In this document: one piece after another, positions 1-64,000 of the stretch | Position numbering within the stretch: position 1 is the first letter of the stretch | Layout of the letters: every line of letters starts with the position of its first letter | NCBI RefSeq assembly: GCF_037975245.1 | Contig: NC_092568.1 | Span: 37,908,501 to 37,972,500, forward strand | DNA from: Apostichopus japonicus | Taxonomy: Eukaryota > Echinodermata > Holothuroidea > Aspidochirotida > Stichopodidae | Reading direction: 5' to 3' | DNA length: 64,000 nt | Program-made: the position numbers and the translations under genes | Notes under the pieces: generated by a model | Databases searched by the model: none | What the model saw: only the letters and a program-made list of their open reading frames with translations | Told to the model about the DNA's origin: nothing

Positions 1-75
1 GATCCTAGCATCTTTTCCCTGTCACCCTTCAGTGCCATACTATACCGGTTTTCACATTCATTTTCTTGTTTCTAG

Positions 76-211
76 CTTTGTGATTCGTTTCCTTGAGCTT
101 GACGGTCTGACCGTTCTTTTGGACTTCTTGCAACAAATGGACTTTGTGACCATGGAGAGTGGCATCCATACGTCATGTATCGGTTGCATTAAAGCCCTCA
201 TGAATAATTCA
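76..211 (+). CDS. DAAM1: DAAM exon 1 of window: FH3/GBD armadillo segment
   Basis: Acceptor tttctag precedes it and GTAAGA follows. The first base completes a codon from an upstream exon outside the window. It encodes 45 residues beginning [11 protein letters not shown] and ending IKALMNNS, matching the FH3 region of DAAM proteins closely. Confidence 0.95.
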
Positions 212-3200
212 GTAAGAATTTGAATCCTAATGAATCCTTTACATTTTTTCCAATGTAAGAGCATAAAATGTCTGTCTAGGATGTGTGATTACATAAAAAC
301 CCTCTTTTTGTTAGGTATGATTAGTTTTTAACGGTGGTTAAATTCCTCTTGTAACATATATATACAGTTGCCATGTTGTAATGTCAGCAGAAGTGAGGAA
401 TATTTAAGTTTGGATATTTATTTGTCTAAATGGGGGGGGGGGGGGAGGGGGTGGGAGAAATGATGGGAAATAAGAGAATATTTATTGGAATTAGTGCAGT
501 CGATGTGCGTAAAGATTGTTATTTCAATGATAATAGTGGTGCTGAATATCATTAAAAGTCTATCTCTATTGGCTATAAAGAGGTTTTTGTACAGGATTCA
601 TAAACATATAAATCTTTGGCAAGAAAGGTACAGAAATAATCAGTCTGCATTAGAAAATGCAACAGAAATTAGGAAATCTGTTTACCTCTGTTCAAAATTG
701 TCAACAAGTTACAAGTAGGTAACTAGATAACATTAGCAGAGGATGTATCATATTAATGAACACAAACTTTGCTCTATGAAATTATTCTTATAAAAAATAA
801 CTTTTTGAAGTTGAAACAATCTTCCACACTTATCCCCCTCCCTTCCCTTACAGCTTGGCCGGGCTAACGTTTTGGCCCACCCCACAGCTATCAACATCAT
901 CTCGCAAAGTCTCGCCACGGAGAACATCAAGACAAAAATTCAAGTTTTAGAAATCCTTGGCGGTGTCTGTCTGGTTCCCGGAGGTCATAAAAAGGTTTTA
1001 GATGCCATGTTTCACTACCAGAATTATGCTTCAGAAAGGACACGGTTTCAGGTAATTATGGAAAAATATTCTTGTTTACTACAGCAGCTGTCATTTGAGA
1101 GATTTGTTTGCGGGTTCTTTTGTTTTTGACCCCACATGCTTAATTTTATTCAGAAAGTTGCCCAGTTTGACTACCAAATATGCATTATATTTTCCACTGT
1201 GATGTATGAATGGCTGTTAACTTTGTTTGTAACCAATATTCAAGTAGGAGCAAGCAATGTTAAAAGACATAAGAGTGCATATTTCAACCTACATTAAGTT
1301 TTCTTGAATTTTGTAAAGGAAATTAAAGAGTTGTCACAATAAAGTGAAGCATTAAGAAGCATCACTCCATTGGTTGTGAAATTCATTATAACTCTGCCAT
1401 GCTTATATGTCACTTGAAAATAACATCTGTAAACAGAAGGTACTCTCAAAGCTGAGAGCACCATGGAAATCTTTTTTTTGTTGTAATTGTAAGTGTAATG
1501 CTTGAAGTGTGTTGTAATGTTAAGGCATTGTGGCCATGTTAGCATATCTAGCAAGTTTGGGTTGTTATACAGTCCCTGTAATCATTTGAGTCAGGGAAGT
1601 GTCGGGCAGATGAGTGTTGAGAATTCAGCTCAAAATTACTAGAGTAAAATTCATTTTGGCTGTCAATTGGAAACTTTCTGTAGGAAATTTTCTGGATTTA
1701 ACTGTTCGACTCGGGTATTAAATGTCTTGAGAAATGTGATTCTATTTTTAGTTTGTTCTGGTTTATTCTGTATCGCAATAAAACTGGATCATGCTTGATA
1801 TTGCTAGTTTATATTACTTGTTTCATCTTTCACATCTTTTTCAATAAATTTGTCAATGTTAGAGAACCTATTTGACTGTTCAAATATCAAACCAGAAGAA
1901 ATAACTTTTAGGAACATGGTTCAAGCAAAATTCCTTCCTGCAGTTATGTGTGAAACATGTATTCTTGAGTGTATTGTACATTCAGGGAGATATGGAAATA
2001 GAAAAAAGCGCAGATATTACATTTAGCATTTATAATATCAAAGGTGAGTCTCGAATTCTTGTCTGGAAACAAAAAAGAAAAAGAAAAGAAAAATGAATTA
2101 AAAAAGAGAGAAACTACAAAACTGTTAGCATTTCCTCTTATTAAGAATTTGGTAGCATGAATGTCAAACAAATTTTGTAGGTAGGTTAGTTTTTTTTTGC
2201 TACATTATTTGTGTTATAGAATGAGATGGGTCATTGCGCTGATAGTGTCATAGTGTCATTCACCAAGGATGTACTGTGCTATAAACGTTACCTGTTCACA
2301 CTAGAAATGGCAGCACAAGAGTGTTAATGTTGTGATGGGACAGGTAAGCTTGTGTCTTTCAAGTATACCAACCCGATTTTATTTGGAGTGTCGGTTTTAT
2401 GTTTGCGGCCACCCTTGAAATTTTTTTTTTTAAAGATTCCGTAGGTTTGTTTTAAAAACTTATTTTTTTGTTTTTATTATTTTTTCACACAAGCCGGAAT
2501 ATAGAAGAAGTATTGTGTAAATTAATCTTCATGAATAATTTTGTTATTTCTGATTGAGGACTAACTTTGTGACACTGTTGCCAATGTTTGATGACCAGTT
2601 GTTGTTAATAATGTTAGGGTTTTATCAATCTTAAAATCTTGTCATTTCAGAGGTTAGTCAATGATTTGGACCGCAGCACGGGGAAGTATCGGGAAGAGGT
2701 GAATCTGAAGACTGCGATAATGTCTTTCATCAATGCAGTTATCAAGTACGGCGCAGGAGAGGTGAGTAGTCTTGATCCTAATGAAACATTGTAACAACAA
2801 AAATGAGAAATAATGAATATCTGGTGGCTTTTCTGGTTATTTCGCTCAACAAACACAGACTGTTACTTGATTTGATTTGATTTTGATTTTTTACTTTGAT
2901 TAGACAGAAGTTACTTTGATTTGATCTCAATTATGATTAAGTTTCCTGCTTCCCTGTTAAGGTAATAAAATATTTGTACTCTGAAATATTCATTACAAAT
3001 GGTTTGTAGTGTTAAGGATGGAGGGACAGACCCTGCTTCAGATAGCTTTGAAATGAAAGTAGGCTCAACTTGCAGTTCCTTATCTGAATTTTTGTAAAGA
3101 AAGGTATGCCTGTTTTGTTTTTGGGTTTACAGTTTCAAATTTGTATGAAAATAGATAACCTTAACTTCTGAGGTTACTAGGGTCTGGTGAGTAATAGTCA

Positions 3201-6200
3201 TTGTTTGCTCATTTTTATATTTTGGGTGCAACAAAGGAACCACTGAGGGTGTAGGGAATTTTGAAAGATTTTCAAATCTTTCCTGAAAGGTAGAATTTTG
3301 TAGCATACTGTGGGACAATGCAGTCTTTTGTATTCATGAAATATGAATGGGTTTTGTTTCCATTTGACAATGACCTTGTGTAAACTTGCCCCCTGATTGT
3401 ATAGGGTTAGTTCTAGAGAGACTGCTTTGCTGGTGAAAGAATTGATCTGTTGTAGATAACATTCAGTCCTTTTCCTGTTTCTTACAACCCACTCACGTCA
3501 ATGAAAATTAGGACCTTGCTTACGTGGCTACTTTCATTTTCCAATAATCAAGCTGAATTGATTTTTTTCCCCGTAGGAAACCTAAGGAAGAACTTATATG
3601 TTTTATGGTGGAAATGGTTGCAAACTTGATTGCATTTGAAGAGCTTTTGTATCCCAAATGCTGATAATTTTGTCTTATTTATGAGTTCGGACAATCATTT
3701 AGTCAGTTTGGCAGTCTATTCTATAACAGTTAAAGTAAACAACGCAGCCTATTTTAATTACTAAAATTTGAATGGAAAATAATTCCTTATATTTTTCTGT
3801 TGACTTTTCATTTTAAAGAGGTTATCTATATTAAGTGACTGGTAAAAAATATTGGTTCAACTTGATAAAAGGTCTAATACCTAATTTCTTGACCTACTTC
3901 TGTAATCCAACTAGTATCGTAGAAACTGGGTTACCTTGTTGCTCTGTTAGTTTCTCTTGACCAGCATTTTTGTAACAAGCTCGGGATATACAAGTGCTAC
4001 TGCATTGTTGCATTTGCATTTCTGTTGGTGGCGCTTGGGTGGATATTTGATATTTAATTTCTGATTGAATCGAGTTAAAAAAAAAGTATAAACATTGTAG
4101 AATGTTGAAAATGCAAAAGGTCAAATATGGAAGTCTTTTTTGGTCTCACGACACATAGCATACCGTAATGGAATCATGCAATTGGCCCTCCCATAGACTT
4201 TCATAGTCATAGTTTTATATTTAATGGGCACTGTAGGTTCAAGGGTTTAAATAAATGGAAGAGCTGGCAATCATATAATCATATATAACCATGTCCCCAA
4301 CCCCCCCCATTCTCCCCCACCCTAACCTGCAAGAACGGTTTTAATGCAAGACTATTCAAATGACTGTAATCTTTGATGTCATGGAAGTCATCTACATGAG
4401 AAATTTCCTCTCACTGCTTTGCTTCTTTTATATTGTGAAGTTTACATAGCGAAATCTGAGCACAATCGTGGTAGCCTGAAGCAATGAAATCCAGTCGCAG
4501 TTTATTTAAGAAATTCAGAAGGTGGGAGGGTCTGGTAGGGGAATCCTATTTGTCTTGGAAGGCTATTAAAGGCCCCCCGTGACCCTGTGGCTTTTTTGTC
4601 CACAAATGAGACAATGAAGGAACATTCAGGCATTTGAACATTAAAAACACATTTAATGTCCCTTGCTGTAGTTAAAATTTCATTTGGGATCGATAATGTT
4701 GTGTTTTTTCGCTGGAAGAAGAAATTTTCCTTTCATTGGTATTGGGGTATTGAGTTGCGTTAATGTTGTCGTAAATGAAGATTTATTTCAGCAGCGGCAG
4801 ATGAACAGAAAATGTTTTCAAAGGTTTTTATCTCTGAAGTGTGGTGATGTATCTGTTTTGTTCACTCTAGGAAAGCTTGGAGTTTAGAATTCATTTAAGG
4901 TACGAGTTTTTGATGCTTGGTCTCCAGCCTGTGATTGACAAGATGAGAAGTTTGGAGAATGCTACCCTGGACAGGTAATGATTTACGCAAGAAGTACTTA
5001 TTCAGGCTTGTTTGGAATTCCAGATCAGATATAAATGTTAAAAAGGAAAATGTCATTAATTTTGCTTCAAAACCCCTAGTTGATTTTATTGGTTTGCACT
5101 TCAATTCATCAAAAACTTATATTTTCATTAAAATGCAGTTTTGCAGCTATAAACCAACTTTTTAATGTTAGATACATAGATCTTGAACTCCGTGTGAAGG
5201 TGGGTAGTATGATTCCACACACTGTTGTTGTTGCAGATAAACACACACAAATGTACATATATCTGTTGCTTTGAATGTCCTGGTATGGTCATTTAAAATG
5301 ACCACAAAATTAAGTTGCACTTTGTTAGGTTAAACGCCCCTCTCTGGCAGGTAACCGATCCTTGTGAGTATGACCATTGCAGAGTACTTTGGCCGTGAAA
5401 GACGAGGTTCTCACGTTATGTGTCAAGTGTGTGTGATTGTTGTGACTGTTTATACCACATTAGATGTTTCTGTTCATTAGCCACAATGGCAATACACTGA
5501 ACACCCAGTCTGTAGCAATTTTTGCCTTGACACGCACCATTTCAATTCATCAAATTGAACACAACGTAATCAAATCTTGTCACAGTTTGTTTTCATGGAG
5601 GGAAAACTGTCTTTTGGTTTTTTACCAAAGAAAGGAAAATGAAAAGTTATTTACCAGCTGAAGTATTGCCTGGGGAAGTAATCAATGCGGAATGAGTTAT
5701 GTGGTAGCTAACTGTACACGTCAGAAAAGACTTGTATGTACGAAAAGTAACTGCACTGATAGTATTAGCCACTCTTTGGGAGGAAAATGGGAAACAATTG
5801 ATAATGGCGGAAAATATTACATATGGCACACAGAACTTTCTTAGTATTTATCATGTATTGATTGAGAGAAGACAATATGGAGGGTTGTGGGGGTAGGGGG
5901 CGGGATGGACAGGGGTGGTTTATGGATAGGTCGCAGGGGAGGTGATTAGGGAGTGGAGAGGGTGTAGCTGGAAACAGAGAGAGAATATAATATTGGAATC
6001 AACAGCAATAGATATTATTATTATTATTATTATGGTTCCTTATATAGCGCAAATACTATAACATATATATATATTCAAATGCGCTTTACATGATGAAGAA
6101 TAAAACAATAATAAGTAGAATTAAAAAACAAAACATATATTTATAGATATTTTATGAATCCAAGATGGGATGTGGCTTTGATTCAAGAAAGAAGAATACA

Positions 6201-9200
6201 TCTCCCGGCACTTGACCTTGAAATTAAACTTGGTCGTTAAAAATACGAACGACATCAGACAATAAGACGGGTAGGGTCACCCACATCTCTCCGTGGATGA
6301 TGAGCTCTTCAACTCATTTCTCTTTCACAGGCATTTAAATTTTTTCGAGATGGTTAGAAATGAAGATGAAAGGACTATGGCAAAGAGATTCGAAATGGTG
6401 AGTTCAGGAAAGTTTGTTTTGTGGAAGCAAGCAGTGGCTATCTGTAAAGTTCAGTGATAGTTATAGGGTCCCAGCTTATTAAAAGGAAAGAAAATTCCCC
6501 AGTGGTGGGGCACTTTGTGGAGTGTATCAGTAGGATGTTGTATTTCTCAGTGTGTAAATGGTGTTAGGGTGTCAGGTATATACTCTGGTATGTTTCGCCA
6601 TGAGTTACGAAATACTTATTTTGTATCCACCCAAACACACACACATAAAGCTGATAACCTTAATGTCCTGGTGAGATGGAATCCTATTCATTATAAAGTT
6701 TAGCTTTAATCTTTAAGTTTCACTTCATTCCTCTTCCTTTTTCTCCTCACTACAACCGCACCCTTGTCCTTCTGTGTCTAGATCTCTTGGTATTATTTTT
6801 AGTGCTGCCCTCCCTTAGTGACTGATTTTTAACACCCTTCCCTTCTCAATCCCCATCCATATTGTTTGAAGAGCTATTTTTGTATTAAACATGCTACAAA
6901 TTGTGATTACTTGGTATAAACAGCACTGTCTACCCCCTCCCCCCCCCAAAAAACAACAAAAATATTGAAAAGAAGGAAGGAATAGGGATGGCAAAATATC
7001 ACCTAGAAATGAATGTTTGTTCATAAGATGACTTACAATTTCGACTCGCTTTATTCCAACTTTCGCTGCTTCTTTCTTCGCCGCAGATCCACATCGATGC
7101 CAAGAGCGCTACCAGCATGTTTGACGTACTGAAGAAGAAGATCGCTCACTCAGAAGCATATCCCAGTTTCCTCTCAGTCCTCCAACATCTGCTACTCCTG
7201 CCGAGTAAGATTTCCATTTCTCCATCTCCATGTCTTCCTCAAAAATCTGAGACTTAATGAAGCATATATTGATTGATAAAGGTGGTAGGGACTTGAAAGT
7301 CAAGGTTAGGCTGTTATTCTGATTAGCGTCTTCTTCTCTTGAGCAGATAAACTCTCCGACTTGTTTACCAAAATACATTTGGTTCTGCTGATGCGTTCCT
7401 TAAAATCAGTTTATTGTTGATCATATTCGGTCCTTTTTTTTTCTTTTTTTTTACCTGAACGTTAATGAATTTTGTTGGAGAACAGCATCATCTCAAAGCT
7501 CATTATCTTAATAAATTATTCTTTTAGTTTTAGAGAAGGTTTTCATTTGTGCTAGTTATATACCTTTCAAAGAATGAAGTTTTTGTATCCCATTCAACTT
7601 CCTATTATTAATTTGTTTTGTGTGAAACATACAGTAGTGCCAACATATAATAAAATGTCAACATAAAAATATAGGAGTTAAAATTAAAAGGAAATGTAGA
7701 AAAAAGAAAGAAAAAAGAAGGGTAAAATTGCATTTTGAGATGTTTAGCTTGTTATGTTGGGTTGCATTCATACCATCTGATCAAATACTACGATGATTCA
7801 TGTCGACTTATTTGAAGACTTATCTTTCAAACCGACCACAAATAAGTCAGAAATACCTGAAGTGTCATACTTCTATTAGCGATATATCCTACAATGTGCT
7901 AGTAAATTATCTTCTTATGTTCTTATGTGTCACTGGCACTGATAAGCCTGTCACACTGCAGGGTCTAACCCATCGGTATAATCAACTTATGACGTATTGA
8001 GCGGAGTCAGATTTCTGTGAATCGGTCTCAGACTACATTCCAAATTTTGTTGTTTAACACCGCTGCTGAAGTTTAACCGAGTCGATGATAAGAAGTCTTT
8101 GTTTTTGAGATTGTTATATAAATAGTCATCAGTTTCAGCAATATGCTTTGTTAAACATCTCTGAAAATATACATCTGACAGAGTAGGTTTGTTTTGGTTA
8201 CTCCTCAGGAGAACTACTCTCAACATGTGGAATTGGTTTTGTCAATCTTGAACTCTATATATAGTAGTAGCTACTCATGCAAATTGGTGGGTGGTGGGGA
8301 AGAGGTGGGGGGGTGAGGTGACCGGACTATGCCATTGGAATAATGTGATGTGGCAAGTATTCCTGATAGAATATTTATTTGTAACCAAAACAAAAGTATC
8401 TAGTGATTATTGTTTTCGATGAATGTTTTGATTATTAGTTTTCATTAATGTTTTCATCTTGCAAATCAATAACAAAGAAGGGGACACTTTTTATTTTGGT
8501 TTGATTATTTCATTTGCTAGATCTCTGCCATTAGAAATTTGGCAAAAAGTACATCATCAGGATTGCATGATTATTTATTATATAATAATTTTGAAAATAG
8601 ATTAGACCGTCGAGATTGAATGCTTTTAATGATTTTAAGAGACCCATAGATAGCACTTTGGATGAAAATCTTAATAATCCGAATGTAAACCACACTTCTT
8701 TTCACTATTTCCTTACAACATTTGAAAGTAATTTTTAATTGGCATTAATTGCTTTTTTAAACTGATATCACTTAATTTAATATGACATAATATTTTTTTC
8801 AGAGAATGGACGCAGCGAACACCACTGGTCACTCATTGACAGACTGCTACAACAGATCGTGCTCCAGTATGACGATGGTGGTAACCCGGATATTGCCCCC
8901 TTCGATATCAACTTCAAAGATGTCATTGAAAAGGTCATCAACCAAGACCTCGTCCAACGAAAGATGGCTGAAGAAAAAGAACAAGGTATTTGGTTTGCCG
9001 TTTGATTAACCTGGTGACAAATGTTTTTGCAAAAACAAATAAGCCAGAATATCTAGAAAAAGGGTACAATGATTACTTTTGATCAAACTTTGTGACCCTT
9101 TCCCCCTCCTCTTCCCTCGCCTTCCCTGCCCTCCCCTCTCCTTCTCTCCCCTTCCTTTCCCTCCCCCTTCCCTCCCAGTTAATCTTCCTTCGAAGAGCCT

Positions 9201-12200
9201 GTTCACTAATTGAGAGAGAGTGGTCTTGTCTGACCCTTATTGAATCCCTCAGAATTATTTCAAGTATTAGAATAATCAGAATAATTTCAAGAATCAGATT
9301 TCAAGAATCATCAAGAAATTACCTTTGGGGAAACTTTCAACAAATGAAAAGCAATATGAGCAAGATAGAATTGAGGTGAAACGGAATTCATTTATCTGTA
9401 TGAGATTAGTATCGGAAAAGGTAGGAAGGAAATGTCTGCTGGATGTTAAGTTAACTGCAAAGTGAAAAGATGTGTTTATCCAAAAAGGAAGATTTATTTG
9501 AAGGGTGACTCACAGGCTGATATCTGTAGTATCCTGTTTAATCGGAAGACTAGCAAAAATAATCAAAGAAACGTCAGGATTTCCTTGAGACATATTCTTA
9601 TCAATTGTAAGTGTTTTGTTTAAGTGTATAACAGAACTTGAAAGCATTTTTGAACTGTCTTGGATTTATTCATGAATGTTCCAGGTGATGAAAATGAGAA
9701 GTAATTGTAAGGCCCCCCCCCCCCCCCGAGATGAAAAGTTTGCAATGAATATAAGGCCTCTGGGTAAAGGATTCATGATACTGCTGTGTAAAGGGATGTT
9801 TGCATTATTGGTGTAACTTTAGAGGTATTATCGATATTACCTGAAGGTCAATTTTGATAGTGGTTGGTGCCATCCATAGCAACCATTCTGTTATTTTCCC
9901 ATATCACCATAGTTTTATGAAGTTACAAAGCTACGGTTTCAAGATTCATGTTTCAGCCGCTGTCTAGAAATGATGAGAGTTAGATTTAAAGTTGTCAATT
10001 TGGTGGTTAGAAATCTGTGGATTCCATACTAAAACTGTCCTTGAATACTATGGACATCCTTGACGGAATGTCAGCCTGTGTCAATGGGCTCATAGCTTGT
10101 TTTTAGCTTAGTTTAGCTTATTATGATAGCAAGAGGGGTTACAAAGATACTTTTACTCCTTTTTGAAAGTTTAAATAATATCATCCCCAATTCTTCTGAT
10201 TGATTTGTTAGATGAGGTGTTGATGCCTTACTTCCCTGAAGTGTGACAGTTGTAAATGAAATAATCCTTTTTTTAAAACACGAGTGAATTGTTTCCTCTT
10301 ACACACAGCATGTGCAGAATTGAGGGCAGAGCTGGGCAGGAAAGACAGAGAAATGGAGAGCAAAGAACAAGCCAGGGTAAGGAAAACCTGCTCGGTTGAA
10401 TCACTCTTTATTTGTATTCAATGTTTCTGTATAGATTAGAGAATATCGTGTCAAAGGTCAGATGGAGCATCTTGCACCTACCTTTGGTGTACTCCCTTGT
10501 TAATTTTCCCCTCAGCATCATGTCGCACTCCCTTATCTTACTAAACGTTCGTTTACTCTTCAGAGGAGAGGTATACTCCAGAGATTGTCTGCCAGACATG
10601 AGAGAAATCAATTCAGTTTTGTTCATGAGAAAACACATTCCCACATCTCTTGATTCATTTAGAAATACAAATTTGAATGGCAGGATTTGCCATGGGTACA
10701 GTCTGTGTACATGTGGAATGTACAATGGTTTCAGTGCAAGGGCTCAGTGCAAGGGCTCAGTGCAAGGGTCAGTGCAAGGGGTCAGTGCAAGGGCTCAGTG
10801 CAAGGGGTCAGTGCCATCAATATGTGTAACCACTGAGGAAGGTGAATAAACATTTAAATGGGGACGGGTGAACAGCCAGGGGATTTTGGTATTCATTGAA
10901 AGTCCTTGAATGTAAATGATGTGAATGATTTCATCTCATGCCTTGCTTCAATTGTTTGTGGTATACCACTGCTTGGTTATATCTAATGTAATCATTTCAA
11001 GGAGAATTTCAAGGGTAGGGTCCCCTTAAATACAGGTCACTTTCAGAAGAATTTCAGTAGGTATTCTTTTTTCTCTCTTGCAAATCTCTGTCTCCATCTT
11101 TACTACAATTCCCAGATGACTCATTTACAAATGATACATTCTGGTTGAAACATCAAAACATTATTCTCATTTCTTCATGCCAAATAATGAGAGTATCGAC
11201 CTCTCTGAGCTTTTGTCATTTTCCAAACAATTTTACCATCTGTCATTGCTCAAAGCTGTGAATTTTGAACTCTTTGCAATATTCTATACCATGGTATTTG
11301 GCACTTTCCATCAGTTCATATGATATCAAATATTCATAAAGAAGTTAGGAAAGAACAATCAGCAACTTCTCTTATATTAATTTTATGGAAGCAGCTGTTT
11401 GTAATAGAATTAAGATCTCACAAATTTTGTGAAACAGTGATTTCAATCTTCGGAAGTTGTCTAGAAGCATTAGACCAACATTAATTTTGATTGTCAAACT
11501 AGCCTCTGTTGTGACCATTGGTTTTAGTGCTCTGTCCATTTTTGATAGGGAACTGTAGAGTATGTGTGTATATTCATCGAACCAATAGACGTGTTACTTT
11601 GGGCAAATTTGAAATGAAACGTGAACCAGAGGTTTGACATCATACCCGCAGGAATAATATCTTCTCTTCTTCGGCCTAATTGCTCGATTCTGGACTTAAT
11701 TCTCTCAAAACTAATAACAATTTCTTGACTAACATGCCACTATTTCATTCCTAAAATTGATAAAACTCATATTCTTTGTTTCTCGTAATAAATAAAGAGA
11801 AAGTTGAGATCATTTAACTCTGAAATTAGAAAAAAATGTGTGGATTATAATAATTTTAATTCATGTAACTTTCTTGAAAGAAAAAATGGACCCCAAGGGG
11901 GCTGGCAGTAGATATTCAGCTTCAAGTGTCAGCCTTTCAATGGAATAATCCTTCTGCTGTATCAACACAACTCTAAAAACAACTTTTAAATTCTGATCTG
12001 CGGCTAGTCTTTCTGCAGCAAATGATAATGATGCAAACCACAACAATGCAAAAGCTAAAAGCACTGCCAAATAGCTATGTAATATAATAACGATGAATGA
12101 TATTGTAGAGAGGGAACAGTCCAAATATTAGAGAGATTAAATCACGACTGTTGACACTGATTAATGTAGGTGAATACTGCTCTTTAACATAGTAGAGTGT

Positions 12201-13725
12201 AATTGATGTGTTTCATTAAAGACCACAAGATAAGCTGGAGGCGATGAATGTTCATACGAGATATGGAAGGGAGACAAACAACTTGAAATGGTAGGATAGT
12301 AAAAGTGACTGAATTGAAGAAATACGTATCGAGTGGGAAAGTGTGAAGGAGGAGAGAGTTGATAGATGTTTCTGAGGTGGGGGAATGTGTGGAGAGGAGG
12401 AATGTGGGGAGAGGGGGAATGTGGGAAGAGGGGGAATGTGAGGAGAGTGGGATGTGGGGAGAGGGGGGACTGTGGGGAGAGGGGGGACTGTGGGGAGAGG
12501 GGGGACTGTGGGGAGAGGGGGACTGGGGAGGGGGTTGAGGGGGAGAATGTGGGGAGAGAGGGAATGTGGGGAGGGAGAATGTGAGGAGAGGGGGAATGTC
12601 AAACTTGCAAGGGAGAATAGTATGGAAGACTGGGAGGAAACAAAATCTTTGACATAAAAATATAGGAAAACTGTAGAGGACATGCAACTCTCAGGTGGTC
12701 ACATGACCTTCTACATCGAAGACGTTGAAGAAGCTAACCAAATTGCATTCACCAGTTAACAGGCCAAAATTTAACATGTTGAAAAGTTCCAAAATAAGAG
12801 TTGTTCTGGTTCAATATTTATCATTTTCATGTCAAACTGTTCAGCAGATGCATTGGATCCAAGTCCCTAGTAATTATAGATATTTAATTTGGTGTAAATA
12901 GTGAATGTAGTTCCATATTTTTTTGGGTCAGTGTATAGTTTTTACTATGTGGTAGTGGTATGAAGTTTGATATATTAATTTACTTATATTCACTATTTTA
13001 TTTTTTTTGCATCTTTCTCTGCATGTATGTATCTTGTCTATTTATTTGACTATTTGTTTTTGGTAGTTTTAGCAGATTTTTCTTTCTTGTTTCATAGAGA
13101 TCATTTCCAATTGAAATAACTACACTGGTAGGTTAAATTCTCTAAGAATTCTGCAAAACTTCCAACTTTGCTTGGTTTTATATTCTCATAACAATTTTTA
13201 AATTTTTCTTTCTTTCATTAATTTTTTTTTTTGTAGCTTGCTATTTTTCTGGCTTCCTTGCCAAGAGTTTGAAGCATCCACCCCTCCTCTAAAAAACCCT
13301 CAGCACTCCCCTCTCTTAACCGCAGCCTTTAAACGCGTGTTACAAGCAAGTATAAACACAAAATTGTAGATTTGTGTAATATGCAACTAACTGTTATTTA
13401 AATAATTGAAGTTTCTTTCAGAGACACTTTCATTAACAACTAAGTGTCACATAGGAATTGTATTGAGTTTTGTTTACAATCCTTGACTAAGCACTGCATG
13501 TAAAAGTGTATGGAGGCATCCAAGGAGATTTAATACAACAAAGTAAAAGTTTGGTTTAGTAAATATATTCCATACAAAGGCTTAAACAGCCAAAAACCAT
13601 TGACAAAATGTTTTCTTCACAACTAGACAGACAACTGGAAAACAAACTTCTTTCTATCATTTTTCACAACAAAAATCTTGAGGGTCAAGGATCCAGTTAA
13701 TAGTTATATAGCTGTATACTATATA

Positions 13726-13756
<31 letters not shown>

Positions 13757-13761
13757 ATATG

Positions 13762-13795
<34 letters not shown>

Positions 13796-16700
13796 ATGTA
13801 TATGTATATGATTGCAGCGGTGAATAGAACTCAATGTGTGCGTTAAACTGAGTTGCAATGCGATGGAATAGCTTGTGGATACATATATATGTATATAGTA
13901 CAAATATATAATTAAATTTACAAGCAACCCACTAACAAAACAAAATTCATGAAAATATAGATGAAAATTTTATACTTTGATTGATTTTGACTGTTTTGTG
14001 ATAACATCATGTCTAGAACTTCAGATAATATAACATAATTGGGGACAATTCAATAGCTAATTAGATTGCAAAACAAAGGATTAAGTATTCTGCTGTTTCA
14101 ACTTGGGGGGGGGAGGGGATGGTTTATTTGGAAAGAGTGGGGGGAGGGATGGTCCCAGGAAGGTGTTTTTAGATTTCCTATTTTTCTTAAATTGAAAACG
14201 TTGCATGTACTGGGTAGTATCAAGGGATGTAGTGTCAAGCTTGTAATCTTTCTTTGGCCGTGCACATGGGTGATTATGTAAAGGTGTCTGTGGGCAATCT
14301 TGAAAATGGGATTGGTTAGTATGCATTGGTGATCTATGTCACTATTATTTAAAAAAGGAATACTTAAGTCAGACTTGGGTTCATTTACTTTGGGATAGCT
14401 GTTTGCACAGACTCATGGTAAAAATAACATATAAATAAATATATATTCAGTCACTACAATAAACAAAATGCCCCTTCCCCCTCCAAAAAATTAAACAATT
14501 GGACAGGCATTTGTGGTTTGGTTCAATAATTGGTTTAAGAAAGCATCTTGAAACATTGCACCAAAGAGACCCTGTAAGACTCAAATATATCAATAATCTG
14601 AATATTCAATTGAAGAAATAACTTGCAGAAAAAAACTCTGCCAGTAACTGTGGACATTCACTTTGCATTAGTTTACATTACAATGTGACATGTTTGTTAT
14701 TAACTGACTACACATTAAACTCACAAGTGTTTGTACCTAAGTGGTACTTTTTTTCAAAGCCTTTCCCATCTTCTTCACCCACAACCTTTGCTACTGTAGC
14801 TGTGACTTCAGTAAGCAATATCTATCTATCCCCTAAGATTTTTTAGTGCGATGACAAATTGTGAACATCAGGCTAGACATCTGGATTATCGAAATGATTT
14901 CAGTCACGAATCTGGAAGAAATGTATGGCTTTGAAAAACGTGAAAAGAGTTGTCTTGTATTTGTCTTCAGTTGCCTGATGGCCTTTGACTTCTGATGTGT
15001 TTGGCATTGCAGTTTACCTAACACATGCAAAGGAGATGCACACTAGTCTGATATGCCACGGTTTCATGTTTTGTGTCTGTCATTTCAAGATTCAAGATTC
15101 TCTCGTATATATTGAACAGACACATCGATTTTTTTCATGATGTTAACACTACAACCATTTGCCTTTTGGCAAGTTTTTCTTTTGAAGCACACATATTTTT
15201 TTAGGTCGAATTCCTCTTGTCTTCTTTGCTAAAGAAGATGTTTTCCTTTGCCTCACCCCTTCATCTACCCCTACTACCTACACCCCCTCACCCTCTCCAA
15301 CCCAACCCAATCATATGATTTTTATTAGATAAGTAGTTTAAACATCCATGCCCCCCAGCAGAGTAGGTTAACATCAATAATTGTTTCTACAAACCTTTAA
15401 ATTGACATCTTTTGTTTTGCTCTCCTATGAAAGTGACTCAAATTGTTGTTGCATAATTTGTTTACTTTTTTCGTTTTGTTTAGGAATTTTTGAAAGAATA
15501 GTACGCAATGCATGATTGGCTCTCATATATCCTGTCAATAGCCAGCAGTTGTAGTTCAAAATTTGTTTTGTTTATTTAAAATTTGTTTGTTTGTGTTTTA
15601 TTATGGTTGTATTTATCCCTTTTTTTTACTTGCACTCTGGTTCCTCTTAAACAACATAGCAAAGCATTCCCTTTTTTGGTTTTTGCATTTATGCTTGTTT
15701 AAGGACATTTAAAAATTTCTTTTGAAATCCAGTTAAACGACAAAGAGAATGACGGACAATTCGAACTTTTCCTCTACATGTTTTTTTTAAGTGAAAAATT
15801 GTTATAAGATAAGTATATTATATAAATGAGACTTATATAATAATTGTATTAATGCTGTATTAATCAGGCAGGGTTTATAATTGATATTATTGCCGCTGGT
15901 CAGTGTTTGCAAATGTTGAGGATTGGCTCAAAGACCTCTAAAATGGAGAGGATATCTGGCCGAGGCTCTCTGAAAAAGTTATTTTTGGGGCTCCTATCCG
16001 TCCCCTCAGTTGCATCAATCTGTCAGTCTGGGTACAATGGTCAACCTATTACCAGCTTACACCCTCCCATGGAAAGAGATGCTAATTTCTGCTTTCGGAG
16101 TGAACCATTGAAAACCGCCCAAAATCCTCGGACTGTTTCTGAAAGAAAGTTTGCTTTTAACAAACATGTTATGTTGTAGGGAAATAATAAATGCACATTG
16201 TGATGATGAGTAATAAATTCATTAGGGTATGTGGAAATATTGCAGATTATATATCACTGATAATTGGGAAGCACTTGGGCATGCTAGTTCTATATGCAAA
16301 CAACAAATGCAGGAGGTTTGGAATCAAGGTGTAAGGTGGTGGAGGGAGTTGATGCTAGAACCATCACAGTACTATGGCCTCTGCTGCAATGTTTGTGATG
16401 ACATAGTCTTGTCAGGAACCTGTGTTATTGGTAGAGAGATGGGCTTTCTTGTTAATGCCTTTGTACATAAATTAGACAGGTTTTAAATCAAATGATTTAC
16501 ATAATGAAGACAGATCAGTCAGACAGTTACAAACATTAATGCAAATGTGAGCGACGTACTATATAGTTGGGATATTTGACATTTTGTTTACTTTACATGT
16601 CAACAGGTAAGGTAGTCATCCCTTCCACAAACCCCCTTTCCCATCCTATTTCCACATTTCCTATTATGTTTTCTGTTCTTTTAAACAGTTCATAGTTGCT

Positions 16701-19700
16701 TTATATCTTTACCTTGTTAGTTGGTAGTGTTTTTTCTCTGCGGTATTTTACCAGTGCAGCGTAGTTGGTCATCTTGTTCCCCACTTTTCTCTCCATTGTT
16801 AACAGGAGGAGGCCATGACAGCTCTACACGACATGGAGGAGAAACAGGAGAGGCAGAGGAAAGAACTGACTTCCACGAAGCAAGACAATGAGACACTTCA
16901 AGCTCAACTCCTGGAACTCAGAGCTATGGTAGGTTTTTATCTATATCTTAAAATGCTATCATCACCTTGTAAAGGATTGGCAAGTACTATCTGTGATGGG
17001 TTGCATTCGAAAGTGTTCTAATGCATTTAATATAGGCAGGCTTGATTCTTAGAGTAACAGCTGTAGTATGTTAAGTATTTTACTGTCATCTCTTGAACTT
17101 GTTCGAATCCAAAATACTTGCAGAGGTTGGTTCCAGAGGGGAACTGTGTCAAGAACTATCTATGAACTGTGAATCCTTAAATTCTGGTTGATGCCAGCCA
17201 GTCCCACAGAGATATGATGAATGGTTCATTGTCAAAGGTGGAACGGTATGAAAACATGAAAACCTATGAATCCATAAGACTTGCTCTTCAAAGTTGGGTA
17301 AAGAGGTAGGTTCCAGAGGGGAACTGTGTCAAGAACTATCTATTAACTGTGAATCCATAAATTCTGGTTGATGCCAGTCCCACAGAGAGGTGATGAATGG
17401 TTCCATGTCAAAGGTGAAACAGTATGAAAACATGAAAACCTATGAATCCATAAGACTTGCTCTTCTAATTGTTGGGTTAAGAGGTAGGTCCCAGAGGGGA
17501 ACTGTGTCAAGAACTATCTATTAACTGTGAATCCTTAAATTCTGGTTGATGCCAGTCCCACAGAGAGGTGATGAATGGTTCCGTGTCAAAGGTGAAACAA
17601 TATGAAATCATGAAAACCAATATATCCATAAAACTTGCGCTTCTAATAGTTTGGTAAAGAGGTTTGATGGCCAACAGGTGCAAAGTACCTTTCGAAAAGT
17701 TACATTCGTAGCCTGTGGTACAAATGGATATGCATGCGTAGAGTATTACCTGCAAGCACTTAATTACGCAAATGTAGTAATTTTTGGATGATCATTACTT
17801 CATGCAAATTAGTTTATGCAAAGTAATGAATTTTAGAGGAGTATAATGTTAAATTAGATGTCTTATTAGCTTTTGAAATTGGTCCTGCATTCCAAAGAAA
17901 TCTTTTTGAGTAAACTTTAACATTTTTGCTTTAAACTGACTTCCAATTTTCTTTTCCCTATCAGATTGCTAGTGGCAAAATTGACACAAGTTTATCAGAT
18001 GATGACAAGCTCAAAACAGGAAACTTACCAACCTCTCCAGTTGGTGGTCCTCCACCGCCACCCACTGGTGGGCCAATACCTCCACCTCCACCTCCGCCCA
18101 TGATAGGAGGAGGCCCTCCACCACCTCCTCCTCCAGGAATGGGTGGGCCACCACCACCTCCAAGTGAGTTGGTTCAAATGTTTATGGTAGCCAGAATACA
18201 TCTGAGAGGAATTAGTACTGTCCATCTTATTCAGTTCTTACATAGATGAATGTAATTTCTATCAGAGAATGTAAATCTGAATGAAACATCTCTAACAATG
18301 CATAAAGGGAACAGGGACTAATGGTCTTTATTAAGTTTTGTGAAGCAGTATTGAAGATTCTTAAGTTTCTCTCTTATAATTACCATATGGTATCTTGTGT
18401 ACAAAACTGATATGCATATTTGCACTTCTGTAGCAATTTGATCATTTTGCATAAGACTTTCGCAATGCTATACAGGATTAATTATTCTGTGAGGAATGGA
18501 ATTGCTTGAAGTTATTATAATTATTTGCAAATTTATCAAACTTAAATATACCTCTAAATTATCCTTTTACAACTTCTTAAATATATAACTTATGACATGT
18601 ATAATTACATATATCACATATATTACATATAATTACATATATTATTACATATATAACTTATAACATAGCATACAGATGGTTAAAATGATTGCTTTGTCTT
18701 CCTTCTTTTCTAGTGCCTGGAATGGTAGGTGTAGCAAAGAAGAGGAAACCTCTGCCCAAGCCATCCAATCCTCTCAAGTCTTTCAACTGGTCCAAACTCC
18801 CCGATAAAGATCTTCCGGGCACTGTATGGTTGGACATTGATGAAACAAAGGTACAAAATACTCAACTTTTAAAACTAATGTTTCCGATTCAGTGACATCT
18901 CTTCGTAATATACTTTACCCAAAATCACCGGTATTTCTTTTTTATCCAATTTGGGTCTGCTAATGGACAAAATCATTTTCTGTTTCTGTGCAGACGATTA
19001 AACTCCTAGACTTTGGCGACTTTGACAAAAACTTCTCAGCCTACCAGAAGACGAGAACGGACGAAAGCGACGACGGATACGGAAGTTTCAAGCAGCAAAA
19101 ACCGAAAGAACTCTCAGTCATTGACGGCAGGAGGGCACAGAACTGTAACATTCTGCTCTCAAAGATGAAAGTTACAAATGATGAGATAACAAAGGCAGTG
19201 ATGACAATGGACACAGCTGAAAGTATTCCAAAAGATATGTTAGAACAGGTCAGTCTCTCTACAACTATAATCAATGATACTACTATCTCAACTATATATT
19301 GGATGTATTGATCCTGCATGTTTACCCATCATGCACCTGTACAAATGTAACCAGCTCAGCTGATAGTATTCCAAAAGATATGTTAGAACAGGTCAGTCTC
19401 TCTACAACTATAATCAATGATACTAGTATCTCAACTGTATATTGGATGTATTGATCCTGCATGTTTACCCATCATGTCCCTGTACAAATGTAACCAGCTC
19501 AGCTGAGAGTATTCCAAAAGACATGTTAGAACAGATCAGTCTCTCTACAACTATAATCAATGATACTACTATCTCAACTATATATTGGATGTATTGATCC
19601 TGCATGTTTACCCATCATGCACCTGTACAAATGTAACCAGCTCAGCTGATAGTATTCCAAAAGATATGTTAGAACAGGTCAGTCTCTCTACAACTATAAT

Positions 19701-22700
19701 CAATGATACTGGTATCTCAACTTTATATTGGATATATTGATCCTGCATGTTTACCCATCACGCACCTGTACAAATGTAACCAGCTCAGCTGAAAGTATTC
19801 CAAAAGACATGTTAGAACAGGTCAGTCTCTCTACAACTATAAGCAATGATACTGGTATCTCAACTATATATTGGATATATTGATCCTGCATGTTTACCCA
19901 TCACGCACCTGTACAAATGTAACCAGCTCAGCTGAAAGTATTCCAAAAGACATGTTAGAACAGGTCAGTCTCTCTACAACTATAAGCAATGATACTGGTA
20001 TCTCATCTATATATTTGATTTATTGATCCTGCGTGTTTACCCATCATGCACCTGTGCACATGCAAGCAGCTCAGCTGAAAGTATTCCAAAGACGTGTTAG
20101 AACAGGTCAGTCTCTCTACAAATATAAGCAATGATACTGGTATCTCAACTATATATTGGATGTATTGATTCTGCATGTTTACCCATCATGCACCTGTGCA
20201 TGTTTAACCAGCTCAGCTAAAATGAGTGAGCAGTATTTGTAGGACTTTTGTAGGACTAATGTTTGAATGTATCTGTTCTTAACAGATCTTGAAGTATGTG
20301 CCCACTCCCGAAGAGGTCAGTCTTTTGAGTGAGCACGCAGCAGAGAAGGATAACATGGCCGCAGCTGATAGGTTTATGTTTGACCTAAGCAGGTGAGTTT
20401 GTGAACTGGACTCTTTGACTATTGATCGTTAATTTTCCAAATGAAGCGTGTTAATAGTGTAGTTGAATGAGTGTCGAAACAGCTTTTGAGAAATTAATTT
20501 GACTTTTGTTTGAAACTTATCTTTCCAAAACAGTCAATAAATAGGCTGTCATTATCGAAGAAGAAAAAGTGAAACTAATTTTCATCAATGAAGCAGGTGA
20601 AATAAAACTTGATCATCAATGAAAAGGAGATTCCATGAAGGGTGCTCATGATTAGTAACATATAAAGAGGTGTTGTTGAATATGTATCAGTGAACTAAAG
20701 AATCAGTGTTACTTGTTCAGTATTTTAGTTGATATTATTCTTTCAATAAGCGGTGCCTTTTCGTTACTGAATTCATATTGTTACCATTTTCATTTGTACT
20801 TTTATTGCAGAATCGTGCACTTCAAACAAAGATTAAACTGTCTCTATTTCAAAAAGAAATTCCAGGAAAGAATGTCAGAATGCAAACCTAAAGTAGAGGG
20901 TAAGTGTCCTTGGTTTTGACAAACTGGAACGTTTACTGTGCCAGCAAATTTCCATTTCTTTGAGCATGCTCTTAAGCCACCACTCCTTGAGTACTTGGGC
21001 CACTTCTTAAGCCACTCCTGTACACAAACATCATTATATATGGAGGAACAAAAAAAAATACACATTTTACTTTAAGTGTATCTTTGTGACTATTTGAAAT
21101 TTGGATGCAAGTTTTAGAAATGAGAACATTTTAGAGAACACAGGTTTTGCTTTGAATCAAGACATTTAACGGTTTTGTTCTGCCTTTCACGCCCTCAGCT
21201 GTAATGAAGGCATGCAGAGAAATTCAAACAAGTAAGAAGCTAAAGAAACTTCTGGAGATCATTCTAGTCTTAGGAAACTACATGAACAGAGGAGCAAGAG
21301 GGAATGCAGCTGGCTTCAGGATTAGCAGTCTGAACAAGATAGTTGATACAAAGTCCAGTCTTAGTAGGAATGTTACCATGCTGCATTACTTACTGGAAAT
21401 GACAGAGAAGAAGGTACGTGTGGGTTCCCTCTCACCCTACCCTCCCCTCCACCTTCCCTCTCACCCCACCCTTCAGGGTTAGCAGTCTGAACAAGATAGG
21501 TGATACAAAGTCCAGTATTAGTAGGAATGTTACCTTGCTGCATTACTTACTGGAAATGACAGAGAAGAGGTACATGTGGGTTACCTCTCACCTAAGCAAT
21601 GCCACATGGGAATGTTTCCTTTCCATCCTTTTACCAGCCAAAGTGCAGCTTAGATAATTTGTAAAGTTTGGTTTTCTCTTTTCAGTTTCCAGATGTTTTT
21701 AAATTAGATGAAGAATTAGCAACCATACCAGCAGCAGCCAGAGTCAAGTAAGTAGCACACTGAGTGGGTACATGCCCCTAGAGTAAGTAGCACACTATAT
21801 GGGTAAATGCCCATAGAGAAAGTAGCACATTGTATGGGTACATACCCATAGAGTAAGTAGCACATGGGTACATACCCATAGAGTAAGTAGCACATCATAT
21901 AGGTACATACCCATAGAGTAAGTAGCACACTATATGGGTACATGCCCATAGAGTAAATAGCACATTGTATGGGTACATACCCATAGAGTAAGTAGCACAT
22001 CATATAGGTACATACCCATAGAGTAAGTAGCACACTATATGGGTACATGCCCATAGAGTAAATAGCACATTGTATGGGTACATGCCCATATAGTAAGAAG
22101 CACACTATATGGGTACATGCCCATAGAGTAAATAGCACATTGTATGGGTACATACCCATAGAGTAAGTAGCACATCATATAGGTACATACCCATAGAGTA
22201 AGTAGCACACTATATGGGTACATGCCCATAGAGTAAATAGCACATTGTATGGGTACATACCCATAGAGTAAGTAGCACATCATATAGGTACATACCCATA
22301 GAGTAAGTAGCACACTATACGGGTACATGCCCATAGAGTAAATAGCACATTGTATGGGTACATACCCATAGAGTAAGTAGCACATCATATAAGTACATAC
22401 CCATAGAGTATTAGTAGCACACTCTATGGGTGGATTCCCATAGAGTGAGTAGCTCACTGAATGTGTACATTACCGTTGAGTATATAGCACACTATATGGG
22501 TACATATCCGCCGAGAAAGTAGCACATTGTATGGGTACACACTGGTCGAGTAAATATCACACTGAATGGATAGAACACCATGAAGTGTAGAGGTGGCAAG
22601 GGATAGTGAATCATTCTAAAGAAGCTTGGCAGCAAAGTGAGCATGTTACCTGGCAATCACAATTATAGACTTGACATTGTACAAACTTCGCATTAATATT

Positions 22701-25700
22701 TTCTTATGACTGTTGAAATTGTCTATTTCTATGAATCTTTCTTGCAGTCTTGGGGAACTTGAAAAGGACATGGCCGTCTTGCGAAATGGTCTCACTGAAC
22801 TTGAAAATGTAAGTGTAAAATAGGAAAAGGGCCTTTTACTGCAGAGTAGCATAAGTAGCATAAGAGATGACTAAATTACATCACAGAGGACCGAGTCACT
22901 TTAGTGAGAACATGAATACTCTGTACAGGAGCATAATATGTTTATAATCACATTACATTCCAAACTCTGAAGTCCATCTTGTGTTTGAAATAGAATTGAT
23001 CAGAAACCAATAATTATATAGCATGACTTGATTGAGATTGATCATAACAGATTGCACCAGTTGAGACAATGTTTTCTATATTGTATTTTCCATGTCCAGC
23101 TTCAAAGCACTCACACTGACAGTATAAGCAGTATGAATATTTATGTTTCTGTCATACTGTTCATACTGTCAGTGTTGGTGCTTTGAAGCATGATGCAAGA
23201 GGACAGTATGGAGTGGGTTATTAGCATTGGAAAATTGTCCCAACTAGTTGTAGGTTGATAGTTGATCTCAAAATTTCCAAGAACTGTAATTGCTACATAT
23301 TTTGACCTTGACAACGTTTGAATGATGAAGTTCGACGTGTGTGTATTCATTTCCTATTATGTTAGCTTTACACTATTGATTAAGACAGTGTAACACCTGT
23401 ATTCATTTCCTATTATGTTAGCTTTACACTATTGATTAAGACAGTGTAACACCTGTATTCATTTCCTATTATGTTAGCTTTACACTATTAATTAAGACTG
23501 TGTAACACCTGTATTAATTTCCTATTATGTTAGCTTTACACTATTGATTAAGACAGTGTAACACCTGTATTCATTTCCTATTATGTTAGCTTTACACTAT
23601 TGATTAAGACAGTGTAACACCTGTATTCATTTCCTATTATGTTAGCTTTACACTATTGATTAAGACAGTGTTACAACTGATATGGAATTTTCAACTACCC
23701 ATGTGTGGAGACATATATTTTTGTGAATAAAGCTGTAAGAAACGTTTTCATTCCAAAACTTATTTTGAACGGTTGGTGATGGTGATCTGCAAGAGTTATT
23801 TTCCTGAAGAGAAGTTTGCAAAGTTGACAAGAGGTTTAAATGCCTGCTCTCTCTCTATTTCCAAATAGGAACTGACTTTCCAGAAGAGCCGTCCAACTCA
23901 AGACAGAGGGGACAAATTTATTTCTGTGATGGGTGATTTCAAGACAGTTTCCTCAATCAGCTTCAACAAACTCAATGACTTACTATCAGATGCCACAGAA
24001 AGGGTGAGTTATTTGTGTCATTGTGGAACATTAATGTTCGTGAAAAGTCATCCCCTATCCCACCCCCCCCCCACATGAATTCAAATTTTCAATCTTTAAG
24101 ACATATGCCAAATCTCAATCTTCAAAAAGGCTCCAATTTAAAACGAAAATCAAAATTTGTCTGCAAGTCTTGTTATAGAATCTAAGGTTGAATCAAAGTA
24201 TTTGGTATGTGAAGGCTTCCTCAAGAAATTTGCAGCATCCTCACTCACCCTGTTATATGATTGAACCAGTGATAGTAAAGTTAATCAGTTGCTGAAGTTA
24301 GAAGTTTCCTGCCTGATGAAGTTGAAGAACGTCCAACCAATACAAACTGTATCCAGAAACACACTTATTACCTTTATTATCTTTTCTAAGCTATGCTTGG
24401 TTGGAAAACCTTGTTGGGCCTTCTTCACAGCAGTTGTTCAGTTCATGTATATCTTTATTGGTCATGTAGAGAAAAGTCTGTATGTAGGGAGCTGGGAATG
24501 ATTGGACAGCTTAAAATAAGCGTGAGATAAAGGTCTTACTTGAAATGAAAGGGGTTAATAAACTTTCTTAGATTTTGATTTGATTGTAGTGTTAATGATT
24601 AAGTAGGCAGGTGTTAAGGAATGGTGGCATTAAGTCACGTGGCTACTGTCAAAGAGAATTACCAACATGATAGTTTCAAGGTTTGATTAAAATATCAACT
24701 TGCCAAGTTTTTCATGTTGATTGAAGACCTCAAGAGTCATTGAGCAAAGTTTAGGAAATCTTTTTATTTTTAATTTTGTTAATATTAGGAAATTAAGATA
24801 ATTATGATAATTGGGATTAATAGGTAAGATAGGACATTAATAAGAATAGGGGATTGTGTCAAAGACCTTTACTGTAGGTGAAGTTTAGCTTGCTCTGCAT
24901 AGGTTTATTGTAATTTTGGTCAGGTATTATTTTTCAATTCAAGTAAATTTTTTTTTATCTTGCAGTATCAAAAAGTATGCAAACTATATGGGGAAGATCC
25001 TACCAAGGTAACTCTGGAAGAGTTCTTCCAAATCTTTGACCAGTTCATGCAGTCATTTGGAGATGCTAAAGTTGATAATATTAACTTCAGGAAGAAGAAG
25101 GAGGAGGAGGAGAAGAGAGCAAGATTAGAGGCTGAGGTAAGCAAAGAGGGCAACACACTGGTCACAAGGGTGGGGAGAGGGGGAAGGGGGCAGGGAGGAA
25201 GAGGAGGAACTAGGGATGAAATTGTTTGGGATTAGGATTAGTGATATTCTGAAATTATAATCATCAGTATAACTCAAGGTGATGAATGGGGGGGGGGGGG
25301 CTTTGGTGTAAAGGAGCAGTCTCGTGGTTGTATGCTAGAAAAATAATCGTAGGGACATGTCTCAGTAATTTCAATGGTTTTAGTCAGGTCACTTCATGGT
25401 GGAAAAGTTAGGCAAAGAATGAAATTATTACAAGAAATGTTTCCCGAAAGGGGCATCTACTGGTGTTGTGTTCAAGAGATTTTGTGATGCAGTTGACATT
25501 CCAAAAACTCAGTAGTGGTTGCGATCACTGTAATCCCCACACACAGCAATTTATGTTTTGTTGGGAACTGGTTACATCAAAGGCCTTGATTTTCCTGTTT
25601 TTATCACCATATATAAAGCATTATTGTTCATGGAAAACTAGCATAAAAGTATAGTCTTTTTGTCAGAAAAAACAGGAAGTGCTATCTTTCGCTTTTACTA

Positions 25701-26012
25701 GTTCCCTTTGATGAGTTTTTTTTTGCCTTCCCTTTATCTTCGAAACAGAGGTTGGAAAGAGACAAATTAAGGAAAGCAGCTCGCAAGGCCAAATCTGGCA
25801 AGAATGGGGAAGGCGAGTTTGACGATTTGGTCTCAGCGCTGAGGAACGGTGAAGTATTCGGGGAGGACATGGTGAAGATGAAATTAAAGAAAGGAAAGAA
25901 GATATCACTAAATAGTGGATCTGCAGCTTGGAAGAATGGAGAGGATAGGGAGAGAATGGGACGAACAGCAGTGGTTACATCACAGCCAGGGAGAACCACA
26001 GTGGCAATGTAA
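76..26012 (+). CDS. DAAM1: DAAM-family formin, 5'-partial gene, 20 coding exons
   Basis: Formin that nucleates and processively elongates unbranched actin filaments; family members act in the cytoplasm downstream of Dishevelled and Rho in Wnt/planar-polarity signalling. Coding exons: 76-211, 854-1051, 2651-2761, 4871-4974, 6331-6397, 7087-7204, 8803-8985, 10309-10376, 16806-16928, 17965-18163, 18714-18850, 18994-19248, 20286-20392, 20811-20899, 21199-21413, 21686-21747, 22748-22808, 23869-24003, 24966-25136, 25749-26012. Together they give 933 residues and a TAA stop, with compatible phase at every junction. Order: GBD/FH3 armadillo region (about 1-300), coiled coil (about 305-370), proline-rich FH1 (about 395-440), FH2 (about 446-845), DAD (about 865-900). 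Vertebrate DAAM1 is about 1078 residues, so roughly the first 145 are encoded upstream of the window. An invertebrate gene could equal the ancestor of DAAM1 and DAAM2, so the symbol is provisional. Confidence 0.97.
212..853 (+). other. DAAM intron after exon 1
   Basis: AT-rich intron. It holds one G-rich run at about 432-457 (long poly-G followed by GA-punctuated G tracts). No further gene signal seen. Confidence 0.8.
854..1051 (+). CDS. DAAM1: DAAM exon 2: FH3 armadillo helices
   Basis: Acceptor cccttacag, donor GTAATT, phase 0 at both ends, 66 codons. It contains the strongly conserved stretch [19 protein letters not shown] and ends YASERTRFQ, typical of DAAM formins. Confidence 0.97.
1052..2650 (+). 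other. DAAM intron after exon 2
   Basis: AT-rich sequence with homopolymer T runs. Open frames here are short and lack conserved residues. No repeat or gene recognised. Confidence 0.75.
2651..2761 (+). CDS. DAAM1: DAAM exon 3: FH3 segment
   Basis: Acceptor catttcag, donor GTGAGT, 37 codons in phase 0. It encodes [15 protein letters not shown] followed by [12 protein letters not shown], a hallmark of the DAAM/Dia FH3 fold. Confidence 0.96.
2762..4870 (+). other. DAAM intron after exon 3
   Basis: Short direct repeats of TTTGATTTGATT type at about 2865-2935. Otherwise AT-rich unique-looking sequence with no gene signal. Confidence 0.7.
4871..4974 (+). CDS. DAAM1: DAAM exon 4: FH3 segment
   Basis: Acceptor cactctag, donor GTAATG. 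It encodes [20 protein letters not shown] and ends in a split Arg codon (AG/G) completed by the next exon. Confidence 0.96.
4975..6330 (+). other. DAAM intron after exon 4
   Basis: Contains the ATT-microsatellite-linked repeat at 6014-6095 and a G-rich stretch at about 5880-5960. No coding signal beyond short chance frames. Confidence 0.7.
6014..6095. repeat. (ATT)n microsatellite with TATATAGCGC/GCGCTTTACA element
   Basis: An ATT run is followed by CCTTATATAGCGCAAATAC and, about 25 bp later, by AAATGCGCTTTACATGATG. The GCGC-containing halves form a partial inverted pair. Similar short interspersed sequences are common in marine invertebrate genomes; I cannot assign a family from sequence alone. 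Confidence 0.5.
6331..6397 (+). CDS. DAAM1: DAAM exon 5: short FH3 exon
   Basis: 67-bp exon with acceptor tttcacag and donor GTGAGT. The first base completes the split Arg; 22 codons follow, reading [20 protein letters not shown]. It is too short to show up as an open frame of its own but matches DAAM residue by residue. Confidence 0.95.
7087..7204 (+). CDS. DAAM1: DAAM exon 6: end of FH3
   Basis: Acceptor tcgccgcag, donor GTAAGA. It encodes [19 protein letters not shown] and [14 protein letters not shown], ending one base into a Lys codon. Confidence 0.95.
7205..8802 (+). other. DAAM intron after exon 6
   Basis: AT-rich with purine (GAAAA) and T runs, and G-rich GGTGGGGAAGAGGTGGGG at about 8290. 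Nothing else recognised. Confidence 0.7.
8803..8985 (+). CDS. DAAM1: DAAM exon 7: dimerisation helix after FH3
   Basis: Acceptor tttttttcag, donor GTATTT, a weaker donor than its neighbours. The true frame starts with the last two bases of a Lys codon and reads [19 protein letters not shown]. An AUG-initiated open frame seen here in another frame is a shadow. Confidence 0.93.
8986..10308 (+). other. DAAM intron after exon 7
   Basis: Contains a strongly pyrimidine-biased block at 9099-9177, short imperfect TTTCAAGAATCA direct repeats at about 9245-9325, and a poly-C run of about 17 at 9711-9727. No gene signal. Confidence 0.7.
9099..9177. repeat. Polypyrimidine (CT-rich) tract
   Basis: About 80 bases almost entirely C and T, made of irregular CCCTTCC/CCTCCC units. 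Such mirror-like homopyrimidine DNA can adopt triplex (H-DNA) structure; the open frame through it is an artefact of composition. Confidence 0.7.
10309..10376 (+). CDS. DAAM1: DAAM exon 8: start of coiled coil
   Basis: 68-bp exon with acceptor acacacag and donor GTAAGG. It encodes about 23 charged residues ([19 protein letters not shown]...), helical and coiled-coil-like. Identity rests on splice sites, phase and position more than on conserved residues. Confidence 0.88.
10732..10814. repeat. Minisatellite, about 6 units of 14-15 bp
   Basis: Units of the form CAGTGCAAGGG(C/G)T are repeated about six times head-to-tail, with length varying by one G. Low-complexity intronic array. Confidence 0.9.
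12378..12600. repeat. G-rich purine minisatellite (17-19 bp units)
   Basis: Head-to-tail units alternate GGGGAGAGGGGGAATGT and GGGGAGAGGGGGGACTGT types. One strand is almost pure purine with many G4 runs, so quadruplex formation is possible. Long open frames on both strands here follow from the repeat. Confidence 0.9.
13718..13810. repeat. (AT)n / (TATG) microsatellite
   Basis: About 90 bp of TA dinucleotides interrupted by TTTATA and TGTATA. Simple sequence repeat. Confidence 0.95.
16806..16928 (+). CDS. DAAM1: DAAM exon 9: coiled coil before FH1
   Basis: Acceptor gttaacag, donor GTAGGT, 41 codons in phase 0. It encodes a Glu/Gln/Lys-rich helix containing [17 protein letters not shown] and [11 protein letters not shown]. 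It is separated from exon 8 by the largest intron of the gene in this window (6.4 kb). Confidence 0.93.
16929..17964 (+). other. DAAM intron after exon 9
   Basis: Half of this intron is the three-unit ~180-bp array at 17122-17668; the rest is AT-rich with no signal. Confidence 0.75.
17122..17668. repeat. Tandem array, 3 units of about 178-180 bp
   Basis: Three head-to-tail copies marked by CAGAGGGGAACTGTGTCAAG at 17134, 17314 and 17491, each followed by TTCTGGTTGATGCCAG and a CATGAAAACC segment. Copies look more than 90% identical; copy 1 has an extra CCAG. No coding potential is shared by all copies. Confidence 0.92.
17965..18163 (+). CDS. DAAM1: DAAM exon 10: proline-rich FH1 domain
   Basis: Acceptor ctatcag, donor GTGAGT. 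After a Ser/Asp/Lys linker it encodes four Gly-punctuated proline runs of about 5, 7, 7 and 5 residues. FH1 tracts bind profilin-actin and SH3/WW partners. The tract is shorter than in vertebrate DAAM1. The final base starts the Met codon completed in the next exon. Confidence 0.96.
18164..18713 (+). other. DAAM intron after exon 10
   Basis: AT-rich; the 3' part (about 18585-18668) is a degenerate ACATATATTACATATAAT repeat. No gene signal. Confidence 0.75.
18714..18850 (+). CDS. DAAM1: DAAM exon 11: FH1-FH2 junction, lasso of FH2
   Basis: Acceptor cttttctag, donor GTACAA. It encodes [20 protein letters not shown], then [10 protein letters not shown] and [11 protein letters not shown]. The xSFNWxKL motif is the FH2 lasso that wraps the partner subunit of the dimer. 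Confidence 0.97.
18994..19248 (+). CDS. DAAM1: DAAM exon 12: FH2 linker and knob
   Basis: Acceptor ctgtgcag, donor GTCAGT, 85 codons in phase 0. It contains [20 protein letters not shown], the conserved FH2 segment with the Ile implicated in actin binding by comparison with yeast Bni1. The last ~35 bp are copied repeatedly in the following intron. Confidence 0.97.
19214..20219 (+). repeat. 143-bp minisatellite copying the exon 12 / intron boundary
   Basis: CAGCTGA-starting units occur at 19214 (inside exon 12), 19357, 19500, 19643, 19786, 19929 and 20072, exactly 143 bp apart, with a truncated remnant at 20214. Each unit holds ~35 bp of exon 12 3' end, the donor and ~108 bp of intron. Donor GT is intact in copies 2, 4, 5, 6 and 7 and changed to AT in copy 3. 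Copy 7 has a 1-base deletion in the exonic part. Confidence 0.97.
20286..20392 (+). CDS. DAAM1: DAAM exon 13: FH2
   Basis: Acceptor ttcttaacag, donor GTGAGT. It encodes [17 protein letters not shown] and [12 protein letters not shown], ending in a split Arg codon. It lies about 70 bp after the end of the 143-bp repeat array. Confidence 0.96.
20811..20899 (+). CDS. DAAM1: DAAM exon 14: FH2
   Basis: Acceptor tttattgcag, donor GTAAGT. It encodes [20 protein letters not shown], with the conserved LYFKKKF of DAAM FH2, and ends one base into an Ala codon. Confidence 0.96.
21199..21413 (+). CDS. DAAM1: DAAM exon 15: FH2 core with GNYMN motif
   Basis: Acceptor gccctcag, donor GTACGT. It contains the most conserved formin motif, [16 protein letters not shown] then [12 protein letters not shown], in the FH2 post region. 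The 3' ~95 bp plus the donor are duplicated 158 bp downstream (see findings). Confidence 0.97.
21477..21590 (+). pseudogene. Partial duplicate of DAAM exon 15 in the next intron
   Basis: About 93 bp of exon 15 3' sequence plus ~20 bp of its intron is repeated 158 bp downstream at roughly 94% identity. In the matching frame it encodes [20 protein letters not shown] and onward to LEMTEK. It is preceded by a long pyrimidine tract and CTTCAG, and followed by GTACAT, so it has both splice signals. Joined in phase 0 after exon 15 it starts GGT TAG, an immediate stop; after exon 14 it also meets an early TGA. It could be a dead copy or a poison exon. Confidence 0.8.
21686..21747 (+). CDS. DAAM1: DAAM exon 16: FH2
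   Basis: 62-bp exon with acceptor cttttcag and donor GTAAGT. It encodes [20 protein letters not shown] and ends in a split Asn codon. The donor itself is the first unit of a 35-bp tandem array. Confidence 0.95.
21748..22560 (+). repeat. 35-bp tandem array beginning at the exon 16 splice donor
   Basis: About 23 units beginning GTAAGTAGCACA. The first unit begins at the true donor. A 105-bp higher-order period (three variants) is clear between about 21880 and 22400; the end is degenerate. Each unit contains the inverted pair TATGGGTACATACCCATA, and about a dozen units keep GTAAGT. The long minus-strand open frames here arise because 105 is divisible by three. Confidence 0.95.
22748..22808 (+). 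CDS. DAAM1: DAAM exon 17: FH2
   Basis: 61-bp exon with acceptor ttcttgcag and donor GTAAGT. It encodes [20 protein letters not shown], matching the DAAM segment between the post helices. Confidence 0.94.
23100..23188. other. Near-perfect 37-bp intronic hairpin
   Basis: Left arm 23100-23136 (starting CTTCAAAGCACTC) and right arm 23152-23188 (ending GGTGCTTTGAAG) are inverted copies with a 15-nt loop. 33 of 37 positions are Watson-Crick, two are G:U and two are mismatched on the plus-strand transcript. It could be a pre-miRNA-like hairpin or a small MITE remnant. Confidence 0.75.
23345..23680. repeat. 56-bp tandem array, 6 units
   Basis: Units begin ATTCATTTCCTATTATGTTA at 23345, 23401, 23457, 23513, 23569 and 23625. 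They are nearly identical; unit 4 has three substitutions. Each contains TTACACTATT and AGTGTAA as a short inverted pair. No coding capacity. Confidence 0.96.
23869..24003 (+). CDS. DAAM1: DAAM exon 18: FH2 C-terminal helices
   Basis: Acceptor ccaaatag, donor GTGAGT, 45 codons in phase 0. It encodes [20 protein letters not shown] and a following Phe/Ser/Leu-rich helix, as in DAAM. Confidence 0.95.
24004..24965 (+). other. DAAM intron after exon 18
   Basis: AT-rich sequence with a poly-C run near 24062-24071. No repeat or coding signal recognised. Confidence 0.75.
24966..25136 (+). CDS. DAAM1: DAAM exon 19: end of FH2 and basic/acidic helix
   Basis: Acceptor tcttgcag, donor GTAAGC, 57 codons in phase 0. 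It encodes [28 protein letters not shown] and the charged helix [16 protein letters not shown] that leads into the DAD. Confidence 0.96.
25137..25748 (+). other. DAAM intron after exon 19
   Basis: Begins with a GA/GG-rich stretch (25165-25215), then a poly-G run at about 25289. No other signal. Confidence 0.75.
25749..26012 (+). CDS. DAAM1: DAAM exon 20: diaphanous autoregulatory domain and stop
   Basis: Acceptor cgaaacag; 87 codons then TAA at 26010-26012. It contains [16 protein letters not shown] followed by a Lys-rich stretch (KMKLKKGKK), the DAD that binds the N-terminal DID and autoinhibits the formin. The C-terminal 14 residues ([14 protein letters not shown]) differ from vertebrate DAAM tails and lie within unit 1 of the 105-bp array. 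Confidence 0.96.
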   Translation, partial: RLERDKLRKAARKAKSGKNGEGEFDDLVSALRNGEVFGEDMVKMKLKKGKKISLNSGSAAWKNGEDRERMGRTAVVTSQPGRTTVAM

Positions 26013-27236
26013 AAGGTACAAGATACAACGACACTGGGGTATCATGCTTAGTTTAAATATCATTTGTAAAGAGCAGTGGTGATATCACAGCCAGGGAGAA
26101 CCACAGTGGCAATGTAAAAGGTACAAGTTACAACGATACTCGGGTATCATGCTTAGTTTAAATATAATTTGTAAAGAGCAGCGGTGACATCACAGCCAGG
26201 GAGAACCACAGTGGCAATGTAAAAGGCACAAGATACAACGATTCTCGGGTATCATGCTTAGTTTAAATATAATTTATAAAAAGCAGTGGTGACATCACAG
26301 CCAGGGAGAACCATAGTGGCAATGTTAAAGGTACGAGATACAACGATACTCGGGTATCATGCTTAGTTTTAATATAATATTAAAAAAAGCAGTGGTGTCA
26401 TCACAGCCAGGGAGAACCACAGTGGCAATGTAAAAGGTACAAGATACAACGGCACTCTGGTATCATGCTTAGTTTAAATATAATATGAAAAAAAGCAGTG
26501 GTGACATCACAGCCAGGGAGAACCACAGTGGCAATTTAAATAGTACAAGATACAACGACACTCTGGTATCATGCGTAGTTTAAATATAATATGAAAAAAA
26601 GCAGTGGTGACATCACAGCCAGGGAGAACCACAGTGGCAATGTAAAAGGTACAAGATACAATGACACTCTGGTATCATGCTTAGTTTAAATATAACATGA
26701 AAAAAAGCAGTGGTGACATCACAGCCAGGGAGAACCACAGTGGCAATGTGAAAGGTACAAGATACAACGATACTCGGGTATCATGCTTAGTTTAAATATA
26801 ATATGAAAAAAAAAAAACAGTGGTAACATCACAGCCAGGGAGAACCACAGTGGCAATGTAAAAGGTACAAGATACAATGATACTCGGGTATCATGCTTAG
26901 TTTAAATAGAATTTGTAAAGAGCAGTGGTAACATCACAGCCAGGGAGAACCACAGTGGCAATGTAAAAGGTACAAGATACAACGACACTTGGGTATCATA
27001 CTTAGTTTAAATATAATTTGTTAAAAGCAGTGGTGACATCACAGCCAGGGAGAACCACAGTGGCAATGTAAAAGGTACAAGATACAACGACACTCGGGTA
27101 TCATGCTTAGTTTAAATATAATTTGTTAAAAGCAGTGGTGACATCACAGCCAGGGAGAACCACAGTGGCAATGTAAAAGGTACAAGATACAATGACACAC
27201 AGGGATTATGCACAGTTTAAATATAATTTTTAATAT
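25968..27236 (+). repeat. 105-bp array, 12 units, overlapping DAAM C-terminus and 3' region
   Basis: Units start GCAGTGGTNACATCACAGCC at 25968, 26073, 26178, 26283, 26389, 26495, 26601, 26707, 26817, 26922, 27027 and 27132. Period is 105-106 bp (110 where an A run expanded). Unit 1 encodes the last 14 DAAM residues and the stop. Most later units still read the same peptide and TAA. The array continues into what should be the 3' UTR. Confidence 0.97.
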
Positions 27237-30200
27237 TTGCCAAGGAAATCTTTGGCTTACTACTGTTTATTGGTAAACAATGGATTGTCTATAGATCACA
27301 TGAGGTCAATTAATAGTATAATCTGCAGACATGTTTTAAGGGATTGTTGTGGTTGTTTCCACAGTCTTGACTGGTGAATTGGTGTATGTACAAAGTAAAG
27401 AGGATATTTTGTATATAAACCTCCTTGGTTTGATGACAGTCAAATAATGTATGCTTTAGCCCTAACAGATCTAGCTAATAGAGCTAGCCATATGCAATAG
27501 AGAGAACCTAAAACCTCACTCTATCTAGATTGAGTAATATGCAGGGTGGGAGAGTAGGTTGCTCAAGCTTAAGACCTGAAGGGCATGTGTTACCCATCAG
27601 TGCAAGATTTCTTAACCGTTACTGTATCCTTCGGATGCCAGATTGAATATTTCTGTGGGTAGGATTTAACCCGGCACAGGCAGTCTATTGAGAGCTAGTG
27701 ATATGTAGCGTATCCTAACAGCGAAAGAATCTCCTATGGCTCGAATCGTAGTAAATATTACCCTGTAGAAAAAGGTGAGATGGTTTTAAGTGTGAGTAAT
27801 TTGATTAGTTCTTGCATCTATCATCTCAACAGGTTTGCTGACTAGTGAATGGTGAATCACAGAGAGAGACAGAGAGAGAGAGTGAATTTGATGAGCTCTG
27901 CTGCTTGCATCGCAGGAGGTCGATCAACTCATGGGACGATGATCAGGGGCGACATCTTTAACATTTTCAAAGTGTCCGATTGGTCAACCGGGTCCTGCTG
28001 TATGGATCAGAAATACATGTGTGGTAATCTACTTTAACCTGCTGTTGTACGTTATCAATGGATTCCAGTAGCGACACTCATCAGAAAAAAACTGTAAGAT
28101 TAACAGCAAGTTAATCAGCCAGCAGTGATTATTATTTTCTTCTTAAAAATGTGAACATGGTAAAAGACAAGTTTTGCTGTACTTGAAGGTCTGTATGTTA
28201 TGTCATTTACTTTTTCAGGCTCAATAGGGTTAGTTCAGTTATAAAGTACGGTTTTTGACCAATAGTGGAAGTGGCCTTGCTTTTACTTGTGTGTCTGTTG
28301 TGGGGCTTCATTCATCTGTTTATATTTGCTTTGCTAAAGCCTATGTCCTATGGTTAGAGCATGAGAATAGTTCATAATTCAATTTGTACTGATGAGCAAG
28401 AGTTTAGCTACAAAATGCACAAGGCAGATGGTTTTTTTGATGGCTGACGGGAGAATATCTGTGAATTATTGTGAATTGACTGCTTGTTCTTCATTATAGT
28501 TGAATTTAACCTGGCATGAAGAAATGCTCCTAATATCAAAATGATATTGAGTTGCAAACCAGTTTTTGCTGTAGAATGCAACTGGCTGACATTTGTCGCT
28601 AAATTATCGCCGAACTGCAATTCTCACAATCCGGTTGTATCACATATCTGCACTGCCCTCTGCCTGTATATACAGTAGTACTTCACTGCCTTTACATAAC
28701 AAACACTGTCTAGCGTCATGTAGTATTTTTTTAATGTTAATCGTTTATGCAGTAGTCTCTGATTTTCTATTTGCAATGTTTATTAAAGCAAAATCAGATT
28801 AAAACTGCCCCTTTGGGAGCATATAGAGCTAGCCATGCATTTGTAACTTCCATTTCTTAAATGTACAATCACTATTCAATTGCTTAGCATCACAACATGT
28901 ACTCAGGAATTAATCTGGAAAGCATGTATGGAATTTAAAATTCTATGAAATGAGTTACAAAGATGATTTGTAGAGAGAAGTTCCGATAGTTATTACCCTA
29001 CTTTAGTGACATGATTACAAGCACTCTTCAGAGACCAAATTGTTATGGAAGATAAACCTGTCTATACAAAACCTAAAGACTACACCAACATTTGAAGAGC
29101 ATTGTAACGAATCAATTCATTTTCTTGATTAAGTTAGAAGTATTTTGAACAATTTTCTGGACTCGTTGACTCCAGTTACTGTGTGACGAGAATCTTAACT
29201 TTTTAAGCCAGTTCTTTGTTGAATATCAACAGATGTCACATATTAAGCGATATCTTTTTTTCTTATCAGGTTTTATAGCACTCTCGTCCATTAAGACTAG
29301 GCTTTCATATCCTAACATATTACTTTAGCAGGCTGCTCTATAGACAGCTCAAAGAATAACGTTGACGGTTTTGTATGTTTTCAGAGAGATGATTACCTCT
29401 CCGGCTTACATTATTTATTGACAATAGGCATTGCAACGAAAGATGGTTAGCTTACACCTCATATTAAACAAAGCTCCTTGTGTTATTTTGCCAGGTGCTT
29501 ATACCTTATAGATGATTGAATATCATTCCTTCTTCCCTTTTCCTATCAAAATGGCTTGTACAGACTTTCTATATCGTGTTAACCCTTACAATTAAGTCAA
29601 GTAAAGTTTGCCTTAGTTTCTGCATTCTCAATCCTTTTGGTAATATTTACAGTAGGAGATCAAGGGTGTGAGGATGGGGAGAGAGATAAACATCCCCCTC
29701 TCTCAACCTCACACAAAAGCATTTATTAGCACAACCTTGCATTGAGACCTAATTATATACCTCATTTATAGTCTAAATTTGTCTCAGAAGGCACCACTTG
29801 ACATGTTATTTTTTCTTCTGGGGAGGACCCTCACCCCCCCCCCCCCCTCTACATGGGAGTTGTCTACAACGACCCCAGTGTCAAACTCCCTCCTTAAATA
29901 GAGGCCTGGATCTACCCTTGTTATTTTGTGAGCCTAGCTGTGTGGTCATAGACTTGATAACAATCCTTGGGCTTTGCTACATACTGTTTCATTCAAATAA
30001 AATCACAAGTGAGATACTTTCACCATTATTCCTCACAACTTAAAGCTCTAACAAAGGCTGCTTTAACAAACCCTTCAAATTTTCTTGTCAGTTGTATTGT
30101 TAACTTGCTCAATGGAGCAAATGAAGTGCTTTGTAAAGACTGAATAGTAAAACAATCTAGCATTTAGGGTTCCGACCCAACAAACTGCTTAATTGAAGAT

Positions 30201-31317
30201 ATATTTGTTAGGTAGTTCATACATTAACGTGTCACTTTTTCTCTCGGAAATATTGGTAGCTGTCTTTGTCTAGAGCAAGTCTAGTTGTGTATTGAAATTC
30301 GGTGTTAGTGCTAGTAGCAAAAATCACTCATAAAATATCAACAACTTTAAGAAGGCACAAACCACTCATGGAAAATCAAGAACTTTAAGAAGTATATGAG
30401 GCATGTTGAGTTACTGCACTAAGAATATTCATTAAAATGATTGATCTGTCCATCAAAGGTTTGATCCCAAAACTTACTGATGTCATTATTTGTAAGTAAT
30501 GAAGTGATCAATTTCAGACAAGTATCTTGGGAGGGGGGGGCGGGGTTAAATGCATTAGAAATGGAAAAAAAATGAAAAAAATAGTAATTAAAAATAAGTA
30601 AGAATGTGCTGCAGTTGTGCCTGAAAATTATAAAGTGAAGTTATAAATCTAACCAAAGAAAAATCTGTCAAATGTTGCTTTAATATAGGCTGCAAAAAGT
30701 TAACCAATAATTGTTCAGTCTTAAAGAGAGACATGTTTGCAGAGGTTAAATGTTTGAGCCATTTAAGAGTTTCATCATTGAAACTGCCACAGGATCTAAA
30801 AGTACAAAAAAAATGAATCCATAATTTCTTCACATAATCACAAGAGTGAGTATTGTAGGAGTAACCCTTTGTGTGAGCAGTGGTAGGTGTGATTTTGTTT
30901 AAGTGTGTCTTAAGCAGGAGTCTAGGTTGGATTCAGCTTTTTCAGTCCTGATAAGTAGTAAACAACACGGTGGACAGCATTAAACAACAAGATGGACAGT
31001 ATAAAACGAACATATTTTGTATTCCAGTCACAGTATGTCTGCGTAATGTAAGAACAAACAGAATAAACAAAAATTGAGAAAGTCTGTAAAACCAGTGTAA
31101 CAAATTACTGAATGCTTAGTTGAGAACTTGGGAAGTCATGTTAATGTTCTGTAGTGATAATTGTTTAGGCCTATGAGAGAATTCCAAAAATTTGATTGAT
31201 TTTTTTTTGGTGGAAAAATAAAAAACAAATTTTTTTACCATTTTTTTAATGACAAAAAAAATTGTCATTTCATATGAAACCTGGAGTCCTGCTTGAGATA
31301 GTTTTGTCCTTATTTTG

Positions 31318-31640
31318 AATTTGAGATTTTGAGTTAAAACCCACAAAAAGGTTTTCCGATATTGAGGTTGTGAATTTGTGAAATTAGGATTAAAACAACC
31401 AAAGTTATCTGGAATCGTAGTTTCTTAATTTGAGGTAAATTTGGGTTTAAGCTCACGAAAAGTTTTCCTATATAGAAATTGTGATTTGGAGATACTTGGT
31501 TTAAACGACTAAAAGTTGTCTGGTATCGTAGTTGTTAATTTAAGATATTTTGGTTTAAACCAACAAAGGTTTATCCGATATCATTTTTGTTTATTGGAGA
31601 TATTTGGGATTAAACACCCCAAACTTATCTGATATTGATT
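31318..31640. repeat. Degenerate tandem repeat, about 5 units of ~60 bp
   Basis: Recurring order of GAGAT(A)TTTGG, TTTAAAC, ACAAAAGTT, TATCNGATATCGTAG and TTGTTAATTT. The units are strongly diverged from one another, so this is an old array. Confidence 0.7.
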
Positions 31641-32162
31641 GTATATGAGATAAGTTTTCAGATAAAGAGAGAGTGCTGTATCTGCAATTATTTATACCGG
31701 TGTCTGGTGCAAGGAAAAGAGAATTTCCTGTTTATAAGTTATGTTTTTATATATTTGTTGTATATTCCTTGTAATGTTTCACCACTGCCTAAGAATTTAG
31801 AGTTTTATGGAATTGACTCTTCCTCCCTTTTTTTATGCATTTTGTAAAAAGAGAAATACACTTGTCTGTACAATTGCTTTTTTCTTCCATGTATTCAGCT
31901 CATTTAAAGTTGCATTTAACTCCCATCATAGAATATTATTTATTGTCTAATTAAAAAGGAAAAAAAAAGGCCCTGTCATAATGTGAAATTGTTTGTGAGA
32001 TATATATGACTCAATCGAATCAGTTTTCAGTGGAAAAGTTTGCTAAAGTTGGTGGACAATTTTGCTGGTTTCTCTACTTTGATTGTATCAAAGAGGAAGG
32101 GATAATGCTGGCTGATATGAGTCTCTGTTCTTGATATGTGTGCACAGTTGTATAATCAAAGT

Positions 32163-32220
32163 TGGTGGGGTGAGGGGTGGGGAAGGGGAGGGGTGGGGGA
32201 AGGGTGTGGGAAGGGGTGGG
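32163..32220. repeat. G-rich tract with quadruplex potential
   Basis: GGTGGGGTGAGGGGTGGGG followed by further GGGG/AGGGG units on the plus strand. Simple low-complexity sequence. Confidence 0.8.
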
Positions 32221-33918
32221 GATGATGTAGGTGGCTGAGAAAGATAAAGTGGTACTCCCTTAATTGAAAAAAATGTATTCTGGTCAATAATTCAATTTCA
32301 ATAAATCTAAGCTGTACAGGATTGTGGGAACACAAAGGAACTTAAATTTTCCTGAGAATAAGAAAAGATCTGTTTGTCACCTTAAGTTTGTCAATATTAA
32401 GAGTTGAATGGGGGATGTCATTAATGGTGGGAAATGGAGTAACATTTGTTGAATGTGCTTTTGATGTAAGTAAAGCCTCCATAGAGGAGGGAAATGGACC
32501 ATAAGCAGTCTGGGATTTATGTCCAATACCATGTTGGTCAGTATCACCATACTTCATTTCAATAGGTGATGTTCCTACAAACGAGTTATTGGCTGAAGTT
32601 AGCTGGTTGTCTTTTAAATAAAGATTCAAATATAGTTACCTAAATTCATGTTTCACTAATACCATCGCCAATACTCCTGAGGGGGTACAACAGTATCTCT
32701 ATAGTATATCTAACGCACAAAAGTGACAGAATTGTGAAGCTCATGGCTTTGTTTAAGAAACTCACTGTAAATTTAACTGTTTATATGTGGGCATTAAATG
32801 ATTTCATTTTTCCCTATCCTCTCAGAGGCTGTTATATTTCAATATTTGGAAGCGACAGTCCAATTTAATTGGGTCACTGCATACTAATGAAGCTCCAGTG
32901 GTTTTCCAATAGAGTTTATTAAAGAGGTCTATCATACCAATATACAAAGGTATACTATAATACCATAATACAAAAGGTTTACCATAGCACATTGAGGCTA
33001 TGCCCACTTATATCTGTTTTTTTTTTAAGTATCTTCTCCAATAGGAACATGTTAAATTTGTGAGGAACAGTTAAAAAAGTGGTTATTATATTATTTTCAT
33101 ATCATCACCGCTTTGATATTTTATCCTGAATCGTTTGTAAATTGGCATTTCCTCTTCTTAGAATGTTTTGTACGCAGTGGCTTTTCTTGATTAACAGAAA
33201 GAAAAAAAAAGTTGATAATTGTAAACTTAAATATGTACAAGGGGGAAAAATGTTAAAAATTTGTGTTAAATTTTTCTGCAATATGTTTTTAAAGTTAAGT
33301 ACTGAAGGTATTCCTCGTCTTGTTAATATACTCGTTACACACAAGCGTTAATATTAAAAATATGAAAAGTGCTAAAATATTTCCTTCAGGTGTGGTACTT
33401 TTTTTTGTGTTTCTTTGGTTTATTCTAGGGATCATTGTCTGAGGTTTAGTTTCCTTGACAGAACTTGATGAAAGAAGCAACCACTTTTTTAAGTTGCTCA
33501 AACCCAATTTTTCCCCCCAAGAAAAAGAAAAAATTGATATCTCTATCACAACCTTAATCATGCTGGGGTGGGGGATTCTTTGAAGGGTACAGGATGATAC
33601 CCAGCCATCATGATTGGTCTGATGTGATAGAGATGATTGTCAAGCACAACTTCCTCAAAATTAGTAATTTAGGTTACCACAGATTTAATCTCACCTAACA
33701 TTCATAAGAGTTTGATTAAAATGAAGCGTAATTAATGTTACTCAATTTATTAAAACAAAGATTGAAAAGTTCATTGAACATGCCTGACATCATTAATTTC
33801 AAACAAGATTGTAAATTTTAGTCATCAAAACTGTCAGAGCTTCACCCACCAAAATAAATTCAGTAACATTTCTGTGACTTCCCAGGGTGTGGTGTCTGTT
33901 ACTGCAGAAATCCTGTAA

Positions 33919-34663
33919 ACATTAGACTTGGTATTTACTAAATGTCCCATCCAGTAGTGTAAATAATACCAAGTCAAACCTGCACTCAACCACATTAGAC
34001 TTGGTATAACTATTTACTATATATCCCATCCAGTAGGGTAAATAACACCAAGTCAAACCTGCATGCAACCACATTAGACTTGGTATAACTATTTACTATA
34101 TATCCCATCCAGTAGGGTAAATAATACCGAGTCAAACCTGCACGCAACCACATTAGACTTGGTAGTTACTATATGTCCCATCCAGTAAGGTAAATAATAC
34201 CAAGTCAAACCTGCACTCAACCACACTGGACTTTGTATTTAATATCTGTCCCATCCAGTAGAGTAAATAATACCTAGTCAAACCTGCACTCAACCACATT
34301 AGACTTGGTATTTACAATATGTCCCATCCAGTAGGGTAAATAATACCAAGTCAAACCTGCACGCAACCACATTAGACTTGGTAGTTACTATATGTCCCAT
34401 CCAGTAAGGTAAATAATACCAAGTCAAACCTGCATGCAACCACATTAGACTTGGTATAACTATTTACTATATATCCCATCCAGTAGGGTAAATAATACCA
34501 AGTCAAACCTGCACGCAACCACATTAGACTTGGTATAACTATTTACTATATATCCCATCCAGTAAGGTAAATAATACCAAGTCAAACCTGCACTCAACCA
34601 CACTGGACTTTGTATTTAATATCTGTCCCATCCAGTAGAGTAAATAATACCAAGTCAAACCTA
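33919..34663. repeat. 10-unit hairpin-forming tandem array (72-79 bp)
   Basis: Units begin ACATTAGACTTGGTAT (or ACACTGGACTTTGTAT) at 33919, 33992, 34071, 34150, 34223, 34297, 34369, 34442, 34521 and 34600. Two length classes (about 73 and 79 bp, differing by a TAACTA-type insert) recur in order. Most units contain GACTTGGTAT and its inverse ATACCAAGTC, giving a stem-loop per unit. It is intergenic, between DAAM and CCDC97. Confidence 0.95.
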
Positions 34664-35332
34664 TGTTCAATATCAGCAAAGTAATGACATCATTTGAAGC
34701 ATTGAAACCAAGCATGTAAGACTTAAGGCTAACACTTCAGCCGGTCAAAGGTTAGGTGGCCTCACCAAAGATGAATCCATGATTTTGGATCTGAAATTCT
34801 ACCAACGATGAAAGATGTTTCTTGGAAGGTTTGTACCAGCTCTACAGACAGGCCTTTCTGATTCCCACATTAATACAAATACTGCTCTGTTTATCAAGTC
34901 CTGCAGTGCAGTGTATGCAGATTGCTGTTTATCAATGTGATATATCAGTACATGTTCATAGCTGGTAATGATTGGCACTGATGCCTCTGTGTTATTGTCC
35001 TCACAGCCATGGGAGCCTCATACCACTAATCAGTGTATCTGTGTTGACACGTTGGGTTACAACATACATAGTACAATCTCATTCCTTCCTGTAGGGAAAT
35101 ACAAAGAAAAACAAAACAGTTGGTTATAGCAAATCTTCTACCAACAGGAATGACAATGTTTAAGTTACATGACCATAACATACTGTTATTTTCTGCATAA
35201 TTACTATTAAGAGAATCAAACACACATTTCACAATGTAGATATACCAACAAACAGCTGCTCATTTGTACTGTATTTTACTCCAAGGAAATTTAAATAAAC
35301 AGCAAATAAAGACCATGGAATTATTACACCAG

Positions 35333-35412
35333 ACCTCGAAATTTGGACTATTTACTGGCTAAGTGCCAGATTGAGCGTGCTGTTTGCCAGTAGATAAAAA
35401 GGCACAAGCAAC
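35333..35412. mobile_element. Possible hAT-type transposon fragment
   Basis: Begins CCAGACCTCGAAATTTGG, resembling the CAG-G-CTCGAAATT termini seen in some hAT elements, followed by CTGGC and TTTGCCAG inverted motifs. No partner end or target duplication found, so this is weak. Confidence 0.3.
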
Positions 35413-35428
35413 TATCTGCCAGTAGACA

Positions 35429-35574
35429 TTAAAGGAATAATGAATATAACATAATCAATGGCGGCTTTCTGTGTATTGTGGTGAGGCCTTGGGAGCCAAT
35501 TGAAAATTAGATAGCTTTGAGGTTACTGAATACTATAAATTGTCTTCGAAACCCTGCCTTCGTTATTCCTTTAA
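35429..35574. mobile_element. MITE with TTAA target duplication
   Basis: TTAA at 35429-35432 and at 35571-35574 flank 138 bp whose ends are inverted repeats: AGGAATAATGAA and, reversed, AGGAATAACGAA (11 of 12). TTAA duplication fits the piggyBac or Kolobok superfamilies; the interior has no transposase. Confidence 0.7.
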
Positions 35575-37496
35575 GAACTTAACACATACAGTAGTAAGTT
35601 GATTAACTGATCATCAGTCAAAGAATCAGCATGTCTTGTGCATTACAGCTTATTATCAGCAAACATTATTGGACTGCTCTCTAAAGCCTGTACGGTCACT
35701 GATGTATGTCTTTATGCAGGAAAATGCCAGTAAGAATGTGATTTTAGATAATAGAAGTTTTAAGCACTGGCACTAGAAAATAGCTAAGATGGTGAAATTC
35801 TAGGCCTGTAAAATTCCTTTGCAACTTTAACAATAATATGCTTGATATTTATATAGTACTAATTTTAGTTCGTTGTATGAATTTCCTAAATGAAGCTTAA
35901 ATGGTCTTACGACAGCAATAGCAACTTGAGTGAATCTGTTTGGAAATATAAAATGGATATCAAATGCAACTGCTTAAAAAAGTTCCTCTTTAATTTTGAT
36001 ATATTGTTTGGGGACCAATTTTACCTCTGCTCTGTTGGTCTGGGACTGGAAGAATACTGCTTCTTTGTTCCTACACTGTGGGCAAGGATGGTCCTCTGTC
36101 CTGGGAAGAGTGGGGTCAGCTATTACATCACCGACTATCTGCGTCAGCTCACTGGAAAGTAAGAGGTAAACTACACCATGGTGGAATGTGGATAGCAGAA
36201 CAATCTTGTATAGACTTTACAATGAGCAGCAACAATATACATGTACAAAAGGCATTAACAACAGATGAAGAAATAACTTACTCGACTTCATGGGTAACTT
36301 TGTTCACATACACACACATGTTATCAGCCTCCTGTTGAAAGTCGCAGTTCCGACACTAAGAAAGATGAAGAACGAATGTCAACAAATGGTGAAATAATTT
36401 TGATATTGCAAAAAGTGGCAACGGACACTGAGTTCATGAGAAAATATCATAGCAACTGATTAAATGAATCCATATACAAGAACTTTACTAACCAAAACAA
36501 TTTAGCAACCAAACTCTGGTAAATGAAACAATATTATTGACCACAAGTTGAGAGAATGTTCTTATGCTAATACCTCCCTATAGTTTATACTGCCCTCTCT
36601 TTCAATGTGCACCTGTGGAGGGTGCTAACAGATATAAATCTTTCTAATAGAAACAGGTCATTCATAAGTACTTAGACAGTATTGTCAGTGTAAGTTTGAT
36701 TTGAAGTGAACATGAAAGTACTGTCTTTAGAGAGTGTTTCAATTGGGTACAGTTACTGTAACACTTCTACAAACATGAATAAATTTTACCTTGATGTTCC
36801 GGTAAAGTACTGTATCGTGTCAACATCTACATTTTGTTAAATTTCATCTTTATTGTCTGTAATTCCCAAGGCATGATCAGCCCCCCACCAAATTATCAAC
36901 AATTCTTGGAGAGGAAAACCTACCGTTGGGATGATAATCAAACACAATGCTTATATTTTTACCTGCCAGTTCTGTTTGAAATCCGAGCCAAAACAAACAA
37001 ATCTCTGTTGCTATATTCAATGATCTTTTGTCAGTAAATTTTATCATTGTTTTATTTTCATGGGTAGGAAGATGAGTGCTGTCATATCCACAAATTTTAC
37101 AAGAATTCAAAGTCAGCTCCAGAAATGGAGGAATTTCCAATTATCAGTTAAACCACCTGAATATTCTAAACATCAGCAATGAGCGGTATAAGTTTCTACC
37201 TCCTATAATTTTTGTTTTGCAGAGGTGTACACGTTGCTGTAGGCAGGCTAGGACTTCTGAAATGTTAAGTGAGGATGGAGAAACCAGAGGTATCACACGA
37301 GGTATACTTACTGCATATAACAAGATCTTGTTTTCTTTGTCTTCTTTGGGATATAACATATTGTTACTGAAAGAGAAAGACACCAAAGTACCAAAGGGAC
37401 AATTCATTATCAATTTCAAACAATGACAAGTGTTGGAAAACCTTGTTTAATTTCCTGCGAATATACTTCAAACAACTGCCGATTTCTTGCTGATGT

Positions 37497-37565
37497 TCGC
37501 GCAGGGCCCCGGTGGGGTCAAGGGGTGGAACCCCTTGTGGGGGCCCAGGGGGAGAAAGCCACCGA
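37497..37565. repeat. GC-rich inverted-repeat block
   Basis: A compact GC island in AT-rich DNA with self-complementary pieces such as GGGGTCAAGGGGTGGAACCC and GGGGGCCC. It probably belongs to a decayed transposable element, but the limits and family are not clear. Confidence 0.4.
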
Positions 37566-38260
37566 AAAATGTTGGTATATTTGCGTGTCTGGCGATAAAA
37601 AATTTGCAGTTGCGGATGCAAAACTTTTTTAATTTACATGGTCACGAAACTGGTGAAAATTTTAAAAATGACAAGCTATATTATGTTATAAAATGAAAAG
37701 AGAATTAATCTGTATTAAATTATGTAACAAGTTAAACTTACAGAACTTCCAATATTATGAAACAAGAATCGTTTGGCAAAGCTCCGATTCTAGACTGCCT
37801 TACAATGATAAAACAGTAGGCTAGGGAGCTATTGTACAACCTGAAATAAAATGTTGACTGGAACACTGTGTTTAACTCTAAATATTGCTCCAATCTGATT
37901 CTTCCATTTATTATAACTGTGTAACTGGGCCCTTAGTCTTAGGCCTAATGAGAACCACACAAAACCTGGCTACAGTCTGTGATGTTTTAAAGATTCTTTG
38001 CTCACATTATTTCTGTAACTAAAATCTGTGTCATTCTCAAAATATTTGAGAACAAACAAGTAAAATGAGTCTTATCTACAGAAGACATTTTTTGTTATTA
38101 TAACTGGAATTTTTTTAATATCAAATGTGTACTGATCTCTGCTTTTCTTTCTCCGGATTTTGTAAAGTAGGGTTATATTACATCACGATTCTGTGAAGCT
38201 CTGACCCTGTTTCGCTTAACTAGTCCTGTTGTAAACCAAACTGTTAGTGTTCCAAAGTTG

Positions 38261-38625
38261 GCTATTGCTCAGCACTACGGCAATCCTAAGACTAAAACCA
38301 CAATTCTCGATCAACTAACCATTCTTGGCAAAACTTGATGCCAACGAAACTTGGGCTTTTTTCATTGGATTCTTGGCGTTCAAAATCCATTCTTCCAAGT
38401 ATGGGTTTGATGTAAAAGTGCAATCTTCAATCTTCTTCAGTATGCTGTACGTCTTCCAGCGTTATTTCGACGGGACAGTGTGCTTAACGCGAGTAATGCA
38501 AACTCGACAGTAGTATAATAAAACTAGTTTGCGTGGCTAACGCTTGCTTTTAGGTTTGCAGTTTTTGACAGGCGGTCTGCTCGTTACGATTGAATACCAA
38601 GACTAGCCACAAGACATGTTTCAAA
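38261..38625 (+). promoter_or_regulatory. Likely CCDC97 promoter and 5' UTR
   Basis: CpG density rises here relative to the surrounding AT-rich DNA (several CG between 38455 and 38590). A TATA-like TATAATAAAA lies at 38514-38523. The transcription start cannot be placed from sequence; an in-frame TGA at 38566-38568 bounds the 5' UTR. Confidence 0.4.
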
Positions 38626-38689
38626 ATGGCAGCCGCCATGGATCCAGCGGAGCCCCCACTCCCAGAAGATAAGTCAGATACCACAATCA
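38626..38689 (+). CDS. CCDC97: CCDC97 exon 1
   Basis: Encodes [20 protein letters not shown] and the start of a short linker. Donor GTAAGG; it ends one base into a Thr codon completed by ACC across the junction. It is too short to be found as a long open frame; its position, start context and phase support it. Confidence 0.88.
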
Positions 38690-41600
38690 GTAAGGAAAAT
38701 GATAATTTCGTAAATGTTGAAAACCTGAGCTTGCGCATGCTTTGTGATGCATAAGAAGATCCAAACTTGTTTCTTAATCATGTAGAAATCATACAGTCTC
38801 GACGTTAACCAAACGTAACTAGCGTTACCGAATACTAAGTTCCTGCCATATTAAAACAATACAACTTTTACAAGGGTAGGCCTCTGACCTAAGTTACTTA
38901 CAGTACTGTATAGTTAAGGCTTCATAATTGACGCGCCCCCGTAATTGACGCACCTTCAATTATTACGAGCAACAATACAGCAGGCCACCTAAACTTTTTG
39001 CAGTCAAGCAAAATTACATATTTCATGAGTTTGAATCCATTTCAGCAATTTGCTCACTAAATTTTGGTATTTTTTAAGCTTTTAACACCCTCCCCCCGTT
39101 GTGGGGGCATTTGAAAATCTTACATCCTAAAACTAACCAACATTTCCTCAATATGATAACACTTCTCTCTGGGACCTAACCTGTCTGAGCTTAGAGGCAT
39201 AGAGCATAGCAAACAGCATCTTAAGTCAATGGACGAATGTGTCAATTTAGGGGTATGAAAGAACTTGACACGGCACACATTTTGTGGTCAAATTCTGCTC
39301 AATTGTACGGTGCATAAGCACAGAACCTTAAATATTTTGAGATCATAACATTTCTGAGGAACTATGCACATATGAAAAATACATACAGTTGAGTAATTTG
39401 GATTTTTCCTCGATAGACATCGTTGATCAAATCCTTAAGTGCGTCAATTATGAGCCCACCACGCTATACGTAATAGACCTAGTACTAGTAGTAGTAGAAC
39501 AAGGGACACCGTTAGCAGTTTCAGAAAAACGTTGGATTAGGCCTATCATTCTACTACACTTCTATAGTTAAATACGACCAGACAATACCAGTCAATTGGT
39601 GGACACAGTAACTCTAAGCTAAGGAGGCCAGACATCCCTGAATTCTAGAGAAAGACCCTGGAATAAGATACATACATTCCTGGTTTGAAAGTACCTCCAG
39701 GAATGACCTCAGATATTATGTACTGACTGGGAAATATCTTCAAATTTGTAAAAGGCCCCAAATAATTTAACTTTTATCTCTTTAGCCCCTTGTTCATAGA
39801 GATGGCTAATTTAAGATGTGGTTGTTTACAACCACAAACTACTGTACAGTAAGTTCATACATGACCGCATATAAAGGCAAACCAGATAATTTAATATATA
39901 CTTTCATACCTGAGAAGCATCATGTTGCACTAAGTGATGAACAATGAGACTTTCAGTTACCTTATTGCCATATAGTTATACTTTTTTGGCATTTGAATTT
40001 TTATCATGAAGAAAATACTTGTTTCTGGATGGGCTGTTTTGAAGCTAGTGGACATATCCTTGAAACAAAACACTGATATGTTTTTTTTTATATTTACCAT
40101 CCCTCATTTTAAAGGTTGTGGCCAAGTGATGTCAAAATAGAAGGTGGTTAGGATGGGAGAGGCAGGGGGGGAGTGTGGTTCAACATCAACGTCTGGTCTT
40201 TAGATTTCTTGAAAAAAATATGTTCACCTTATTCTAAGTGTAACATTTTAATAAGAAAAAAATAAATGCATAAAAAAGTGGATAGAAAGAGAAGGAAAGA
40301 CTAAATTAACTTGCTCTACTCAGTTTAGGCAAATGTCACTCACTTTCCAAAGTACATACATACGGTAAGGAAAAATGCTCCATGTAACTTTCCCAATCAT
40401 TTCAGAATTTAGCCAAACATTACATACTGCTCATTAAATCACTCTAAAGGTCAGTCTTTTCCAAAATATGTTGACTTAATTACTTAAAGAAAATACTTAT
40501 GATTACTGTATGAAACCATCTTCTTTGGAGTAACAATTCAGATCAGACTAAAGTTTGAACCTGCAGCTCTGATGTTAGGCATAGGGAATCATGAACTATA
40601 ATGGGATGAGCTGTCAAATACAGGTTTGTCATTAATAAATCTTCAGTAAATTAAAGGTGAAATTTTCATGTAGAAACACACAGTGCTACTTGACAATGAA
40701 ACCAAATATCATATGATGTTCTTCCAGATCATGCGATGAAGTCGAAGTTGAGATTTTTTTGAAAATTTCCATAATGGATTTTTTTTGGGATTACAGTAAG
40801 TAATTTTGAGAAATTGTCAAGGAAAGTGCAATTTTGGAAAGTGAAAGTGCTCTAGTGTGTCTTTTGTTTTTCATTTATTTATTTAATATTATTTATCTTT
40901 GTATCTATTGTATTTTTTCTTTGTAGCCGAAGCATCAGAAAATATAGAACAAAAGGTGGACACAGTCAATACAACTGATGAAGAAGATGAGATGGAAATG
41001 ACATTCCAAGAGATGCTATTGTATATCGCTAACTGTGGTGTTACAATACAGAGTCAACAGATTGGGGACGAGGAAATCTCCATGCAAGACAGAATTCAGA
41101 TTTTAACGGAAACTTTCAGCCAAAAGCCGGTCATCTTTCTTGAAAGATACCATCGTATCCTTCGCTTAGAAGACCTTCCATGTTTCTCACATTTGAGCCA
41201 TATTTATGAAGTGGACTTTTACATGAAAGAGGTCAGGAAAAAGTCTAACACAAGGACATCAAACGTCCAAAGGAAAAACAGGAGATACGAAGCCTTGAAG
41301 AAACTCGAAACCGACGGTGAGTACTTCAGCGACGAGCAGATGCGGTCGAGGGATCCGTTGATGTACGAACATTACATCGGTCAGTATCTAACCGATGAAG
41401 AGAGAGCCAAACTGAGGAAAGAGATAGATCAAACTGATCTAAAACTCTCCACCATACTCACGGAATTTATGGAAGAAGCTGATATCAAGTTACTACAGCA
41501 GCAGCAGAAGGAGGATGAGGAGATGGTTGAAGAGGAAGATGAGGAGGAGGAGGAAGATGAGGAGGAGAGTGAAGAGGAGGAGGAAGAGATGGAACAAGAT

Positions 41601-43769
41601 TCAGTTAAAGCCTTTGGTGCCTGTGGTGGGTTTCACTGTTTTTGTTTTTCTCGAATTAAACTGGATATATTGAAAAGTACTATTCATGCCAAGTGATAAA
41701 TGGTACATCTATTGAAGTGTGAGATTCGATTTTTGTTTGTAAACGTAATGTCTCAACAGTGGTGTACTGTATAGAGGACGCTTCCACAAAGTTAGGAGGC
41801 AGATAACTGGTGGCATTGGAGGTCTTCACCAGAAGAGTTTTAGTTCTGCAGATGCTACATGGTCAGTTTGGTCACCCAGATGGGGCATTGAAAATTTGGA
41901 CTGTTTTATGTTTTTCTATAGTTTCTATAGTTTTTCAGCGATATTTGTCAAAATTTCGAGGATAAAACTGAAAATATGACTATTATGAGTGTTATGTGCA
42001 ATGGAAAGTTTATCATTTGATTGGGGGGGGGGGCACTCTTTTTACTACAAAGGAATCCAGCTGAATTATGTAACACTGCTCCCTAGTGGAAAGTGAGAGG
42101 GCAGAATACACTTTTGACTGTGGCTCCATATTGAGTATTCGAAACTAAAATCTTTGTTGGTAAAGTACTAAGGTCAAAGGTCATTTCAGGTGAGCAAAAG
42201 TCAAAGTACAACCTTGTAAATTGTGTTATAGATGTGAAACACTGTAACATAGATAGATTACATTTGTTATGTGGATCTTTATTATATTTAGATACTGAGA
42301 GTACCCCCTCTATTGTTTGTCTGTCATGTGTATTGGCTGAAAAAATGTCCTATTCAAAGATGGCAGATATAAATTACAGATGTTTGTGACATTCAAGTTA
42401 TTTTCACATGACTTTGATTTGAGGTTTATAATCAATCAGCCTAAGTGCTGAAGTTAGTAGAAAAGGAATTCAGCCACTATATGAATTGAAACTTATATAA
42501 CAACTCTTTCACTGTAAAGACTAAAGACACTGGTCTTACGGTAACTGCAACAACTTGTTACCAGGCGGTAGGTGAAGGGAGGTGGAGAGATTAGGGGAGG
42601 GGAATCTCCTTCCAGAAGATGCAGTATTCATCATTACACTTTTTATTTTATTAAATTCACTGCAATGGAAGCTAATATTATGGTAAGGAAATATAAATCA
42701 CACTTCACTGTGTTTCTGCCATGTTGCGCTCAAGTCACTTCTTGGTTGGAATATCGATGACTGGCAATTGATTTTCTTTTTGAGTAGCTGTGGCAATTAA
42801 ATAAGAACAACAGGGCAATCCACAGAGCTGCATATCTTATCGCCGGGCAAACATTGGTTTCAAATGAACAAATTTATTATTAGCATACAATCTGGTAATA
42901 GGAGGAAAGTACTTCGTGACATTTCCATCATTCATTATACATGTGAAGGTTCCATGTCAATTCAATGTTTCCCCTTGGAGTTATAGCAAGCAATCAATTT
43001 TCTCTAAATTTTACCTCGGACCTTTGGTTCCATGGGCCTGTGAGGCAAGAGTTCACCCTGGGGTACCTTCACATTTGACCTTTAACCATGTGACTTTTGA
43101 TCTCTATTCCCATGGCAACCACCTATTTTGATAGTACTTGACATTTTTGCATACCTGCAGAGGTTCCATGTCAATTCAATGTTTCTCCTTGGAGTCATAG
43201 CAACAAGACAAAATTTTTTTTTATTTCCACTAACTTTGACCTCAGACCTTTCACCTTTGGGAGATAAGTAGTATATGATTGGATGACTATTCAAATTTCT
43301 GTAGTAAAAGAAGTGCTACTTTTCAAAGTGAGTTCAATGTTAGTGTGTTACCCCTCAGTATTTTGTGTTTATGATAATGTGTAAGAATAATGCTCATCTT
43401 TTCTTTTGTATTTTTCCCTACACCTTAGAGGACACCCCAGGTACCTCAGCTGACTTGCCTAGCCCCCCAAAGCGTAAAATTAAACATATACCAGAGGAGG
43501 AGAGAGAATTGCTGCGACAGGAATTCGTGCATCTCATGCAGGAGAAGTTCCTGAAGGGCAGTGACAAGGACTTTGATTATTCTCAGGTGGATGACAATGT
43601 AGAGTACGATTCACTCGATATCAGAGGAAGGGATGAAGAGGAAAGTTACTTTGATGAGGAAGAACCTCGTGTGGCAGTCGATGATCCTGATTCAGGAAAT
43701 GAGGATGCTTGTAAAATTAGAACTGAGGATGTAGATGAGGAACAAATAGATGGAGGAATTGAAAGGTGA
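38626..43769 (+). CDS. CCDC97: CCDC97 orthologue (coiled-coil domain-containing 97), complete, 3 exons
   Basis: Exons 38626-38689, 40927-41625 and 43429-43769 give 367 residues; human CCDC97 is about 343. Family members are acidic nuclear proteins of poorly defined role; association with U2 snRNP/SF3B has been reported in interaction studies, which I cite from memory. Conserved blocks: [12 protein letters not shown] near residues 75-90, [20 protein letters not shown] with [10 protein letters not shown] in the middle, a long Glu/Asp tract, and [18 protein letters not shown] then [10 protein letters not shown] near the C-terminus. The start is set by an upstream in-frame TGA at 38566 with no intervening ATG. 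A second in-frame ATG at 38638 sits in a near-ideal Kozak context (GCCGCCATGG). It lies downstream of DAAM in the same orientation and converges on DESI2. Confidence 0.96.
38690..40926 (+). other. CCDC97 intron 1
   Basis: Unremarkable AT-rich intron; a duplicated AATTGACGC(G/A)C motif lies at about 38927-38955. No embedded gene or clear transposon seen. Confidence 0.7.
40927..41625 (+). CDS. CCDC97: CCDC97 exon 2, main conserved region
   Basis: Acceptor tctttgtag. The donor is CTGTG/GTGGGT, chosen because it leaves one base that joins AG of exon 3 to make Glu. An alternative read-through runs to TGA at 41694-41696, adding Gly/Phe/Cys-rich residues. It holds the conserved GEYFSDEQM and YEHYIGQYL motifs and ends in a run of Glu/Asp. 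Confidence 0.94.
41626..43428 (+). other. CCDC97 intron 2
   Basis: Contains a poly-G run at about 42023-42033 and two diverged copies of a ~130-bp repeat (42915-43260). Otherwise no signal. Confidence 0.7.
42915..43262. repeat. Two diverged copies of a ~130-bp repeat
   Basis: AGGTTCCATGTCAATTCAAT followed by GTTTCYCCTTGGAGT occurs at 42947 and 43161, with similar flanks on both sides and an intervening ACATTTGACCTTTAACC. The unit contains several TGACCT-like half-sites (for example TTTGACCTCAGACC). Confidence 0.7.
43429..43769 (+). CDS. CCDC97: CCDC97 exon 3, C-terminal acidic domain
   Basis: Acceptor acaccttag. It starts [20 protein letters not shown], where KRKIK is a possible nuclear localisation signal, then [20 protein letters not shown] and the conserved [14 protein letters not shown] stop at 43767-43769. 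Confidence 0.95.
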
Positions 43770-43963
43770 CAGTTATGAAGAAAGAAAAAGATGGTTGATT
43801 CATTAGATGTGTGAAGCAGAGATGATGAAAGTGGATGAGTCAATAAGGAGCGTTGAGCAGAGATGAAGATCAAAGTGATGGATGTCAAATGGTCAGAGTT
43901 GAAGTTGATGATAGGATACAGAGGTATCAAGGGAGGATAGATATGGGAGAGAGAGAGACATTA
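43770..43963 (+). other. CCDC97 3' flank
   Basis: Purine-rich GA-repeat-like sequence after the stop; probably 3' UTR. No clear AATAAA was located in it. Confidence 0.5.
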
Positions 43964-44205
43964 GGAGTGTAAGCTCAGTGGTTAACGCCGGTGCCTTCCA
44001 ATCATAAGGTTCCGAGTTCGAGTCACTCCAAGGTTAATGTATGTCGTCCAGTTACAGAGTTGTTAATAATTGACAATTCATAATCATGGACGTAAAATAT
44101 GAAGGGACTGACTTTGGTCAGCTTGCGGCTTTGATGAGCCTTTGAGGCTTCCTTGTGAGTTCCTGCTTGCAGGAGGATCTAAAATACATACAGACATACA
44201 TACAT
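43964..44205 (+). mobile_element. tRNA-derived SINE
   Basis: The first ~67 bp resemble a tRNA: GGAGTG at 43964-43969 pairs with CACTCC at 44024-44029, an A-box-like TAAGCTCAGTGG lies at 43970-43981 and a B-box-like GAGTTCGAGTC at 44014-44024. A ~140-bp tRNA-unrelated body follows and ends in ACATACAGACATACATACAT. These are internal RNA polymerase III promoter elements. Target duplications are not obvious; family not identified. Confidence 0.8.
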
Positions 44206-45860
44206 CAGATTCACAGAGGTGGTTGAATCGCATGATGCGAGAGGCAGAGATAAGGGGGCTTTAAGTTACTTTGATGACAAGGGATGAAGCAGTAGATGAA
44301 ACAGCTGAGATAAAACTAGAATGGCGAGGATGAGAACTAAGGAGAGAGAGAGAGGCAGCAAAAGTAAAACAGGATAAAATCATTGAAAGATGATGGTAGA
44401 AGGGGAAGTAACATAGATTATTGCAAAGGTACATACTGAAAAGGGATACTCTCCCCTTGTTGCTATAGAGGAAAACCTCTTTCATTTAGCTTCTTTCTTG
44501 TGTAGGAAGACCAACTGCCAATGATATTGAGAGCCCGTCCGAATTTCCCCTTGAAAAGGTGATTGACTAAATAGTACATCCAATTATTTTAAATATCGAT
44601 AGAAGTCTGTGCTTACATACTGTGTATGTGTTGTTAGCAAGTGAGTTGAAAGGTCAAAATTATCTATATCTTCTTCAGATTAAAGGTAGGTGGAACTCCA
44701 ATCTAGTGAGTAGTGAAACATCACTGAAAAACTGTGAACTAGAGAGAAAAGCAAAATGAAGTGTCTTCATGGATTGTACCATAATAGTACTGTATAGTAA
44801 TATTATGAAGGAGCTAACTTTTGTGTTCATATGTATTAGGTTTACTCAAACTTGTGTAAATTACAGGCTAACCAAATACATAGTTTGACCTAGCAACCAA
44901 GCTGAGTTTTTATTTCATTTGGTAAAGCAAACCAACATAAATTCCTGCAGAGTATTCTGTTAATGATATAGACTATATTGATTCCTAACATCTTAGAATC
45001 AAACAGCCATGCCCCATAGAGTACAGTACAGTAAATACAAAGTGAAGTCTATTCAAACTGTCATACAATGTCTATGTACCAGCATTTCAATATTGTGCTT
45101 CCACATTCTCAGACCAAGCATCAAAATTCAAATATGTTTTGTGGTTATTAAATGACAGAGTGGCTTATTTTATGGATATATGACCTGTAATGAATAGGGC
45201 AATAAAAAGTAGGTAAATATCATAGAACATATTGTACTGTACTGTAACTAATAACATACTATAGTAGAACACACAGATTGCTCAAATATCACATCATTTG
45301 GTCTTTTTGAAACTGAGAGAAGATGGCAGGGTTCGATTCACCTTGCAGAATCACTCTGTGAAAGGGACTTTCTGTTGGCAATCAATGTGACACTTACTGT
45401 ATATGGAAAGAAGATGTTAGTTGAAAGTATTAAAGTCCTTCCTTTAACTGTAACAGGAAGTGAGTGGTCTGTGATTTAAATTCACGTGATCATGGTAGAT
45501 TTCTTCAAAAGCTTTACTTTTCTATTATTAATTAAACATGGTTGTTGACTCGTCTCTGAAAATGTGATACAGAGTTTGCAATGTTTGCGATATTACAGAA
45601 CTTGTCAATATTGGTTTCATTTAATAAAAAGAGGATTTTTGAATTGACAGTGAAAAGAAAACCAACTCAATTGCAGTGATGACAGCAACAAAGTTGTTGC
45701 TAGATGCACTTTTAGAAGTTCATCATAAATTGAGTATTTGTTTCCACCGGGGTAACAGCAGGGAGTTGAGAACTTACCAAGAAATGGTGCTCACAGCATT
45801 AAATATTAAAATAAAACTGTTAGCAAACTGCTTATCCACTAGAGAGCCTGTGTAGGAGAA
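44206..45860. other. Intergenic, no gene recognised
   Basis: AT-rich, with GAGA tracts near 44340 and scattered TACAGTA words at about 44790, 45025 and 45235. Nothing else supported. Confidence 0.6.
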
Positions 45861-45957
45861 TGTGTAAAAGTAAGTTGACCTGACGTTTCGATCCTAGCAG
45901 GATCTTCTTCAAAGGCTAAATGACAAGTAACTGTTACTGTTACCTTACTTTTACACA
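45861..45957 (-). mobile_element. Hammerhead-ribozyme-like retroelement fragment
   Basis: Perfect 14-bp inverted repeats TGTGTAAAAGTAAG (45861-45874) and its complement (45944-45957) flank a minus-strand motif at 45879-45915. It reads CCT, TTGAAGA, a stem GATCC-TGCTA-GGATC, CGAAAC, GTC and AGG. This is the hammerhead layout CUGANGA-stem II-GAAA-NUH, with stem I closed by CCT/AGG. The only core deviation is U for the first C of CUGANGA. Such minimal-stem-III hammerheads are known from Penelope-like elements and retrozymes. Confidence 0.6.
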
Positions 45958-46994
45958 GCATTAAATATTGACAGCTGCATGCATTATGGACTCTGTCTGA
46001 TCCTTGGTCCCTGCTTGCCTCCAAGTAATTTGTTACACCACTGCTGGTATCTACATGAAACAAAGTGCTGTGAAGATTTGCATGGCTTAAGCCTAAATTA
46101 TACCCAGAAAACTTTCCTCCGGTCTGTCAAACAATGAATTTCAGCGACGAGAATGTCTGTTCAAAAAAGGTGAAAAATTGTTGGCAGTATTTTTATTTCT
46201 TTATTTCAATGATAGAAAATTTGTAAAATGAGTGGAAATTTCAAAGGTGGAACATGGGAACATTTTCTCGGGCCATCAATAATCATTACGTATGGGATTA
46301 ATTATGATTCCAAGCATTTATTTTGCTTAAAACACTATGAATATTTATGCAACACTTCATGGATAATTCTGAACATTTGGAAGCAATAACTTGCATGTGA
46401 TGGGTTTTATGACTCATACAAAGTAGTCAAATATAGCTAGGTTATATTATGGCATGAATGAAAAGACTGAAGATACCCACCACCCAAAGAGTACAATGGG
46501 CCTTAAACATTTCACCACTCAATTATATGGTCCTGCAGCCAGTTATGGAATGCGACTGTAACATACTCATGGAGATCAAACAATATTTATTTCTGAATTG
46601 TGAGTTAATAATCTTATTAACACAAGCTGTGTTTTAGGTGGAATCAATGTTGACCAAATGTGGCATCACTATTGGCCTAATAATTTCTAAGGAGATCAGA
46701 AACAGTTACAAACAGTACACCAGTTATCCATAGTTTTACATTTTATCAGTATTTCTGTATAATTACGATAAGCTTTACATGAACATTTAGCATAATTTTG
46801 TGTCCTGGAGTGACTGGTAACTGTCTAAATTAGTACAGAACTTTGAATTTGAAAAGATTTATCAAAGATTTATAATATGTTGACAATAGTACTTTGTAAA
46901 GTGAGTTTCCATACAATTAAGGTATTAATAAATATGAGATAAAACAGTTCAAAGAAATTTTAGGAAGCAGTGTTGAGCTTGATATTTAACCAGA
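45958..46994. other. Intergenic, no gene recognised
   Basis: AT-rich sequence with short chance frames only. Confidence 0.6.
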
Positions 46995-47657
46995 TGGAAA
47001 ACCAGTGGCGGCGCCAAGGGGGGCTTGGGGGGCTTTAGCCCCCCCACTGAAGTAGTCAGCCCCCCATTAGCCCCCCAACTGAAAAAGGCAAAAAAAAAAA
47101 ACCCTCATTGAAACAATATAGCCTACCCAAATTTTTTCAGCCATAACGCAGTGCTACAATGGTCAATGGCAATTTTGATGAATTTTTCACATGATAATAG
47201 TCAGTGACTCAGTTGTGGTGCAGGAAGCCTTGTTTTGGTGACTGATAAAAACAATTCAGATTCCAGCTTTATCTGCCAGGTGTTGATGAGTTGTTTCTCA
47301 GGATTGCAAGTATAAAACACTCTACACTGGTGGCGCAATTCACCTTCAAATATTGTGGCCATTGGCCAAACATTCCATCAGCTCTTGTGTTCTAAATTTT
47401 CAACTGTGTTTTTTTCAAAAAATGCATATTTTTGGAGAAATTTTCAGGTGACAAAAGCCTCGCTAAATGCCACCATTTTGCATGTAGGCCTTTCCAGGAT
47501 TGGGAAAAATTTCAAAAGGGGGAGGGGGGCACCCCCTCCCCTTATACCCCTCCCCCAGGACGGCGATCACTCAATCTTGTAAGCCACCCAAAAAAATGGC
47601 TCAGCCCCCCCTTAGCCTCCTCAACTAAAAATTCCTGGCGCTGCCACTGTGGAAAAC
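46995..47657. mobile_element. Non-autonomous hAT-type DNA transposon with 8-bp TSDs
   Basis: The element is 47003-47649 (647 bp), flanked by the perfect 8-bp duplication TGGAAAAC at 46995-47002 and 47650-47657. Terminal inverted repeats are CAGTGGCGGCGCCAAGG and, reversed, CAGTGGCAGCGCCAGG. Eight-base duplications plus CAGTGGC ends are characteristic of hAT. Subterminal G-rich and C-rich runs (GCCCCCC) are typical. Internal frames encode no recognisable transposase. Confidence 0.92.
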
Positions 47658-50600
47658 TAAATAACTATGCTATTTTTAAAAAAAAAACTCATTTGGTCTT
47701 GGATATTTCCATTGTATATATTTGCTCTTTTAGTACTGTCCCCTCGCCTCAATATTAACCCTTTGGTAGGTCTAATGGACACCAAAACCTGTTCTCACAG
47801 GTTTGAATGGAAGACACGATCTCAGAATATTATAGATTTTGCAGCCGTCTTTCAACTGCATCTTGGCTTTAGATTGGAAACTAATATATTCTGCAGCTTC
47901 GGCACAGGATGACGTATTGAAGCCTTGGGCAGAACATGCTTCTGTGATTGTATTATAGACTGGCTGTATAGATTGTTCTTTTGCAACTTGAACTCACTGT
48001 CCCCAGCTAAGACAGAAAGCAAAACAGAGCAGGCCTCCAAATATAAAAACCTAAAATGTTTATCTAGCACTAGACCTTAAGTTTAACATTCTCTGCTTTG
48101 CAAAGTTGCATGACAAAATTATTTATGTATTTTTAACTTTGATCTACCTCATGAGTTGACAGAAAGTTTTAGAAAAATACATTTTTAAAACCCAACATAA
48201 AGGGAGTCTTACTATAATGCCTTCCTCACTTGCAGCTAGCAGACCCAAGTATAAATCACGTCTAAATTTGATATACTGGAGAGCAGCCACTAACTCTTTC
48301 CGTCAGCGATTCTTTTAGCCGACAGCTCCAGTTTTACAACCGCATGATATGGGATCGTCATAAATTTCCGCCATGCCCTTTTGGTAAAAGATTGTGCATT
48401 TGACGTAACTAATCATGGACTTCGTCTGCAAGGGACGCCCACCAGTTGAACTTTCATTAGTGATAGTCGTCTGGTAAAGATAAAATGCATCAATTCCCTG
48501 CAAGGCTGCAAACCATTCTCGACACTGTTACTTGGAATATCAGTGAAGGGGAGAAGAGGGGGAAGAAACTGAAAGGTATAATCTTTTAGACTGAAAAACT
48601 CATGTTCCATTTAAATTCCTGTCAGCAGATCATATCACAGCTTGACAGTCAGTTTTCTTCCTGAGCAAGCCACATAATATTTCATTCCTACTAATTCAAT
48701 ACATAAAACATTTAAGTACATACATCCTAACTTTGGTGGTATGTAAAATGACTCTATGGGGACAATTAATATTTAACCATGTGTGATAGATTTTGATGTC
48801 TCAAGATTGGATCCAATATTTTAAAAGGCGTGATTGACAGGCAATGGGGGCATTGCAGGTGATATCCATGTAGGGAGGTTGGGGGGGGGGGTAGTCCTAC
48901 AGAGGAAATTTAAAGTCTGAATGTGGAATGATGTGTTCAGAGGCATAGTTAGGCTGTAAAACAGATTTATATAAAAAAGTAGGTCTACACACAAAGATTA
49001 GCAAACAGTAACTTGTATTTTTTGTGTGTGTGGGGTATAAACGACTACATCATCCTGAACATGTTAAATGTTGAAAGAAAAAAAAGGAATGCTTGAAGGA
49101 GGATGGATATCACTTATATATCATTCTTAGTTTTTATGGATCTTGTAAAATCAATCAGATCTATTTTGTATTCCTCTTTGTTTTACTCATGTATTCCTTT
49201 GGGTATGACCCAACCAATGTGAATGTGAATGGATGTGAATGAAGGATTTTGTAACGGTGGGTATTGAACTGTGTCATTGAAGCCAGGTCCTATGAAGGGG
49301 GGAGTTGGGGGGGGGTGGTCTGGGAGTCCCCTAGAAACTATTCTGTATTCATGGTTTTACTCATGTATTCCTTTGTGTATGATCCATCCAACACATAGGA
49401 CCTTGATGCTTATTTAACGAGTAGGTCAAGCAAGATTGTGCTAATAAATAATAAACTCCAAAATTCTCCTGAGTGGTTTAGGTTGTGAGCTGCATCTCTA
49501 TGGGAGGGTCAGATGGGAATGAAGTACTTAAAAGAGGGGTGTTGCCATGGGGTCATTGAAGCTGGCTCCAATGTATGGGGAGTCTGGGTGTCCCCAAGAA
49601 AACAAAATTGAAGTCAAATTGTACATTATGAGGCACATTTAAGACTATAATTTATGCCTTTATAAGAGCTCTTACTGGGAGGTTGGGCTAATAAATATTT
49701 TCATGAAATCTTTTGTTGAAATTATTAGATCTTTATGAACTGTTTATTGAAATAATCTTGTCATGTTAAGAAATATCAGCATGTGCAACCCATCAAACCC
49801 AGTTTCTAATTTGTACAATTTATGGATCTATCTAACATACAGGTCACCCGTCCGCCGCCCCCCCCCCCCCTCGTCCTGGAACATCACCTCATAAAACCAT
49901 ACCTCTCTCTCACATAAAGACACAACTCAAAGTTCAATTCTGTTTCTAGTTCAATTGTATTTCAAGTTCTTTAAAACTGGCAAAATGAGATGCATAATTT
50001 TTCATTTTCATACTTAAACAAAAAATCTGTCATTCTTCCAAAATAAAGCTAAAGAATCAACCAGAAAAAGAAAACAAGAAAAATACCCAAGAGGTAATAA
50101 AATCAATGAATTAAGAGAATCCAGCTAAAGCATGAAGAAAGAGACAAACAAAAGTAAAAAGATCCAATTTTGTGCCTCATTCAATCAACTGAAACTTAAT
50201 ATCAAAATTTGGACAACTCATCTTCCAGAGTGTACTTGCTGTAAATAGGTACAGCATAAATGCAAGATATATGAAGAAAACGAAAACATCACATAGCTAC
50301 GGCCAAATGCATGATTTCTCCTATATAACTCTTCTATATCATTTTCTGGCATAATGAAACAGGAAAAAATAAACCCAAAATAAACCAATACCAAACTTCT
50401 AATTCACTGAACAGAAGAAAGTTACACAGATATCCAGAATGAACATCAAATGAACATATTGTGCTAATGCAAACCACTTAATCTTTGTCAGGATCAAATG
50501 TCAATGATACAACAAGGCAATTTATCAATTCATTAAGCATGGAATGGCAAGATTTTGATATCTTTCTGTGAGCTTGAAAACTTTTCTATTGTTCATAAAT

Positions 50601-53600
50601 AAAATATTTTTCCTCCGGCATCAAAGTTGATAAAATGTCACAGATCACCTGACCTGACTTTTCCTCTTTCTTTGAATTCCATTTTTATTGCCAAAGTGAA
50701 ATACAACCAAACTATCCAAAAACCCTTTTTTCGGTCCATATTGGGGCTATACTGTAGTTACCAAAAACTTGCATATGACACTTATTGTTTAATTTGCTTT
50801 TTACCCAGGTGACTCAAAGTGTGGAGTCACCAATCTTGCTGTGGGTTAGCAAGGCTTCCTCCCCCTTTAAAAAGGACATGACTGGTCACAGAGACCTAGC
50901 TCTGTTACAGTTTCAGTACCGTTAAATCGGCTTGATCGTACACTGTGGAACACTATGTACATTATTGATTGGGGTTCATTGCTGTAGCTTTGACAATCTT
51001 TCTGAGAGAAAATATCAAGATAATTTGGTAGTGAATAAGCCGAAATATACACAGTATAAGAAGAGTACAGTAACAAACCCACCCCCTCCCACCAACCCCC
51101 TCTCCCCCTCCCACCCTACTCTCACTCCAACCCTGCAAAGCCATGGTAGTCTACATGAGGACATCATTCATACATAACAACAAAGTCTCAAATAGACAAC
51201 TACTTAGAAGAAATCCTTCATAAAAATCCAATCCATAAGAAGTAACTGAAACCTATTAATTTCAAACTCATTTGTTTACTCAAGGACTAGTTGCCATAGC
51301 TACAATTCTGATTCAAATGCCAACTTCTAAGTCATACATCAAACAGGAATACGATGATACCGTTCCATAGATTTATAAATAATATAAAAAAAACATGAAT
51401 TGCAATTATGTGTGAAACTTACAAATGGAAGAAGAAATGAGAATGTTTTTACCAAAAGTGCACTTGCGTAGACCTTCTGACATTCCAAGTTTTTAAAATA
51501 GTTAATAAATGTGACTGGCGAGATATTGACACGGAAAGTAATCAAAGGAGAGTATTGAACCAAATAAGTCAGAAAAAGTTCAGAAAATGAAGAATTAGAT
51601 CTAATTCTTCGATGCACATCTCTTTAAAATCCCCCCATTTTTCTCTTGCCTTCGGAGAGTGATGTAAACTTGAAGATTTAAGACATAGAGTAATAAATTT
51701 GCATATTATAAAGAACAAAGAGTGGCATTAAAATTCCATGTGTACATGCATTCATTTTCAAAGTTAACACACATAATACAGATTGATGGCTTGTTTTAAA
51801 TCCTATACTTCCACAGATATGTTAGAAACAATGCATTTCAAAATCTTAAACTGCATACATATGACAAGGTATTAGTTCACAGGCTAAGAAGAGAGTAATA
51901 AACTTGTACATCATTTGTCAAGAGTTTAAACATTTGCATCATCAAACTCATTTTGCTGTTAAATTTTTGCATCTCTACTCATAATTCACAAAGGTGTAAA
52001 CAATACTGGGAAGAAAATCAAATAGCACCCCCCCCTTGACAAAATTCAAATTCAAGAGAAATTTGAAAAAAAGAAGATTGATGGTTAAATGTACCTTTTA
52101 TGCATACTCTGCAGTTTTTGATACAAAGTCTGAAGTTATTAAATATTTCCAACAAATTTCCACCTTAAGAGTTGATTGCTTTCCATAAAATCATACACAT
52201 CATCTTCAGATTTATTTGACAGAAATCTTTGCGACGAACAACTCTGCCAAAAAAGTAAAAAAAAAACCTTGCTCTGTTTCAGAAGATATCCTAGTTTAAA
52301 ATGTCATATCTGGGGAGCTGTCATTTTGTAAATCTTTTATGGAATATTGCCAAACGGATCTGAAACATTTTGCTTTATCTTAGCTTTTCTTTTCAAATTT
52401 TCGAAGTTAGAACGTTAAAGGTGTTGACACAGAAACCAATTCTGTTATATGATATAAGTTATCTCTTCCACGGTTTGTGTCTCCTTGAAATAATTTTAAT
52501 AATTGTAAATATAATTTAATGAATATAAACACTGAAAACATCCTGTGTTCTTCGCTTTTGTTCAATTAAAAATTAATCTTACCACTGACCTAATGATAGA
52601 ATACATTAAATAAATCTGATCTGCTTTTATTAACAAAAATATTTGGACACGAAATGAGGCTTCATATCCTTCTGAAACCTGGTAAAGTACTTCATCCACA
52701 CTGTTGTACTATACAGTCAAACAATCACAGTAGCGTAATTGATAGGATATGAAAATACTTTTGTTATTATGGTAAATTGACAACGTTGTCCATGTCTTAA
52801 ATGGCTCTCAAACATCTGAGGATTAGTTTATGTGGTTCTGTAATTAGGCAAGTTTAGCAACTCCTGCTATATAGCAAGCTCAAATCCAATTCAAACTGGA
52901 AACTCCATGATATGTAGATAGTACAGTAAAACTATATAGTACAGTAGAACTGTAATTCTGGTCATTTGTTTTTGTTCCTAAACACTTATCCATCATCATA
53001 ATTTTCTGCACAATACTTTCTTCAACTCAAATTTTCAGAATTACCTGAAAATAAGCAATTTTATTACAAATATCACCCATTGAGTATATTGCAGAAAACT
53101 GAAGACTGCACATTCACTGAGAGCAGAATTGATGTATTAAAGCGATCTAATAATTGCTAAACTTCATCGTGGGAACTGCTTGCTATTTAGTCTTCCTTGG
53201 CGGTTAGCCATAAAGTTGTTCATACATTTCCAAATATCATGTTTTCAATTTTAGACAAACAAGGTTATAAAGATATTAATGAACTACAACCTACTTTCAC
53301 AAATGACGCAAACACTTCTATCAAGTTACACAATGTTATAAACAAACTACAGTAACAGTGAAATAACAGAGAATGAACCTTTCTGTTCCCATGACGACCT
53401 ACAGTTCGAAACTGCAAAGAAAAGACCTGTAACTAATTGTCCAAACTGAATGCTGATGCACACCTTTGTAGGTTCAGATAACAGTTGACTAATTTTCAAA
53501 TACCCGAATCTATATGTAACCAGGTTGGTTTGATTAATAACTTTGCTGAATTAATTAATGCCATAAGTTAGCACTGCCCGTGTAAATATGACTGACGGGA

Positions 53601-56600
53601 GTCAAGGAAATATGAGGGCACATACAATATTAAGAAAAACATTCAATACATTGTTGATACATTATTACTGTCATATAGTTAGTTATGTTTATTACTAAAT
53701 TACATTTACCCACATTTGATTAAATCCTTGTCTATCCAAGGGCTGAAACATTTAAATATCAAAACAGGAGAAGACAATTAAAGGGGAGGTTCAGCATGCC
53801 CTCTTAAACATGCCCAGATAAACCACATTGTAGAGTATATAAATGTATCTGCTGCATCCCTGAATATGCTTTATCTTATACTTAATACCCGTTTGATTCA
53901 GCAATTAGATCCATTTCAGTTGTAAGCATACTGTCTACATAATGCTGATAATAATAGTACATGTAACTCACAGAACAGCCAACTTTCACAGCAAAGCATA
54001 CAAATATATATATATTTATTAGAAAAAAGTTTGTTTAACTATAAACTACTGGTCTGACACTCGAGTATAATATTTTCCCTCTCATTTCAGATATATCCTT
54101 TTGCCACTTCTCTTCTGTGAGTTAACACAAGAGTGGTGGTGGGTTATAGCAACTACAATACTTATCACAATATCTCAATCCAAAATTATTTTATAAAAAG
54201 CTCTTTCAAAGTTCCTTCAAAAAGAGACAGAGAGAAAAAAGAATATAAAAAGGAGTTCAATCTTCATCTAAGAACAATTTCAACACTATTTTCAGAATCG
54301 TTATTATGGATACAAGAAGTTTACTGATCCTGCAGTAATAGTCCAGATAAACTGTGCAGCGTAGAGATTCACTTTTCTGCGATATTACTAGACCAACTAT
54401 CTGCAATCTTTGGGTCGCGATCCAATGGTTTCGGTTCGCAAAGGATTTTCCATGGGTCAATAGCCCTGTGTGCGATATCTGAGGATTGCATTGTAGCCTC
54501 TACAAACCGAGATTGAAGAAATTTGTGAAAAGAAGGAAGCACAGCCAATCATCATATTAGCAAACATATTCCTGTGGCATTGTATTGATAATTTTAAGGG
54601 GCAGAGGAGTTGGGTGGGGAGAAGGATGATTGATGGGTAGGGGGATGAATGCCAAACTATGTGACTGTGCCAAGAAGGAGGTAGAATAATGTTGAGATCA
54701 TACAAATGAGACTTGTAACTATACCCCTGGTGAGATGTTAGCTCATTGTACCAACAAATTCTACTAGTCAAGTATTTCCTTCACAATAGGAATTGTTGAG
54801 TACTTCAGGAAAACTTTGTCCTTACAAAGTTAAGTTAGTAATATTAGCTATGGTTTACCAGTATCAAACTTCCATTACCACATCTAAACTGACAAGATAC
54901 TTCCTAGATTAATTAACAATGTTAGACTCCTATTAATAGCAACCTCCTTTCTTTTGCATGCAATCAAATCTCAAAACTGTTCCTGTCTGCTGGGAATATC
55001 TTGATTTTTTAATCGTTATTCAACAGGGTGTAAAACAAAGGCCTGAAAAGCACTACAAAATGTTTACTATCACCTATCACCATTGGCATTTCAGGGATAG
55101 GGAACATGCCTGAAAGGAAAATATAAAAATTATTTGGCATAAACACAGATGAAGCTCAGGGTATTACCTTTCCTGAGTGTGTTAAGAAGAAACAATTCTC
55201 TCTGAAGACATTTTTAAACTAGTTACAAAACAAGTTAATTTAGGCACTCCATAAAATTCTGTTTAAGAATAAAAACAATGTTTAAAAGATTCAGTCAGGT
55301 GAGGGGAGGGGGTGGGGAGGAGGGAGTGGTTGCATGTTACAAATGGAAGTCCAGTGTTGAGCAGTACTTGCAATATTTGTGTAATCTTTACTCACTCAAT
55401 TACAATTATAATGCTTGTTCTGTATAGTGTGTAGCATTTCTTGTCGCACTGGGTCATCAGTTTGATGAATCAGTGTCCAAGTAAAAAAGTCAGTTGTTTT
55501 AGTCAGCAAGCTTACTCTTGACATACACTAGACCTACCCTTACATCATCTTCACAATCTCATTTTCATGTAAGAAAAGGAACAACTAATACTAACAGCAC
55601 TGAGCAAGGAATTTTGCTACAAAAAGCAGTACCAGACCATTTACAATAGAATTAGTAGTAAACCAGGATGTGGCTCTACCATTGCACCTCTAATTGCACA
55701 GATCATATATGGTCTCTTTATATACAGAGCTCATATACTGTAAAATGCCAAAACATAGTCACTTGTAGATCATACTTATTGGCTGTCTTTGTTAGGGGTA
55801 ATTGGTCTCTCTTTATATGCTGAGCGCACATATCATAAGGTTACTGGTATTTCTTGGACACAGTATACCTGTTAATTTCCAAGTTTGCAATGCAGTTATG
55901 CCTTCTTGTCAAATATTGAAAACTAACTCCAAAATTAAGTATAATTCTTTTCAAAGTCTTGACATTTTTTTACTTTGCAGTCTTAGCTACATGTCTGATC
56001 TTCATCACAACCTAATACACACATCACCACAGCAAGATACCATAAAGTATTGACTTACAAAGGCACAGCAGGATACCCCCTCTACCCCTATTAAGACTTC
56101 CTTCCAGAAACAACTGAGTCACATTGTTGTATCAATAATAATTGTCAGCATAAGATATCCTCGCTGATTTCCTGTAGTCGCCAACAATAATGTCCAGTTT
56201 GCTACATCAGTTACTTATATGTGTTTTGTTCAATAAGTGCAGTAACATCCTAGTCATCTACTTTCATTTCCAGAGTTTCCTGTATAATGTTCTTTACTAT
56301 TGCAGAAATCTCTTGTCTCTCTGCCATTTATAGATGACCATGTACAAACAGTAACCTGCAGAGCGGTTTATATTCAATCATGATTGCTATTGACACTGAC
56401 AGCATAGTTAGAACTATTGCTGGCATGTTCCCATTCTCAAGTCACAGTTCCTTCTTGTAACTTCCATATTAAAGGTAGTCAGTATAGGCCCCAAATTATA
56501 GCACGCTATAATTTGTTAGAAGTTTTCATAAAGTACTTTACTGGAGGTCTTTACTCTCAAAATTGTTCTCAGACATTTTATAAGGAACACACAAGATGAC

Positions 56601-57406
56601 TGAATGTCCCAGTGAGAAAAATTTCCTTGAAGGTTGTAATCAAAACAGTTTAAGAATTTTGACCACAGGTGAACATATTTGAATATCTAGCATACTTGGG
56701 GCCAATATAGCATACTGTACCTTTCACTGAATTAAACTCTATTACAATACTTTTACTTGTCTATTCAGATTACTTCAGTTTAAAAGTACAGTAGCGGCGA
56801 CAGATATGCTAGATAGACCGAAAATGGTCGACACGCAAACACAACTTTTCCTTTCAATGTTTGTAATTCAACATCCATGATCTGTATCTCCTATAAGCAG
56901 AGTTGGTGATATTTTATCATATTTTGTAATTCATTCCCAGGTTTCTCTGTAGTTTCTTCCAAACTTCTCCATTTTTTGCCCTGGTCCAAATAGACGGTGT
57001 ATGAGACATAAACTTTGAAACACAACATCATTTACCACTCGGTAGAAACAAATTACCATTCCTAATAATGACTGTACAAGTCTACAACATACGGTTGTGA
57101 GTTTATACCGTAACGATGTTCGCATAGCAATTATTATTTACATTTTTTCATAATTTGTTCTCGGCTGGACTCTCTGTAGGTTAATGCCAACATTATTTAA
57201 GTACGTTACCTTCATTGGTTTTGATATTGCACAAATTGATCTTAGATATTAGTCATATTACCCTAACAATAACCAAGCCAGTGTCATGTAGGAAGTGGTT
57301 TTCAATTATGCAGGGATTGTCAACAAAGGCATTGATGTGTCAAATAGGTGACTGAAACCATAGAATGAAGTTCAAACTCCTTACTACTAAGAAGCTATAA
57401 TCTACA
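47658..57406. other. Long gene-poor intergenic region
   Basis: Nearly 10 kb of AT-rich sequence without a recognisable protein on either strand. It may include DESI2 3' UTR at its right end (TTTATT, a minus-strand AATAAA, occurs near 53698 and 54016). Local features: poly-G near 48880 and 49308, poly-C at about 49857-49870, and loosely duplicated segments around TTACTCATGTATTCCTTTG (49184 and 49359). Confidence 0.55.
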
Positions 57407-57831
57407 TAGGAATGCACCGGATCAACACTTTTTTGGATCAGGTCAGTCAGAATCGGATTTGGGTGGATCCCTCAGAAAACCTGATTTTTCCATGAGGAAA
57501 TGAAATCAGAGAAAACATTAATAAGGCCGAAGAAGACTAGTTTTCCCTTATTATAACTTGTGAATGTATGCCCAGAATGTAGTACAAGAAGGAAATTTAG
57601 ATTTACAATTCCTTGTTGACATTCTAATCTAAACAAGTTCACACTTGTTGGAATAGATACTCAATGACCACATTGAAGTTACTACCAACATGTTCTTAAG
57701 AGATAAATCTGAGCAGAAATAAAATTGTTTTGGTTGTTGTTGTTTTAGATCTGGCTGGAACCAGAACCGGACAATTTGTTCATTATATGGCCAGATAGGC
57801 TGGCTGGACCGGATATCTGGTGCATCACTTA
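57407..57831. mobile_element. Probable hAT-type MITE
   Basis: Left end TAGGAATGCACCGGATC and right end (reversed) TAAGTGATGCACCAGATAT form imperfect terminal inverted repeats around ATGCACCRGAT. The interior repeats GGATC/CCGGA words. The GATGCACCGGAT end type is common in hAT MITEs. No clean 8-bp target duplication was found, so limits are approximate. Confidence 0.55.
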
Positions 57832-58132
57832 TTTTCTATATTGACTGCACAGAGCAGACACAGACTCCTACTGGAATCTATCCTGAAACTTAACAAGAAA
57901 ACAGAGACTACTAAACCAAGAGATGAATAAACAAAAACGACTTCTGTGAAAGACAACTTCTCTCAACTCTTCTTCGGATAGGCAGTCAATTGTCGGATTA
58001 TTTCCATCAAAATCGGGTCACAACTCACACACGATTCCCTCCTGTTTTCCTGTACTTAATAAATTTCATGTACCTAGAACTATCACTTTTCAATTTTTAC
58101 AATTATTAGCTCGTTACTTGGCAAGAACTTGG
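57832..58132 (-). other. DESI2 3' UTR (probable)
   Basis: Sequence immediately downstream of the minus-strand DESI2 stop. No obvious minus-strand AATAAA in this stretch; polyadenylation is probably further left. Confidence 0.4.
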
Positions 58133-58339
58133 TCATAACTCTGTTGCATCTCTTGGCAAAAGTTTCTTCTCCGTGAATATAACTTGTTCCACGTTGGCAG
58201 CATCGTCATGTTCCGCTGCCTCTTCTAGAGCTAGCGGTGTCAGCCATTCCTTAGGCAGCATCTTCTCCAAAAACGGTAACCTTGCACCGGCAGATGCTAA
58301 TCTATTGATCCAAGACGGTATCTGTTTATTGCAAAGGAT
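58133..58339 (-). CDS. DESI2: DESI2 last coding exon
   Basis: Minus-strand acceptor CTGTTACAG. It encodes ILCNKQIPSWINRL through PKEWLTPLALEEAAEHDDAA to RDATEL and TGA. The preceding residues of the open frame (upstream of 58339) are intron, so its apparent Met start is not used. Confidence 0.95.
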   Translation of the reverse strand: MLCNKQIPSWINRLASAGARLPFLEKMLPKEWLTPLALEEAAEHDDAANVEQVIFTEKKLLPRDATEL

Positions 58340-61300
58340 CTGTAACAGATGAGAGGGGAAACAAGGGAGGTAAAAAATAAAGTACGCTTGCAGAGTAATG
58401 AAGTGCATTCCCTCTCCATTCATCTTCACAAGTGAATAGGAACCCCCTTCCCCTCCCCCGGGAAAAAAAAAATCAGTCTCCAGATGACACTCAATACAAA
58501 CACTAATTGATACTTACTTTACTTAACTACTGCACTTGAAAGTACAGAAAAGCTCCACAAAATATGTTACCCGCACAAAAACTTTCCAGGTTCATACTTA
58601 TCAGCCGATCTTCATTCAAGTTTCAATCGCAACACCTTATAAATGAACTCTTGTGAATTGCAACACTGTTGAGCGATTTCCACCAACACTGCCACTGTGC
58701 ATTCTAACCCCTGACCATCCTCCTTCCATCCTCTCCTCATCCTCTCCTTATCCTCTCCCCATCCTCCTTCCATCCTCTCCCATGCCTAAGGTCCAAACAA
58801 AGAGCCTAATTCTTGGGTAGACACTGAGAACTTAACACGGTAGTCCTTGCTCACACCACTAACGATTACTATTATATATTATATTACCATTACTATGTAA
58901 ATGTTTGTTCATATAGATGATATACTGTATGTTCCATTGGTTCGACTCATTCTGAGAATGGCAAAACCCTTCCCTGTCACCACTACTGCCCGTCCTTACA
59001 TTCCATCCCTGTCCACCTCTTATCTTCAGTGTTAAGCTGCTTTTCAAAGCTAATTGGTGAATTACTGGACACAAGTCATGATGGATGGATGAATGAACAA
59101 ATGAAGGAAAGACAGCTGAAGACATGAATGAATAAATTACCTTCCTGTCCTGTCCCAGTTTTTATCCTGAAACCTCAACACTGATGTTGTGTTACCAATA
59201 CTACTGTACTACAGTACTATACTGTAGGTATGGCACTCTGTACTGTATCTATTACTGTGTTGTATACTTACTGTAAATTACATTTGGCCCCAGAAAAGTT
59301 CAAACTGGAAAAGTGTATGTACATAAATGAAGAGGCAATCTACTCTGGAGGCCAAGCCTATCAGCAAAATGCCCTTCTTTACCCACCAATAACAGATAAA
59401 CAGTTCTGTCTTTTCTTTTGTTCAGAACAACTTAAAGAGTCTGCTCATTCTCATTGATATTTGTTCGACAATAATGTGAAACATTTCATCCACACAAAAA
59501 CAGAAAACAAAGAAAAAACAATGAAGGCAACTCTTCTATACCTGCACATAGAATACAACTTAACTGGTAAACAAAGAAAGAAAAAACATCCAACAAAAAA
59601 ACAAAACAAACAAGGTGACAAAAATTATATCTACAGTAAAACAGCAATCCTCAAAAGCCTTGTGAATAATTCTGCCTTAAGAAGCACTTGACTGTGATTC
59701 TCATGTGTTTTGAATCTTGTATTCAGTCAATTCCATACGGGTATAAATGTAGGCGTTGAGGAGTGAATATCTTTTATTGCTCAGAGCTCAGTGGTTGACC
59801 GTGATATGCATTTCCGAGAAGATTCATGCTAAAAGGATTCTCCAATGACAGGAGACAGCCAGTAGCTGATAAGAGCCTTATCCGTTCCAAACTGTTTACT
59901 AACCTTTCACATACGTCAAACTTGATGGCTATTAAGGAATGCCTCTGTTTGCCTTTTAACTCTTTCAAGAAGGTGGTCAAAGAAGAGTCATAGTACTAAC
60001 TGTGTGTGTGGACTGTACTAATATGATTCAGCACAGTGCAGTACAGTAGGTAAAGTACTTAGTGTATGCATCACTCAGGTTTAACATGTCATGACAACAA
60101 TACCTCAAATTTAAGAATGTCTCGTGTTAGAGAATAAATATCATAGACTTAGAACATTTATGCCAAAGTTAACTCAAGAGTTAAATCATCCTATACACAG
60201 AGATACCTTGACCAGGAATTATTCACATTGTCATGGACTATAATATAGAATAACAATAGTACCAGCAGAAAGGAAGTTGAAGGTCAGTCACCAACCAAAA
60301 CAAAGAAATGAAATACCTTGCAGGGCAAAAAATAAAAGCACTTCAATATTACTCTGGTAGCTGCAACATGACAAAATACTCTAGCACTAACAGCTGTAGG
60401 TTTGTACATGTTTGTTGCACTTTTCATTAATAGCAATGCAACAATAAAGCAAAGGACGCTAGGAATAGATGTGAAGATACTGGAAATTGCAAATAACAAA
60501 CATTACATTTGTAATCAATTACTGTTCAGAAACCTTTCAGATCATTTTTATCTAGATGAATCTGCTACAAACTACCTTACAGTACATTGAAAGGCTGTGC
60601 TTTTAGTTGCACTACACAATCACAAAGATGGTGAACAGTTTCTTCTGATGTACTGTATACTGTACACAGTGTTTCAACCAACGTTATGAAACTGTAAGCA
60701 TTCATTTCTAACCCTAATAATATCTGCGGTAAGCACAAATGTCTGATTGCCACTACCAGAGTTATCAAAATTATAAAATTCACTAACCCTAAGAGCTGCC
60801 TGACAAACCCATACACAATGTTGATGACAGGTCATTTCCAGAAACAGTCTATATGACAAACCCATACACAACATTGTGCAGCCTTAATGCATGTAATATA
60901 TCACAAAGTTTAAATCTGGCAGTACCGTGAAAAGATTTTGGGGACAAGAATTCCCGTCTGTTCCAAACCCATAGAAGATTTAAGACTGGAAGTTTTTAAG
61001 TTACCTCAGTAGAATCAGTTAAAATGAGCTAGCTTGATCATATGTGAAGGTCTCCCTTTACCATGTCCCTATAGTTTCTACCTTCCTATAAAATGAAATA
61101 TATAATTGCAGCTCTGAGAGACAAACATTTAAGCACTATTATTACTCCTTATTGTGAATGATGGCCTCTTTGCCATCTGTGTTAGATGTGACTTCAGTCC
61201 ATGACAATAAATCTCCATTAATACTCTATGAGTTGATTTATCTGCTGAAGAGACTGCATCAAACTACCTTAAATGCTCTACAATACTGGTTAATGGAAAC

Positions 61301-61841
61301 CAAGGGTGTAAAATAGACATAGAAATAGAAAAATAAGCTTGCAATCTGTTGAGTAGTGAAAATACACAGTTAATAAAATGCATTAACTCTGAAAGGGTTC
61401 CTTAAAGCCTAAAATCACAGTTTTGAGGTTTTTTAGTCAGGAAATGATTTTGTATTATATTTCAGTTAAGCTTTAATACACACATACCGTATACTCTAAT
61501 AATGAGCTCTTCTGCATTGAGCTTTGAAGCAGTAAGAATAAAGACACAAACGTTGTCTTGAAATGCTTAAAACAAGAATATGTCTTCAGTTAAGATGTAG
61601 TAAATATATATCAAGATTTTCTTCTTCTGCATAGACCTATAAATCTTTAGGTCAAATTATAACAAAAGAATTTAGGTAATTTTCAACTCCTTTCCTTACC
61701 TGTACAAGCTCTTCTGCGAAATGATTGCAGTTTTTGTGTATTAAGTGGTAGCCGTCACCGGGATATTTCTTGCCGAGACATTCCACAACTTTGGATACAT
61801 CAACTTCTGGCAAGTCTGTTACACCTAGTTCTATTGTCTCC
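58133..61841 (-). CDS. DESI2: DESI2/PPPDE1-type isopeptidase, last two coding exons (5' partial)
   Basis: Minus-strand exons 61841-61700 and 58339-58133 encode the C-terminal ~115 residues. DESI2 is a PPPDE-fold cysteine peptidase described as acting on ubiquitin/SUMO conjugates in the cytoplasm. Its catalytic Cys lies in HKNCNHF, seen here as YHLIHKNCNHFAEELVQ. After the junction comes ILCNKQIPSWINRLA, then RLPFLEKMLPKEWLTP, nearly matching the vertebrate protein, and a diverged acidic/Leu tail ending before TGA at 58135-58133. The catalytic His and the rest of the fold are encoded by exons upstream, beyond the right edge of the window or not found within it. The gene converges with CCDC97. 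Confidence 0.94.
58340..61699 (-). other. DESI2 intron
   Basis: AT-rich. It contains pyrimidine-rich TCCTCTCC repeats near 58720-58785, dense TACTGTA/TACAGTA words at 59200-59275, 60030-60060 and 60580-60680, and a two-copy repeat of ATGACAAACCCATACACAA type near 60800-60875. Open frames here are not supported as exons. Confidence 0.65.
61700..61841 (-). CDS. DESI2: DESI2 exon with catalytic cysteine
   Basis: On the minus strand the acceptor is CATCCACAG and the donor GTAAGG. The first base completes a split codon; 47 codons follow: ETIELGVTDLPEVDVSKVVE, then the KNCNHF active-site motif and EELVQ. The next exon joins in phase 0. Confidence 0.95.
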
Positions 61842-64000
61842 CTGTGGATGTGGGAAATTTAAGCAAAATAATATTAAAAAGACTGAAGACACGGTTGCCA
61901 AAAAGAAAGGGGGAAAAAAAAGGAATAAAGAAATAAAGCCGAACAAAAGAAAGAAAAATAATATGTTTAACAAGAGAACAAATAGAAGCTCTACATAATT
62001 ATCCAATTTATGAATGAAGTGACACAGAATATTGCAGAGAAGACAATACAAGAGCAATGAAAGATGGAAATTACAGATCTGTGCAACTTGTACAGTACAG
62101 TAGGAAGAAATTAATGAAGACACAATGGGTTATATACAGTATAATATTGAACAACATGATGAATGCAGCTATTTTCTTTTGCTTCATATAAAAATACTGG
62201 AGTGGTACAGTATTTAGTGCCCTTGAGCAAAAACTAAACTATTTGTTAAATTGCAGATTCTTGCAACGCTTTTCAACGAAAGCATACAGCAAATCACCTT
62301 GGCATTCTGTAAACTGTACCGTAAGCAACATCACTAATTAGCAAAAACTTAGCAGACGTCCTTGTTCCAGAATATCCCAGGAGAATGTTTTCATTATTAA
62401 GTTGTGACTTAAAAATACTTATCAACAGCAAGTATTATAAACTGAATCTCTTGGGTGAGAAATAGAATGGAAGGCACATTGCGCTGATCACATGAGGGAG
62501 ACTGTGACAGTGAACTGTAGCTGGCCGTACTGTACTTACAACATGAAAATACTGCAGTTACTTTCAGAAACGTTAAAAAGGACAATGTACATAGAACAAA
62601 GAAATACAGAAATTTATGATTTAATGAGTGTGAGGTTGTCAAAGAGACTTTTAAAATCAGTCTTACATAGTTTCTAGTCTCTCACAACTTGTGTTTCATA
62701 ATTTGGCAGTTCATAAAGTTTTCATTGCATATAGGTTTTATGTCTACTGTTTGTGCCAAAATAGTAAACACATGAAAGAAAAGTCTGTTAAACCTGTGTC
62801 TTGGGTGGCAAACTGCAGTAATTAATAAAGAATGCCAGAACTAATCTACTTTAGAAGTACTAACTCATTAGATGAATGCATTACACTTCAGGAATCAGTA
62901 TGTTAAGATTGAAATGAATCTCGTAAAGGAATGATGTGCAATACTATAGGAGATTTACTCTTCCTGGAATTGAAAAATTACTGTATACAGTATATGCAGT
63001 ATAACCATGTGCAGCGATGGTTGCACTCACTGTAACTGTTTTACACATTACACTATATACTGTAGACAGACAGTAACTTTGTTATGTACATGGACCACCA
63101 AGTTATGCTGTTTTTATTTGCTTGACAGATCTGCTCAAATATGCTAATATTGATTACTGGACACCGACAAAAACTGATAGATCATCTTAAAAGAAAAAAA
63201 AAATCATATAAAAACCCAAGTACTGTTATGCTGTAGAACAAGCTACTGTAAGTGCACTATATAGATGCAGTTCATGTCCTTCCGAAATACAGTAGCCTAC
63301 TCTATAGTACTATAACAGAAAAGCTAATCTGTCAGTTTGAATATTTTTTACACTCTGTCTTTTTGAGAGAATTTTGTCACTCTAATAACTAGAGACCAAA
63401 CAAGGAAGCAAGGTGCCACTTCCTATCAAGGTTCTTCTCAGCATACAGTACACTGATGTTATGTATGAAAAAGTCAACTTGCCATGCTATAGTCACAGAT
63501 AAATATTCTTATATGAAGCGTGACATTGTTATTACTTTGCATAATTTAACAAGTGCAAAACTATACCTGGAGGGATATATGGTGAAATTTGGAGCGAGTG
63601 AATATTTTACAGCCGCACTTGCCATTCCTCTAGGCATTCTTGACACAAGAGTAGTTTAATAGAAGAGCTGAATCTCTTCCAGGGGCTAATAATAATGAAT
63701 GTATTCATAATGTGCATTGATCAAAGTCCCAGCATATCAAGTTGAAATGATAAACTCCTTAATATGTGATTGAGAATAAATGGATGTCTTAAACCGTAAA
63801 CGTTTTATAGGGGGATAAGCTCATTACTGTAGTTTCTTTGCCATTTTTACGGTGTATATCTATATACTGTATGCATATAACACATACATACACAGCTTCA
63901 TTGGTATCAGAATCAAGAAATCTATTTTATATGAGTGACTCAGCTAACAGCTATGTTAACCTACTGTAATCTGTATATATGCACCCATGTATGTCCAGTG
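61842..64000 (-). other. DESI2 upstream intron sequence
   Basis: Searched by eye on the minus strand for the upstream DESI2 exon (the Gly/His-rich part of the fold); none found. Exceptionally rich in TACAGTA/TACTGTA words. No other gene supported. Confidence 0.55.

Follow-up and report, generated by a model that had tools for sequence, protein, structure and literature searches.

The last 35 bp of an FH2-coding exon in a DAAM-type formin gene of the sea cucumber Apostichopus japonicus, together with the splice donor and 108 bp of the adjoining intron, recur head-to-tail as seven copies of a 143-bp unit that end in a short remnant. The resulting array takes up the exon end, its donor, and most of the intron. 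We consider it probable that this array is a mirage of the kind described in lancelets, in which an exon end and its donor were duplicated and then expanded, the decoy donors are ignored, and the consequence for the gene is close to neutral.

The 143-bp array and its host exon

The gene has already begun before the start of the window, by which we mean the whole 64,000-nucleotide stretch of DNA analyzed here, and its exons were mapped from position 18714 onward (Table 1). Over the 497 joined residues, the FH2 profile matches with E = 3.4e-108 (profile positions 2–371 of 372), and the best solved relative is DAAM1 (2j1d, E = 6.3e-156). In a piece of the gene further upstream, there is a match to the GTPase-binding domain of diaphanous type (E = 2.9e-8). 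Judged by these matches, the gene is a DAAM formin. The exon that enters the array translates in frame as TIKLLDF... and is flanked by an upstream intron of 143 bp and a downstream intron of 1,037 bp.

Table 1. Positions, strand, and basis of the features mapped in the window (TRF, Tandem Repeats Finder).
Feature	Position	Strand	Basis or detail
C-terminal half of DAAM-type gene, ten exons	18714–26012	+	497 codons joined in one frame
FH2-coding exon, last 35 bp (from 19214) in repeat unit	18994–19248	+	Translation, splice sites, FH2 and DAAM1 matches
143-bp array, seven copies and short remnant	19214–20222	+	TRF, copy alignment, genome search
First in-frame stop (TGA) after read-through of true donor	19309–19311	+	Upstream of first decoy
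Six decoy donors	19392–20107	+	GT at 19392, 19678, 19821, 19964, 20106; AT at 19535
Next FH2 exon, acceptor CTTAACAG/ATC	20286–20392	+	Translation, splice sites
Second array, two copies of 157-bp unit	21314–21592	+	Self-comparison, sequence, translated exon copies
Third array, about 23.6 copies of 35-bp unit	21747–22569	+	TRF, sequence
Fourth array, 12 copies of 105-bp unit	25967–27233	+	TRF, sequence

TRF reports the array with period 143, 7.1 copies, 94% matches, and a score of 1738. The copy alignment agrees, bearing out the roughly sevenfold amplification of an FH2 exon's 3′ end and donor into the intron that an earlier note on this DNA had described from the letters; the unit does start within coding sequence, 35 bp before the end of the exon, read in frame, and the profile match upholds the FH2 identity assigned there. 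The unit length of exactly 143 bp given in that note holds for copies 1–6, whereas copy 7 has lost one A and measures 142 bp; the remnant CAGCTAAA follows directly after it. When the unit was searched against the 671.6-Mb genome (35 contigs), with only the best candidates scored, seven matches were listed, all within the array and the weakest at E = 3e-50; in this search, the array is one single locus. Because the exon part of the copies carries PKDMLEQ, residues common to DAAM1, we take the exon to be the source of the repeat.

Among the seven copies, 24 of the 143 columns vary. Copies 6 and 7, at the intron-side edge, are the most diverged (9–15 differences), and the exon copy, copy 1, differs from copies 2–5 at 3–6 positions. 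These differences argue against an artefact in which the assembler multiplied a single copy. A lancelet mirage was indeed misassembled in a draft genome, according to the available text of PMC3087553, but the A. japonicus HiFi reads, with a mean of 14.7 kb in the accessible part of PMC10344927, far exceed the 1-kb array, and we regard an artefact as highly improbable. The variable columns fall on 4 of 35 exon and 20 of 108 intron positions (Fisher p = 0.44), so that no constraint on the exon pieces of the extra copies is detectable from column variation in the seven copies, and coding constraint on them was rejected. The motif CAGCT, with which the unit starts in the exon, recurs at each junction as well as at the array's right edge. 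This pattern is compatible with the microhomology-mediated duplication that had been proposed earlier, short of proving it.

Decoy donors and further arrays in the gene

The true donor of the exon reads CAG/GTCAGT, with its GT at 19249–19250; C at +3 of such a donor is non-consensus. Read one by one, five of the six extra donors keep GT and the one in copy 3 (19535) has AT, just as the earlier note had stated. Its further claim, that read-through past the true donor meets a stop and that decoy use would be truncating, also stands: a TGA, the first in-frame stop, precedes the first decoy, and any decoy, if used, would lead to a premature stop in the reading frame. The GT-bearing copies read AACAG/GTCAGT and thereby provide the AG/GT junction that stepping stones for recursive splicing could use. 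However, the AG of the decoys is preceded by ATGTTAGAACAG, without a pyrimidine tract, and the intron spans just 1,037 bp. We rejected the extra donors as recursive splice sites for the missing tract and give this reading next to no credence.

A reading of the array as a singular event is not supported: three further exon ends in the same gene lie under arrays, as do 8 of 200 sampled donors elsewhere. The unit of the second array contains the last ~100 bp of exon 21199–21413, the donor, and intron; its copies are 94% identical over 123 bp, and the decoy GT is kept, as read by eye. The third array starts at the donor GTAAGT of exon 21686–21747, and GT is kept, again by eye, in 21 of its 23 extra copies. 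In the fourth array, copy 1 takes in roughly the final 15 codons of the terminal exon, 25749–26012, together with its stop (ending at 26012). Elsewhere in the gene, a 56-bp array lies inside an intron at 23342–23679, and TRF lists arrays upstream of the mapped exons at 10731–10814, 12379–12599, and 17122–17663.

Exon-boundary arrays in a sample of 200 exons

The frequency of such arrays was estimated over two sets of exons from across the genome. Set 1 combined every one of the 70 listed matches to Myosin_head with 23 of the 25 to FH2, the DAAM pair being left out, and set 2 was made up of the best 107 among 126 kinesin matches. As the genome searches scored 65 of 186 Myosin_head, 48 of 48 FH2, and 122 of 202 kinesin candidates, the sample consists of the better matches. 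Each match was treated as one exon, with its ends predicted by splice-site scores from a rough donor matrix, and loci from one gene are non-independent. Tandem arrays of period 25–500 were found by TRF and self-BLAST in flanks cut at 600 or 700 bp. Nine of 70 arrays, with units below 25 bp (e.g., a pentamer run in L012), were dropped.

By script, and with these runs still included, arrays cover 10.2% of flank bases in set 1, where they take in 6 of 93 donors and one of the 93 acceptors, and 6.6% in set 2, with 5 of 107 donors and 2 of 107 acceptors. A forecast fixed ahead of set 2, that donors would exceed acceptors and would not exceed background, held in direction; after correction, set 2 retains three donors (strict) or four (by eye) versus two acceptors, which alone is not significant. 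Over both sets, reading case by case and a stricter recount agree on the totals, with arrays over 8 donors and 3 acceptors among the 200 of each. Seven of the donors appear in both counts and are beyond doubt (L016, L074, L075, L076, L101, L108, and L109). The eighth is L065 in the strict count, a doubtful case in which the array begins only 2 bp into the intron, at 73% identity, and L088 in the count by eye, a degenerate copy of the exon end and donor. L047 and L096 were rejected as donor arrays because their corrected boundaries put the array start after the donor. The last 89 bp and the donor of a myosin exon (L076) recur four times, as does the 48-bp end of a kinesin exon (L108). Clear acceptor cases are L053, where the start of a myosin exon occurs in three copies, and L124, with 42-bp units that carry a TACTAAC-like branch point and a CAG acceptor.

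With the nine short-unit runs removed, 16,687 of the 224,667 flank bases (7.4%) fall within arrays. Donors lie in arrays more rarely than intron bases do (8 of 200 versus 7.4%, one-sided p = 0.035), and acceptors are likewise rarer than the intron background (3 of 200, p = 1.6e-4). If those runs are kept, cover is 8.4% and the p values are 0.011 for donors and 2.6e-5 for acceptors, so that removal weakened the results and left their direction unchanged. The depletion bears on the idea of a mutational hot spot, in which donors would duplicate more than other DNA, for instance through transcription-linked breaks. In the part of the DAAM gene that was mapped, arrays lie over three of nine donors, one array beginning at the GT itself, and this proportion is above the sampled rate (p = 0.004), a post hoc figure from a window picked for its DAAM array. 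The independent sample, however, has no excess of donors over the intron background, and a hot spot was rejected on that count, even if one might be masked where arrays in coding sequence are selected against; we hold it to be very unlikely.

The contrast between eight donors and three acceptors in the 200 exons is not significant (p = 0.11; the uncorrected script count of 11 versus 3 gives p = 0.029). The flanks differ in the same direction: at 7–60 nt after donors, array cover is 6.5%, compared with 2.3% over the 60 nt that precede acceptors, and at 60–200 nt, the values are 10.2% on the donor side and 4.2% on the acceptor side. In a bootstrap over 143 loci, 0.9% and 0.25% of resamples, respectively, reverse this difference. 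Acceptors are avoided by arrays. Part of the donor/acceptor contrast is ordinary constraint, because the pyrimidine tract sits on the acceptor side.

The decoys of the 143-bp array could also be read as serving regulation. Transcripts using a decoy of the 143-bp array would include the TGA at 19309 and be subject to NMD, and copy number would set the level of DAAM. An in-frame stop comes before the first downstream donor copy in all ten arrays considered (three in DAAM and seven elsewhere, without L065 and L088), for which the chance by random draw from the sampled introns is about 0.04; this value is too low, since three of these arrays owe their stop to the donor itself (GTAAG in the right frame, with the stop at +1). 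GT is intact in five of six decoys of the 143-bp array, but the sole decoy of L101 has lost it. Structures of this kind also occur at unrelated genes, and the copies of the 143-bp array are free of detectable constraint, both of which speak against regulation. We judge this explanation quite unlikely.

Tolerance of the array and comparison with known systems

The reading that we favor, a nearly neutral mirage, would start from the tandem duplication of a segment that chanced to hold an exon end and its donor, presumably born through microhomology and enlarged by unequal exchange or slippage. As the copies would come to lie downstream of the original, the exon's own donor would stay the one nearest its acceptor. 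With a long downstream intron, splice sites would be paired across the exon and the upstream of several identical donors taken, so that the mRNA probably uses the donor of copy 1 and the decoys are ignored. A duplicated acceptor, by comparison, would place a decoy upstream of the true site. An upstream preference of both donors and acceptors would therefore let donor arrays be tolerated and acceptor arrays be purged, as in the survey.

The donor part of this scheme has a parallel in minigenes: when a pair of identical donors competed under exon definition, splicing used the upstream member exclusively (Carranza et al., PMC9225289, here and below as given in its available text). Competing acceptors retained an upstream preference, which was reduced under exon definition. 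Among all alternative donors, unmatched for strength, the downstream one was preferred in about 60% of events. The stronger preference for upstream donors was found in the class with a short upstream and a long downstream intron, which the exon described here fits with its 143-bp and 1,037-bp introns; the rule of cross-exon pairing rests on human data. The same source puts the change from intron definition to exon definition at roughly 250 nt. The DAAM introns that hold donor arrays, now 1,037, 272, and 1,000 bp long and each above this value, would measure about 180, 115, and 213 bp without the extra copies, each below it. At ~180 bp, the first of them would fall below that limit, and therefore the downstream donor was perhaps favored when the first duplication arose, which counts against our reading, as do the human origin of the pairing rule and the non-consensus C at +3 of the true donor.

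These lengths raise the further idea that donor arrays protect themselves, each copy pushing the intron toward exon definition, under which the first donor would win and expansion would be favored. Among the remaining six mapped introns of the gene, one is below 250 bp, a contrast that is post hoc and tiny. We consider self-protection unlikely; if true, copy number would set splicing fidelity.

Each array of this kind amounts to a natural experiment, in which identical donors in near-identical surroundings leave the spliceosome to choose by position. Arrays over exon boundaries also provide raw material from which introns and exons can newly arise, and they are a pitfall in gene prediction. 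As about 1 in 25 sampled donors carries one in an echinoderm, whereas the lancelet papers, in their available text, name a handful of genes, such arrays may be widespread among invertebrate deuterostomes whose introns are rich in repeats. The open-licence literature yielded no report of exon-boundary minisatellites in echinoderms, which is weak evidence of absence.

Three known systems invite comparison. Ordinary intronic minisatellites have similar unit lengths, and arrays make up ~7% of the sampled intron flanks, but the 143-bp unit differs in taking in a splice site as well as coding sequence. The Rogers model, in which introns are gained through duplication of AGGT-bearing exon sequence, likewise involves tandem duplication with splice signals (as outlined in the available part of PMC3087553); here, in contrast, the extra copies lie inside an existing intron, and we claim no new intron position.

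The closest counterparts are the mirages of lancelets, in which exon-intron boundaries are duplicated in tandem. They occur in Adh3, the globin genes BflGb6 and BflGb9, troponin C, and PGBD5, and are, in the accessible portions of PMC3087553 and PMC3902484, reported without disturbance of splicing. As far as these portions go, mirages and the sea cucumber arrays both consist of minisatellite-like units laid over a boundary, at either exon end, and many but not all copies keep AG/GT. Unit lengths are comparable, at 10–72 bp in lancelet Adh3 and 150–160 bp in the lancelet globins, and in BflGb6, the edge copies are reported to escape homogenization. The 143-bp array has the same makeup, with head-to-tail minisatellite units that span the boundary and a splice signal in most copies; among ten arrays, the script listed decoys in seven, and 34 of these 41 decoys keep the signal. 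It differs from the lancelet cases in its echinoderm host, in the presence of four arrays in one gene, in coming with a frequency over sampled exons, and in being known from the genome sequence. A cephalochordate host was rejected, since the 16,099-bp mitochondrial contig reads best with the echinoderm code (AAA = Asn, AGA = Ser), as judged by eye against the conservation of COX1, and its gene order by eye, COX1-ND4L-COX2-ATP8-ATP6-COX3-ND3-ND4-ND5-CYTB-tRNA-Phe, is that of echinoderms. Structures that match a known kind, the lancelet mirage, are here described from another phylum, with an estimate of their frequency.

Repeats beside exons elsewhere in the genome

Among the exon loci sampled elsewhere in the genome, the array preceding the kinesin exon is a series of complete, repeated acceptors, with most of its 42-bp copies carrying a TACTAAC-like branch point, a pyrimidine tract, and CAG. 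At the first myosin exon listed below, the repeat unit includes about 70 bp of the exon start together with its acceptor, and is present in three copies with 98% matches. Beside the other myosin exon, the pentamer run begins about 40 bp 3' of the predicted donor and spans at least 670 bp, extending past the end of the sampled stretch.

Features of the window and of the sampled loci (L loci in local coordinates)
Feature	Coordinates	Strand	Match
CCDC97-like protein gene	40887-41693	+	PF09747, E = 8.8e-28
PPPDE peptidase gene	61655-61858	-	PF05903, E = 1.7e-14
Tandem array beyond the DAAM gene, 73-bp x9.9	33919-34662
Acceptor-side array, 42-bp units, upstream of kinesin exon	L124 403-617	sense
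Acceptor-side array, myosin exon start	L053 401-775
Perfect pentamer run (TCCTC), myosin exon	L012 948-1619	sense

The 3' end of the DAAM gene

A 105-bp x12 array occupies 25967-27233, its first unit comprising roughly the final 15 codons of this DAAM-type formin gene together with its stop. Because these array-borne codons, the C-terminal tail, fall beyond the end of the best DAAM1 alignment, the gene may have drawn coding sequence from the array.

The exon ending at 21413 and its intronic copy

The intronic decoy copy (21475-21573) differs from the DAAM exon ending at 21413 at 5 of 96 bases, and all five differences alter a residue. DAAM1 (2j1d) is matched by the decoy at two of the five differing sites (SSI, TLLH) and by the exon at two others (ISS and the final K). 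Since agreement with DAAM1 is thus split, two sites each, neither copy is clearly older.
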